Assembly: GCA_030280995.1 (NCBI GenBank)
Contig: JASXTE010000013.1
Span: 16,388,001-16,452,000, forward strand
DNA from: Hemileia vastatrix
Lineage: Eukaryota; Basidiomycota; Pucciniomycetes; Pucciniales; Zaghouaniaceae
Length of the DNA stretch: 64,000 nt
Direction of reading: 5' to 3'
In this document: piece after piece, positions 1 to 64,000 of the stretch
Numbering within the stretch: the first letter of the stretch is position 1
Layout: each line of letters starts with the position of its first letter
The notes under the pieces: generated by a model
The model's database searches: none
What the model was told of the DNA's origin: nothing
Seen by the model: only the letters and a program-made list of their open reading frames with translations
Translations under genes and position numbers: made by a program

Positions 1-400
1 TTATAACCCCCTTGAATAACCCCTCCAGAAACGCCTCCAAACCCCCTTAAACGCCCTCCCCCTCAAACCGCTCTTATACCCCCTTCAAAACCCTTGCTTA
101 ACCCTCCCCAAACCTATTCATTTGATAAAAAATGATTGTTATAAATTACTCTTAAATAAATAATTAGGAAAGAAGGGGTAAGAGGGGGTTATAGGGGGGG
201 TTTAAAGAGGGTGTGGGAGTAGTTTGAGGGGAAAGGGGGTTGAAGTGGGTGTAGGAGGGTTTGAGGGAGTAAAAGGGGGGAGTAAAGGGGGTTTAGAGGC
301 AGCCAAAGAGAAGGGAAAGGTGGGAATGAGGACTCCAAGGAGGGGGGGAAGGTGGGATAATGACCAGGCCAAGGAGGGATAAAGAGAGGATTATGGAGAG
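1..400. repeat. C-rich to G-rich inverted low-complexity tract (copy D)
   Basis: Bases 1-120 are runs of CCCCC separated by A/T, 121-175 is an AT-rich spacer, and 176-380 is the purine counterpart with runs of 4 to 7 G. The same C|spacer|G architecture occurs in copy A at 29751-30480, upstream of the Tet-like gene. The open frames across it are proline/leucine-rich low-complexity translations and are not genes. The G runs could form G-quadruplexes (inference). Confidence 0.7.
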
Positions 401-540
401 TAAAAAAAATTAAAAAAAGGGAGAGAAAGAAAAAAAAAGAGTTAATATAATCTTGAAAACCAGAGAAAGAACCACTTACAAATAAAAAGAAAACAGAAAA
501 AAAACAATAAAAATTATAATTAGCAATCAAAAAATCAAAA

Positions 541-900
541 GAAATTAATAAAATGACTTACCTGGAGAGATGAGATGAGAAAACAATTGACTTCCAGTTA
601 TTTAAGGGATGTTTGAGGAGAGGAGGAAATGGATATGAGGGATGAAAAAAAAGAAGAATGACTGAAAAATTATGTGATAGTGGAAAATATGTGATTTTAT
701 GTTGATGTGGTGACCAAAAACAAAAGAGACAGAGAAAAATAAAAAGAGAATTTCACTGGAAATTAAAAATAAAAGTCAATATGCAAAAATAAAATTACAA
801 AAAAAAGAGAATAATACACACAACTTGATCATTTGAAGAGTATGAAAAAAAATTAAAAGCATTTTATTGAGAAAAGTTAGAGTATTATTGGCATCATGAT
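541..900 (-). promoter_or_regulatory. Conserved 5' leader exon of the Tet cassette with splice donor (copy D)
   Basis: On the minus strand this segment matches 30665-30900 (A), 5040-5293 (B) and 48930-49230 (C). Each ends in the same stretch, CATCTCTCCAG followed by GTAAG (GTAATT in C); here the donor GT begins at 561. The segment starts just downstream of the transposase stop codon and precedes the C-rich tract and the Tet-like gene. I read it as a non-coding first exon and promoter region of the Tet transcript. That role is inferred; the conservation of the donor is seen directly. Confidence 0.5.
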
Positions 901-975
901 GGAGCATATCCCAGTGAGAAGAAATATTAATAGTAGATAAAAATGAAATGAGAATTGTAATAATTCAAGAACAAA

Positions 976-1528
976 TCAATAAATCTCCCAATGTGCTAGT
1001 GTGATTGGAAGAATTTTTTCCCATATGCTAGTTTTTTGAGAAATAGAAGCTTTGGATATAGTGGGAGGTGTTTCAACTTGTTCATCTCCATACAACTCTA
1101 ACTATTGATCTTTGAGGTCAACAAGTAGGTTATGAGTTATAGTGCAACACAGAATCCAGTTGATCACTGCCTCCATTTTTGACCTATTTCTAAGAGGACT
1201 TCTAAATTTCCTTAAACTTCAAAAACAACCTTTTAAGATTCCAATAGAATGTTCAAGATGGACTCTTGACTTTGCCGAATGATTGTTGAGCTTGACCTTT
1301 TGATATTATTTAGATTCTGCTCCCTGAAAATTAGGAAGTACATACTTTCCATTCACATAAGAAGAATCTTCAAGAAGATACTGATCTTCATCAAAGAATT
1401 TTTCAAGTTCTTTTGAAATTAGCATTCTTTGAAAGATGTAGGAGTCATGACATGAGCCAGGATAGCTAGCAAAGAAAGATATAAATTTTTTGTTCACTTC
1501 ACATATAAGCTGAATGGAAATTGAATAT
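976..1528 (-). pseudogene. HARBI1-like transposase, exon 2 (copy D)
   Basis: The translation matches exon 2 of the intact copy A transposase. It holds GSCHDSY with the second catalytic Asp, LLEDSSYVNGKYVLP (copy A has LLADSAY) and, after a frame break near 1306, VHLEHSIGILKG with the catalytic Glu. A stop at 1306-1308 follows FQGAESK, and another interrupts the LKDQ.LELY stretch. The acceptor TAG ends at 1529, equivalent to the copy A intron. The frame ends LAHWEIY with TGA at 976-978, close to copy C. This is a dead copy of a nuclear DDE transposase that would act on GGGGGTGTCAG ends. Confidence 0.85.
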
Positions 1529-1611
1529 CTATAGAGAAGATATAGTTGCTTGTGTTAGTATGAAAGAAAAAAGAAAGGAAGGAATTAAAAATATGCCAAA
1601 TCTTTTTATGG

Positions 1612-3764
1612 TGTGGTACACATCTTTCAGCAATGCAGCAAAAGTCTCAGGAGTGCAGAAAGAGGCTCAATTCTCTAAAGTGCAAAAATGGGGTTTCCAA
1701 GAAGGATGGTTACAGAAGCCCAAATAAAGGGTCTTCAAAGTGCAGGAAAAGATAGACTCTCCACACACACTTCTTTTAGGGGCTGTATGGATATAAAAGC
1801 CATGGAACGTAAAGAATAGAGGGAAATACATACTGAATTACAGGATAAGAGGATATGGTATTCAATTGTGAAAGTTATGGTTAGCGCTAGACAAATAATA
1901 CTGAGTTAGGAAGCAGCAATAAGCAATGGTATGAAAATCATGCTTAGATAAGAACAATGCCTTTTGGGAAGATCTGTGTTGGCACAAGGAGATGAAAAAC
2001 AGGTCAAAGAAAAAAGGTAGCACTGGGAAGAAAAATAGGTTGCAAGTAAGAAGGGTGAAGAAAGTAAGATCTGAAATAGGGAAGGTATTTGCTTAGCTCA
2101 TACAGTTTCACTATTAGTAGGGACTCATGTGGTGAGTGTGGGTTATACAATAGTTATGAAGGTGGTGTGGTGTTCCAAAGATGCATAGGCCTTTGGAATG
2201 TGTATTTGGGGGTATTTGGTATGTAGGGTTTAGTTGGGGTAATGGTGCTTAGTATAGGCGTTTTGTTATTATTTAGGTGTTTAGTTGTATTTTTTTAGGC
2301 TTAAGTTAGGGTCACTTATTATGTCTCAGCTTATTTTACTTACTTTTCTCATCATTTTGGTGTGTGTTATGTGTGATTAGCTGTTTTCTATGAGTAGTTG
2401 TGTTGTTTTGTGGTTTTAGAGGTTGTTTGGTTGTTTTTGGGAGTTTTCAGGCCTGGAAGCTGCTTCCTGCCTATGGGCGACCTGCCTGTAAGCAGGAAAG
2501 TCTCTAAAGACTATTTTCTGCATGAAGATAGCTGGGAGAGCTGGATCAAGATGGGGATCTGGTTAGGAGGTCTGTGTGTGAGAGAGTTTAAGAAAGCTAG
2601 AGGGGATTCTAAGAGCTCATTACCATCTGGAATATCTGGATCTCTGTCTTCACTCTTTGTGTTTGATTGGCTAGGTTGTGAAAAGGTTAAGTCTTACTTG
2701 ACCTCAACTCTTGTAACTGTTTCTCTGGTATAGTCTTGTAAGCTATATCAAGTATTATTGCTGTCTCTGGTGTGCATTTGCAACCTACATCAAGTAACAT
2801 TGCTTTCTCTGGTGTGGCAATTGGTCTACATTTCAGTTCTTGGTCTGGTAGTCTGTCTGGGGACTACTTTCTTGGCTTATAAAGAATTCAAGTGTTTTGG
2901 AAAGAAGCTTTATCAAACAAGACTCAATTTAAATAGCAAGTAAATCTCACTTTTATTTTTCTAAAGTGACAGGGGTTTTCTCTCTGGGTTTTCTTCACCT
3001 TCCTTGGTAAAGGCCTATAGCAAGTATTATAGGATTTTCTACAGTGGTACAGTACCTATTATTAAGTCAGAAATCTCAAGAAACATAGGTTATGTACAGG
3101 AAAGTGGAGCGTCAGGGGCTAATATTTGTTCTTATCTATATGTTTCAGGTGCAATTAGAAGCAAGACTTATGCTAACAAATGTACATAGCTTATTGAGAT
3201 ACATAGTTACCATTTTATATTTTGTATTCATGCTAAACTTGTGCAGGAAAACCAGTAGGGGAAGGAAACATAGGAAAGGGACTTTGTACATACAAATTTA
3301 TATAAGAACACTTACTTTTAAAAGAAAAGGTAGAGAGGAAAAATAGAGTAGATATTTTTGATATAGATAAAAGAGAATTATATATATATTATTATTTTTT
3401 TACATAACAGGTGTGCATACCAGAAGTAGCGCTGTAGAGTTATTTTATTGCTACAGTAAGGATAGTATTAGATAGAGAGCTTCAAGAGGGAGTGACTTAG
3501 AGTACTAGCGCTTACTGAATAGATCTATCCAACAGATTGATTACTTATATTAAAGTATATTCCACCTTTTTCTTTTAAAGATCTCTAAAAACTTATCCTA
3601 CTTTCTTCTCCAATAAATTTAGATAACCAAACATATAATATGTACTTTCACTGTCTTTAAAATAAGAGTGGAAGGCGCTTTTTTTTATTCTTTAAAAGAG
3701 AAGAACCAACCCATCTTGGATCATGTCTATAGCTTAGTATTATAGAAAATTCTTCCTTTCTACA
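1612..3764 (+). mobile_element. Solo LTR of the gypsy family, with another LTR nested in it
   Basis: It starts TGTGGTACACATC and ends CTTTCTACA, matching the LTRs of the gypsy element at 52317-53582 and 62775-64000. A 4-bp target duplication ATGG lies at 1608-1611 and 3765-3768, and removing the insertion restores the transposase exon-1 sequence around NNYF. No internal gag-pol remains, so it is a solo LTR. About 878 bp of its length is the nested LTR at 2166-3043. It carries the conserved block with AGCGCTGTAGAG around 3427. Confidence 0.85.
2166..3043 (+). mobile_element. Nested solo LTR (TGTGGTGTTCC family)
   Basis: It begins TGTGGTGTTCC, ends ATTTTCTACA and is flanked by GTGG at 2162-2165 and 3044-3047. 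Its right 350 bp align closely with 7390-7715, the right part of the LTR at 6622-7715, including the stretch GTCTGTCTGGGGACTACTTT. The surrounding sequence rejoins the gypsy-family LTR, as seen by comparison with 52851 and 63310. The short open frames inside (2398-2943) are not genes. Confidence 0.85.
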
Positions 3765-3768
3765 ATGG

Positions 3769-4401
3769 TGAAAGTAATTGTTTCCATCTTGAGCAGGTTT
3801 CTGACCTAAATGAATAGTAGTACCATAAACAAAACCAATACATCCTGAGAAGCCCTCTACTTGCATAACCTGAGATGATTCAAGTTTCTCTTCTTTAGTT
3901 GGCCAGGTTAGAATTTTAGATTCCCAAGGAGTCGATAGCAGTGATGAATTTTTTTTTATAAGTGTTAAAAGATCCATACCCTAAATAAAATACATTTTAC
4001 AAATGTTTCAAGGAAGATCCATTACCACTGGAACCCAAACGGCATAGTGTGATGGCCAATTGAATTGAAGGATTATGTTGTGGTTTTTGAGAATTATTGT
4101 GAAAGATGGTTTGGTCCTGAATAAGGTCAAGCAATTTAAAGAAAAATTAGTGAGAATTCCTGAAAAAATCTCTAAAACTGGGTACAGATTAGTTAAGAAG
4201 GGTTTGAATGGTGTACTTGGGGGTATGAAGTACTTGAGGCTTTCTAGGAAGAAGGTAATGTTTTCTGGCCATTTTTGATAAAAAAAGAAAATCTTCTTCA
4301 AGATTGGAATCAGAATTTTAATCAGAGTCAAGGAAGAGATCAAGAGCTATGAAAGTCATTGCTTGATGTAGCTTATCACAATTTGAGAGTGAGGAAGGCA
4401 T
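3769..4401 (-). pseudogene. HARBI1-like transposase, exon 1 (copy D)
   Basis: The ancestral ATG (4399-4401) begins MPSSLSNCDKLHQAMTF as in copy A. Frames then change several times, but the track of similarity continues through RKPQVLHTP-like sequence and SFTIILKNHN to CIGFVYGTTIHLGQKPAQDG at 3780-3850, where copy A has CIGFVDGTTIPLSQKPAQGG. The first catalytic Asp is therefore Tyr here. The exon is cut at its 3' end by the solo LTR at 3764. Confidence 0.8.
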
Positions 4402-4631
4402 GACTCTTATATGGTATAAAAATGAAAATGATGTAAAATGTTTTGATTTATGAAGTGTTATTCTGAGGAATGCCATGTATGAATGGAATGATGCTGACAA
4501 ATCAGTAAAATGGGAGGTTATGGTGAAATCAGAACTTTTGCTTGAGAATGTGCATATTTGAGTGAAATATGTGACTTATTTCATTTTAAAATCCACCAGT
4601 TTTGGGGCTAGTGTGTTTTAGAAAACCCCAC

Positions 4632-4667
4632 TTAAATAAGTGCAGATTTTCAAGAACTAACACCCCA
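4632..4667 (-). repeat. Terminal inverted repeat and subterminal palindrome, copy D end
   Basis: The plus strand reads CCCCACTTAAATAAGTGCAGATTTT and then CTAACACCCCA followed by TA. It is a decayed version of the ends at 9311-9370 and 32428-32495: CACTTANNTAAGTG palindrome inside, CTGACACCCCC outside. Confidence 0.7.
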
Positions 4668-4829
4668 TATTATATGTATGTACAGCTAGACTGAGAAAGC
4701 TTTGTAGAAATGCAAAAATAATTAAAACTTTTTCCTTTCCCCATACTCCTTTTGGGACACAACACAAGCATTGATCCTGAAAACTACCATTCATTGTGTA
4801 TCACATCCTTCAAATGTGTGTAAATATTA
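4668..4829. other. Spacer between copies D and B, no feature
   Basis: About 160 bp of AT-rich sequence separates the right end of copy D from the left end of copy B. I see no coding frame or repeat in it. Confidence 0.6.
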
Positions 4830-4945
4830 GGGGGTGTCAGTTCTGGCAAATCCGCACTTAACTTAAGTGCAGATTTTAAACCAAATCAGCACTTAAATTT
4901 TGCAAAAAAGTCACTTATTTCAAAAATGGGTGTCAGTTCTGACCT
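4830..4945 (+). repeat. Left inverted end and subterminal repeat of copy B
   Basis: The end reads GGGGGTGTCAGTTCTGG and is followed by a palindromic segment (AAATCCGCACTTA, 3-nt centre, TAAGTGCAGATTT) at 4848-4877. A second GGGTGTCAGTTCTG occurs internally at 4927-4940, also present in copy A. Such repeated subterminal motifs are typical transposase or accessory-protein binding sites in Harbinger elements (family knowledge); binding here is inferred. Confidence 0.75.
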
Positions 4946-5039
4946 CAAATCAGCACTTTTTTCGTGATTTTTTTTTTCTAAACCACATGTTGGCCACATC
5001 ATCCCATTCTTTCCCATACCATTTTTTACTCTCCAAATG

Positions 5040-5293
5040 TCCTCTTTGTGTACTTCATTCACTTGGGTTGGTATTTTGGTTTGTTGCATATTCATTTTTT
5101 TTTGGAATTTAAGGTGAAAATCTTTTTTTTGGATGGCTCATTGGTTTTCTTTCACCAGCTCAACATGAAATCGCATATTTTGTCAGTGATTTTTTTTTTC
5201 ATTCATCCCTCATATCCTTTTCCTATTCTCCTCCAACATCCCTCAAACAATTTGGTTTCATTCATTTTGTCATCTCATCTCTCCAGGTAAGTC
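5040..5293 (+). promoter_or_regulatory. Conserved 5' leader exon of the Tet cassette with splice donor (copy B)
   Basis: It contains the block AACATGAAATCGCATATTTT and ends CATCTCATCTCTCCAG with GTAAGT at 5287-5292, as in copies A, C and D. It lies directly upstream of the pyrimidine-rich tract and the Tet-like gene. It is probably a non-coding first exon and promoter region. Confidence 0.5.
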
Positions 5294-5299
5294 ACTTTA

Positions 5300-5660
5300 T
5301 TCTTTTTTTTGATTTTTTGATTACTAATTATAATTTTTTTTGTTTTTTTCTGTTTATTTTATTTTTTTTATATAAATTTTTTTTGTAAGTGGTTATTTTG
5401 GATTTCAATGGTATAATTAACCTTTTTTTTCTCTCCCTCCTTACTTCCTTTTTGAGCTCCATCACACTACTCTTCATCCCTCCTTGGCATGGTCATTATC
5501 CCCCCTTTCCCTTATTTCACTTTTTTTTGGCTCCATTTCATTGAAACACATACATTGCACATTCTTTATGCATTTCACTTACTCCATATTCAATTTCCCC
5601 ACAATTTCAACATCAATCTTTCTCACTCTATTTTTCCTACTTTTCAATCAAGGTAAGTTT
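5300..5660 (+). repeat. Poly-T and C/T-rich leader tract (copy B)
   Basis: T-rich runs (5300-5400) are followed by CTCCCTCC and CCCCCCTTTCCC type sequence (5430-5520). It corresponds to the longer C-rich tracts of copies A and C but lacks the G-rich half. No gene is seen. Confidence 0.5.
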
Positions 5661-5830
5661 CATCTCCTTTTTTTCATGCCTATATGATATCTCATTCCTT
5701 TTATGAAAACTTCATACCTAAATATATGTATGAATCTTATCTGGATAACAGTGAACTTATAAAACTCCTTTTGATCTCATCTTCATTTCCACTTTTCAAG
5801 TTTTTGTAAAATTTTGAAAATCAGACTCGG

Positions 5831-6180
5831 AATTAGGGTTAGGTTTATTCAAATCTGATGTTCTTTTTACTGAAGATTCTCCTGAAGGCTACCTTTCATT
5901 TCCTACAAACAGATTTGAATTTGATTCAGTGGTTGCTGAGATATTGACCGTTAAAGTTGAGCCTTTTTTTTCCCAATTTAAATTTTTATTTCATTTTTTT
6001 ATGTAATAAATTAGGGTTAGGTTTATTTAAATCACATGTCCTTTAACTGAAGATTCTACTAAAGCATATCTTTCATTTCCCACAAACAGGTTTGAATTAG
6101 GTTCATTGGTTGCTGAGATTTTGACCTTTGAAGTTGAGCCTTTTTTCCAAATTTCACTTGTCTTATTTCACATTTTTATA
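5831..6180 (+). repeat. 178-bp tandem duplication upstream of Tet copy B
   Basis: Two units start at 5831 and 6009 (AATTAGGGTTAGGTTTATT). They share ACTGAAGATTCT, CTTTCATTTCC and GGTTGCTGAGAT and both end near GTTGAGCCTTTTTT. The duplication lies between the leader and the last Tet exon and is absent from copies A and C. It may be intron sequence. Confidence 0.75.
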
Positions 6181-6232
6181 TTGCATATTTAGAGAATAAG
6201 GATTCTGAAACTCTTATATGATTATTATCTAG

Positions 6233-7990
6233 GCATATATTTGTTGCTCACAAATATCACTAAAGCTCAAAAAGATGAAGATTTTTGCTTATGGGACACT
6301 CTACCTTCCTTTAACTCTTTTCTTGCTCTTAGACTCAAAAAGCTCTGTAATAAAGCATTTGATAAAAATCATGAACTTGAAACCAAAGTTGGAATACCGA
6401 ATTGGTGTGACTCCAAATGGGAAGATATCAGCCACAAATATTTTTTATTTTCTAATGTTATTATCACTCATTCTGGATTCCACAATAGGATTCATATCGA
6501 TAGGAATGATGCCAATTTTATTACTTTTGGTATATTCTCATATATCAATCCGATAACTGGCCAACCAATACCATCTCCAGCTAAAATCAAAGGACATGGT
6601 TTATATTTTCCAGACCACCAGTGTGGTCTTCCAACATTGGCAGGGGCCTTGGTTGTGTGATTTGGCGCGGTTTGTGCATGTCTTAATTGACATCTGTTAA
6701 AGAATTGGGTATTTTTCTGGTTTTATTCCGTATATATTAGGTCTGCGGGTATGTGGGTACTATCATTGGATAGCCCTGGTTTTTCTCTATATTTTATGTC
6801 TTGAAGACATTTTTCATATTCTGAGTTTTAAGGGGTCATTTCCTCATTTTTCATTTATAAAAGATTGCTGTTTAATTTTGTTTTTTGTGTTTTACGGGCT
6901 AACCTTAAGTCTTAGGGTTAAGTGCTTAGTACCATTGGATAGAGATGATTTTTCTCTGTATTTCATGTCTGAATGTTGTTATAGTGAAATTCCGTGTTTT
7001 TAAAGGTTTTAGTAGTTGTAGCTAATTTTTCTAAGTAGATTAGTGGTTTTTATTGGTTTTCTGGCTTCAGGGAGGCCGGGCCACTTCAGGCGGCATCTCC
7101 GACGTCAGGTGGCCCGCCCGCCTCTGTTTTAGGAGGTTGGGGAGCGCTCCAGGAGGGTTTTTTATGCAATTTGGCGGGTACAGGCGCCAGATTGGTGGGT
7201 GCGCATGGGCTCTTAGTTAGTGGTCTGTGTGTACATAGTGAATAAGACAGTTTGGGGCAACCTTAATCATCATACAACCATCCGGAGGTGATATCATTGT
7301 TCCTCACTCAGTTTTCACTGTTTTCTGGCCACAATTGGCTGTGTTTGTTGCAAGTGAGTTCTTCATTTAACTTAACTTTGGCAACTGTTTTCTCTGTTAT
7401 AGTCTTGCAAGCTATAGCAAGTATTATTGCTGTCTCTGGTGTGGATTTGCAGCCTACATCAAGTATCTTTGCTGTCTCTGGTGTGGACATTTGTCTACAG
7501 TTCAATTCTTTGGTCTGGTAGTCTGTCTGGGGACTACTTTCTTGGCTCATCAAGCAGTCGAGTGTATTGGAAAAGCAGCTTTTGGTATCCAGGAACCAAT
7601 TTACTGTAGCAGGTAAATCTCACTTATTTTTCTAAAGGGACAGGGGATTTTCTCTCTGGTTTTTCTCCAACTCCCTTGGTCAAGGCCTATAGCTAGTACT
7701 ATAGGATTGTCTACACCGGTGCATCATTGATTTTGGTTTGGGAAATGGTATCATTAAAACTATTTGGAATTCTTCTAAGGATAATCATTGAACGACCAAA
7801 GCTCCTCCTGGTTTGGAATCCTGTCAAGATTTAACACATTTTGGTTGCTCATTTCAAATCAGTCATAAGTTGATTCAAAGAATCAATAAGGTAAAGTTAA
7901 TGGATTTAAAAAAACTTTACCTAGATCCAAAAAGTATGGGGATTAGAGTTATTGTCGAAAATTTTATATTTTTTCATAAATTTTTAATAA
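6233..7990 (+). pseudogene. Tet-like 2OG-Fe(II) dioxygenase (copy B, split by a solo LTR)
   Basis: An acceptor TTATCTAG at 6225-6232 opens the exon. It encodes WDTLPSFNSFLALRLKKLCN, then FSNVIITHSGFHNRIHIDRN with the Fe-binding HxD intact (His-Ile-Asp), and GIFSYINPITGQPIPS. The LTR at 6622-7715 follows LYFPDHQC, after which the frame resumes with FGLGNGIIKTIWN, the distal His in DNH, a TGA in place of Gln, and FGCSFQISHKLIQ. This order (HxD, a Gly-containing strand, distal His, FGxSxQ) fits TET/JBP-type 5-methylcytosine oxidases, which are expanded in rust fungi. The N-terminal half seen in copies A and C is absent. It is the only copy here with HxD preserved. Confidence 0.75.
6622..7715 (+). 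mobile_element. Solo LTR (TGTGGTCTTCC family) in the Tet gene
   Basis: It is 1094 bp, starts TGTGGTCTTCC and ends TTGTCTACA, with 4-bp flanks CCAG (6618-6621) and CCGG (7716-7719). Its right third is nearly the same as 2700-3043. Excising it rejoins the Tet reading frame between PDHQC and the FGLGNG motif. The GC-rich patch at 7060-7200 (GGCCGGGCCACTTCAGGCGG) is inside it. Confidence 0.85.
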
Positions 7991-8039
7991 ATATTTTTTA
8001 TGTATCAATTTCCTCAACTAAAGTAATGGGCCCACAACC

Positions 8040-8190
8040 TTGTGTTGTATAAAAGGTAATCATGATAACATTTATTTGTTTCATGGGGTTCCTCTAGCCT
8101 ATACCTGTGGAAAGTCCCAAACTTTTGTTTCTAGATTTGATCTGCATTTTGGCTCGAGGGATTGTCATTACTTTAAACTAGGGAAATTGA
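8040..8190 (+). other. Conserved segment downstream of the Tet gene (copy B)
   Basis: The stretch around AATCATGATAACATT and CTAGCCTATACCTGTGGAAA recurs after the Tet gene in copy A (minus strand, about 28140-28260) and copy C (51640-51750). One frame reads PLAYTCGKSQT in copy B, but A has a stop and substitutions are mostly non-synonymous, so coding is doubtful. It is possibly a 3' UTR or RNA element. Confidence 0.5.
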
Positions 8191-8231
8191 TATATATTAG
8201 ATATTTATTTAATAATTTATGTAATTATATT

Positions 8232-8398
8232 AAATTTAGATGACTTCCACCACTTACTTCAATAAAATGCAGGGGGGGGGGGGTATTGCCAAATTTTCAA
8301 ATCTGACATGTGAAATTGATGACTTTGAAAAATTTTGGTGATATCCACCCCTTGCTTCAAAAAAATGCAGGGGAGAGTATTGCCAATTTTTTAAAACA
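8232..8398 (+). repeat. 93-bp direct repeats at the 3' end of the Tet cassette (copy B)
   Basis: Two units contain CTTCAATAAAATGCAGGGG and GTATTGCCAA with CACATGTGAAATTGATGAC-like spacers. They are the reverse complement of the 93-bp repeats at 27831-28078 in copy A. The cassette joins transposase sequence about 8400. Confidence 0.75.
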
Positions 8399-8439
8399 GA
8401 TATAGAATTTTTTTTGACTTGTAAATATTTTGGTGAAAT

Positions 8440-9085
8440 TTTTTGACAAGGATGTGAAAGTAATTGTTTCCACCTTGAGTAGGTTTCTGGCTCAAAGGAA
8501 TAGTAGTACCATCAACAAAACCAATACATCCTTGGAAGCCCTCTGATTGCATAACCTGAGATGATTCAAGTTGCTCTTCTTTTGTTGGCCAGGTGAGAAG
8601 TTGAGATTCCAAGGAGTTGATGGCAGTGATACATCGTTTGGTATAAGTGTTAACTGAACCATACCCTAAATCAAAGACATTTTCTAAACGTTTCAAAGCA
8701 GCTCCATTACCATTTGAACCCAAACGACATAGTGTGATGGCCAATTGAATTGAAGGATGTTGTTGTTCTTTTTGAGAATTATTGTGAGATATGGGATGAT
8801 CCTGAATAAGCTCAAGCAATTTAAGGAAACATTCCTGAGAAGTCCTGAACAGCTGTCTAAAACTGGGTGTAGATAGGTTAAGAAGTTTTTGGATGGTGTA
8901 CTTGGGGGTATGAAGTACTTGAGGTTTTCTGGGAAGAAGGTAATGTTTCGTGGCCATTTTTAATAAAAAGACAAATCTTCTTATAGATCAGACTCAGAAT
9001 CGGAATAAGTGTCCAAGAGCAGTTCAAGAGCCATGAAAGTCATTGCTTTATGTAATTTATCACGATTTGAAAGTGAGGAAGGAAT
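8440..9085 (-). pseudogene. HARBI1-like transposase, 5' part (copy B)
   Basis: The ancestral start is ATT (9083-9085) instead of ATG. From 8957 an open stretch reads RKPQVLHTPKYTIQKLLNLS through LGSNGNGAALKRLENVFDLG to CIGFVDGTTIPLSQKP, with the first catalytic Asp intact. Similarity stops after GGNNYF at about 8450, where the inverted Tet cassette begins, so exon 2 with the other catalytic residues is absent. It converges with the Tet-like gene. Confidence 0.85.
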
Positions 9086-9310
9086 AACTCTTATATGATA
9101 TGATATGAAGATGTAAGTGATGTACAATGTTTTGAGTTATGAAGTGTAATGCTGCAGAGTGCTGCGTATGAATGGGATGATGCTGACAAATCAGTGAAAT
9201 GGGACTTTATGGTGAAATCAGCACTTTTGGTTGAGAAAGTGCCGATTTGAGTGAAATAAGTGACTTATTTCATTTTGAAATCCACCAGTATTGGGGCTAG
9301 TGTGTTTTGG

Positions 9311-9370
9311 AAATACGCACTTATTTAAGTGCGGATTTGTAAGTGCAGATTTTCCAGAACTGACACCCCC
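9311..9370 (-). repeat. Right inverted end and subterminal palindrome of copy B
   Basis: AAATACGCACTTATTTAAGTGCGGATTT (two arms at 9311-9338) precedes AGAACTGACACCCCC, then TATTTAC. It matches the transposase-side end of copy A at 32428-32495. Confidence 0.8.
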
Positions 9371-10357
9371 TATTTACAGTGCACAATTCAATTTTGAATT
9401 ACAAGTATTCTTTTTGGAGATCAACTTGACATTGCACTCAACTCGGAACATTGTGTGCTTGCATCATCTCACAAAAGGAGGATTGAGAAAGGTGAAAAGT
9501 TGTAAATGTTTTTGCATTTTCACAAACTTTTCTTGGTCTAGCTGTGATTAAAAAATAAAGATGGGTTTTTAAGTCAGAAATACAGAGATAAACAAATATT
9601 TTGAATGAAAAAAATAAAATAGGCTTCATCTTTTGAAAATATAGTGTATGGCTGATATGTATTATGTATTGACTAGCTTCCCACTTTTTTTTGTTTTTTG
9701 TTGTTTTTTCCTCAGGTAGAGCCTGGCTGGTAGATTATAAATCCCACTTCTCTATTTTCAGTAAGATATATATTTTTTTTTTAATTTTTTCATTCTTCCA
9801 GCCAGGGAGTTCCTGGCTGGGAGAGTAGCAACCTTTATTCCATAATTGAAGAAAGGTAATTATTTAATTTTTTTTACTTCACTACCATTTCAAAGCTTAA
9901 GAACATGTAAAATTTCTCACTTATACTCACTTCTGCAAAAAAAATTTACACCATAAAATATAGGCTAAAGAAAGTAAAACCACAACCACTACTTTTAAGA
10001 CCTAATTATGGGCTTGTAAGTTTATGTGAAGAGGCCTTCTCAAAGACCTATCCTTATAATAACCACTCTAAATCCCATACTACAATGAAAATTGTGTGAA
10101 ATAGAATTGACTTCTCAATACAAACATTTGATAACATGCTCCCTCATGTCCCTAGCTGGGTGAAAGTTTAAGAAAGAACTAAATAAATTTGATAAAATTT
10201 CTTCCTTTTTCAAAAAAATGCAAGTGTTAAAGCATTGTTGAAATTCAGATTTCACTGCTGAAATAGTTTAAAATATTTGATTGTTTTTTATTTTTGTAAG
10301 AAGAGGTATATATATATATAAGATAGTCTTAATTACCAAAAAAAAATCTGAGACTAA
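9371..10357. other. Gene-free AT-rich stretch
   Basis: No recognisable protein or RNA gene. Two CCTGGCTGG motifs near 9724 and 9808 and a short TA microsatellite at 10306-10320 are the only features I noted. Confidence 0.5.
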
Positions 10358-10735
10358 ATTTTGTGATGTGGGGGGTGGATGATTTGTTACAAAAATAAAT
10401 ATTTAGAAAAAGATACTCTATGATGTGGGGAGTGGATGATGTATTATCATGAAAATGAACTCCAAGAAAAGATTTTGTGATGTGGGGAGTGGATGATGTG
10501 TGGTCAAAAAAAATATACTGAGGGAAGATTTTGTGATGTGAGGAGTGGAGGATGTGTTACAAAAAATGAATATTTACATAGAAATATTTTGTGATGTGAA
10601 GAGTGGATAATGTTTTACAAAAAAATAAAAATTTATGAGAAGACTATATGTGATGTGGGGAGTGGACAATGTCTTTCCAAAAAAAGAAAATTATCAAGAA
10701 GAAATTATTTCATGTGGGGAATGGAAATTGATGTG
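10358..10735 (+). repeat. 57-bp minisatellite, seven units
   Basis: The core TGTGATGTGGGGAGTGGATG recurs with TGATG starting at 10364, 10421, 10478, 10534, 10592 and 10651, and a decayed unit near 10709, giving spacings of 56-59 bp. Between cores are A-rich spacers such as TTACAAAAAATGAATATTTA. I see no open frame through it. Confidence 0.9.
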
Positions 10736-11333
10736 TCAAAGGGGATGAAATTTTACAGGGAGTTAAAGAAAAATCACTGAATTGATGATAGTCAAATGCT
10801 GACTAAGTCATCTGAAAAAATCATTTGCACCTGATTGCAGGTGCTAGTCCCTATCTTTAACTAACTCAATTTCAGCTCATCTTTAATTCTTCTGGATAGA
10901 ATGCACACTAAACAATGAGAAAACTAGATCATGCAACATCAAATCAAATTTATTCTTAAATCAAAACTCAATATAAGAATAGGAACCTTCTAGAATGTGC
11001 CACTTAACTTTTTGTGGTGAGTTCTGTGAAATTTCTGTGTGAGTGCTGTTTTCACTGTGTACTTGCATTCAGGTCCCCTCCCTGATTTTTCCTGGTTCAT
11101 GTTATTGTTTGGGGAAAAAATAACAAGAGAGGGAGGAATAATGGATGGGAGAAATTAAGAGTTGGTTTATGGTGTTAGGGTGGCCTTAAAATTTAATTCA
11201 TAATGTACTGTGCATGTATGAATTATCCCCTAAAAATTAGGTGAAGAAAAAGATTAAATTATAGGTGTGTGTGTTCTCAATGCTGACTAATTAAGTTAAG
11301 GGGATTAAGCGCTTGAAAGGCTTTGATGTGGCT
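10736..11333. other. Gene-free stretch
   Basis: AT-rich sequence without a recognisable gene or repeat between the minisatellite and the copia remnant. Confidence 0.45.
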
Positions 11334-11500
11334 AACTTTTAAGTGTAGTATAGTAATAGCTTAGTTATTTTTAAGTTCATAATGTGTATATAGTCTGTGG
11401 TTCAGCTGATGTGTCTAACTCTAGTTCAATCTGGAGAAAGCACTGACACTATTACCCTAGGTTGTGGGCTGTCCCTGATTTGTAAGTAGCAGTTAATAAA
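11334..11500 (+). repeat. Probable copia LTR fragment
   Basis: TTTTAAGTGTAGTATAG to about 11460 matches 44668-44810 (TTTAAGTGGAGTATAG, then ATATAGTCTGTGGT, CTAACTCT, GTTCA), which lies just after the RNase H of copia element 2. The position before gag here and after pol there supports an LTR. Its exact ends are not resolved. Confidence 0.5.
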
Positions 11501-12189
11501 TTTTGTATTTTTCCTTGAAATTCATTTGTGTGCCCCATTCTTGCCTCACATTAAATGTGTCTGAATCTTATTGTGTAATTCACCTCACATGCACAGTTTT
11601 CTGAAAGCTATGACTAATGATTTAGTTTAAGTGGCCTTTTAATTCATTCCAACTGAATATTCAAACCAAAATACGTTCCAATTGTGCCCTAGGATACAAT
11701 GAGAACATCCAGCTCCTTTATCTTGGAAACTGAGAAATTTTGATCCCACTCCACATTTGATTGACACTAGCACCATATTCTGTTCTCACTCTTTTTCTGG
11801 CTTGGAATCTTCCCCAATCTCATCTTCTGGAAGTAAAAACACTGCTCCCCATATCTCTCCCCCAGTGAAATATCTTCCACACACAGAGGTGCATATTTTA
11901 TTTTCTATTCCAAAAACACACAGTACTTCCTCAATCCTATGCTCATTCTCCTATCTCCATTTTTTCTCAGAAATAGATGCAATTGAATCCTTTTTGACAA
12001 AACCTTTGTACAGTGACTCCTTCTCCTAAAGCATCTGGCTTGCACACAAGAGCATCACCTCAATACTTTCATTCAACCAAGAAATGTCCCACACATGAAC
12101 CCAATTATATATCTGAAACATCTGTGTCTTCTAATAATGATGATTATTGTTTTACCATTCACAAAGAAAAGATCTCAGTGATATTATTG

Positions 12190-13070
12190 AGTAAATTATT
12201 CAAAAGACAAAAAACATGGCAAAATTGAAATCTTATGGATCTAATTGGAAGACATGGCTTAAAAATTTGCACCTATTTTTAAGCTGGTGTGTATTGACCA
12301 CTAAATACACTTATAATACTGATTCTATTAATGATGTGATTTTATAGTTTGAGGATAAGAAGAGATGTCATATCCTCTACTATACACTTCAAGAAAAACT
12401 TCAAGGTTTTATTGATTTTGGAATTACATGCTACAAGGCTTTTTCTGATATCAGTTCCAAGTTTTACAAAGCTTCTCACACTACTCAAATGTATCCTTTT
12501 AATGACCTTCTAAAAATTAAAACACTAACTTTCACCAATGCCATGGACCATGGAAAAAAATTTAAGTTAATTTTAGAGGCAGTTCAATGTTCAGGTTTTG
12601 TTTTTGGTTTTGACAAAATGGCAGCATTTTTTACTCAGATTCTATTACAATCATTGGCCAATCAGTTTTCCACTGAAGCAAATTGCCATTTTGAATTACA
12701 TAGAGACATATGTCAACCTTCCTTTGACAAAATGATGAACATTCTTCAAAATTCATTTGTCAATTCATACAACACTATGTCCTCCACTGCTCCTACAATC
12801 TTAATAGATTTTAAAATGCCAACCAATCCAGATTCAGTATTATTTTTGGCTTTCAAGAAGGTACAAACAGAAAGGTTCCAACCTGGAAATTAAAAACCTA
12901 ACTACTCCTGTTTTTACTGAAAATCCACTTAACATTTCCAGACAACATGTCCTTATGATCCCAATAGTAAAGGTTTTAATTTTTCAGTTTGGAGTCAACA
13001 TGAATATTTTGCCCATTATAATGAAGAGGTAATGAATATCATCTGGAAATCACTGAACAACAGAAAGTGA
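12190..13070 (+). pseudogene. Copia gag (element 1)
   Basis: The frame opens with KLKSYGSNWKTWLKNLHLFL, the usual N..W...L start of copia Gag, continues past a TAG to an open stretch 12489-12893 with the coat-like pattern LILEAVQCSGF and DICQPSFDKMMNILQN, and decays after 12893. No zinc knuckle was found. It would have formed virus-like particles. The serine-rich frames at 11757-12228 precede it and are not assigned. Confidence 0.65.
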
Positions 13071-13199
13071 AAACAGCCATCTCAGAACTCCTCAAAAGCC
13101 TTTCTAAAAAAAATTAGTTGTAAAGCACTAGATGCTCTCACTACCACACTAATGAAACTATATTTTAATACCAATTGTTGGAAAGAAGAGCAATATGGT

Positions 13200-14285
13200 T
13201 AAGGTAACCAAGGTGTTTTTGACTCTGGTTCCACAAATCATGTCACTGGTTATGTATTTATTCTCTCTGGCTTCAAAAGTTCTGAAACTCTTATTCCAGC
13301 CAAAACAGCAACTGATTCTGGTTCTGCTTTCATTAAGGTCATGGAAATGTTTTCATCAAAGGACATAAAGAAGAAAAGACCTTTGTGGTAAATTCTTTAT
13401 AGAACTCTGGTGCTCCATCAAGGGTGTTTCTCATTGTGAAAAAGACAAAATCTACTCTTATTTCTCTCTTTGGTTTTTAGATAATGTCTTTTTTCTTTCA
13501 TTTAATAAAAATAATGATTATATTATTTCAAAAAACAAAAAAAAATTATTTCTTGCTCTTAAATCCTCTTGTGGGAAAAAATGGATTATTGATCTAGTTT
13601 ATCTTTGTGATCTAGAGTCCAATTTTTTTGAAATGAATTATTTTAACTCTTTGTCATCTGCTACCTTTACTGCCCTTTTTTTCTCCTCACCTCCTTCCAA
13701 CATCCCATATCCCATAGCAGTTCATGACTCAATCAAGGATTGGAATCATCATCTTGGACACGCTGGCACCAGATTTCTCTAAAGGATTTATCACAAAGGT
13801 TTTTTTACCAATGCACCATCTCATTTCCCTTCATGCAAGTTAGACTGTGATATTTGTGCAGTTTTAAAGAGAAAAAGGAAAAATATGTGCATGGTATCTA
13901 AGAATACACATGAACTCATGGATCTAGTGGTTTCTGATTTAGTAGGGCCCGCTATTGATATCACAGATAAGGTTGAAGCTTATTTATAAATCTTCAGATA
14001 ATTTTTTTCAACTTATGGAGAGATTTTTTTTCTAAAGAAGAAGTCAGATGTTTTTGATGCTTTTATTAATTTCAAGACTAGGTTAGAAAACATCACAAAG
14101 CGCCATCTCAAGATCCTCAGAACTGAAAATGACAATGAATACATGAACAAGAAATTTTCTGAATACCTCTCACAGAATGGCATCCTCCACAAACACTCCA
14201 TACAATACCATCATGAAAAAAATGGTATGACTAAATTTTTCAATGAAAACATTCACCACAGAAAATTTGGGGGTGACCTGCTAGA
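13200..14285 (+). pseudogene. Copia protease, GAG-pre-integrase and integrase remnant (element 1)
   Basis: GVFDSGSTNHVTG at about 13212-13252 carries the aspartic protease DSG. WNHHLGHAG (13740) with CDIC at 13846-13857 is the zinc-binding GAG-pre-integrase domain. The integrase core follows: Asp in VVSDLVGP (13930), Asp in RTENDNEY (14120) and HEKNG (14215), where the usual Glu after QQNG is not kept. Several stops and a frameshift near 13985 interrupt it. Confidence 0.8.
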
Positions 14286-14439
14286 AATCCCCTCTCTTTG
14301 AACTCCAGAGTGTCTCTTATTATTCCAGGGTTATTCTCACTCCATAACAATATACAAAATTGTATTGGAAGTACATTTATCCTCAGATTGATTATAGACA
14401 GAATATCAACTGATTCTAAGTTATGCACAAGTTGATCCT

Positions 14440-14836
14440 CCAGAACTTAATTTTGGTCCTCTGTTAAGCACAAATTGAGCACTAATTTATCTAACCTAAG
14501 CTTATGCATATATAATAATTCAGGATACTTGCTCTATGAAATTTGATAATAAAATAAAATATTGATGAATTTATATAAAAAATAATAATTATGTAAGATA
14601 TTAAATTATAAATTTAGGCACCATAGGAGGGCACTTAATAGAACTTAATTATGCTATGTGAAAACTTAATACTTTATAACACAGTTTGAAACATTTAAAA
14701 CAAAATGTGACATTACGGGCAATGAAATTTCTTGGACAGACACAATCAAAATTAATACTGACCATAATACACAAATATGAAACCTTGGCTTCTATCCAAT
14801 AAAAGATTTTCCTTCTGATAAATGGATTTTTCTCAG
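14440..14836. other. Gene-free AT-rich stretch
   Basis: No recognisable gene or repeat between the copia remnant and the satellite array. Confidence 0.45.
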
Positions 14837-15060
14837 TCACTCCCTGTTAAAAAGTGTCCTTGTGAGGTTTGTCTGACCTTCAGGGGGATAATTTGGCCAC
14901 ATCAAACTACTTCTATTTCCATGATTGACCAAAATATCATCCTCATTTCCATCTAAAGAATTGATCTCATCTGACTGTAGCTGATCAAAGGGGTCAACCA
15001 CAAGTTTAGACAAACTTTTGGTAAACACTTTTTCAATGGATAGTGACTAACTAGTGCTTT
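14837..15060 (-). repeat. Inverted edge unit of the satellite array
   Basis: On the minus strand this reads the unit sequence seen many times to the right: TTGTCTAAACTTG, CAGTCAGATGAGATCAATTC, AATCATGGAAATAGAAGTAG, then CCCTGAAGG and a closing GGACACTTTTT. It lies head-to-head with the plus-oriented units starting near 15160. Confidence 0.8.
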
Positions 15061-15149
15061 CCAAAATTGTCCACCTGAAGTTAGGCTAAACTTCAGGAGG
15101 ATAAATTTATTATGAATACCAAATTAACTGAAGAATACATTTGGCCTAG

Positions 15150-15860
15150 CTACTCTGCATCATAAAAGTGTCCAACTGAGGTTTAGCCATAATTCAGGTA
15201 GAAACTTTTGGAAAGGCACAGTCTGATGGGTTTAATATCTCTATATGGCAATAAGTATGATTTTTTTACAAACATGGAACTAGAATTAATTAAATATGGC
15301 CAAAGTATCCACCTGAAGTTTGGACAAAATACAGGTGGAAATTTTTATGAGGATTACTTGATTAAATGAAGAAGACTTGCAATTACTTTCCATCATAAAA
15401 TTTTCAAACTTAAGTTTATCAAAAATTGTGCTTTCACTTTTTCCAGATCCAGTCATATGCGATCAACTCTCTTTATGGAAATGAGAATCAATTTTTAGTC
15501 AATCATGGCATTAGAAGTAATTTGATATGGACAAACTTTCCACCTGATTTTTGGCCAAAAATAGGTTGGAAATGTTTATGAGGAATACTAGATTAACTAA
15601 AGAAGACTTGCACCCAACTACTCTCCATCATAAAATTTTCCACCAGAAGAATTGTCAAACATGTGGTTGACACCTTTGTCCTGGTCTAGCCATATGGGAT
15701 CAATGCTGCATATGGAAATGAGGATATAATTTGGTCAATCATGGTACTAGAAGTAATTTGATATAGACAAAGTTTCCAACTAAATATTGGAAAAAAATCA
15801 GTTTAAAACTTCATTTAGTTTTTCAAAAAATCAAATTAAGTACAATTTTATTCCTGATGG
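15150..15860 (+). repeat. Short satellite units (about 235 bp)
   Basis: Three units open with CATCATAAAA at about 15160, 15392 and 15628 and keep the 5' half of the long unit (palindrome remnant, GATGGGATCAATTC-like block, AATTTGATATGG block) but lack the roughly 370-bp AT-rich half. Their palindromes are strongly decayed. Confidence 0.7.
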
Positions 15861-16832
15861 TGCCCATTTTATCCAACACCTCTTCTGAGCCTTGAAAGTA
15901 GGCATTTAGCTTAAATTTTTAATTTCATATAAAATCCCTTTTATTCAACATATTTCTTTTTCTCCTTTTTTTTAAGATATCAATTAATTTTATGTAAAAC
16001 AAATCATTTTCATAATTTTTTACCTGTATTTAATAAGTAACATCACTCTGTAAGTATTTGGCACATGTTTTTTTGCTATACTAATAAAAATAATAATATT
16101 CTGGTGAGAAAAAATTGATCAAATGATAAAATATTAATAAAACAGAAAGATGAAATACCAGTGGATATGTTTTAAAAAAACACCAGTTGCACTGAAGAAG
16201 ACCTGCACCCTAGATACTCAGCATCAAAAAGGTGTCCAGCACAAGTTTGGCCAAACTTGTGCTGCACACTTTTGGTCAGGTGCAGTCAGATGAGATCAAT
16301 TCTCTCTATGGCAATGAAAAAAATTATTTGATAAAAAACTACACTAGAAGTAGTTTTATATACCCAAATTTTCCACCTAGAGTTCATCCAAACCACAGGT
16401 GCACAATTTTTTATCTTTAAAAAAAAGTAAATTTAGTAAAAGTTATCCCTGATGGCTCTCATTTGCTTCAACATCTCTACTGGCATTTGATAGTAGGAAT
16501 ATTACTTGGATTTCTTTCTTCATATTTGATCCCTTTAATTTAATTTTTTATTCCTCATATTTCTTTTGGATATCAATTAATAATTTTTAAAATAAATTAT
16601 TTTCATATTTTAATACAATTATTTAATAATATAATAAATGGTGTAACATCACCTTGTATGCATTTGGAAAACAATTTTTTTCTATACTTATAAAATTAAT
16701 AATATAATGTTGACCAAAAATTAATCAAATGATATTTATGAGTGAGGCACAAAGATAAAATACCAGTAGACATGTTTGTAAGAAATACCAGATGAACTGA
16801 AGAAAAATTCTACCCTAGCTACTCTCTATCAT

Positions 16833-16878
16833 AAAAGTGTCCAGCACAAGTTTGGCCAAACTTGTGCTGGACACTTTT
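16833..16878. repeat. Perfect 46-bp palindrome (best example in the array)
   Basis: AAAAGTGTCCAGCACAAGTT followed by TGG and its exact reverse complement, centred on TGGCCA. Most units carry the same structure with one to three mismatches; the unit at 21713 has TTCGGCCGAA in the centre where most have TTTGGCCAAA. Confidence 0.95.
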
Positions 16879-19800
16879 GGTCAGATGCAGTCATATGGGA
16901 GCAATTCTCTCTATAGAAATGAAGATAAATTTTTGATAAATAAATAAACTAGAAGTAGTTTGATATGGCATTTTTTTCATCCTGAAGTTTTGGTAAAGCT
17001 CAAGTGGATTTTTATTATTTTTACAAAAAAGAATATTTAGTGCAAGTTTAGCCCTGATTGTGCTTCTTTGATTCAACATCTCTTTTTTCTGTTTATGGCA
17101 GTAATTAACTTCAATTTTTATTTTCATCTTTGCTTTCTTTTATTTTACTTTTTTCCCAACATTTTGCTTTTGGATAGAAGTTTATTTTTTGTAAAATAAA
17201 TCATTTTCATATTTTTTTACCTGTATTTAATAATATTATAAAAGGTGTAACATCACCTGGTATTCATTTGGCACAAAAGTTTTTGCTATACTGATAATAT
17301 TAATAATATAATGGTGAAAAAACATTAATCAATTGATAAATATGAGTGAGGCACAAAGATTGAATAAAAGTGGACATGTTTATAAGAAATTCCAGATGAT
17401 TTAAAATAACTTGAACCCTGGCTACTCTCCATCATAAAAGTGTCCAGCACAAGTTTGGCCAAACTTGTGCTGGACACTTTTGGTTGCATTCCTTTAGATG
17501 CAATTAATTCTATTTATGGAAATGAGACTGAATGATCACTCCATCATTGCACTAAAAGTAGTTTTATATTGACAAGTTGTACCCCTGAAGTTTGTCCAAA
17601 CCTAAGGTAGACAATTTTTTACTTTGGTAAAAAGTAAATTTAATCCATGTTAATCTATGATGGTGCCTATTTTTTCGGAAGCCTCTACTGGCTCATGATA
17701 GCAGAAATTATACTAAATATCTTTATTTCATGTTTGATCTCTTTAATTTTAATTTTACCCTTTTATTTATCCTTTAGCTTTTAAATATCAATTTTATTTT
17801 TGAAAACTGATAATTTTCACATTTTTTTTACATTTATTATATAATATGATTAAAGTATTAAAAAATCACCCAGTGTACATTCAGTACACATGTTTTTGCT
17901 ATAGTAAAAACATTAATAATATAATGGTGGCAAAAATTAATCAAATGAAAATTATGAATGACACAGAAAGATCAAATACCCATAGACATTTCTATAAGGA
18001 ATACAAGATTAACTGAAGAAGACTTGCACCCTAGCTACTCTCCATCATAAAAGTGTCAAGCACAAGTTTGGCCAAGCTTGTGCTGGACACTTTTGGTTGC
18101 ATGCAGTCAGATGGGATAAATTTACTTAATGGAAGTTAAAACAAATTTTTGCTCAATAATTGCACAAGAAGTAGTTTTATACTGCTATACTATCCTCTTG
18201 ATTTTTTGGAAAATCTCAGGTGGACACTTTTATTAATTTTAAAAAAAATGAAAATATATTCCAAATCTAGAACTGGTGGTGCAAATTTGGTCTGAAAACT
18301 CAAATTATTTTTGATGGCAGAAATTTTATTTGAATGTTTAATTTCATATTTAATCACTTTTATTTTGCTTTTTTATTCCTCTTTTTGCTTTCAAATATCA
18401 AGTTATATATTGTAAAACTAATACTTTTCATATATTTTTACTTTTATTTAATAAGATTATTAAAGATGGAGCATCTCCCAGTATGCATTTGGCTTACAAG
18501 TTTTTTCAATATTAATAACATTAATAGTATAATGGTGAAAATCAATCAATCAAATGATAAATATGAATGACACAGAAAGATCATATACAAGTGGATTTGT
18601 TTATAAGGAATACTTGATGAACTGAAGAAGACCTGCACCCTAGATACTCACCATCATAAAAGTGTCCAGCATAAGTTTGGACGAACTTGTGCTGGACACT
18701 TTTGGTTGCATGCAGACAGATGGGATAAATTTACTCTATGGAAATGAAGATGAATGTTTGCTCAATCATTGCACAATAAGTAGTTTGATATTGCCAAAAT
18801 GTCCTCCTGATGATTTTTCAAACCTCATCAGGACACTTTCTTTGGTTTAAAAAAAAATAAAATATTGTTGAAGTTTAGCCCTGGAGGTGCACATTTGATC
18901 TAACACCTCTACTTGTTATTGATAGTGGGAATTTTCCTTAGATTTTTTTTTCTTATTTGATTCCTTTTGTTTTACTTTTTTATTGCTCATATTGCTTTTG
19001 GATATCAATTTTTAATTTGTAAAATAAATAATTTTCATGCTCTTATACCTTTATTTAATAATATATGATTAAAGGTGGAACACCACCTTGTATGCATTTT
19101 TCACACAAGTTATTAATATAGTAATAAGGTTAATAATATAATGATGACAAAAAATTAATTAAATGGCAAATTTAAATGACACAGAAAGATCAAATACCAG
19201 TGGAAATGTTTATAAGAGATCCCATTTGAGTTTAAGAAGAATTGCTGTATGCCTACTCTCAATTATAAAAGTGTCCAGCACAAGTTTGGCTGAACTTGTG
19301 CTGGACACTTTTGGTTGCATGAAGTCAGATGAGATAAATTCTCTCTATGGCAATGAAAATGATATTTCACTCAATTATTTAAATAAAAAATGTTTAATAT
19401 TGTAAAATTGTCCCCTGGAAGTCTGCCCAAACCTCAGGTTAAAATTTGTTAGCTATACATAAAAGTAAATTTAGAACAAGTTTTGACCTAGGTGTCCCCA
19501 AATGTCCCAACACCACTTCTGGCTCTTGATAGTAAAAATTTTACTTGTATTTTTTATTTTGTATTTGATCCCATTGATTTTAATTTTACTTTTCTATTAC
19601 TCTTTTTAATTTTAAATATCAATTTATTTTTTTAATAACTAAAAATATTCATATTTTTTTAACTTTATATAATAATATTATTAAAGGTGTAACATCACCA
19701 ATTTTGCATTTGGCATGCGGGTTTTTGCTATACTAGAAACATTAATAATATATATGGTGACAAAAAATTAATTATAAGATAAATATGAATGACAAAAAAA

Positions 19801-22394
19801 GATAAAAAACCAATAGAAATGTGAAAAAAGAAAAACTGATTTACTGAGGAACACTTTCACCCTAGTTACCCTCCATCATAAAAGTGTCCAGCACAAGATC
19901 AGCCAAACTTGTTCTGGACACTTTTGGTCAGGTGCAGTCAGGTGGGATCAATTCTCTCTGTGGAAATGAAATTTAAAAAAATGCTAAATAATTACATTAG
20001 AAGTAGTTTGGTATGGCTGAATTATCCACCTTAAGTTTTTCCAAACCTCAGGTGAAAAATTTTTTATCTTTAAAAAAAATTAAATTTTGTCAAATTTAGC
20101 CCTGATGGCACTTATTTGTTTCAACACCTCCACTGGCTCTTGATGGCAGGAATTTTCCTTTAATTTTTCTTTTTCATATTTGATCTCTTTTACTTTACTT
20201 TTTTATCACTCATGTTACATTTTGATATTAATTTATAATTTTGGAAAAAAAATCTTTCTTATATTTTTTTAACATTTTCTAATAATATTATAAAAGGTTT
20301 AACATAACATGGCATGCATTTGGCACACAAGTTTTTTCTATACTAATAAAATTAATAATATTCTAGTGACAAAAAATTAATCAGATAATAAAATATGAAT
20401 AACACAGAAAGATCAAATACCAGTGGAAATGTTTTTAAAAAATACCAGTTGCACTGAAGAAGACCTGCACCCTAGATACTCACCATGAAAAAAGTGTTCC
20501 ACACAAGTTTGGCCAAACTTGTGCTGGACACTTTTGGTCAGGTGCAGTCAGATGAGATCAATTCTCTCCATGGCAATGAAAAAAAATTATTTGATAAAAA
20601 ACTTCACTAGATGTAGTTTGATATAGCTGAATTTTCAACCTAGAGTTCATCCAAACCACAGATACACAATTTTTTATCTTTAAAAATCAGTCAATTTAGT
20701 AAAATTTATCCCTGATGGCTCTCATTTGCTTCAACATTTCTACTGGCCTTCGATATTAAGAATAATACTTGGATTTCTTTTTTCATACTGGATTTCTTAA
20801 ATTTAATTTTTTATTCCTCATATTGCTTTTGGATAACAATTAATAATTTTTAAAATAAATTATTTTCATATTTTTATAGATTTATTTAATAATATTAAAA
20901 ATGGTGTAACATCACCTGGTATGCATTTGGAACACGAGTTTTTTCTATAATCATAAAATTAATAATATAATGTTGACCAAAAATTAATCAAATGATATTT
21001 ATGAGTGAGGCACAAAGATAAAATACCAGTAGACATGTTTGTAAGAAATACCAGATGAACTGAAGAAAAATTCTACCCTAGCTACTCTCTATCATAAAAG
21101 TGTCCAGCACAAGTTTGGCCGAACTTGTTCTGGACACGTTTGGTCAGGTGCAGTCAGATGGGAGCAGTTCTCTCTATGGAAATAAAGATAAATTTTTGAT
21201 AAATAATTACACTAGAAGTAGTTTGATATGGCAAAATTTTCATCCTGAAGTTTTGGTAAAGCTCAAGTGGATTTTTTTTCTATTTTTACAAAAAAGGAAA
21301 ATTTAGTGCAAGTTTAGCCCTGGTTGTGCTTCTTTGATTCAACATCTCTTTTTTCTGTTTATGGCAGGAATTTAACTTGGATTTTTATTTTCATCTTTGA
21401 TTTATTTTATTTTACTTTTTTCCTCTCATATTGCTTTTGGATAGAAGTTTATTTTTTTGTAAAACAAATCATTTTTATACTTTTTTACCTGTATTTAATA
21501 ATATTATAAAAGGTGTAACTTCACCCGGTATACATTTGGCACACAATTTTTTGCTATACTAATAAAATTAATAATATAATGGTGATAAAATATTAATTGG
21601 TTGATTAATATGAGTGATACAGACTGATCAAATACCAGTAGACATGTTTATGAAAAATACAAGATGAATGAACTGAAGAAAAATTCCACCCAAGCTACTC
21701 TCCATCATTAAAGTGTCCAGCATAAGTTCGGCCGAACTTGTGCTGGACATTTTTGTTCATGTGCAGTCAGATGGGATCAATTCTCTCTATGGCAATAAAA
21801 AAACTTTTTATTATCAACCTTCACTACAAGTAGTTTTGTTTAGCTGAATCATCTACCTGTCATTCTTCCCAACCTCAGTTTTATAATTTTTTATCTTTAA
21901 AAAAAAGGTCACTTATTACAATTTAGCCCTGATGGCTCCCATTTGTTTCAACACTTCTACTGGCTCTTGAGAGCAAGAATTTTGCTAGTACTTTGTTTTT
22001 CATAATTGATCTCTTTAAGATTAATTTTACTTTTTTATTTTTCTTTTTTTAAAAAATATCTATTTGAATTATTGTAAAGCTAATCATTTTCATATGTTTT
22101 TACCTTTATTTAAAAATAATATAAAAGGTGTAACATCACCTGATATGCATTTGACACATGAGTTTTTTCTATACCTATAATATTAATAATATAATGGTGA
22201 TAATAAATTAATCAAATGATATATATGAGTGAGGCACAAAGATCAAATACCAATGGACATGTTTATAAGAAATACCAGGTGATCTGAAGAAAAATTCCAC
22301 CCTAGTTACTCTCTGTCATAAATGTGTCCAGCACAAGTTCGGCTGAGCTTGTGCTGGACACTTTTGGTCACATGCATTCTGATGTGATAAATTC

Positions 22395-23678
22395 TGTCAG
22401 CCAGGCTATACCAGGAGCCCAGTAAATTATTTGTTAATTTATTGGACCTGAAAGAGGGCGTAAGAATTGTATTTTATGTATATAAATTAATATTTCATTG
22501 CATAATAAAATTATATAAGTTTTTATTAAAAATAAGTGTTATATTAATTTTATTGTTATATAAATTTTTATACATTTAAATTAAGCATAATATATTTTAT
22601 ATTCTACAAATAATGGCGCATTTTTATGTATTAAATAATGATAAATTAATAATTAATTAATTACAAACATATATTATAATTATATATATGTAAAATTGTC
22701 TTATAATGTAATTAAATTAATTATTTAAATTTATATATTGAATATAACTTCATATATTATTAAACAATAATATTGTTGCTTCTTTTGACCCTTAATTGTG
22801 TCAGGAAAGATTATTAAATAAATTATAACACTTATTTAATAACATAGTATTGAAATCCCCACTTTAAATTACAAATATCATTAAATATATATATGTTTCA
22901 TTTAAACTAATTATTGAATTAATTACATAGTTAAAACAATTGATTAAAATTGCTTTAAACTGGATTGAATTTATTATATGAATTTTTGGTGTGAAAATAA
23001 TTTTATTTGTTTTACTTAAAACCTTTACATGTCACTATAATGTCTATTTTGGATTATTTTACTCATTGTTCTCATTTTTCAGACTTACTTGGTTACTAAT
23101 TATTTTAATTAAGTTTTTTGGGAAGTCATGGTGGGAAAATGGTTAATTACTCATGTGTTTTAGTTAATTGTTTCATATTTTTCTCTTAATATCCATGTTT
23201 CATTTCTACTCTTTTATATTTTTGTTTTAGCTTATTACTATTTTGTATTTACTGATGTGTGGCGCTTCAGAGGTCCCCTGGTCTATAAAAGGGCCTTGGG
23301 TAATCCCCTTTAACCCATCACTTATTATTCACTCTACCTACTTACAATTTTTAAAAGTTATACATTTATTTTATTTTTATTAGCATTATAAAACTAAGTT
23401 AAAATAAATAAATTACTTGAAAAGGTTGCAATAAGTCTAATAATAATATTGGTGTTTGACGCGCATTGAAGATAATGCTTCCTTATATAAATATATTATA
23501 ATTTAATACCTGTCACTACTGTACCAAGTCCAAAGGAATTTTGTTGTCTCTCCCTCTCAGAATAATTATATTTTTTATTATTTTTATTTCTTTTTTTTAT
23601 TATCTTCTCCCTATATTTCCTCCTCTTCTTCTTTATTCTTCCTCTCTTCTTCTCCTTCTTCTAGATGACTGGCCGATA
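22395..23678 (+). mobile_element. Solo LTR (TGTCAGCCAGG family) in the satellite array
   Basis: It starts TGTCAGCCAGGCTATACC and ends GACTGGCCGATA, a two-substitution form of the expected GGCTGACA end. The 5-bp duplication AATTC is at 22390-22394 and 23679-23683. A TATA box region CTATAAAAGGGCC is near 23284. The copy at 45714-46964 is the same family in opposite orientation. Length 1284 bp; no internal region, so a solo LTR. Confidence 0.85.
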
Positions 23679-25340
23679 AATTCTCTCTCAATAATTGCAC
23701 TAGAAGTTGTTTGATATGGCCAAATGGTTCTGCTGAAGTTTTGTTAAACCTCAGGTTGGAACTTTTTTTGTTTTTTAAAATAGCAATTATAGTCCACGTT
23801 TAGCCCCACTGGTGGGCATTTGCCCCAACAAGTCTACTTGCTCTTGATGGCAGGAATTTTATTTTAATTTTTTATTTCATATTTGAACCCTTTAATTCTA
23901 CCTTTTTATCCATCATATTGCTTTTGGATATCAATTTATTTTTTGTAAAACAAATCATTTTCATATTTTTTTACCTTTATTTAATAATATTATAAAAGGT
24001 GTAACATCACCCTGTATGAATTTAGCACATGAGTTTTTGCTGTACTTATGATATTAATAATATAATGGTGACAAAAAATAAATCAAATGATATATATGAG
24101 TGAGGCACAAAGATCAAATACCAGTGGACATATTTATAAGAAATACCAAATGAAATGAAGAAAAATTCCACCCTAGCTACTCTCCATCTTAAAAGTGTCC
24201 AGCACAAGTTCAGCAGAACTTGTGCTTGACACTTTTGGTCTCATGCAGTCTGATTTGATCAATTCTCTCTATTGCAATGAAAATAAATTTTTCTTCAATA
24301 ATTGCACTAGAAGTTGTTTGATATGGCCAAATGGCTCTTCTGAAGTTTTGTTAAACCTCAGGTTGGCACTTTTTTTGTTTTTCAAAAAAGAAATTATAGT
24401 CCAAGTTTAGCCCCACTAGTGGGTGTTCACCCCAACAAGTCTACTTGCTCTTGATGGCTGGAATTTTATTTTAATTTTTTATTTCATATTTGACCCCTTT
24501 AATTTTACCTTTTTATCCATCATATTGCTTTTGGATATCAATTTATTTTTTGTAAAACAAATCATTTTCATATTTTTTTACCTTTATTTAATAATATTAT
24601 AAAAGGTGTAACATCACCCTGTATGAATTTAGCAGCTGAGTTTTTGCTGTACTTATGATATTAATAATATAATGGTGAAAAAAAATTAATCAAATGATAT
24701 ATATGAGTGAGGCACAAAGATCAAATACCAGTGGACATGTTTATAAGAAGTACCAAATGAACTGAAGAAAAATTCCACCCTAGATACTCTCCATCATAAA
24801 AGTGTCCAGCACATGTTTGGCAGAACTTGTGCTGGACACTTTTGGTAACATGCAGTCTGATGTGATCAATTCTCTCTATTGCAATGAAAATAAATTTTTC
24901 TTCAATAATTGCACTAGAAGTTGTTTGATATGGCCAAATGGTTCTTCTGAAGTTTTGTTAAACCTCAGGTTGGCACTTTTTTTATTTTTCAAAAAAGAAA
25001 TTATAGTCCAAGTTTAGCCCCACTGGTGGGCTTTCACCCCAACATGTCTACTTGCTCTTGATGGCAGGAATTTTATTTTAATTTTTTATCTCATATTTGA
25101 TCCCTTTAACTTTAAATTTTTATCCCTCATTTTGATTTTGGATATCAATTTATTTTTTGTAAAACAAATCATTTTCATATTTTTTTACCTTTATTTAATA
25201 ATATTATAAAAGGTGTAACATCACCTGGTATGCATTTGGCACACAAGTTTTTGCTATACTTAAAGTATTAATAACTTAATGGTGACAAAAAATAAATCAA
25301 ATGATAAATATGAGTGAGGCACAAAGGTCAAATACCAATG

Positions 25341-25871
25341 AATCAATAGTTCATTTTAATATTATAAATTTTTTGATTAAATAAAATAGTAATAATTAAT
25401 TATATTTTTCATCCACAATTACACTCTAATGATTCCCACTGCACAAAAAGGTTGCACTCAGTTTTTTCTTTACTGCTTGTGCATATATTTTATTGCCCAC
25501 AGTACTACAATTTTTTGTAGTGATTATCCCACATCTGATTCAGGAATATTTTTAGACAATATAAGTATTTTTTACAAAAGACCTTATCATATCTGATATC
25601 CCACAAAAAATATAACCTGTTTTTGTATTAAAACCCATTAATTATTAAGAAATTGTTAAAATAATTTGATTAGACCCTGGCACAGCTAGACCCACACCCA
25701 CCAACCAAAAGTCTTTTCAATATTGAAAACAATTAAATAAAATTATGATATCATACTAAATTATTGGCGCCAACCATAATTCAGCACTTCTCATTTTCTC
25801 TGTCACAAAATGAGTGCATGTAGCATTTTTCTACTGTCAGACAGCTTTTCTTCCTTCCCTCACACCTACTA
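25341..25871. other. Gene-free AT-rich stretch
   Basis: Sequence between the array and copy A with no coding frame. A GGCGCC site at 25767 is isolated. Confidence 0.45.
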
Positions 25872-25990
25872 GAGGGTGTCAGTTCTGGAAAGTCTGCACT
25901 TAACTTAAGTGCGGATTTCAAACCAAATCAGCACTTAAATTTTGCAAAAAAGTCACTTATTTCAAAAATGGGTGTCAGTTCTGACCTCAA
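25872..25990 (+). repeat. Left inverted end and subterminal repeats, copy A
   Basis: GAGGGTGTCAGTTCTGG is followed by the palindromic pair around TGCACTTAACTTAAGTGCGG (25894-25913) and an internal GGGTGTCAGTTCTG at 25970-25983. The first 190 bp are shared with copy B. Confidence 0.8.
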
Positions 25991-26227
25991 ATCAGCACTT
26001 TTTTTGTGATTTTTTTTTCAAAACCACATGTTGGCCACATCATCCCTTTCTTTCCCATACCATCCCTATCACATGTGATACACTGACCTTGCTCGCTATG
26101 TACCCATCAATCCTTGGAACACACCCCTTCCTGACATTTTCAACATTTTGACCAGGCATGTTTACATTCTTTTTTACTTATTTCTTCTACCTCTTAATCT
26201 TTTTTCTTGTTATGTGCAAGTTTCATA

Positions 26228-27540
26228 ATGCCTCACAGACATTCCAAATCTCAAAAGGTAAGTCAAAAATCTGCTTTGTCACAAAAGTCTCCTCGTAAAG
26301 CAAGCCCTACACCTGAAAAATCAAAGTCAGGTTCAGGTCAGCTTAAAAAAGATGATTATCTCATCATAATAAACTTCCTTAAAATAAAATCAAAATTTGA
26401 AGCATGTTTTGGATGTGAATAGTCCACTCATATTGGATGTCCACCTTCTTCAAAAGTTAATGGCTACTTATTGATGGCCAATGAAGTAAGGAAGAAAACA
26501 AGGGGGAGAATCGATATCAATCCTAAACAAATGAAGGAGATATTTAAGAGTTACCAATCAAAATATAAAAAGGCTCATAATGCTGCAAATGAAACTGGCT
26601 TCAGTATTGACGATGATGATTTGGAGATTGGAATTACTACTGTTTCCAAAAAGCTCAATGTCATGTGTCCTTTCTATGAGGAAATGGATAATCTTTTTGG
26701 CTCCTGAGTTGATGTAAACCCTTGGTTTCTACACAATACTACTAAGGATATACCCTCTGGATCCAAACCTTCCTATAATCCTCCTGACACACCTTTACTT
26801 GAAGGAGATCAATCCCCTCCACCTTCTAACCATAGTTCAGCTGAAGATGATCCCGACTATCAAGCAGAACAATTATATTGCAGCAGATCTGAATCCTCAG
26901 AGGCCCAAAATTTAAATTTATGTTTACTTTTTGTTTTTTCTTCAATTCTTCACTGAATTTCTCTTTCATTATAGTCTCCTCCTACTCAAACTCAATCTCC
27001 ATTAAATAATCTCAATTCTGGAAATGTGAATCCCACTTTAGAAGCTGCTTTAGATGAACTTCCTGAAGCCTCTTGCTCAAGCTCCAAACTAAAGCGTCGA
27101 GCCTCAACTTCAATGAACTTGAACCATCTATTAAAACGTGGTAATAATTCAACAAGCTCATTTGGCTCCCTTGAGGATTATTTTGAAAATAAAGATATAA
27201 GTAAGATTCGTTTACTATATATCTTAATCATTAACTCATTTATTTATTTATTTCAATTTAATTTTCTCAGCAAAATCAACTATTGCCAAAAATGCCCTTT
27301 ACTTTGAGAAGATGAAGTTTGATCATATGCTAAGGAAAGATCAGCAAGCCTTAGATTTGGAAGAAAAAAAATTGAGGCAGAGCAGATGGAAAGAGTAAAT
27401 GACTGTCAATTTCAAAGAGAAATTGCTACTTGTGAATTAGAAAAACAAGAGAGTTTCAAAAAAAATATTTCATTATGGAATGTGTAAAAAATGGCCGATC
27501 TTATGAGGAAATTAAAAAATTACTTGACCTTTTCAATTGA
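26228..27540 (+). pseudogene. Myb/SANT-like DNA-binding protein of the transposon (copy A)
   Basis: It starts MPHRHSKSQK, with a basic, Ser/Lys-rich N-terminus. The trihelix-like domain runs DDYLIIINFLK, then after a TAG, HIGCPPSSKVNGYLLMANEV, RIDINPKQMKEIFKSYQSKY and TGFSIDDDDLEIGI, ending CPFYEEMDNLFGS before a TGA that fits a mutated Arg codon. Predicted introns end at 26972 (CATTATAG) and 27270 (TTTCTCAG). The C-terminus is charged and helical (coiled-coil like) and ends SYEEIKKLLDLFN with TGA at 27538-27540. Harbinger transposons typically pair their transposase with such a Myb-like protein for import and end binding. Two stops and a frameshift near 27370 make it a pseudogene. Confidence 0.75.
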
Positions 27541-27636
27541 TAAATTGTTTTTCTAGTTAATTTAATTTTGTTTGATTTCTTTTTGGTAATATTTTCTTAT
27601 ATGCTGACTTATAAAAGGTCTTGAATATAGTACATT

Positions 27637-27790
27637 ATTTTTGACAAATTTTTGAAAATATCATACAATTTTTCTATCTTTACATTCAAGTCAATAAGTT
27701 TGCTTATACTTTTATTTTGACAAAAATTTGAAAATATAATAAAAAATTTCTATCTTTACTTTCAAGTCAATAAGTTTGCTTATCTAAATA
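27637..27790 (+). repeat. Direct duplication of about 75 bp
   Basis: Two copies of GACAAATTTTTGAAAATAT and CAAGTCAATAAGTTTGCTTA occur in tandem between the Myb 3' end and the 93-bp repeats. Confidence 0.75.
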
Positions 27791-27824
27791 CTTCTAAGTC
27801 AATAAAATTCAATATCTCTTTTGA

Positions 27825-28080
27825 AAATTTGGAAATACCTCCCCTTGAATTTTATTGAAACAAGGGGTGGGTACCACCAAATTTTTCGAAGTCATCAATT
27901 TCACATGTCAGATTTAAAAAATTGGCAATACCCTCCCCTGCATTTTTTTGAAACAAGGGGTGGGTACCACCAAATTTTTCTAAGTCATCAATTTCACATG
28001 TCAGATTTAAAAAATTGGAAATACCCTCCCATGCATTTTATTGAAGTAAAGGGTGAAAGTCATCAAAATTTAATATAATT
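27825..28080 (-). repeat. 93-bp tandem repeats at the 3' end of the Tet cassette (copy A)
   Basis: Units start at 27831, 27924 and 28017 with GGAAATACC/GGCAATACCC, CCCTCCCCTGCATTTTTTTG and GGGGTGGGTACCACC. Because 93 is divisible by 3, one frame gives a repeat-protein-like translation, which I treat as an artefact. Related repeats sit after the Tet gene in copies B and C. Confidence 0.85.
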
Positions 28081-28129
28081 ACATAAATTAATTAATATAT
28101 AAATAAGATATGTCAAATTTACTACTTTT

Positions 28130-28265
28130 AAAGTAATGACAATTCCTCATGCCAAAATGCAGATCAAGTCTAGAAACTAGGTTTGGAACTTTCCACAGGT
28201 ATAGGCTAGAGGAGCCCTATGAAACAAATTAATGTTATCATGATTACCTTTTATACAACACATGG
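28130..28265 (-). other. Conserved segment downstream of the Tet gene (copy A)
   Basis: The minus strand carries the same GGTAATCATGATAACATTAA and CTAGCCTATACCTGTGGAAA block as copies B and C, about 200 bp after the Tet frame. Confidence 0.5.
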
Positions 28266-28434
28266 TCGTTGGCCCATTACTTTAATTTCATAAATTGAAA
28301 TATCATATTTATTTATTAAAAATTTATGGAAGAATATTAAATATGTGGTGACTCTAAAAATCCCCATACTTTTTAGATCTACCTAAAGAATGTTTAAATT
28401 TATTACCTTTTTCTTCTTTTTTTAACTTGTTTAT

Positions 28435-29539
28435 TCATTGGATTAACTTTTGACTGATCTGGAAAGAGCAACCAAAATGCGTGAAGTCTTGACAAGATTC
28501 CAAACCTGGAGGAGCCTTTGTGGTTTGGTGATTATCGTAAGAAGAATTCCAAACTGTTTCGATGATTCCATTTCCTAATCCAAAATTGATTATACATCTA
28601 TGATACAGGAAATATAATCCATGTCCTTTAATTTTAGCAGGTGACGGAATAGGTTGTCCAGTGATAGGATTAATATATGTGAAAATTCCATAAGTGAGGT
28701 AATTGGCATCATTTGAGTTGGTGTGAATTTGGTTATGAAATCCAGAATGAGTGATTATAACATTTGAAAACATTAGATAATCACTGCTAATATCTTCCCA
28801 ATCAGAGTCGCACCAATTTGGTATTCCAAGTCTTGTAGCAACTTCATGATTTGTTTCAAAAGCTTTATTACAGAGTTTTTTAAGTCAAAGAGCAAGAAAT
28901 GAATTAAATGAAGGTAAAGTATTCCATTTTCAAAAATCATTATCTAATTCAGCTTTAGATAAAGATCTGAGTAAAGAATATATGCCTATTTGAATTAAAT
29001 TCAGTAAAATGATATTATAAAATCCAGAAAATTTTTTAAACATACCAGGAGAAAAACCTTTATCAAATCCTGGTCTCCATCCAATACCAATCATGATTCC
29101 ACCCAAAAAATTCTTATTCCTTAAAGGTAAGCAAACCAAAGCCATTTGATAGAGTGTTATGATGAGATCGCAGAGTTTATTAAATGATTCATCTTTTAAA
29201 CCATTAAAAGAATGGTTTTCGTAAATAAATTGAGGGTTTAAAGTATTATTAATAACAGCTTTAGCTTCATAACCTCCAGTTTCAGTTAAATAATGTATAT
29301 TTTCAGGTAATGTTTTTGGATATTGTTTTTTTTTCAACTTTAGTTTTATAGCACTTGATTTTTGAAATATGGCCAAATATTTGATCCAAGTGAATTTTTT
29401 TTAAATTTCTTTTATTTTGATACTGTTCATTTTTTGTCAATGTTTTAGATGATGATTGAAAAGAATTTGAATTTGAAGATGATAATGAAGTTAAAGAAGA
29501 TGAGAGTGAGGTAAGTGGTGAATCTGAAGTTAAAGACAT
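28435..29539 (-). pseudogene. Tet-like 2OG-Fe(II) dioxygenase (copy A)
   Basis: The start at 29539 gives a Ser/Thr-rich leader, then KIHLDQIFGHISKIK. After a frameshift in a poly-A run near 29330 it continues YPKTLPENIHYL, HSFNGLKDESFNKL, GGIMIGIGWRPGFDKGFSPG. A 60-bp intron (29045-28986, GTATG to ATAG) is at the same place as in copy C. Then TGA for a Cys position, WNTLPSFNSFLALRLKKLCN, and the catalytic region: HSGFHNQIHTNSND (Fe-binding Asp replaced by Asn), GIFTYINPITGQPIPS, FGLGNGIIETVWN, distal His in DNHQT and THFGCSFQISQKLIQ, then TGA where copy B has Arg. Motif order fits TET/JBP oxidases acting on 5-methylcytosine. It lies downstream of the transposase in the same direction. Not functional. 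Confidence 0.8.
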
Positions 29540-29889
29540 GTATTTTTCTACTTTTGGGTGTTGTTACTTTTCAAACACCCAAAATTATACATTAAAAAAA
29601 CTCACTTAATTTAAATTAAAAAAATAAAAATACTCAAAAGACTAATAAGAATTTTTTTTATTTCACTTGGACTTGATGAATATTTTTCTCTAAAATTAAA
29701 AAACAAAAAACAAAAAAAAAATTCAAAAAACTGTAAAAATTTTTTTATTACTTCCCCATTCCCCTAAATTCCCCGCTCCAAACCCCTCTCCCACCTCCCC
29801 ATAACCCTTGTACAAACCCCCCCTCCAACCTATTCACATATCCTTTTAAACCCCTCCAAACCCCATTCCAAACCCACCTTCAATCTGCC

Positions 29890-29962
29890 CCAAACCCCCC
29901 TCCAAATCCCCCTCCAAATCCCCCTCCAAATCCCCCTCCAAATCCCCCTCCAAATCCCTCTT
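29890..29962 (+). repeat. 12-bp microsatellite CCCCCTCCAAAT
   Basis: About six consecutive units of CCCCCTCCAAAT within the C-rich domain. Confidence 0.9.
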
Positions 29963-30133
29963 CAATCCCCCCTTCAATCTCCCCCAAACCCCCTCCAACC
30001 CCCCCAACCCCCCCCCCCTTCAATCCACCTCTATTTCCCCCCTCCAACCCCCCCTAAACCCCCCTAACCTCCCCCTACCCCCCCTACCCCCCCCCCAATC
30101 CCCCCCAAACCCCCCTACCACCCCCCCTCTCAA

Positions 30134-30172
30134 TGTTCCTTAATGATTTGTTAGCAAATCGTTAAGGAACAA
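30134..30172. repeat. Hairpin at the centre of the C/G-rich domain
   Basis: TGTTCCTTAATGATTTG, loop TTAG, CAAATCGTTAAGGAACA: a 17-bp stem with one G:T-type mismatch, at the exact switch from C-rich to G-rich strand. Confidence 0.85.
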
Positions 30173-30659
30173 TGAGGGGGGGATTGGGGGGGTTTTGAGG
30201 GGGATAGGAGGGGGTTTTAGGAACGGATTGAAGGGGGGTTTGGAAGGGGGGTTGGAGGGGATTTGGAGGGGGGATTCAGGGGATTTGGAGGGGGGTTGGA
30301 GAGGAATGAGGAGAGGAAATGAGGACACCAACAAGGGGGAGAAAGGAGAGATGAGACCAAAGATTGAGAAAAGTGAGGTTAGAGTGAGCCAAGGAGGGGG
30401 GAATACGGCAGCCAAAGGGGGGAAAAGGGGGATGTATCCATTCCAAGGAGAGGGTAAAGGTGGGAAAAAGCCCAGGCAAAGGGGGGATAAAGAATAGGAT
30501 AAATGAGAGAAAAGAGGGAGAGAGAGAGAAAAAAAAGGTTAATTTTACCTATAAATTTAAAAAAAACTACTTACAAAAAAACAAAAACAAAACCAAAACC
30601 AAAAAACCAAAAAACCAAAAAAAAAAATTAGCAAAAAATTAAGTAAAAAAGATAAAATG

Positions 30660-30900
30660 ACTTACCTGGAGAGATGAGTTAATAAAAAAGAAATATAAGT
30701 GAAATTGTTTGAGTGATGTAGGAAGAGAGGAGAAAACGGATATGAGTGAAGAAAAAAAAGAGAGTGACTGAAAAAATATGCAATTTCATATTGAGTTGAT
30801 GAAATAAAACACAGAGAGATAAAAAAAAATAAGACTTTAACAGCTAATTCAAAAACCAAAAAAATATGCAAAAAAATTTACCATTCTCAGTGAATAACAC
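30660..30900 (-). promoter_or_regulatory. Conserved 5' leader exon of the Tet cassette with splice donor (copy A)
   Basis: On the minus strand the block AATATGAAATTGCATATTTT is followed by pyrimidine-rich sequence and AACTCATCTCTCCAG with GTAAGT (donor at 30665). It begins about 35 bp after the transposase stop, so it probably carries the start of a separate Tet transcript. A protein start here is unlikely because the first ATG frame closes after about 37 codons. Confidence 0.5.
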
Positions 30901-30935
30901 ATGCAAATTGATAATTTGAAGAGAATAAAAAAAAT

Positions 30936-32201
30936 TTAAAATTGCGTTGAAAAATGTTGGAGTGTTATTGGAAGAATTTTTGCCCTTATACTAGTTGATT
31001 GAGAAATAAAAGTGTTGGATATAGTCGGAGGTGAATCAACTTGTTCATCTTCATGCAGCTCTAACCATTGATCTTTGAGGTCAGCAAGTAGGTTATGAAG
31101 TATAGTGCAACACAGAATCCAGTTGATCACCGCCTCCATTTCAGCTTTATTTCTAAGAGGACTTCTTAATTCCCTTAAACTAGAAAAACTGCCTTTCAAG
31201 ATTCCAATAGAATGTTCAATATGGACCCTTGACTTTGCCAAATGATTGTTGAACTTGTAATTTTGACTGTCTTCTGAAGCTGCTCCCTGAAAATCAGGAA
31301 GTACATACTTTCCATTCACATAAGCAGAATCTGCAAGAAGATACTGATCTTTATCAAAGAATTTTTCAAGTTCATTTGAAATTTGCATTCTTTGGAAGAC
31401 GTAGGAGTCATGACATGAGCCAGGATAGCCAGCAAAGAATGATATAAATTTTTTGTTTACGTCACATATAAGCTGAATGGAAATTGAATATCTATAAAGA
31501 AGATATATTTGTTTGTGTTAGTTTCAAAGAGAATGAAAGGAGTTAAAAATAATCTACCTCTCTTTACGGTCAAAGTAATTGTTTCCACCTTGAGCAGGTT
31601 TCTGGCTCAAAGGAATAGTAGTACCATCAACAAAACCAATACATCCTGGGAAGCCCTCTGATTGCATAACCTGAGATGATTCAAGTTGCTCTTCTTTTGT
31701 TGGCCAGGTGAGAAGTTGAGATTCCAAGGAGCTGATGGCAGTGATACATCGTTTGCTATAAGTGTTAACTGAACCATACCCTAAATCAAAGACATTTTCT
31801 AAACGTTTCAAAGCAGCTCCATTACCATTTGAACCCAAACAACATATTGTGATGGCCGATTGAATTGAAGGATGTTGTTGTTCTTTTTGAGAATTATTGT
31901 GAAATATGGTATGATCCTGAATAAGCTCAAGCAATTTAATGAAACATTCCTTAGAAGTCCTGAAAAGCTGTCTAAAACTGGGTGTAGATAGGTTAAGAAG
32001 TGTTTGGATGGTGTACTTGGGGGTATGAAGTACTTGAGGCTTTCTGGGAAGAAGGTAACGTTTCGTGGCAATTTTTGATAAAAAGACAAAATCTTCTTCT
32101 AGATCAGAATCAGAATAGGAATCAGAGTCCAAGAGCAGTTCAAGAGCCATGAAAGTCATTGCTTTATGTAATTTATCACTATTTGAAAGTGAGGAAGGCA
32201 T
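30936..32201 (-). CDS. HARBI1-like DDE transposase, intact two-exon gene (copy A)
   Basis: Exon 1 is 32201-31558 and exon 2 is 31491-30936, joined by a 66-bp intron (GTAGATT to TTATAG); the joined frame is 399 residues with no stop. The start MPSSLSNSDK is shared with copy D. Residues 1-50 are acidic; the helical region follows (HTPKYTIQTLLNLSTPSF, LGSNGNGAALKRLENVFDLG). The DDE_Tnp_4 catalytic core reads CIGFVDGTTIPLSQKPAQGG (first Asp), GSCHDSYVFQRM (second Asp), YLLADSAYVNGKYVLPDFQG, and VHIEHSIGILKGSFSSLREL (Glu). It would cut and paste elements with GGGGGTGTCAG ends, acting in the nucleus, probably with the Myb-like partner. Copies B, C and D share the same intron or exon limits but are broken. 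Activity is not shown, only integrity. Confidence 0.9.
31492..31557 (-). other. 66-bp intron of the copy A transposase
   Basis: Donor GTAGATT at 31557, acceptor TATAG at 31492. The intron of copy C (48194-48259) has the same length and borders. Splicing joins AG with A to give an Arg codon between KE and YSI. Confidence 0.85.
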
Positions 32202-32427
32202 AACTCTTATATGATATGATATGAAGATTTAAATGATATACAATGTTTTGAGTTATGAAGTGTTATGCTGAGGAGTGCTGCGTATGAATGGGATGATGCT
32301 GACAAATCAGTGAAATGGGACTTGATGGTGAAATCAGCACTTTTGGTTGAGAAAGTGCGGATTTGAGTTAAATAAGTGACTTTTTTCACTTTTGAAATCC
32401 ACCAGTATTGGGGCTAGTGTGTTTTGG

Positions 32428-32495
32428 AAATCCGCACTTAGATAAGTGCGGATTTGGTCAAATTTAAGTGCGGATTTGCCTGAACTGACACCCCC
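32428..32495 (-). repeat. Right inverted end and subterminal palindrome, copy A
   Basis: A palindrome with arms AAATCCGCACTTA and TAAGTGCGGATTT at 32428-32455, another half-site AAGTGCGGATTT at 32466-32477, and CTGAACTGACACCCCC at 32480-32495 followed by TA. Confidence 0.85.
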
Positions 32496-32519
32496 TATTT
32501 AGTCCAGAATGAAAATTTA

Positions 32520-32940
32520 GTATGAGTTTTGGTCAAGTTGGTTTACCAGTGTTATTTGTATGCAATATGAATTCATATTGCATATTTCTATTTATGCATA
32601 AAATATACTTTTTTAGCATCATTTTTTTGCATATTTCAATCATAATGCATATTTGTGCATATGCATATGCATATTCATTATACAGATGTATATGCATATT
32701 AATATATTTTATTCTTATACATATATGCACCTTTTTTGCATATTCAATATGCATATTTTTTATGCATATTTTATGCATATTTTTTATGCATAATCACTAT
32801 GCATATTTTTATGCATATTTATTCTTCATAGTCATTATGCATACACCTTGGATAGGCATTTCACATCAATTTTTAACATGTAATAAGTATCCAGCATGCA
32901 ATTTCAAATGCATATGCATCTATATCAAACACACAACATA
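32520..32940 (+). repeat. ATGCAT/TGCATAT-rich simple-sequence tract
   Basis: Dense repeats of TGCATAT and TTTTTATGCATAT, best at 32625-32830. The open frames on both strands are translations of the repeat. Confidence 0.75.
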
Positions 32941-33540
32941 TATTCAAGTTTAACATTTGAATATTAAGGTATGCTAAGTGATGTTGTTCAACATTTTGCC
33001 AAACCTGAGATTAACTGATGTTCAATGTGGTTTCTAAGCTCTGCTCAAGGAGGGATTGTTCTGGGTTAAATCTGTGACAGTTTATTTTTTCAATGTTTTT
33101 TCATCTGATTTAAAAACATATTTCTGACAGTTTCAGGATGGTTTCCCAACATTTTCCTGATAAATTCCTGATAGTTTCAAATAGAGGGAACTGCTAGCAG
33201 TTCACCCCCAGATTTCCTGTGGTGATTGGTGAAATTTCTTGGACCATCCTTCTTGCATAAAACCTTCCCTCCAACCCTTAGACTTTTGCTTATTTTCTGG
33301 CATCTTATATCCACAATAGATTACCAAATGTGAAAGCTACCAAAAATACACCATTTCAAATCATTTTCAAAAATAAGGCAGTCTTATCGCCTATCAAAAA
33401 TTTTGGTCAGTGGGCATATGTGCATTTTACAACTGAGAAGAGGAAAGGGATAGAAGTCTGGAAATTTAATGCAGGGTTGTTGGATCTATAGATGGTTGTA
33501 AAGGTTGAATTTTTTAGCATCCAGAGTCTAATTCTTTTGC
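32941..33540. other. Stretch without recognisable features
   Basis: Upstream flank of copia element 2. I found no LTR or gene here; it could hold eroded copia sequence. Confidence 0.4.
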
Positions 33541-33769
33541 TCAGTCAGCAATGGCAAAATTCATCCCTGAAGGAGAAGATGAAAATAACAAAGCACTCAC
33601 ATCCTTATATCCAGTGGAATCTCAATCTAAAGATGATTTATCATTCATTTTATTCAACTTAAATTTGATGATTTTATATAAGAAGAAAACTATTTCTGAT
33701 CAGGAATTTATATTTGATATAATTAACAACAATGCTTATGAGCTTTCTGATTGCCTACCTTGAACTCTA

Positions 33770-34928
33770 AAGTAGGCAATGAAGATACCAGATGTGGTTT
33801 AATATAAATAAGCTTGTATTTAAAAATTAGACAACATGTTTAATAGAAATTTATGGGATATTGTACTTCTTTCTCCTGGAAAAACTTTCACTGGTGCTAG
33901 ATGGGTTTTTTCTATCAGAAGAGAGGAGTTTGGAAAGATAATCAAGCACAAAGAAAGATATGTGGCTCAGTGTCTCAAGCAAATTGAAGGCATTTATTTT
34001 AACAATAATTTTGCTCCCACAGCTACTTTTGCATCCTTACACTTAATTCTCACTCTAGAAGCAACCTAAGACTGACCAGTCAAAACTTTTGGTTTCACTG
34101 AAGCTTATCTTCATAGTGATCTTAAATAGGAAATCTATTTCAATAAGGATGGATTTTTTTAAACTGCTAATCCAACTCATGTTAGAAAACTTAAGAAATC
34201 TCTTTATGGTACTAAGAAAGCAGCCAGGTGCTGGTGGAAACATCTTAGTAGTATTCTTAAAGGTTTGGGATATAGATCAAGCAATCAGGATGCAAGTGAG
34301 TATGTGCTTGCAAAAGATGAATCCAAGGGTATGCTCATGACTCATGTGGATGATTTTGGGGTGGTAGGGAGTAGTTATGTGGCTTTGAGAGAGTTGGAAA
34401 TGAATATGGGGATTAGTTATTGGTAAAATGGTCAGATTTTATCTCTTCTATTTTTTGTCTAGAAGTTTCACAATGTCCCAGAGATTTTACTATTCATAAA
34501 ATTTCCCTTTTCAAAAAGATCCTCAACAAATAAAATTCAGAAAGTCTTACTCCTCACTCACCTTTGCTAATGGATCTTCTTTTGTGTCATTAAAAGAAAA
34601 ATCCCACCCTCCACTTAAACCAATCAAATTTCTGTCTTTGATTGGTTCTATTTCATATCTTTTAGGTGAATCAAGGCCTAATTTAGTATATCCTGTCAAC
34701 TTCATTGCAAATTATTCATCATGACCAGGTAAATCTGAATGGGATGTGCTTAATAATTTGCTGAGATACCTGAAATTCACCAAAGACATGAAATTACATC
34801 TTTTTCTAAAAATCAACATCAATCCCTCAACTGAATTCTATTGTGATGCTAAATAGGGTGGTGAACATTTTAGGGCTACTGGTCTTTATGTCCTTCAGAT
34901 AAAAACATTTCTCATTTTATGGCAATCA
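33770..34928 (+). pseudogene. Copia reverse transcriptase and start of RNase H (element 2)
   Basis: NLWDIVLLSPGKTFTGARWV and KHKERYVAQCLKQIEG match the RVT_2 start; NNNFAPTATFASLHLILTLE follows, then, after stops at about 34070, KKSLYGTKKAARCWWKHL, and the catalytic box THVDDFG (usually YVDD). RNase H begins with FYCDAK, then a TAG and GGEHFRATGLYV, ending LWQS at 34928 where the CACTA-like element inserts. The frame before it (33551-33763) is unassigned and may be the region between integrase and RT. Confidence 0.8.
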
Positions 34929-34967
34929 CACCAGGTCAAAAGTTAGACGACTTGCAGTCAAGTGGTT
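34929..34967 (+). repeat. Left terminal inverted repeat of the CACTA-like element
   Basis: CACCAGGTCAAAAGTTAGAC then GACTTGCAGTCAAGTGGTT; the right end differs by one base (TTTCAG for TTGCAG). Confidence 0.95.
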
Positions 34968-35177
34968 GTTTAGTACCTGTGGTCTAACCTGATTCAAACC
35001 TGTGTTAGAACTTTGGTGGGACAATTTTTCATCATGACACATAGCTCATAGCTGAATCATTAGGACCAATTTGAATTCTTCATATAGTGCTTTTTGCATA
35101 ATTTCCAACAGGCAATAGATAATACTTTGGTGTCTAAAAGGCACATATTGAATTCATAATGGATATTACAATGGTGA

Positions 35178-36540
35178 TTAATAGGCACCAGCTATACTAC
35201 TTAATGAAATTATACAGACAGTATCAGATAAAACACCACCAAAGCCACTTGGATTGAGAGTTCTTGAAGCATGTCCAATAATATCTTTATGAGTAATATT
35301 AACATTTTTAGACCATCTATTGTAGCACCAAAATTTTTTAAATCCTGCTTTTGAGAAAGAATTTTCTATTTTTTTTTCAATAGCATCATACAATCCAACT
35401 AGAATAAATATTTGATCTGCGAACTTCTTTGACTCCCACATTCTTAACACCACTCCAACCTTGTTGCCTTTTGATAATTTGATCTCAATATTCCCATTCC
35501 CTTGATGTTTTGAGTATAGTGGGAAGTATTTACCACCAAGGTTAAAATATTGGAGATCAGTAATTTTAGATGGAAGAAATTCTAAAGCACCAGTCAATTT
35601 ATCTTTTTCAAAAATATTTGAAGAACACTTTTCACCATCAATCTTGTTTAAATAATCCAGCCATAAAACATACTCTTCATGAAGTAGTTTAACAGATGAT
35701 TTTGAAGTCTTTTTTTTTCTATATCAAAAACATCTTTCATTTTGTTTTCAAATCAATTGTCATTCCTCTCAAGAAGAGATTGAAGCTTCCCAGTCAAGAA
35801 AAAAAATTTCATAAAGGTTTTGTCCATTTAATCTAAAATAAAAAATATTAAAGTAACTAATTATGAGGAACAAAAATAATATAGGAGCACATACTTTTTT
35901 TATTATTGTGTGAGATAGATCCCAACATTCCATTTATACGCTCATGAGCCCAAGCTGCTGATGATGGTGCTGGCCCAAATTGTCGCAGAACTTCAGGAAA
36001 ATGTTGGGCTAAGTGGAAATTAGGCTTGAAGTCAATATGTGGCCAAAATTCTTTAAGACATTTCATATACTCTTTCAGATGATCTTGAAGAGATACGATT
36101 TGTTCTTTATTTATTTCAAGGGAAGTTAAAAGGTTGATTATCAATACCAAAAGGGAAAGACACTTTATCAACTTCTTCTCTCAACATTCAGAATTTTCTA
36201 TATTCCAAACTGGGAACAAAGAAACCACATAATAAATTTTTTTAAAACAATTCATTCTGCTGACTTGAGATTTGTTGAAGTGTCCCCTACATGGTTTTGA
36301 ACACAGTTTAACCATGAGGTAATGAGTGTATGGAAAATAAAATTTTGAACAATAATTGATTCACTAGGCCTTAGAATAAAAACAGAATTTAAATCATTTG
36401 GTTTCACAGCTGATCCCAATTTCATTTTAGGTCTAAAATGGGCAGATATTTCCTGTAATATGGACTTTAAAGAAGATATTTATTAGGTAAAATTCTATCT
36501 AAGGATGAGTCAGCTTAGCTTAATTGAACTATCTACATCA
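35178..36540 (-). pseudogene. Tnp2-like CACTA transposase remnant
   Basis: Two open stretches on the minus strand. The upstream one (36171-35857) holds INKEQIVSLQDHLKEYMKCL, FKPNFHLAQHFPEVLRQFGP and AAWAHERINGMLGSI, a pattern of the C-terminal part of Tnp2 transposases in basidiomycetes. The downstream one (35597-35178) holds ITDLQYFNLGGKYFPLY and GHASRTLNPSGFGGVLSDT with CIISL, resembling the terminal domain. Frameshifts separate them, and the catalytic N-terminal core is not recognised. Sequence up to 36540 shows fragments in several frames. Assignment rests on motif resemblance plus the element's ends. Confidence 0.65.
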
Positions 36541-37650
36541 GAACTAGATTTTTCTTTTTCTGTGCTGGGTCTAACACCCAAAAGATTAGCACTTTTGATG
36601 GCCCAACCATTTTTAGAGCTTCCTCTACCTTATCCCAGAAAATTTCTTCATAAGATAGTTTTGGCTTGATTTTTTTTCTCAGTGGTGGTACCACTTTACA
36701 AACTGAACTTTCTTTTCTCTACTTTTACTTGAATCATGAGAAGAAGAGTTTCAGGGGAAAGATTTTATTTTTGAAAAAAAAATCCCTTTTGTGTGAATTC
36801 TGCATTTGAGTGTGAACCTTTCTATTTCTCTGTATTTTATATTAGTAGTTTTTTCTGATCTCATGTTGTTTTCTATTGTTTTGGATTGTATAATTTGTCA
36901 TATAATCAAGAACCTTCCTGTTGTTCCAATTTTCACAATCCAAAATTTTTCTATCTATTTTATTTAACCCTTCAATTTATCCCACCTGTCAACTTCTTCC
37001 CCCTTGGCCACATCTGAAAGTCCTTGCACTTTTTGGGGAGAATAAATTCTTTTCTCCAAGTTCTTTCCTTTTATTTTCTGTTTTATTTTCTTCTTACTCT
37101 TATAATTCTAACCTCAGCAGCTCATAATTGGGTACCTTATAGTTTTATCACATGCTTTGTTGCAGTTACTTTTTTTTGTAAGGTGCACTGTTTCTTATTG
37201 ACCTGCTTTCATGTATGTTTATTTTTTATTTATATCCAAATATTTTTCTCTCTATTCTCTTTATCCCTTCCATTTCTCTCTCTTCTCCACTTTTCCCTCC
37301 CTTGCTTCATCTGACAGTCATGGGTAGAATAGAGTCTTTTTCCAGTTTTACCACCCACTTTGTTGTAGTTACTTGTTTTTGTAGGATTCACAGTTGCTAA
37401 ATGAACTTTATTTAGCCTTCTTTTGTGCTAAATCCTCTTAATAAATTTTTTATAGGATGGTAAGGTCTGATAGTAAATAAGGAATAAGGGGAGATAGAAG
37501 ATAAATGATTTTTTTGATTGAATATATCTTGTACAGGACAGCCCATATGAACTGATGTGTTATAGTCAGGAAGAAGAATAATTATGTTGAAGAGTGATTC
37601 AAGTGACTGGGAGATGGTGTCTAGAAAATGAGAAAGATAGAAAATCAAAA
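36541..37650. other. Pyrimidine-rich region with a diverged direct duplication
   Basis: 36910-37200 and 37200-37400 share CTTTGTTGCAGTTAC / CTTTGTTGTAGTTAC and TTTTTCTATCTATT / TTTTCTCTCTATTC type blocks. The minus-strand frame 37666-37412 is unassigned. No clear gene. Confidence 0.4.
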
Positions 37651-37655
37651 TATTA

Positions 37656-37853
37656 GGGGGTATCAAAGTTAGAAATCTTCCATTTCAAAATACCTATTTT
37701 TTCCACCAAATTAACCATGATTATTTTTTTTAATATTCCATATTGTGCCCCCAAAGCACCTTTTTACTGAGAATTAATGTCAAGTTTGTGGCTTTATTTT
37801 TGTGTTGTGAAATACCTTTTAAATCATTACACATTTCTAACTTTGATACCCCC
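37656..37853. mobile_element. 198-bp MITE
   Basis: Perfect 21-bp inverted ends beginning GGGGGTATCAAAGTTAGAAA at 37656-37676 and 37833-37853, flanked by TATTA on both sides (37651-37655, 37854-37858). The first bases GGGGGTRTC resemble the Harbinger/Tet element ends, so a related transposase may have moved it (inference). It has no coding capacity. Confidence 0.9.
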
Positions 37854-37903
37854 TATTAATTATCAGGTGACAGTTGGTATCCTCTTGGGGTAATAATTTA
37901 GCT

Positions 37904-38113
37904 TCAAACCATATATAAGGGTGAATAATGTACCATAAGCCAACCCCCAACAGGAGCAACTAAAAATTTGTATTCTGGTGGGCCATGTAGGTCATAGAGG
38001 ATTTTGAAATTAGTGTGGAAATGTTTATCAAAGTTAATATTAGGTGAAGTTGCCCTATCCCTGATATTATGTTTTTTATGAGAGGGATAAAGTGAAAAAG
38101 GTTGCTCTACCAA
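37904..38113 (-). pseudogene. Unassigned open stretch in the CACTA-like element
   Basis: A 69-residue frame with FDKHFHTNFKILYDLHGPPE and FLVAPVGGWLMVHYS. Its composition looks protein-like, unlike the neighbouring AT-rich frames, and the same strand as the Tnp2 remnant suggests it belongs to the CACTA-like element. I do not recognise the family. Confidence 0.35.
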
Positions 38114-40240
38114 ACCTGGGTATCTGCTGAAGTCATATATGTGAGATTGAAGTAAGCCAATTTGGATGAGAGAAGTAGTATAAGATTATGCAATATTAAA
38201 AAGAAATAAAGTTTGAGAGGGAAGAAGATAATGCAGGAGGAAATCAGTATTTATACAAGACAAGAAATATTTCTTGGCCATGTAAGTCACATTATATAAA
38301 TAATGACTGGATTTACCATGATGAGTAAAACTATATAAAACTCTGTAAGTTAAGATAAACCACCAGAAATTATTTCAGCAATATATATTGCCCAAATTAA
38401 ATTTTGTCCATATATTAAAACTACAAGATATCCATGTTAACAACTGAAAATTTGAAAAATTAATGAATTTTTGATTCATGTATAATTGGAAATCCACTTG
38501 TCAACAATATGAATAAAACTTTTCTGAAAAAATAAAATCATAGTTTGAGAAAAATTATAACACTAGAAACAAATTAATCTTCTGCTGTTACAAGAAAAGA
38601 GACCAGCTTTCTGACTAAAGAAATCTGCTTATGGGCAAAGAAATACATCCAATTATAGTTCCATGCTACTGATAACCTGTATGGTCACAACTAGAAAGGG
38701 CACTGAGGGCCTGAATTATGCCCTTACTTTTAATACATATTTTAAAATCCTGCACAAAGTTAAGTTAAAATAAAAATGGATCCCAACCAAACATATAAAA
38801 AATATGGTATTTAACATGCCTTGTAATTTTAATTGATGGTTTTTGAAAGTCCATAGCACAGGTTCAACAGCTTATAGTCAAAAAAGTGTTGGTAAATTTA
38901 CTGGCTCATGTATATCTAATAAATTAATGTATTTATAATACACAATATCAAATTTAACTTTTCCCCTATATTTTTCTCAAGTGCATTTTAAAAATTAAAA
39001 CCACAATTAAATTCAATGTCTTTATGTTAAAGTAAAAATAACACAGTACAAATAAATATTCAAATTTACATATTTACAAACCAATTCATCAACTAGAAGA
39101 GATGTAGAGTTGTTCCCTGGGGCCCCCCACCCAGCCCCCCTGCAGACAGACACTGGGCCTTACACAATAATTTTCAAGTGCCACTTAGTTAATTCAAATT
39201 TTTCACTCTTACTTAGCATATTTTTATCATATACTCTGAAGTTTTGCATAAATGGATGTTTTTAAATAAATAACTCAAAATTTTAACAAATTTTTAACTT
39301 GAATTTATCACATCTCACAAACAAGACAAAACTTATTAAATGTAAATGAAGCAAGCTCAAGAAAATGGGGAATACACTGCATTATATTTGAATAAAAGTT
39401 ACACCAAATGATCCAAATTTTATTGGAAATTAAATTTTTCTAATAGTGTATTACAACATGAGGAAACATAAAGCCTCATGTTTGAAACTTTTTACACTCA
39501 CCCAAATTACTCTACCAATTGAAATATCATTTCCAAATTTTGTTGCACACCCTATTATGATAACATGAAATGTAATTCCTATTCAAAAGGGAAAATGAGG
39601 CAACATGATGTCTTATGATACAAATATGTACCTACATAAACTCAACTTCTGCATGATCACAATTTAATAATAGGATCTATCAATTTCAATGATGAGGAAA
39701 AAAGATGGGATCTGTTAATTGAAGTGATGAGAAAAAAATATAAAGAGAAGGTGTAGGTTCTTTGCATCTGCAACAGAATTAAACATGGAAACATTTTTCT
39801 TAATGAATTGAACATGTAGTAACATAAATGTAGCAGCTGCACTGGAAAATATGTCACCCAGTGCAGCTCATTGCTTGCACTTAAAAACAAAAATTATTTA
39901 TGTGTATTAAAAAAACTGGGCAATAGAAGAATTAATATTTCCTAATGTTTTGGAATATATTTTGACTTATTTCAAAAAAAAATTTTTCACAAAAACATCC
40001 AGCAGAATTTTGCTGTACTTTTTCTAATACATGCTCACTCAGATATTCAGAACAAAGGTAGAATTCAAATTTTTTTTGGCACATAATAGTACATACAAGA
40101 ATATACACCATTTCATGTTGAAATGGGGAAGAACATTGCAAAATGTCATCAGAACATGGTTCCTTTGCATATAGATGATGCAAAATTTTGCCTCATCTTA
40201 TTCTTTGTGCCAAGTCAAGTGTAAGGGGAATCACATTTTA
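38114..40240. other. Long stretch without supportable genes
   Basis: AT-rich sequence inside the CACTA-like element. A short GC-rich patch GGGGCCCCCCACCCAGCCCC is at 39120-39139. Minus-strand frames at 39657-39890 and 39932-40183 have no recognisable motif. Confidence 0.4.
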
Positions 40241-40926
40241 CTACATGCATACATGAGGTGACATGTCACCTCATGTATGCATGTAGGTAATACCAGTAAT
40301 TTCTTGCTCTAAAATAAAAGGAGAGGAAAATAAAAAGTAGAGAAAAATGACAAAATGAAATTTCATACATGAGGTGACATGTAGCCTCATGTATTCAATA
40401 GCAAGAGTACTGGGACAATTCACTTCTGATCCCTCTCCCTAAACTCATGTATGCAATTACATTCCTTCATCAATATTATACTTTTTTGAATCTCCGTGTA
40501 ATTTTTAGTAAGAAGTAACTTCTATTACCTGCATGCATACATGAGGCGACAAGTCACCTCATGTATGCAATTAAAAAGTGCTGTAAAAAGAAATTGTTCA
40601 GTATTTGAATCAGAGCTCATGTATGCAAGAGCAAGAGCATGGAAGATAAAGTTCAGTAGCTTCATTTTTCTGTCCTCCCTGCTATTGCATACATGATTAG
40701 GCGACATGTCGCCTCATGTATGCAATACCATCTTTCACTTTCAATACTATTTTTTCTTTCATTTATGAGTGAGAAAGTAAGTGTTTAATCTACATGCGTA
40801 CATGAGGCAACATGTTGCCTCATGTATGCAATATGACATTCTTTTTTTTATGTATCTTATAGCTTGAGGAAATGAGAAAGTTTCTTACACGCATATATGA
40901 GGCGACATGTCGCCTCATATATGCAT
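40241..40926. repeat. Cluster of six covarying palindromes
   Basis: Palindromes with arms like TGCATACATGAGGCGAC lie at 40241-40286 (46 bp, perfect), 40365-40396, 40533-40570, 40688-40727, 40795-40831 and 40891-40926. A half copy is near 40616. The inner arm varies, but usually on both sides together: GGTGAC/GTCACC at 40241, GGCGAC/GTCGCC at 40690 and 40893, GGCAAC/GTTGCC at 40797; the last unit also has ATATGAGG/CCTCATAT. The centre is always ACATGT or a one-base variant. Confidence 0.9.
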
Positions 40927-40954
40927 TTTAGCAACAAAAACCATGCACGAATTG

Positions 40955-42363
40955 CAGACGTTCCCAGTGTGATCATCACCTGGGCGTTTGCATTGGGTTT
41001 GCATAAAATGTGTGAATGCCACTGAAAAATCCAATGCAAGCACAACACAGATTTGTAAACGCCACTGATATTTGAAGCATCAGTGCAAATGACGCACTTC
41101 CCTCTAACCTTGACTTGTTGGTAGCTATTTTTGGTTTGATACGTCAGCAAATCAAATTTCAAATAAACTGGCTTTGCAGAAACCTTTCTGTTCTTGCTCT
41201 TGTTCTCTCTTTTCCTAATTAATTGTTTACCTCTAGTTATATTTAATTATAATCATAAAAAGTTGTAACAAATCCAAAGTGCTCTCATTTTATTGTTCAA
41301 AACATTTTAAATATTTTTAGATTGACCATCTTGGAATCACTCAAAATGGAAAATATATTTCTGCTTGGGAAAAGCTTAAGCATTACGGAAGAGATGAGGC
41401 AAACTTCAATTTACTGATAATTAGCTCCTAAGAATTTTCTGAAGCCTCAGAATTGAGTCCTTAAGTCTTTTTGAAGAGAGAAATAGTGAGGCGGATGTGA
41501 CATCTCAAGTGGAAGTTACTGGGGCCAGTTGCATTTCTTATGTCTAGCCCAATAAAATGTTGTGATGTTCTTCAAAGAAGGTTCTGAATATGTCCCGAGA
41601 TTTGAAAAGTGGCTTGGTTTGATTCAGCAGTGCTCACATGTGGTGGCTGATTATCATTAATTCTATTCACCAAAAAAATAGAATTAACTTGAACAAGAAC
41701 AGTGTAAGTAAAGTTAAATGCATAAGGTAAAACAACAATCCTCTGTCCCTTCTCCCTCCCACATTATTGCTCATGTTGCCTCAATAAATACTGGCAGATA
41801 TCCTAGCAATTTGCCTCTCACCCAACATCTCATATTTGTTTACCACTTTAATTGCCTGTTCATTCACCTCCTCACCTTTCCTCATCTCACTTGTACTTAA
41901 TATTATCTTAGTTGTTTCTTCCTTCACTCCCCCAGCTGGGTGGGTTGAATGAAATAAAAAAAGTAGAAATAAAAGAGAATAAATAATTGGAAAATACTTT
42001 CAAATTGAGGGAGCAATTAACTCTGGTAAATTTCCCAATAATCTTCCCCTTGCACAGTAGTACCTTTTCTTTGTGTCCATTTCATTTCCCCACTCCTCTT
42101 GTCCTGTTTCCCCCTCACACTTTTATACATAGCATATTTTATGCCCTTCTCCTTCATGCCCCAAGTTGGGTGAGATTATATGAAATAAAAAAAACTGGGG
42201 GGGAATGTTATATTGATCAATGGGAAAGGAATGCAAGGCATTCGGACTGACGATCTAAAGAATGGTGGTGTTCACTAATGTGTGTTATGTCTACCTTGGT
42301 GTTCACACATTTCATACAAATCCAATGCAAACCACTGGGTAAAAATCACACTGGGAATGTCTG
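40955..42363. mobile_element. 1.4-kb element with long terminal inverted repeats
   Basis: The left end CAGACGTTCCCAGTGTGAT at 40955 and, inverted, CAGACATTCCCAGTGTGAT ending at 42363 continue in parallel for about 70 bp (GTTTGCATTGG, AAATGTGTGAA) and more loosely to about 130 bp. Ends CAG...CTG and length would suit a non-autonomous hAT element, but no clear 8-bp duplication is visible. Internal sequence has no recognisable gene; 41718-41970 and 42000-42200 form a loose direct duplication with GCTGGGTGGGTTGAATGAAA. Confidence 0.7.
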
Positions 42364-43035
42364 TGATTTGTTGGTGGTGTAAACTACCCTGTACATTTTT
42401 TATTCACAGTCATTTATAAGTCCCAAGTGGCCTTTACTTCACTTGGTTATGTTCCCTCTATAATTATCTTTCTGCCTCTTTCAATTGTCCTAGCCTTGAA
42501 ATATTTACAGAGATAATAACTCTTCTACCATCACAAAGTCTACAAGTCATTTTGAAATTTTCAAATATTTTGCCAGAATTCACTTTTAAAATATGGTATA
42601 ATTAAGAAGATTAAATTATTTCATGTAGGAAAAGTGTAAATGAGGAAATTCATCCCAACTTTCCTTAACAACAACAGGTTATGAGAGTTTTCAATTTGAT
42701 TTCATTAATTTTTTTCTTGGTAAAGTCTAATATGCCAACCTGCAGAAAGAACATTATGAAAAGGTATTTCATGGGCCTGGCATAAATGGTGTAAGGGTAG
42801 TTAGCATGAAGGACTTCTTTCCAGGAAAAAAAGCTAATATAGCACTGTGGCAGAATTTTCAGAAGTCGCTCAATATCAAATAAGATAGAAAGCTTCAACA
42901 ATAAGCAGTGCAATATACTTTCTCTAATTTTTTTTTGTTAAAGTGACACTCAGAGTTTTATTCTGGCTTGTAAGTAATTAAAGCACTGAAATTCCTTCAA
43001 AGGTTACTTCCCATGTTACTTTTAGATACCTGAAA

Positions 43036-43074
43036 AACCACTTGACTGAAAGTCGTCTAACTTTTGACCTGGTG
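43036..43074 (-). repeat. Right terminal inverted repeat of the CACTA-like element
   Basis: AACCACTTGACTGAAAGTCG to TTTTGACCTGGTG, the reverse complement of the left end with one mismatch; TCA follows at 43075-43077. Confidence 0.95.
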
Positions 43075-43077
43075 TCA

Positions 43078-44527
43078 AAGTGTCAATAAATAGTAGCTAT
43101 AGCTTCACTTCATTCAGAACTGATGGCAATGTCAAATGCAATTTTTCAGTGTATTCTAGTAAATAAGTAAGATTTAATAGTAGATATTAATGGCCCAAAT
43201 ACTTAATAATAAATGATTTATGGATTAAAACTCAGCGAAATATAAATAAAATTGTTATACTCAATTTTTAACTCACAATATTTGGATTGGTGTGTGCTAG
43301 TGGTGGAAAATAGACCAATAAAATATTGTTATAGCTAGTATAAAGATAAAATCAATTTATAAGGGCTTTGAAATATAATTGTATATTATAATAATTGTTT
43401 TAATTCTTTTGTTAATTTTTAGTAAGAAAGTGCTGTCTAATAACCAGCCGAATCCCCCTTTACTTATTCCAAAATCCACCTGATTGCACAGACTCTCAGT
43501 CCAAATGATTCCACTGCTATCCCCAGAAATCGCAGAACTGTGAGGGATCATCAACTCCCCATTTAATCCACTTCAAGAAGGTTCATCACCTAGACCTTCA
43601 GTTTGGGCCCTCCATCACAATTGATGATATTATACAACTATACCAAAAAAATAAGAAACTGATTAAAGCAGATAAAATAAATGAAACAAGTAAAATAACT
43701 CATCCAAAGAGAATAAAATGAACCCCAAAAGATATAAAGGAAATAAAATAAGTTTCCAAGCTCCCAATAACATTCCCAAGCCTCCATATTGACCCAGTAA
43801 TCATATCCCAACCCATAACACTGCTAAGATTCATTGAAGGAAGCAGATTAAGTTGTCCAAACAGGATATATGTGTATGTAAAAGGAGTGTATGCTTTTGA
43901 AGGCATGGTGAATCCATTGAATTTGTGCATATGACCTAAAATAAGCCAAAAAATAAAGCATATTGTCTATTTAGAGGGTTAAACCTGCATATAGTCCTAT
44001 ATATGCATATTATAAATGCATATTTCACTGAATATGAAGTTTATATGTACATATAAGCTTATTTATGTGTATAATTACTTAATATCACTTAAGATAAGTA
44101 TGGTATGTCCACAAAAGCACTTTAATAAGTATAATGAGACTCTAGATAAGTTATTTAAACTAATATAAGTCCATATAATACTATAATAAAATTATATATT
44201 AGTATAATAACTATATATTTAGCTTATAAGCTTAATTCAATTATTGTTATCATATTTTAAACATAAGGAATACTTAATCCTGCTGATACCTAGGGTGACA
44301 CAACTTTCCAAGCTTTATGGATGATTTTTCAGGAACTGCATGTGTTTCATGGACCAAAAACTCTTTATTTTGACAACAAAGTAGCAATTGTTGAAGCTGC
44401 AGATAACCCTTCAGAAAAGTATTGTAGACATCTTGACCATAATTTCTATTTTGTAAATGAACAAGTTGATTGGAATGAAATAGAAATTAAATGGCTCTCT
44501 ACTAAAGATCAGGTGGTAGATTTTTGA
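43078..44527 (+). pseudogene. Copia RNase H, distal part, split by a solo LTR (element 2)
   Basis: Before the LTR the frame reads IVAIASLHSELMAMSNA, the equivalent of the copia EAEY block; after it, TFQALWMIFQELHVFHGPK, then LYFDNKVAIVEAADN with the catalytic Asp, HLDHNFYFVNEQ and IKWLSTKDQVVDF. It ends at a TGA after DF where copia elements have ADIFTK. Insertion of 43144-44300 falls between the Asn and Ala codons. Confidence 0.85.
43144..44300. mobile_element. Solo LTR (TGTCAGTCTA family), first copy
   Basis: 1157 bp, starting TTTCAGTGTATTCTAG (decayed TGTCAG) and ending CCTAGGGTGACA. Flanks CAATT (43139-43143) and CAACT (44301-44305) are a 5-bp duplication with one change. The copy at 47015-48171 has the same length. 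Confidence 0.85.
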
Positions 44528-44667
44528 CAAAGCATTAGGACCAAATGTATGAAAGGAGAATAGATATTTACTGGAAATTTTCTAATTATTTTTATCCTAA
44601 TTTATTTTATTTTTCTTCAGAACTATGTTAGCTGTGGATGGTTTTAATGAGATCACTAGGAGGGGTA

Positions 44668-44830
44668 TTTAAGTGGAGTATAGATATATCTTAGTGATTT
44701 TTAAGTACACAAAATTTATATAGTCTGTGGTGAAGCTGACACTTCTAACTCTGGTTCACTCTTGAAGAAGCCCTGAAACTGCTACTATACCAACAGGTGG
44801 TGTGTTAAGGGTTAAACACACTGTTTAAGT
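44668..44830 (+). repeat. Probable copia 3' LTR fragment (element 2)
   Basis: It follows the RNase H and a purine-rich GGAGGGG stretch and matches 11334-11500. The right end is not resolved. Confidence 0.5.
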
Positions 44831-45713
44831 ACACTTGTTGCTCACAGAGGTACTTTAAATTTAAATGATTTACTTGGTACCATTCTTGGTATGTGCTTGA
44901 ATGGCATACAGAGAATTTCTGAAACACACAAGCCCCAAAACTGGTGGATTTCAAAAGTGAAATAAGTCACTTATTTCACTCAAATCTGCACTTTCTCAGC
45001 CAAAATTTTTAATTTCACAATAAAGTCCCATTTCAATAATTTTTCAAAATCATCCCATTCATATGCATTACTGAATGGCATACTAGTTCATAACTCAAAA
45101 TTTTTTACATCATTTAAATTTTATACCATATGAGAGTCATTCCTTCCTTGCTCTCAAATTGTGACAAATCATATCAAGAAATGACTTTCATAGCTCTTGA
45201 TCTGCTCTTGGACTCTGATTCTGATTCTGATCTTGAAGTAGACTTTCTCTCTTTATCAAAAATAGCCAGGAAAAATTACTTTTTTCCAAGAAAGCCTCAA
45301 GTAATTTATACCCCTAATTACACCATCCAAACCCTTCTTAACCTACATGTGCCCAGTTTTAAAAAGTTGTTCAGGAATTCTCAGGATTTTTTCCTTAAAT
45401 TACTTGAGCATATTCAGGATCAGCCCATCCTTCACAAAAATTCTCAAAAACAAGAACATAATTCTTCAATTCAATTGGCCATCACACTATGGTGTTTGGG
45501 TTCCAATGGTAATGAAGCTGCTTTAAATTTTTGAAAAATATCTTTTATTTAGGGTATGGTTCTATTAAAACTTACAAAAAATGATGCATCACTGCTATAA
45601 ACACCTTTTAATCTCAACTTCTCACCTGGCTGAAAAAATAAGAGCATTTTGAATCATCTCAAGTAATTCAAGACAAGGGTTTCCCAGGATGTATTGGTTT
45701 TGTTGATGGTACT

Positions 45714-46964
45714 TGTCAGCCAGTCGTCTAGAAGAGGGAAGAAAAAGGGGAAGAAAGAGATAGAGGAGGACAATGAGAACGGCTTTGAGGAATAAAAAAA
45801 ATAAAATATAAAAAATTATTTAATTTATTTAAAGGAAGGCAACCACGAGTAACTTGAGAGATGACAAAAGTGAAGTTTTTAAATAATATTATTTTGGTGT
45901 AAGGGTTTCTGCGCGGCAAACACTATGAGTACTATCAGACTTAAGGCAATCTCTGGTTAGTTATATAGAATTTTAATTAGAATTATAATACTAATAAAAA
46001 ATAATTTAAACTTAATAGAAAATATTTTCAAGTTTGTTGAGTATATAGTAAGTGATGCTTCTACAGGGAATTATCCAAGGCCCTTTTATAGGCAATGGGT
46101 CCTCTGAAGCGCTACAAGTGACTATATACAAAATAGTAATGAAGTAAAACAAGAAGATAAAAGAAGACATCTGTAACATAGTAATTAAGAGAAAATTATA
46201 CAAAAAATAATAAGAATTCCAATTAAGAATGTAAAATTCTCATCCCAAATTTCCCAAATCAGTTAATACAAAATAGTGAGTAACTAAACAACCCTGTGAT
46301 CTAAGAACTATGGGAAAAACAAATCAAAACAAGTATTACAATCTGTTTTCAGCATTTCTAAGTGAAACATATAGCATGTTTTGACGTTACAAGGTATGCA
46401 ATCATTTTAATTCAGTGTAAATTAATATTTATTAATTGTTTTCACTATGTAATTTAATAACTAGTTTAACTGATACAATTAATTAATTTAATTTGAGAAT
46501 TTATAATACTATTTTATAAAATAAGTATTATATATTATTTGATTTTCTTCCTGACACAATTAAGGTTCAAAAGAAGCGCCATTAATTATTGTTTAATACT
46601 ATATGAAAGATGTTTTTTAATATATAAATTTAAATAATTAATTTAATTATATTATAAGTCAATTTTACACTTATAATTATAATATATGTTTTTAATTAAT
46701 TAAATATAAATTTATAATTATTAAATACATAAAAATGCGCCATTATTTGTAGAATATAAAATATATTATGCTTAATTTAAATGTATAAACAATATATATA
46801 ACAATAAAATTAATATAACACTTATATTTAATAAGATACTTATATAATTTTATTATACAATAAAATATTAATTTATATACATCAAATGCAATTATTTATG
46901 CCCTCTTTCAGGTCCCATAAGTTACCATATCATTTACTGGGCTCCTGGAATAGCCTGGCTGACA
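45714..46964 (-). mobile_element. Solo LTR (TGTCAGCCAGG family), minus orientation
   Basis: 1251 bp, ends TGTCAGCCAGTC and CCTGGCTGACA, with target duplication GTACT at 45709-45713 and 46965-46969. The TATA region CTATAAAAGGGCC is on the minus strand near 46080. It interrupts the transposase between VDGT and the TTIPLS motif, and matches 22395-23678 in reverse. Confidence 0.9.
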
Positions 46965-47014
46965 GTACTACTATTCCTTTGAGTCAGAAAACTGCTCAAT
47001 TTGGAAAAAATTAC

Positions 47015-48171
47015 TGTCAGTCTATGCTACTAAATAAGTATGATTTGATAGTAAATATTAATGGCCACACTACTTTATAATATATTATTTTTTTCTTAAA
47101 CCTCAGGGAAAGAATTATAAAACTGTTATACTCAATTTTTAACCCACAATTATTGAATTGGTGCAGGCTGGTGGAAGAAAATAGAATAATAAAATATAAT
47201 TTGGCTAGTATAAAGATATAATAAATCTATAAGGGATTTGAAATATATTTGTATATAATGATACTTGTTTGTAATTGTTTTTTGGATGTGCAGTAAGTGA
47301 ATGATCTCTAATAAGTGGCCAAATCCCTCTTTACTTATAACAAAACCCACTAGAGCTCACAGACTTTCCTTCCAAATGATTCGACTTCACTCCCTGGAAA
47401 TTACTGAACTGTTAGGGATCATTACCTCCCCATTTCTTCCACTTCAAGAAGTTTCATCACCCAGACCTCGATTTTGGACCCTCCATCAAAATTAATGCTA
47501 TCATACCACTATAAAATAAACAGAAGAAACAGAGAAAAGTGTAAAACATAAAGGAAAAAATTAAAATGGCTCATCCAAAGAGAATAATATGAAACTAAAA
47601 GGATATAAAGGGAAAAAAATAAGTTTCCAAGCTCCTAGTAACAATCACAAGCCTCCATGTTGAACCATTAACCATCAACCAACCCAGGAATCTGTGAAAA
47701 TCTATTGAAGAAGGCAGATAAAGTTGTCCAAACTGAATACATGTGTGTGTAAAAGGAATGCATGCATGTTTAGGCATAGTGAATCCATTGAATACTTGCA
47801 CATGACCTAGAATAAGTGGGATAATCATGCATATAGGCTATTTAGAGGGTTAAACCACCATATAGTCCTATATATGTGTAGTATAAATGCATATTAAACT
47901 GAATATGGAGGTTATACATGCATATGAGCTTATGTATGTGTCTTGTTACTTAATATCACTTGTGATAAGCATATTATTACAACAATAGCACCTTAATAAG
48001 TATCATGGGGCTAAAGAAAAGCTACTTAAACTCATATAAGTCCATATAATAGTATAATAAACATATATATAAGTATAATAGCCACATAGATAACTTATAG
48101 GCTTAATGCAATTATGTTTATCTTATTTTAACTATAAGAATTACTCAATCCTTGAGATACCTAGGCTGACA
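47015..48171. mobile_element. Solo LTR (TGTCAGTCTA family), second copy
   Basis: 1157 bp, starting TGTCAGTCTATGCTAC and ending CCTAGGCTGACA, with target duplication ATTAC at 47010-47014 and 48172-48176. It interrupts the transposase at the Asn-Tyr-(Phe/Leu) position. Confidence 0.9.
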
Positions 48172-48929
48172 ATTACTTGGACCAAAAAAAGAGGTAGATT
48201 ATTTTTTAATTCCTTTCATTTTTTTCATACTAACACAAACAGCTGTATCTTCTCTATAGATATTCGATTTCTGTTCATCTTACATGTGAAATCAAAAAAT
48301 TATATCTTTTATTGCTGGCTATTCTGGATCCTGTCATGATTCCTACATCTTCCAAAGAATGCAAATCTCAAAAGAACCTGAAGAGTTCTTTGATGAAGAT
48401 CAGTATCTTCTGGAAGATTCTGCCTATGTGAATGGAAAGTATTTATCTCCTTCTTTTTGGAGACAAGAAACAGTAAAAATTCCAAGTTCAACAATCATTT
48501 GAGAAATTCAAGAGTCCATATTAAAAATTCTATTGGAATCTTGAAGTGTCTTTTTTCTAGCTTAAGAGAATCAAGAAGTCCTCTTAGAAATATATCAAAA
48601 ATGGAGGCAGTGATCAACTGGATTTTGTGTTGCACTATAGTTCATAACCAACTTTCTGAACTTAAAGATCAATGGTTAGAGTTGTATGAAGATGAAGAAG
48701 TCAAAAAACCTCCCACTACATCCAACACTTGTAATTCTCAAACCACTAGAATAAGGGAAAAAATTCTTCCAATCAAACTAACACATTGGAAGATTTACCC
48801 TTAATTTATTCTTAAATTTTATAAATTCTTATCTACCCTTACTAACTCCTTTTGATTAGGAAAAATTACTTTCCAATAGGATATGCTTCATAATTATGCC
48901 AACAAAACTTCAAAATTTTTCAACACGAC

Positions 48930-49230
48930 CCTTTTAATCTTTTTTTCATACTCTTCAAATTATCAAGTTTCATGTGTTACTCACTTTTAATGAATGGTTA
49001 TTTTTTTTCTCATATCATCTTTGATTTTGAATTTGATTTTAAAGTCTCTTTTTTTCAAGTCTCTTTTTTTTCTTCATCTTTTCAACAGAAAATCACATAT
49101 TTTTTGCAATCACACAATTCATCAGTCATTCTTCTTTTCTTTTATTTATCATATCTTTTTCCTCCGCTCCTCTTGCATCCCTAAAATAATTTGAAGTCAA
49201 TGGTTTTCTCAACTCATCTCTCCAGGTAAT
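48930..49230 (+). promoter_or_regulatory. Conserved 5' leader exon of the Tet cassette (copy C)
   Basis: It matches the leaders of A, B and D: CTTCAAATTATCAAGTTTCA, GAAAATCACATATTTTTTGC and AACTCATCTCTCCAG followed by GTAATT at 49226, a slightly weaker donor. Confidence 0.5.
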
Positions 49231-49319
49231 TCATTTTTTTATTTTTACTTATATATTTGCTAATTATATTTTTTTTCTATTTTTTTATTTTTATTTTTTG
49301 TAAATGGATTTTTACTTTT

Positions 49320-50140
49320 TTTCTAGGTGAAATTAAACTTTTTTCTTTTCCCTCTTTTCTATCTTTTTTTCTCTCCATCATTATATTCTTTATCCCTCCT
49401 TGGCCTTGGTATTTTCCCACCTTTACCCCCTCCTAAACTGCCTCAATTCCCCCTTTCCCACCCCTTGGCTTCATCATTACTCCCTCTTTTTCTGCTCCTT
49501 GGCTGCCTCCAACCCCCCCCTTCTCCTCTCCTTGGCTGCCTCTAACCCCCCTCTACTCCCTCATTGGTTTCATCTCTTCAAACCCTTTCTTTCCCCCTTA
49601 TTTGTGTCCTCAATACCCCCTAAATACCCTCCATCCCCCCTAACACCCTCTCATAAACCCTCCTTGGAATCCTTTATCTCACCCATACCCCCCCTTCTAC
49701 CTACCTGAAACCTGGCCCACCCCCCTCTCCTTTTTTTTAAAAAAAATTTTTTTTTAAATCATTCATTAATGAAACAAAGTACCACCCCCTTCACCTCCCC
49801 TTTAACCACAACCACCTTTCACACACCTGTAACGGCCACCCTGCCAGCTTTACTGGCTGGTTGGTCTACCTACCTATACCACCACCCAGTCCAAAATATA
49901 AACAATATGCCAACCAGGTTCCTGGCTGAATGGCTAACCACATACTACCACACACCACCACCCACCCTCCCTTCCATAAAAACAACAGAAAGCCAAGTTC
50001 ATTGTCTATTTGAGAGCCTGCAACCCCCACTTTCCCCTCTAAAAAAGAACAGAAGTGACATGACCACACCCATGCAGCCACAACCACTTATCTATTACCT
50101 ACCCTGTCACCCCCACTTCCAACTGCCTAAAAAAAACTTG
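49320..50140 (+). repeat. C-rich tract upstream of the Tet gene (copy C)
   Basis: 49380-49730 is dense in CCCCC and CTCC, with four copies of CTCCTTGGCTGCCTC-like units near 49495-49560. A T/A-rich centre (49730-49770) follows and then moderately C-rich sequence. Unlike copies A and D the second half is not G-rich. Pro-rich frames here are artefacts. Confidence 0.7.
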
Positions 50141-50347
50141 ACAGATATGTCTTAGAACAATTATTAATTTTATTATTATTTTTTTCAGAATTAAAAAAAA
50201 TATTCCTCATTTTCAATTGAAGTAATAATTATTCTTATTAGTTTTTTGTGGCAAATTTTTAAGGTCATTTATTTTGAATTATGGGAGGTTTTTTATTTTT
50301 TATTTTTTGAGTATTATAATATAACCAGTTTTTTTGTAGAAAAAAAC

Positions 50348-51540
50348 ATATCTATTTCTTCATACTAACCCCTTACTTCTATCTCATCTTCTATAATGTC
50401 ATTATTATCTTCTTCAATTTCAACTTCTTTTCAATCATCATGTAAAAAATCAAAAAAAAAATTATAATTGAAATCAAAAAAAAGATATTTTAAAAAAAAA
50501 TTCACTTGGATAGTATATTTGAAAAAATTCAAGAATCAAGTATTATAAAACTAAAGTTCACAAAAAAATGAATATCCCAAGAAGTTACCTGAAGATATCA
50601 AATATCTAACTCAATTGGAAGGCAATGAAGTTAAAGCAGTTATCAGTGATTCTTTTAAGCCTCAATTTGTTTATACAAATCACTCTTTTGATGGCTTAAA
50701 AGATGAATCTTTTAACCAACTATCCAATCTCATCACCACACTATATCAAATTGCTTTGGTTTGCTTACCAGTAAGAATAAGAATTTGTTGGGTGGTATCA
50801 TGATTGGATTTGGATGGAGACCAGGATTTGTTAAAGGTTATTCTCCTGGTAAGTCTAATAATTTTTGTTTCATTCTTAATATCATTTCACTCATTTTAAT
50901 TCTATAGACATCTATTCTTTTCTTATAAGTCTATCTAAAGCCAAAAAAGATAATTATTTTTGAAAATGGGGCACCTTATCTTCCTTTAATTTTTTTCTTG
51001 CTCTTTATCTCAAAAAACTTTGTAATAAATCTTTTGAAAAAAATCATGAACTTGCTAATAGAGTAAAAATTCCAAACTGGTGTGATTTAGAGTGAGAAGA
51101 AATTAGTAAAAAAAATCTATTTTTTCAAATTTTATAATCACTCATTCAGAATTTCAAAACAAGATTCATACCAATACCAATTATTCCAATTATCTTACCA
51201 TGTGGATATTCTCTTATACTGATCCTATCACTTGCCCACCTATTCCTTCACCTGTTAAAATAAAAGGTCATGGGTTATACTTTCTGGATCATATGTGTAT
51301 AATTAATTTAGGTTTATGAAATGGAATCATCAAATCTGTTTGGAACTCTTCTCACAATAATTACCAAATGACAAAAGAACCTTCAGCTTTTCAATCTTGT
51401 CAAGAACTCACACATTTTGTTTTCGATTTTCAAATCAGTCAAAATTTAATCCAACAAATAAAAAAGGCAAAAAAAGAAGGAATAGGTAATAAATTTAATA
51501 AAACTTTAGGTAGATCAAAAAAATTATGGGTATTTGTAGA
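50348..51540 (+). pseudogene. Tet-like 2OG-Fe(II) dioxygenase (copy C)
   Basis: The ancestral start is ATA (50348). EGNEVKAVISDSFKPQFVYT and HSFDGLKDESFNQLSNLIT are followed by GGIMIGFGWRPGF-type sequence, a 59-bp intron (50849-50907, GTAAGT to CTATAG), and a TGA at the same place as copy A. In the catalytic region the HxD is His-Thr-Asn, the distal His is Tyr (NNYQ) and FGCSFQ reads FVFDFQ. Frames change at least twice. Same architecture as copy A but more decayed. Confidence 0.8.
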
Positions 51541-51639
51541 GTAACAAAGTATGTATTAATATTTCGTAAATTTTTAATAAATTAATCTGATATTTCAATT
51601 AACTAAAATAAAGTAATGGAACAACCACCTTTGATTTGT

Positions 51640-51995
51640 ATAACAGGTAAACACGACAACATTAATTTGCTTCATAGGGTTACTCTAGCCTATACCTGTG
51701 GAAAGCCCCAAACTTCTATTTCTAGACTTGATCTGATTTTGGAATGAGGAATTGTTGTTACTTTAACTCTAGTTAATTTGACACATCTTATTTTTTTTAT
51801 TTATTAATTTATGTAATTAATTTAAACTTTGGTGATTTTCACCCCTTACTTCAATAAAATGCAGGGGAAGGTATTTCCGAATTCTCAAATCTGACTTGAA
51901 AAATTGATAACTTGGAAAGTTTTTGGTGATACCCACCTCTCACCACAACAAAATTCAGGGGAGGGTATTGCCAAAATCTCAAAAAAGATATAGCT
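51640..51995 (+). repeat. Conserved 3' segment and 93-bp repeats of the Tet cassette (copy C)
   Basis: CTAGCCTATACCTGTGGAAA lies at about 51686-51705; two repeat units with ATAAAATGCAGGGGAAGGTA and CAGGGGAGGGTATTGCCAA follow at 51855-51975. Confidence 0.7.
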
Positions 51996-52189
51996 TTTTG
52001 TTGAATTAGCTCTATTTAGAAATGCAAATTGTACAGGTGTTAGTATAATTTCACCATCTGAAATTCTAAAATTGTGATATTTTAGAGTACCATAAAAACA
52101 AATTGTGTTAACAGAATATGATGACATAACTATTTTTGATTAAAGAAAAAGTAACTACTAATGTCATGCCCCAACCATTACCCAAAAAA

Positions 52190-52290
52190 AAAATGATCAA
52201 TTAAAAAGTTCAAGTAATTTTTAATGTACTCATAAGATTGGCCATTTTTTATACATTATATAATGAATTATTTATTTTTAAATTTTCTAA
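52190..52290 (-). pseudogene. 3' end of the Myb-like gene (copy C)
   Basis: The minus strand matches the end of the copy A gene (27470-27540): AAAAAATGGCCAATCTTATG corresponding to the KNGRSYEE stretch, then the terminal Leu-rich segment. The rest of the gene was lost to or lies beyond the gypsy insertion at 52317. Its orientation, convergent with the Tet gene, confirms the element plan. Confidence 0.7.
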
Positions 52291-52316
52291 CTTTTCTAAT
52301 TAATGATGTGGTACAC

Positions 52317-53582
52317 ATCTCACAGTAACACAGCAAGCTTGCAGCTCCAAGAAAGCACAACAATGGGGTTGTCAGGTAGGATGGCTACAGAAGTACAACA
52401 AAGGGGTTTTTGATAGAACAGAATAGGTAGACTCTCCATCCACAGTTTTTTTTTTGTATTTTAGATTTATGAGCTGTGGAAAGAAAAAGGTCAGGGTAAG
52501 TACATAGCAGGATAAAAGACAAGAAAAATATGGCATGTACTTGCAAGAGTCATGGTCAGCTCTAAACGCATGATTTGGATTTATGAGGCAGAAATAGATA
52601 TGGCATGAAGTGTACGCTTAGATAGCATCAATGCTTTTAGGTGAAACTATGCCTGCCCATGAAGACAAAAAAAAGTCAGAGAAAGAAGGTAGCGCTAGGA
52701 AGGAAAGAAGGTTGCAAGTAGCACTCTAGAAAAAGATAAGAAGGATAAGACTTTAGATATGAAATTCATTTGCTGAAGCACAAAGGGTTTCACAATTAGT
52801 GGATACTCATGATGCCAGAGTGGGTCTTTGCAATAGTTATGAAAGGTGTTGCAGTACCTATTATTTTGTCAGGGATCTTAGAGAGCATAGGGTATGTACG
52901 AAAAAGGTAGTGTTTTAGCACTAATGGATTTACTTCCACAAAAGTTTTAGGTGCTATTGGAACCAAAGCCCATACTAATAGATTTACATAGATCTTTGAG
53001 ATACTTAGATACTATTTTACATGATTGTATTAGCGCTGAACTTGTGTAGGAAAACCCATAGGGCAAGGAAACATAGGAAAGGGGAGCTGAACATACAAAT
53101 GTATATAAGCACTCACTTGTAAATAGTAGAGGTTTTTGTGTGAGTTACTAAATAAAGAACAATAGATATTTTTAAGATAGAAATAATAGATATATTTTAC
53201 TTTTTTTGTACATATTGGGTGTGCATACCTGAAGTAGCGCTGTAGAGTTATTTTATTGCTACAGTAAGGATAGTATTAAATAGAGTGCTTCAAGAGTGAG
53301 TGACTGAGAATACTAGCTCTTACTGAGAATAGATCTAGCCAGCAGTTTGATTGATTATATTAAATTTTTTAATTTTTTATCTTTAAAAAGACCTCTATAA
53401 GTTATTCTACTTTCTCCTCCATAGTAAAAATAAATAACTACGCTTACAATACGTGCTTACACTGTCTTTAAATATTAGAGTGGCAGGCACTTTATTTTTA
53501 AAATTGGATTTAGAAAGGAGAAAAAAACCATCTTGGAGTTGTTTCTATAGCTTAGTATTATAGAACTTTTTCTCTTACTACA
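52317..53582 (+). repeat. 5' LTR of the gypsy element
   Basis: TGTGGTACACATC to TTACTACA, 1266 bp; matches 62775-64000 and 1612-3764. A conserved block GAAGTAGCGCTGTAGAG sits near 53232. Confidence 0.9.
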
Positions 53583-53584
53583 AT

Positions 53585-53602
53585 TGGTTTCCCAACAGTG
53601 GC
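53585..53602 (+). promoter_or_regulatory. Primer-binding site
   Basis: TGGTTTCCCAACAGTGG begins two bases after the LTR, with the TGG that pairs to tRNA CCA. The tRNA is not identified. Confidence 0.6.
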
Positions 53603-53818
53603 AGCCAGATTGTAAGTACAGTTATTGTTTTCTTATTTAGGGTTTTGTAAAAAAGGACACAATCAAGCTGGCACTTCAAGGGAATAGTCCTAGGGTCTAC
53701 AACGTGTGTATTGAGCCATTATCAGAGGGTAGCATAGGGCTGTATTAAAATACTTTATTCAATATAATCTTTTAGTGCTTATCTGTTTGTTTATAATTAT
53801 AGTAGTTAAAAAGGTAGA

Positions 53819-54795
53819 ATGGATCCTACAGCTACTATGTCTAAACTCACTCAGGAGAGGGAAAAATTGCCTAATTCTACAGCATCAATGCTGCCTAGGA
53901 TTTCAACAATTATTAGGTGCAAGGATGAAATCTTGCAATTTATGGGGATTAACAATCAAATGTTTTTGAGGAGGTTTGAACAAGTGGCAGAAGTACATGG
54001 GGCATCAGATTATGATATGGTGTGTCAATTGTTATTCTTTTTCACAAATGAATGTAAAGATGATCTAGAAGAACTGGATGGTCACAAGAAACACGACTGT
54101 GCAGAGTTAAAAGCACAAATGTTAAGAAGATGGCCTAAACTTACTGAAAAAACTAGGTATGCAATCAAAGACCTGGATGTCTTGGTGAATAAGGCAAAGG
54201 CTAGACGGGGTATCAGAGACCCTAAGGATTTTAAATATTTTTGACAAGAATTTGATCAGGTTGTAGATTATTTGGTCAGTAACAAGGTTTTTAGTGATAC
54301 TAGTGCCTCATTACCTTGGTTTTGTGAGGCACTAGCACCTGAGGTCAAAGATTGCGCAAAAAGGCTCCTTGATAAAAAAGGAAAACGGGTTAGAAAGAGG
54401 AACAGGGATTATAAGTATCCGGGGTTGGAGGAAGTGGAAATGGCTGTGGAAGCAGAAATGAAGCTGCGTCAGGTAGATTGCCAAGCAGCTAGGTCTTCTT
54501 TAGAGGATGTAGAGGTAATAGAGGTTTCACCTAGTACTGGATCACCTTCCTCAGTGTCAACTCCAAAAGTTAAGGCAAAGTTACAGGATTCAAATTCAGT
54601 AATGGCAAGAATTTAAGAGTTGGAGAAGAAGTTGAGTGAAGTGGCTGAACCCAAGCCTAGATTTACTCCTCAACCATTTTGTTTTTCTTCAATGCTATGT
54701 TATTACTGTGATAAAGAAGGTCATACAAGGATGAGGTGTAATATGCTTCAAAAAGATAAAGAAGATAAAGTTTTTTTAAAGAGGGTACAGTGCTG
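53819..54795 (+). pseudogene. Gypsy Gag
   Basis: The frame starts MDPTATMSKLTQEREKLPNS, with a central capsid-like region (INNQMFLRRFEQVAEVHGAS) and a basic, Glu/Lys-rich C-terminal part. A TGA after FKYF (54241) and a TAA at 54614 interrupt the same frame. A CCHC zinc knuckle CYYCDKEGHTRMRC lies at 54698-54739. Gag packages the RNA and forms particles. Gag and protease share one frame, so the ancestral gag-pol was probably a single ORF. Confidence 0.85.
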
Positions 54796-55900
54796 ATGTT
54801 AGAAGATGGGACAAAAAGGGATGCAAGCCAAGTTCATCAATCATATTAATAAGAAATCTATGGAGGCCAAGTCTAGTAAAGGTAAGGATCCTGCAGAAAA
54901 AAACCTAAAGTCAGTAAATTTTGCAGTTACTTGCGCTATATTAGATTTCAAGGTCAAAGAAGGAGAAATTTCAGGGCCAATAATTATAGCGCAATCGGGT
55001 ATTTTTGCAGCAAAGCATAAGAAAATGGCTCCACCAACTGTTAGTAGGTCAAGAAGGGCTGGCTCCAAGTATGCGAATCCTGAGGATATTAAGGAAGTAG
55101 GTCATACTACAAGAGAGAATACACCAATACCACTTGAGGATGTGGAAATGGAAGATGATTCTGCAAGCAAAATGTATTATGGTATGGATCAGCGTGTTGA
55201 AGGGAAACTATTAGAGGAGCAAGAGGTAGTTCAGAAAAGAGCAGTACCAGAAGAAGGGATTCCGGGAGGTAAACACAATACTCCAAAGAATCCTCCAGGT
55301 AGGGCCAAAGCTGGAGCCAAGGCAACTCAACCAAAATTAAAGATGCAGCACCCAGTTCATGTGGAGTATCCTAGGGCAGCTGAATAATTAATTTCAGAAT
55401 GTCTTAAAAAAACAGTTTCAGTGCCATTGGGGGTGTTAACAGCAGTAGCTCCAGATGAAGCAAATAGCTTAGTAGATAAATTCAGGAAGCAAAGAGTTGC
55501 AAATTGTGTTGAATATGACATGGAGGAACACTCATTTCAATCAACTGAGGGACTACCAAGGGTACCACATTATGGAAGGCCATTAGAATACTTAATGGTT
55601 ACAATTAATGGGAAGCAGATCAGAGCACTGGTGGATACTGGTTCTCAGATTAATGTAGTTTTAGTGGAGGACACTGTGGATTTAGTTTTACCAGTAAAAT
55701 ATGGTGAAGGAACTGTTGCAGTTATTGGAGGAGGTAGGTTACTGGTTATAGGGGTAGCTGAATAGGTTAAAACGCATGTTTCAGGAGCATCAAGAGACCT
55801 ACACTTTTATGTTCCTATGGGTGTAGTAAAACCAGTTTTGGGAACACCATTTCTAATGGATTATTCAGCAAAAATAGATTATTTTTTGGATTATGGGTGA
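54796..55900 (+). pseudogene. Linker and aspartic protease of the gypsy polyprotein
   Basis: After a short out-of-frame stretch (EGTVLMLEDGTKRDAS near 54782) the frame runs through an acidic linker to the protease: IRALVDTGSQINVV with the active-site DTG at 55634, then VIGGGRLLVIGVAE, a TAG, and FYVPMGVVKPVLGTPFLMDY near 55820-55865. A +1 shift at about 55885 leads into RT. Confidence 0.85.
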
Positions 55901-57360
55901 TGATAGAATTCTAGTAACAGCAGTTTTGGTAGTGCCTAAGGATGGTGGCTGGGAAACTAAATATGTTGGATCAGTGAGCTTAGAGAAGGAAACAGAGTTT
56001 TATGAGGAGGAAAATGGGTGTCTGCCAGGGTGGCTCCAATATTTTTTAGGGGCTGGCATTCTAGGTATTACTATCTCCCAGAGTAAGAGGAACCCGGATA
56101 GTGATCAGTCAGTCCAAGAAGGGATACATAAAGCAGGGCTTCCTAGGCATCTTGGTAATACTACTATAAAGTGTATTGTTCCTGTACTTTTTAATTTCTT
56201 TGATTTTGGGTATTGTTATGCTTATATGAAAAAGAAAAGACAAAAATTTGATGTAGGTACAACTTGGAGTTATATTAGAAAAGGTCTAATATTAAGTAAT
56301 GAAGGTAGAAGTTGGCGCTGTCTAGCATCAAAGTATAAACCAGTAGCGGTTAAGGTTAAACCAGTAAATGTACCAATGCCAGATTTAAACCCTCTTTTTC
56401 AGAGGCCAGCACTATCAAGAAATTCATATGACACACCTTTAACAAAGTTTCTTCTGGGATTTATGCCTACAAGTAGGATAATCATAGAGAGAATTAAGAT
56501 GGTTAATTTTGGACCAGAGGATTGGTTGTTGCAGGAAGAAAAAAATTTATTGTGTCATTTTATGGTACTTAGGGAAAAATCTATTGTGTTTTCATAAGAA
56601 GAAAGAGGCTTATTAAAAAACTCTTATGGGAAACCTTATATTGTTCCAGTTATACCTCATGTGACGTGGAAAAAGAAAGTGTTTCCTATACCAGGGGCAA
56701 TAAGGGAGAAATATATGAAACTAATTAGGGAAAGATTAAGATCTGGCTTGTATTAACAATCAATTTCTAGCTACTCAAGTCCAGTATTTAGTGTTGAAAA
56801 GCATAATGGAAAGTTAAGGGTTGTTCATTATTTGAGAGAGATGAACAAGGTTATGGTTAAGGATGCAGGATTACCACCGACACCAGAGGAATTTGTGGAA
56901 TCTTTTTCAGGAAGAGCATGTTATGGATTAGGGGATATAATGGGAGGATACAATGAGGGAAAGTTGGATATGTTGTCAAGACCCATGACTAATTTTTAAA
57001 CTCCATTGGGGCACATTAGGTTAGCCAGGTTACTGCAGGCCACTACAAACTCAGTGGCAGTGTATCAGGCTCAGTTGATGTGGATATTACAGGATGGAAT
57101 TCCAGAACATGTAGGAATTTTTATTGATGATGGCGGTATAAAAGGTCCAAGAACTGATTATGATGGGGAGGCTCTAGAGGAGAGCCCATACATTAAAAGG
57201 TTTATTTAGGAATATTCTGTTACTCCTAAAAGGGTACTATTTAGGGTAGAAGAGGCTGGTTTGATGGTCTCAGGGACAAAATTTTCTTGTCACGTACCTG
57301 CACTGTATATTGTTGGTCATGTTGTATGTAGGAAGGGAAGAATCATCTTAGAAAAGTAGA
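55893..57360 (+). pseudogene. Gypsy connector and reverse transcriptase
   Basis: ILVTAVLVVPKDGGW opens a long connector. RT starts near 56700 with IPGAIREKYMKLIRERL, SSPVFSVEKHNGKLRVVHYL, the first Asp block YGLGDIMGGYN, TPLGHIRLARLLQATTNSVA and the catalytic FIDDGGI at about 57118-57138. Stops (TAA 56755, TAA 56998, TAG 57208, TAG 57357) break it. FIDDGGIKGP in place of the usual YIDD is typical of fungal gypsy elements I recall. Confidence 0.9.
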
Positions 57361-57368
57361 AAAACAAG

Positions 57369-57990
57369 GTGCTCACATGGCCAAGACCAAGAAACAATAC
57401 AGAAGTTAGGGGGTTTTCAGGGATTTTTACCTATATGAGAATGTTTATCTGTGATTTTACCTTGTTATCTTCACCATTAAGGCATTTGACAGGGAAGGAT
57501 GTTGTATGGGACTGGAAATGGGAATGTGAGGAATCCTTTGAGTTGTTAAAAAGGATTGTAGGAAAAGACATTCTCTGGAAGAAACTAGAATATGGTCCAG
57601 GTGCTGGAAAGATTACTCTAGCAGTAGATTCAAGTGTGTCTGCAGTAGGCGCAGTTTTGATGCAAGAAGACAAGTAAGAAAATGATAGGCCTGTCATTTA
57701 TTAGTCAAAGACTTTTACCAAGGTGGAGTCAAAGTACTCTCAATCTAAGTTTCAGTTGTGTGGGGTTGCAAAAATTTTGAAAAAGCTGAAATGGATGCTT
57801 TGGGGAAAATATTTTGAGTTTCAGGTTGATGCGCTTTCTTTAGTGAAAATGATCAGTAGTCCAGGTTTACCAGATATGCCAATGACTATGTGGGTGGGGT
57901 AGATTGATTTATTTTCTTTTGATTTAGTCCATAAACAAGGAAAATATTTCAAAATTCTAGATTCTTTATTAAGAAAGCCATTGTTTGAGG
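57369..57990 (+). pseudogene. Gypsy RNase H
   Basis: LTWPRPRNNTEVRGFSGIFT ends the RT thumb region; KITLAVDSSVSAVGAVLMQE contains the first RNase H Asp. After a TAA, SKTFTKVESKYSQSK carries the Glu position (VESKYS). FELQ-type LWGKYFEFQVDALSLVKMI gives the next Asp. A TAG at 57901 precedes FDLVHKQGK. Confidence 0.8.
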
Positions 57991-59642
57991 AAGATTCAGA
58001 GGCGGAAGAATTTGAAGAAGATAAAAAGTGGATAAATGGGATAGACTATTGTTATAAAAGTTTTAGGAATAAAAATGTCCGCAAAGAGGTAAAACTAATG
58101 GCTGACATCCATCAACATGTAAAACTAATGACTAGCATCTGGAAAGATGTTAAACTATTGTTGTTTTCTAGGAGCATTTTTAATGACGTTATACAGAAAA
58201 GGATTAAGGATTATGTTCTTTATAAGAAAGATCATGAGGAGAAAAATGTACAAGGGTTAGATGTTAAAGCTAACGTAGTGAGAAGAAGAGCTCCAGATGA
58301 AATGGATCAAGATTCAGATGAAAATGACTCAATCAGAAGTCAAGAAGATGATTCTCTATTGGAAAATGGAGGATTAATTGAGAACTCAGCTGACCAAGTG
58401 GATTGGTTAAAGGAGTATCTAGAAGGGAATAGTAAGCCGGAAAGTTGTGATGAAGACACATGGTGCAAAATAGGGAAGCACACTAAAGACTACTTCATTA
58501 AGGATGGAAGGGTATGGGAAGAACGCTCATCTACTCCACAATTGGTTTTAGTGGATAGAGGCAGAAAAGAGAAGATTCTCCAGGAATTACTTGAAAATCT
58601 AGGAAATAGGGGTCAAGATGAAACTTATAGAAAAGTTAAAGAAAGGTTCTGGTGGCCTAATATGAGAGCAGAGGTCAAGGATTGGGTTCAATCTTTCCAG
58701 AATTTCAGCGTAGGAGTTACAGAAAGCCTAAAGAAAAAGGGAAAGCAACAGGTGAAGACACTATTTTTATCAGAATTAGCTTAGACACAGTTCAAATTAA
58801 AGAAGGATGCTTTAATTAATTGGTAGTAGCAAGGGATGATATGTCAGGATGAGTTGAGGCAGCACCATTGGTAAACCTTAAAGAAAGTAATGTAGCTGAA
58901 TTTTTAAAGAAGGAATGAATGTATAGATATGGTGTGATGAAAATTGTAACTGTGGATGGGACGCTGAATTTTCTGGTGAATTCCAAGAAATTTTTAAAGG
59001 GATTGGTGCTAAGATTTTATTTGCAACACCGTATTATCCAGAGACAGAAGGAATGATTGAGAGAGAGCATCAAGTAATTAAAGATGTGCTTTTTAAGCTA
59101 TGTGGAACTAATGGGGCTAAATGGAAGAGTTATTTCCCTTTAGTATTACTTGCAGATAGGATTTCAGTAAAAAGGACAACAGTTTTTACACCTTATGAAC
59201 TCATGTTTGGTCAAAGGGCGGTATTACCTATTGATCTGAAAGCTGGATCTTTTCTAGGATGCAAGTTGGATCAAGTGCACTTGACTGAAGACTTGATTTT
59301 AGAAAGAGTAGCACAGCTTGAAAGGAAGGATGAGTTCTTGTAAAAGGCATATGAAAGAATGATGCAGATTAGGAACAAATCAGTGAAATATTGGGATGAG
59401 CGCTTAGCACATAGATTAAGGGAACCATTAAATCCAGGGGATTTGGTTTTGGTATACAATAGAAGTCTTGAAAGTCAATGGGGGAAAATGTTTGCATAAA
59501 GATGGAATAGTCCTTATAGGATCAGAAAACAGATAATTGGAGGGTTTTTCTTACTTGAAGAATTGGGTGGTACTGAATAGAAAAGACATGTAGCGGCCAA
59601 TCAGATCAAAAGATTCTACCCAAGAGGGATATCAGTGACATA
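57981..59642 (+). pseudogene. Gypsy integrase
   Basis: An acidic linker leads to the zinc-finger region NRGQDETYRKVKERFWWPNM, whose His and Cys ligands are not conserved. The core keeps all three acidic residues: RISLDTVQIK (Asp), TVDG near 58955 (Asp) and TEGMIEREHQVI (Glu). Frameshift near 58960 and stops at 58826, 58854 and 58915. The C-terminal module holds LNPGDLVLVYNRS and NSPYRIRKQIIGG (GPY/F-like). It ends KRFYPRG near 59630. Confidence 0.85.
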
Positions 59643-60282
59643 AGAATCACCTCTGGGATGAGAATAAACTAAAAAATATGTTTGAAATTCTATATTATCC
59701 AGAAAGAGTATAAAATATCATTATGATATTTTTTGGGGAAACTATGTGAGGCTATGACACAGCTGTGAAAGGTAGGGAACAAGCATTGGCGATGAGACTA
59801 TGGCTGAATAAGCAGTTGGCATTAGTGCTCAATATAGATTTATGAATGGTAGAATTATTGTTTTCAGAAGAGACATGAAGAAAGGGGTGAACTAGATAGA
59901 GGATCGGCTATCTGGGCAAATCAGAAATCTACTGTATGCTTAGGAGAAAGCAGGAAATTTAGCTGAAGAAGATTGTAAGATGAAGTGCCCAAAAATTTAG
60001 GCAACTTTTTCATGAAAGGTCTCAATGATGAAGTTAAACTGTGGGGTTCAAAGTTGCTTAAAGGTAGTAGGGGGAGCAAGAACAATTACTCTATAGGTAT
60101 AGTTTATGGGGATAAAATGCAAATGCATTGCAAAGCACTACGCTCTTTGCTCATGATTTTTTAGGAAAAGTTAAGACTTAATGATAGTTACAAATTTTAA
60201 TGAAAATCATAGTTTAAAGAGGTAACTATGTACAAGTGCTAAAGTAATGGTGCTAATCAGAAAGTAAAGTGAAGAAGAAAAG
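59643..60282. other. Stretch without a recognisable gene
   Basis: Between the integrase and the 3' end of the antisense gene; no motif found. Confidence 0.4.
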
Positions 60283-62677
60283 TTAAGAATAATTGAAGTC
60301 TGCTTCAAAACTACTGGGGAATCCTTTCCACTCTTCTGGCATAAAAAAGTTGTTGGGGTCCGCAGGAAAACCAGGAATAGAAGTGGAACTAATTTTGTTC
60401 ATCAACTGACTGATCATTTCTATATGATTATAGTGGGCATTCAATTTTTTATCTGAGAACGCAGGAGCACAATTAAAGGAGATTGAAATAGCATTTTAAA
60501 TGAGACAAAGGCCTGAGAAGATTTGCATGGAATGGACAAAGGGTAGGGGTTGAGGAACCCATCCTAAGGAAATGTATTCTTTAAAACCTTAGGATAGAGT
60601 AATATCAGGGGGCGTGGAAGCAGAAAGCACTCTTACAGAATTGGGCACAAATGTAGAGGAAGATTGCATGGCAAAGTCTTGTTTGGAGGAGGAAGGTGAT
60701 TCAGCCTTGGGTTGAATGGAGATTTCTCATCAAGAGTAGGCAGGTAGAGATGCGCTATGAATGGGTAAGGTTTCATTAGAATGTAAAGTAGAGCTAGTAG
60801 ATCTAGCTAGTACAGTAGGGGCGCTGGATGTATCTCCAGGAGGAAACTGTACAAATTCATTAGACAATGAAGGATAAGTGTAGGAAAAGGTACAAGTTTT
60901 ATGGAGCAGCTATCACAGGAAGATCTGAAGATGGCATAACAATGAGGCTTAGAGAAAGTAAATTTAAAATCATGGTGGCAGCAAAAGCTGAAAGCTTGAT
61001 CTCTAGGTAAGGTACAATATTGGGTCATGTCTAATTAGATTTGCAAGCTCTCTGGGTTTGGATAAGGAGTGAGTAGGGAATACAAGGCCTATTTATAGGC
61101 GCTATAAAGATACAAGTGAAGGAAGCGTCGGATGTTATCCAAGTAGGGATGTTACTCAGAAGAAGAATAAAGAGTAACAAGGGTAATTGGGAAAAAGTTA
61201 GCACTAAGGAGCACAAGATCTTGGGAAGGTCTGAGTTTACTTCAAGAATATTTGGTTGAAGAGGATATGGCACTAAAAAATTTAGATATGTGGGAAAATT
61301 TTTATTGTCTCAAGGTTATTTCAGAAGGAGGAAAAAAAGAAGATTTGCAGAAGAGATCTTATTATTTCTAAGAATTTATAAGATTCTCTAACTCTCACAG
61401 AATAATCATGTGCAATATTTGGCAACACATTATTTTTAAGGGAAAATAATTTTCTATTACAAGGCAAAAATAATAAAACAATAAATAATAAGATACACTA
61501 TTTACATATTTCTACAACAAGGAATAATTCAACATTTTAAAGAATTTTTTTGCTGAAGAAATAAAGGAAAGTTAGTTTTAGAATAATAAATAAGAAAAAG
61601 GAATAAAACTTACTTTAATGTCTATTAAGGAAGGTGTACTCCCAGTCATTATAAATATTGTTATAAGTTGAATTTAGGGTTTCTACTAGGGTGACGTGAT
61701 TTTGAACATCCTTATTTTTGAGGGCCCAAGTGTTTTTGAGGTAAGTAAATACTGCATCAAAATAAGTATTGACACAATTGAAAGTGCTGTAATAAGGAGC
61801 CACAACCACTTGATTTAGGACTTGCCAATCTTGAGGGCAAGGTACGTGGATTCAAGGAGTGTCTTCCTAAAAAGTATTATTTGATGTTTGAGGAGCTGAG
61901 AACAAATTTTCAGGGGTTAAAAGTGGAGGAGTGGCCTCTTGCTTGGGCCAGGTAATTGTGTCTTCTGTGACAGGCAAAAAGCTAGCACCAGGCACTGTAG
62001 CCCAGAAGGAATCTTCTTCCAGACCCAGAATAAGAACTTCAAAGCAAGGAGTTGGAGGAGTAGCAGTGTAAGGAGTATTAGGAGCCTCCTAAAAATAAAA
62101 AATAAGAAAAAAAGAAAGAGAGAAGGAAATTTAAAGGAAGATTTATCTGAAATTGAAATAAAAATTTGGAGAAAAAGAGGAAGGACTTACTGTATGAATT
62201 TACTCTTCAGAGAAGAGTGAATGATGCATTGTCTTAGACGCAGTGCTTGGCGTAGGTGAGAGATGATGGGGTTTAGCTCTCTTAGGAGCAAGGTTCTTGA
62301 GAGCCAGCTTGCTCATTAGATTCAATTTCAATGCATTTGGATTGATGACAGGAGAAGGGGTGTTTGCAGCAATGGCAGGGGGGCCATTTAGGCTGAATTT
62401 CTTTTTGAAACATTTTGTAGAAGTCACATGACTAGGGGAAAGAATCAGCGCTGAATGTTTGAGAGGAAGAGAAAAGAGGAGGAAAAGTTACTTTGAAAAA
62501 GCCGTTACCACAATGGGATTTTGGGAAGGGACACAGAGTAATGCAGTTCTCACTACAGAGTTGGCAATTCTCAGCTCAGGTAAGGAAAACTTTAATGGCT
62601 GGAGAAGTAACAATGGCAGTTTTCTGCATGTCAAAAAATTGATGGATGGTGTCGGCAATATTTTTATTAGAGGTCAT
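60283..62677 (-). pseudogene. Antisense spliced accessory gene between pol and 3' LTR, family unknown
   Basis: The minus strand from ATG at 62677 reads MTSNKNIADTIHQFFDMQKT, then a basic Ser/Pro stretch (NGPPAIAANTPSPVINPNAL), a predicted 102-bp intron (62190-62089, GTAAGT to TTTTAG), an exon with EAPNTPYTATPPTPCFEVLI, ITWPKQEATPPLLTPENLF, QDWQVLNQVVVAPYYSTFN and NTYFDAVFTYLKNTWALKN ending near 61615 by GTAAGT, and a last exon ending HYNHIEMISQLMNKISSTS, GFPADPNNFFMPEEWKGFPS and FNYS with TAA at 60283-60285. Frames are interrupted by stops that fit CAA/CGA decay. The protein-like composition differs from surrounding AT-rich frames. I do not recognise the family. Additional antisense ORFs in this position are known from some plant Ty3 lineages. 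Confidence 0.55.
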
Positions 62678-62762
62678 AATAGATAAGAAGAAAGAAGAAG
62701 AATGAATGAGGAGAAAGTGCAAGATATGCACCTGGTTTTATAGCGCCTGGGGACATTTGTGA

Positions 62763-62774
62763 GTAAAGAAAGAC
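62763..62774 (+). promoter_or_regulatory. Candidate polypurine tract
   Basis: GTAAAGAAAGAC just before the 3' LTR; purine-rich but short, so tentative. Confidence 0.4.
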
Positions 62775-64000
62775 TGTGGTACACATCTTGCAGTAACACA
62801 GAAAGGCTGCAGCTCACAGCAAGCGCAACAAAGGGGTTGTCAGGTAGGATGGCTACAGAAGCGCAAAAAAGGGGTTTTTGATAGCACAGAAAAGGTAGAC
62901 TCTCTGCGCACAGTTTTTTTTTGTTTTTATTAAGGATTTATGAGCTGCGGAAAGAAAAAGGTCAGGGTAAGTACATAACGGGCTAAAAGACAAGGAAAAT
63001 ATGGTATGTACTTGCAAGACTCATGGGAAGCTCTAGACACATGATATGGATTTACCAGGAAGCAACAGAGATGGCATGAAGTGTACGTTTAGATAGTAAA
63101 AATGCTTTTAGGTGAAGCTATGCCCACCCATGAAGACAAAAAACACGTCAGAGAAAGAAGGTAGCACTAGGAAGGCAAAAAGGTTGCAAGTAGCGCTCAA
63201 GCAAAAGATAAGAAGGATAAGACTTTAAATAATAAAGTCATTTGCTGAAGTGTGAAGGTTTTCATGATTATTGGATACTCATGGTTCCAGCGTGGGTCAT
63301 TGCAATAGGTATGAAAGGCAGTGCAGTACCTATTATTTTATCAGGGATCTCAGGAAGCATAGGGTATGTACAAAAAAGGTAGTGTGTTTTAGTGCTAATG
63401 GCTGTACTTCCACAAAATTTTCAGGTGCTATTGGAACAAAGCCCATACTAATAGATTTACATAGATCTTTGAGATACTTAGATACCATTTGACATGCCTG
63501 TATTAGTGCTGAACTTGTGTAGGAAAACCCATATGGCAAGGAAACATAGGAAAGGGGTGCTGAACATACAAATGTATATAAGCACTCACTTGAAAATAGT
63601 AGAGGTGTGTGTGTGAGTTAGTAAATAAATAACAATAGATATTTTTACGATAGAAAGAACAGATATATTTTACTTTTTTTGTACATATTGGGTGTGCATG
63701 CCTGAAGTAGCGCTGTAGAGTTATTTTATTGCTACAGTAAGGATAGTATTAGATAGAGTGCTTCAAGAGGGAGTGACTGAGAATACTAGCACTTACTGAG
63801 AATAGATCTAGCCAGAAGTTTGATTGCTTATATTAAAAAAAATTATTTTTTTCTTTAAAAAGACCTCTATAAGTTATTCTACTTTCTCCTCCATAGTAAA
63901 AATAAATAACTACACTTACAATATGTGCTTACACTGTCTTTAAATATTAGAGTGGCAGGCACTTTCTTTTTAAAATTGTATTTAGAAAGGAGAACCAACC
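62775..64000 (+). repeat. 3' LTR of the gypsy element (cut by window end)
   Basis: Begins TGTGGTACACATC and matches the 5' LTR for 1226 bp up to the window end; about 55 bp are missing by comparison. It keeps more CpG than the 5' LTR (for example GAAGCGCAA here, GAAGTACAA there). Confidence 0.9.

Follow-up and report, generated by a model that had tools for sequence, protein, structure and literature searches.

A decayed three-gene Harbinger element with a Tet-like oxygenase gene recurs in the genome of Hemileia vastatrix

The question raised by this locus is whether the genes for a Harbinger-type transposase, a Tet-like oxygenase and a Myb-like protein form one transposon, and what an oxygenase might do for its carrier. 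The window is the whole 64,000-nucleotide stretch of Hemileia vastatrix DNA that was analysed, and its features are collected in Table 1. A search of this 64-kb window for the end 11-mer with at most one mismatch gave 7 matches against 0.23 expected, and none of 100 shuffles reached 7; copies A and B account for four of the matches with their ends, an LTR pair holds two, and the seventh, at 50104, is unrelated. The three genes of copy A, which an earlier note on this DNA had placed between one pair of inverted ends, were confirmed to lie within one pair of Harbinger ends as a real arrangement and not through nesting. Copy A is decayed, with two stops in the Tet frame and one in the Myb frame, whereas its two transposase frames, separated by a single predicted GT-AG intron, are both open.

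Table 1 Positions of the element copies and their parts in the window
Feature	Position	Strand	Remarks
Copy A, three-gene Harbinger element	25872..32495	.	6,624 bp; inverted ends, TA on both sides, three genes
Left (Myb-side) end, GAGGGTGTCAG	25872..25882	+	One mismatch; TA directly before, 25870-25871
Left subterminal repeat pair (CTGCACTTA ... TAAGTGCGG)	25894..25914	+	Offsets 23 and 35 from end; candidate protein-binding site
Third gene, Myb/SANT-like domain part	26423..26707	+	PF13837; one stop just upstream of the ORF breaks the frame
Minisatellite	27631..28055	.	Between third gene and Tet
Tet-like oxygenase, C-terminal part	28435..28884	-	PF20515, E 2.5e-20; HTN instead of HxD, His of NHQTTK kept
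Tet-like oxygenase, N-terminal part	28930..29400	-	Two stops in copy A
Transposase exon 2 ORF, two catalytic motifs (ADSAY, IEHSIG)	30936..31517	-	PF13359 match
Transposase exon 1 ORF, first catalytic Asp (FVDGT)	31554..32228	-	Predicted GT-AG intron to exon 2
Right subterminal repeats (CCGCACTTA x2, TAAGTGCGG x1)	32432..32473	-	Offsets 23, 45 and 56 from end; candidate protein-binding sites
Right (transposase-side) end, GGGGGTGTCAG	32485..32495	-	TA directly after, 32496-32497
Copy B, of the small chimeric class: fragment of transposase exon 1 and Tet in opposite orientation	4830..9370	.	TA on both sides
Copy C, inverted and degraded, with transposase and Tet	44915..52301	-	Broken by insertions
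Copy D, transposase fragments only	254..4649	- (fragments)	Interrupted at about 1612-3767

The exact end 11-mer occurred 4711 + 4763 times genome-wide, compared with 19 + 16 for the reversed control, and 37 end pairs of this family (family 1) were sampled from the same 747-Mb genome. All three genes, in identical order and orientations, were found in 9 of the 37, which bore out the recurrence of the unit, and Tet or a piece of it lay inside 25; a small chimeric class made up 15 of the pairs and transposase-only elements 5. TA stood on both sides of 36/37 sampled pairs, as it does in copies A and B, the insertion context was AATAAT in 34/37, and identical 3-bp flanks were seen in 0/37. The first triplet of the left subterminal pair was CCG in 58 of 74 sampled ends and differs in copy A. 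Among the places listed in a sampled stretch of about 8.5 Mb (C2:1-8.49 Mb), the family-1 Tet motif lay inside exact end pairs in 6 of 7 cases, in agreement with the expectation that Tet would be found mostly inside these ends; one family Tet motif was present at 445 exact places, which indicated that the family is abundant. The earlier note had proposed a search for full-length copies with three open frames, and none was found among the nine full elements. A second Harbinger family in the same genome shares the plan and carries a related Tet, and the transposases of the two families are only about 50-59% identical. Related Tet sequences are thus also seen outside family-1 ends, in this sister family.

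Profile searches matched the copy A transposase to PF13359 DDE_Tnp_4 (E 3.5e-26), as had been proposed from the letters alone, and that of family 2 to the same model (E 4.8e-25), and this type of transposase places the element in the PIF/Harbinger superfamily. A transposase tree of 62 rows, including the 60 of 100 database proteins that had a suitable length, and a family-1 row that is almost exon 2 alone, contained a clade of 10 rows with support 100/99, which held two from here, one from P. coronata, five from P. striiformis and two others; the transposases from here group with those of Puccinia in this clade, which is defined by transposase sequence. The only recurring match of the third gene was PF13837 Myb_DNA-bind_4, seen in 9/9 aligned copies but below the Pfam gathering cut-off in all of them, with the best E value (0.0012) in copy A. 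The third protein had no homologues at E 0.001 and no PDB sequence match, and its predicted fold had a pLDDT of 50; we call the gene Myb/SANT-like as a weakly supported reading.

The Tet-like oxygenase is one open frame of 368 aa in the relative L019, and the intact relatives matched PF20515 (103 bits, E 2.9e-29), which upheld the placing of the protein in a Tet-like oxygenase family. No other oxygenase model matched these relatives at E up to 1, and this included PF12851 (Tet_JBP), the classical TET/JBP model. The iron-binding motif in the intact relatives (L019 and L047) was HTD or HID, plus NHQTTK, and the His of NHQTTK would be the distal iron ligand according to the alignment with Austropuccinia psidii proteins. 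The codon of the catalytic Asp overlaps a CpG, and Asn stands in place of this Asp in 38 of the 100 copies listed. There was no credible PDB sequence match for the Tet-like protein, and the predicted model of one relative (P0001), with a mean pLDDT of 32.5, was too poor to use; the enzyme may act as an oxidase on 5-methylcytosine. Between families 1 and 2, dN/dS, from one pair of copies per gene, was 0.087 for Tet, 0.093 and 0.084 for the transposase exons and 0.185 for the third gene, and these ratios are rough because dS was near or beyond saturation. On this rough estimate Tet appears to be under purifying selection between families and constrained like the transposase.

The other copies in the window were only partly as first described. 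Copy C, which had been likened to copy A, has the transposase and Tet in the same order, but tblastn gave no Myb-domain match in it, and a remnant of about 118 bp at 52185-52301 matches positions 1564-1681 of copy A, downstream of the Myb domain. Copies B and D had been said to keep parts of the unit; this holds for D, with transposase parts only, but B is of a different class, in which Tet is inverted relative to a transposase fragment, and its Tet is interrupted at about 6624-7714. Elements of this small class are 3.7 kb long and consist of family-1 ends and transposase exon 1 joined to an inverted Tet block that is 93.5-95% identical to family 2, and the class, judged by its sequence, marks a recent movement of a Tet unit between two families of transposons that can still be traced. 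It mostly carries broken Tet, and the idea of the small class as a working Tet supplier was weakened by one stop common to 11 of its 15 elements. Repeat matches similar to the minisatellite of copy A are present at one junction of the small class.

CpG transitions were 7.6-26 times those in other C contexts and highest at TCG among known 5′ neighbours, an excess of the kind that CpG methylation, or hypermutation directed at CpG, would leave behind. Young transposons of the related rust Austropuccinia psidii are described as 5mCpG-methylated (PMC12774611), and, to judge from the decay seen here, methylated CpG, on which TET enzymes usually act, is probably present. Among Tet-bearing elements, CpG loss relative to other divergence was 6.3 for the full elements, 10.3 for family 2 and 13.2 for the small class. 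Among Tet-less ones it was 5.9 for four elements that have the transposase only, and 6.4 for one LTR pair; few copies entered this comparison. The fast loss and the lack of sparing of Tet-bearing elements argue against lasting self-protection. The proposal that the enzyme could demethylate the element is therefore kept in the conditional, because Tet-bearing copies lost CpG no less than the four Tet-less ones, few as these copies are. Across the 37 elements 172 sites of the subterminal repeat were found, of which 141 have kept the CG and 31 have lost it; the element-wide CpG transition rates were 0.17-0.20, and by comparison the terminal CpGs were not clearly spared.

All three genes recur as a unit between one end pair, inserted at TA and mostly within AATAAT. 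Our main reading, with a probability of roughly 0.6, is that copy A is a decayed autonomous Harbinger of the TET+ PHISTA kind with the Tet-like enzyme as an anti-silencing gene. The transposase would cut and paste at TA and would be assisted by the Myb/SANT-like protein, which would bind the ends. During the active phase of a copy the Tet-like enzyme would oxidise 5-methylcytosine at the CpGs of the element, which would keep its promoters usable, and likewise the subterminal repeats with their CpGs (TCCGCACTTA and its complement). Inserted copies would become methylated regardless, and their CpGs would decay, including the one that overlaps the catalytic Asp codon. More tentatively, the demethylation could be self-addressed: the Myb/SANT-like protein on the CpG-bearing repeats, which lie in the outer 150 bp only, would bring Tet there before transposition and make methylated donor ends cuttable, and the Tet unit would be a module of recent origin that Harbinger families can exchange, as suggested by the 3.7-kb chimera.

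It is rather unlikely that Tet is passive cargo, captured and shuffled between elements by recombination and of little use to its carrier. Such cargo would fit the small elements that multiplied in spite of the common Tet stop (11/15), the transposase-only elements (5/37) and, in a small comparison, the unspared CpGs of Tet-bearing copies; however, the dN/dS of Tet (0.087, from one pair) is as low as that of the transposase, the three-gene order is identical in the 9 elements holding all three, and each of two families carries Tet. Still less probable is a different DNA change, such as a conjugation of the CMD1 type or the oxidation of some other base, by which the enzyme would mark element DNA for the transposase, or hide it, instead of demethylating it. 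Kojima allows another activity, and CMD1 is among the closest solved relatives (PMC12730594), but no sequence feature that points to another substrate was seen, and the CpG decay implies that the usual TET substrate is probably there. That the genes came together through nested insertion of separate elements is very improbable, and we rejected it as an artefact: the window is repeat-dense and insertions interrupt copies B, C and D, but nine full-size elements elsewhere match copy A in gene order, orientation and outer ends, a second family has the same plan, and even a single nested founder of all nine copies would already be a unit.

The combination of genes, which the earlier note could not place, can be placed among the TET+ Harbinger or PHISTA elements, TA-flanked and TET-bearing, that Kojima described in Pucciniales in December 2025 (PMC12730594), so the kind of copy A was already known and the idea of an unknown combination was rejected. 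Copy A resembles PHISTA as presented there in having a transposase of Harbinger type, a TA target duplication, a Tet-like gene, a third protein and a host among the Pucciniales; the PHISTA third proteins are, however, given as lacking a Myb/SANT domain (PMC12730594), whereas PF13837 was matched here in 9/9 copies, below the cut-off. The small class, in which Tet is inverted against a fragment of the transposase, goes unmentioned in the sections of Kojima 2025 consulted, and relative to these the 3.7-kb chimera and the change to Asn of the catalytic Asp on a CpG appear to be new; among transfers between unlike transposons, one is reported there with a nucleotide identity above 70%, namely about 80% (PMC12730594). 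The Nuwa branch of Harbinger, as outlined in the same source, has 3-bp duplications and encodes two proteins (PMC12730594); copy A shares with it a transposase and a Myb/SANT-type protein, the latter weakly supported here, but differs in its TA duplication and Tet gene. Our results add further families, one of them abundant, to the transposons with a presumed anti-silencing enzyme of their own, and the many Tet+ and Tet- copies in one genome make it directly testable whether the enzyme shields its carrier.

TET/JBP genes are reportedly also carried by KDZ elements (Dileera, Kyakuja and Zisupton), as Iyer et al., whom Kojima cites, are said to have described in 2014. Like copy A, these are fungal DNA transposons with a Tet-like oxidase, but they differ in the transposase superfamily, which is DDE_Tnp_4/Harbinger here. 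The anti-silencing protein of Vandal elements is named VANC and is not known to be an oxygenase. Vandal elements of plants are cited as carriers of anti-silencing proteins (PMC12730594), and their likeness to copy A is a functional parallel only, a transposon-borne anti-silencing gene in unrelated elements.

The exact 11-mer end of copy A's family (family 1) occurred 9,474 times in the 747.6-Mb, 791-contig genome, compared with 35 times for the reversed control. The first 100 of the 9,474 places listed, all on one contig (C2) and reaching up to 8.49 Mb, gave 37 plus/minus pairs less than 9.7 kb apart; four further neighbouring pairs were minus/plus and one was on the same strand. All 37 plus/minus pairs were fetched and their gene content was scored by tblastn. 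This analysis showed that nine pairs carried the third gene, the Tet-like gene and both transposase parts, with identical order and orientations in all nine, and that none of these nine full elements had all three frames open. Fifteen pairs, each about 3.4–3.8 kb, contained a fragment of transposase exon 1 and an oppositely oriented Tet. The transposase alone was found in five (same-ended derivatives such as L010, L037, L042 and L044), the exon-1 fragment alone in three, and only the third gene with the exon-1 fragment in two (L011 and L022); one locus (L024) had the transposase with the third gene twice, one (L012) had pieces of all three genes, and in one (L029) tblastn found none of the three. 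The three-gene set thus seems to have been split into part-carrying derivatives. TA was present at both flanks in 36 of the 37 pairs, and the insertion site was AATAAT, on either strand, in 34. A family-1 Tet motif had 445 exact places in the genome; among the 100 of them listed, seven fell in the sampled 8.49 Mb, and six of these seven lay within sampled end pairs.

Features of copy A and the repeat pair used as CpG-loss control
Feature	Position	Strand	Details
Copy A	25872-32495		inverted GGGGGTGTCAG-type ends, 1 mismatch in left end; TA adjoins each end
Transposase exon 2 ORF, copy A	30936-31517	-	PF13359, E 3.5e-26; ADSAY, IEHSIG
Transposase exon 1 ORF, copy A	31554-32228	-	FVDGT
Tet-like gene, copy A	28435-29400	- (shared with transposase)	PF20515, E 2.5e-20
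Third gene, copy A	26423-26707	+	PF13837, E 0.0012, under cut-off: weak Myb/SANT match
Direct-repeat (LTR) pair	52307-53522 and 62775-63994		about 90% identical, surrounding open frames

A GT-AG intron was predicted between the two transposase exons of copy A. The copy has decayed: its Tet frame contains two stops and its third gene a single one, and HxD reads HTN. The third gene, which the earlier note had called Myb-like, matched PF13837 in all nine aligned copies, and since every match was under cut-off, its sequence makes a Myb/SANT protein in family 1 likely only. Immediately left of copy A there is a long array of tandem repeats, each about 0.6 kb in length (15567-22398 and 23676-25343), and at 16-20 kb, within this region, CpG observed/expected was only 0.04. 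Two dispersed repeat pairs (22394-23679 versus 46965-45713, and 43146-44300 versus 47017-48171) were about 75-80% identical, each with one copy within copy C. The open frames at 33518-34426 resemble what we take to be part of a Copia-type retrotransposon.

From 10,968 first-look Tet candidates, 150 matches were scored, a number that is not a gene count. Three of them lay on C2 below 8.49 Mb (L046-L048), none inside GGGGGTGTCAG ends, so some of the genome's Tet copies are outside these ends. All three stood beside a different Harbinger transposase, which shared 50-59% identity with that of copy A across the matching regions and 70% in one 46-aa piece, and their Tet was 81-85% identical to the C-terminal part of copy A's Tet. 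The third gene was found in L047 and L048; the segment retrieved for L046 gave no match to it. These three loci represent a sister element with the same layout (family 2). Between the families, dN/dS (NG86, one pair of copies per gene, dS near or beyond saturation) was 0.087 for Tet (dS 1.4) and 0.185 for the third gene (dS 2.5), and the two exons of the transposase gave 0.093 (dS 3.6) and 0.084 (dS 3.1). The lower dS of Tet fits a later exchange of Tet between the families, without proving it.

Sequence comparison indicated that the elements of the 3.7-kb class are chimeras of family 1 and family 2. With one member, L041, as query, the first 940 bp were 92-97% identical to the nine full family-1 elements, and family 2 matched at about 70% over about 400 bp only. 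The next 2.35 kb, with Tet inside, were 93.5-95% identical to the three family-2 loci, compared with about 80% over about 1.1 kb for full family-1 elements, and the last 350 bp were family 1 again (92-95%). Compared with either family, the Tet block has the opposite orientation, the first junction had repeat matches of the type found beside Tet, and we infer the direction of the Tet-block transfer between families 1 and 2. Among the 15 Tet sequences of this small class, 11 had one common stop, two had their relatives' Gly codon and two had other codons. Copy B of the window has the same arrangement. The Tet gene of copy B contains an insertion of about 1.1 kb (6624-7714), with 7360-7723 similar to 2692-3051, and about 7.6 kb ahead of the window (G000:C84:16380401-16380820) there is a further Tet-like copy that shares 92% identity with the Tet of copy B.

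CpG transitions were 0.195 in full elements (nine rows, eight loci plus copy A, with the 9.1-kb L015 left out) and 0.169 in the small class (15 rows); the remaining C contexts gave 0.018-0.026 in full elements and 0.007-0.011 in the small class. Among known 5' neighbours, TCG was the highest context (0.27 and 0.24, respectively). The Asp codon of HxD lies on a CpG because C precedes it in most copies. Among the 100 listed family-1 Tet places, found with a search pattern that allowed just C/T and A/G at those two bases, this CpG was kept in 48, was TG (Asp kept) in 14 and was CA (Asp to Asn) in 38, some of which may share descent from one changed copy. Shielding was assessed by dividing estimated CpG loss by other divergence, and this ratio was 6.3 for full elements (n = 9), 13.2 for the small class (n = 15), 10.3 for family 2 (n = 3, partial), 5.9 for four of the five transposase-only elements (all but L014) and 6.4 for one LTR pair of the window, whose enclosed open frames presumably, from their motifs, resemble a Gypsy-type retrotransposon. 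No shielding of the carrier by Tet was visible in these ratios, and the test is weak because the copies are few and differ in age and most mutations postdate the silencing of a copy.

As a probable mechanism, the transposase and a DNA-binding partner would act on the element ends; TCCGCACTTA repeats in the 37 elements were found solely within the outer 150 bp, with CG kept at 141 of the 172 sites found. The Tet-like enzyme would oxidise methylated CpGs of active copies, which would allow expression and end recognition to carry on. Two observations stand against this mechanism: derivatives in which Tet is broken or missing have spread, and these could be served in trans, and no shielding is visible.

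The Tet of locus L019 had a best identity of 36%, to the four proteins found, from Austropuccinia psidii, and the family-2 transposase reached at best 51%, to Puccinia coronata, among the high-coverage matches heading its list. Transposases of both families clustered with Puccinia proteins (support 100/99; the family-1 row was almost exon 2 alone). These relationships make a rust the probable host. Our search for literature on PHISTA Harbinger transposons found Kojima 2025 (PMC12730594) and no other. That paper describes 15 Harbinger families from six Pucciniales that are TET+ and make TA duplications, gives the lineage the name PHISTA, and proposes both an escape from methylation-based silencing and Tet transfer between transposons. 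The third proteins of PHISTA families are given there as without Myb/SANT, whereas here PF13837 matched in 9/9 copies, all under cut-off. The element described here shows the main PHISTA features.
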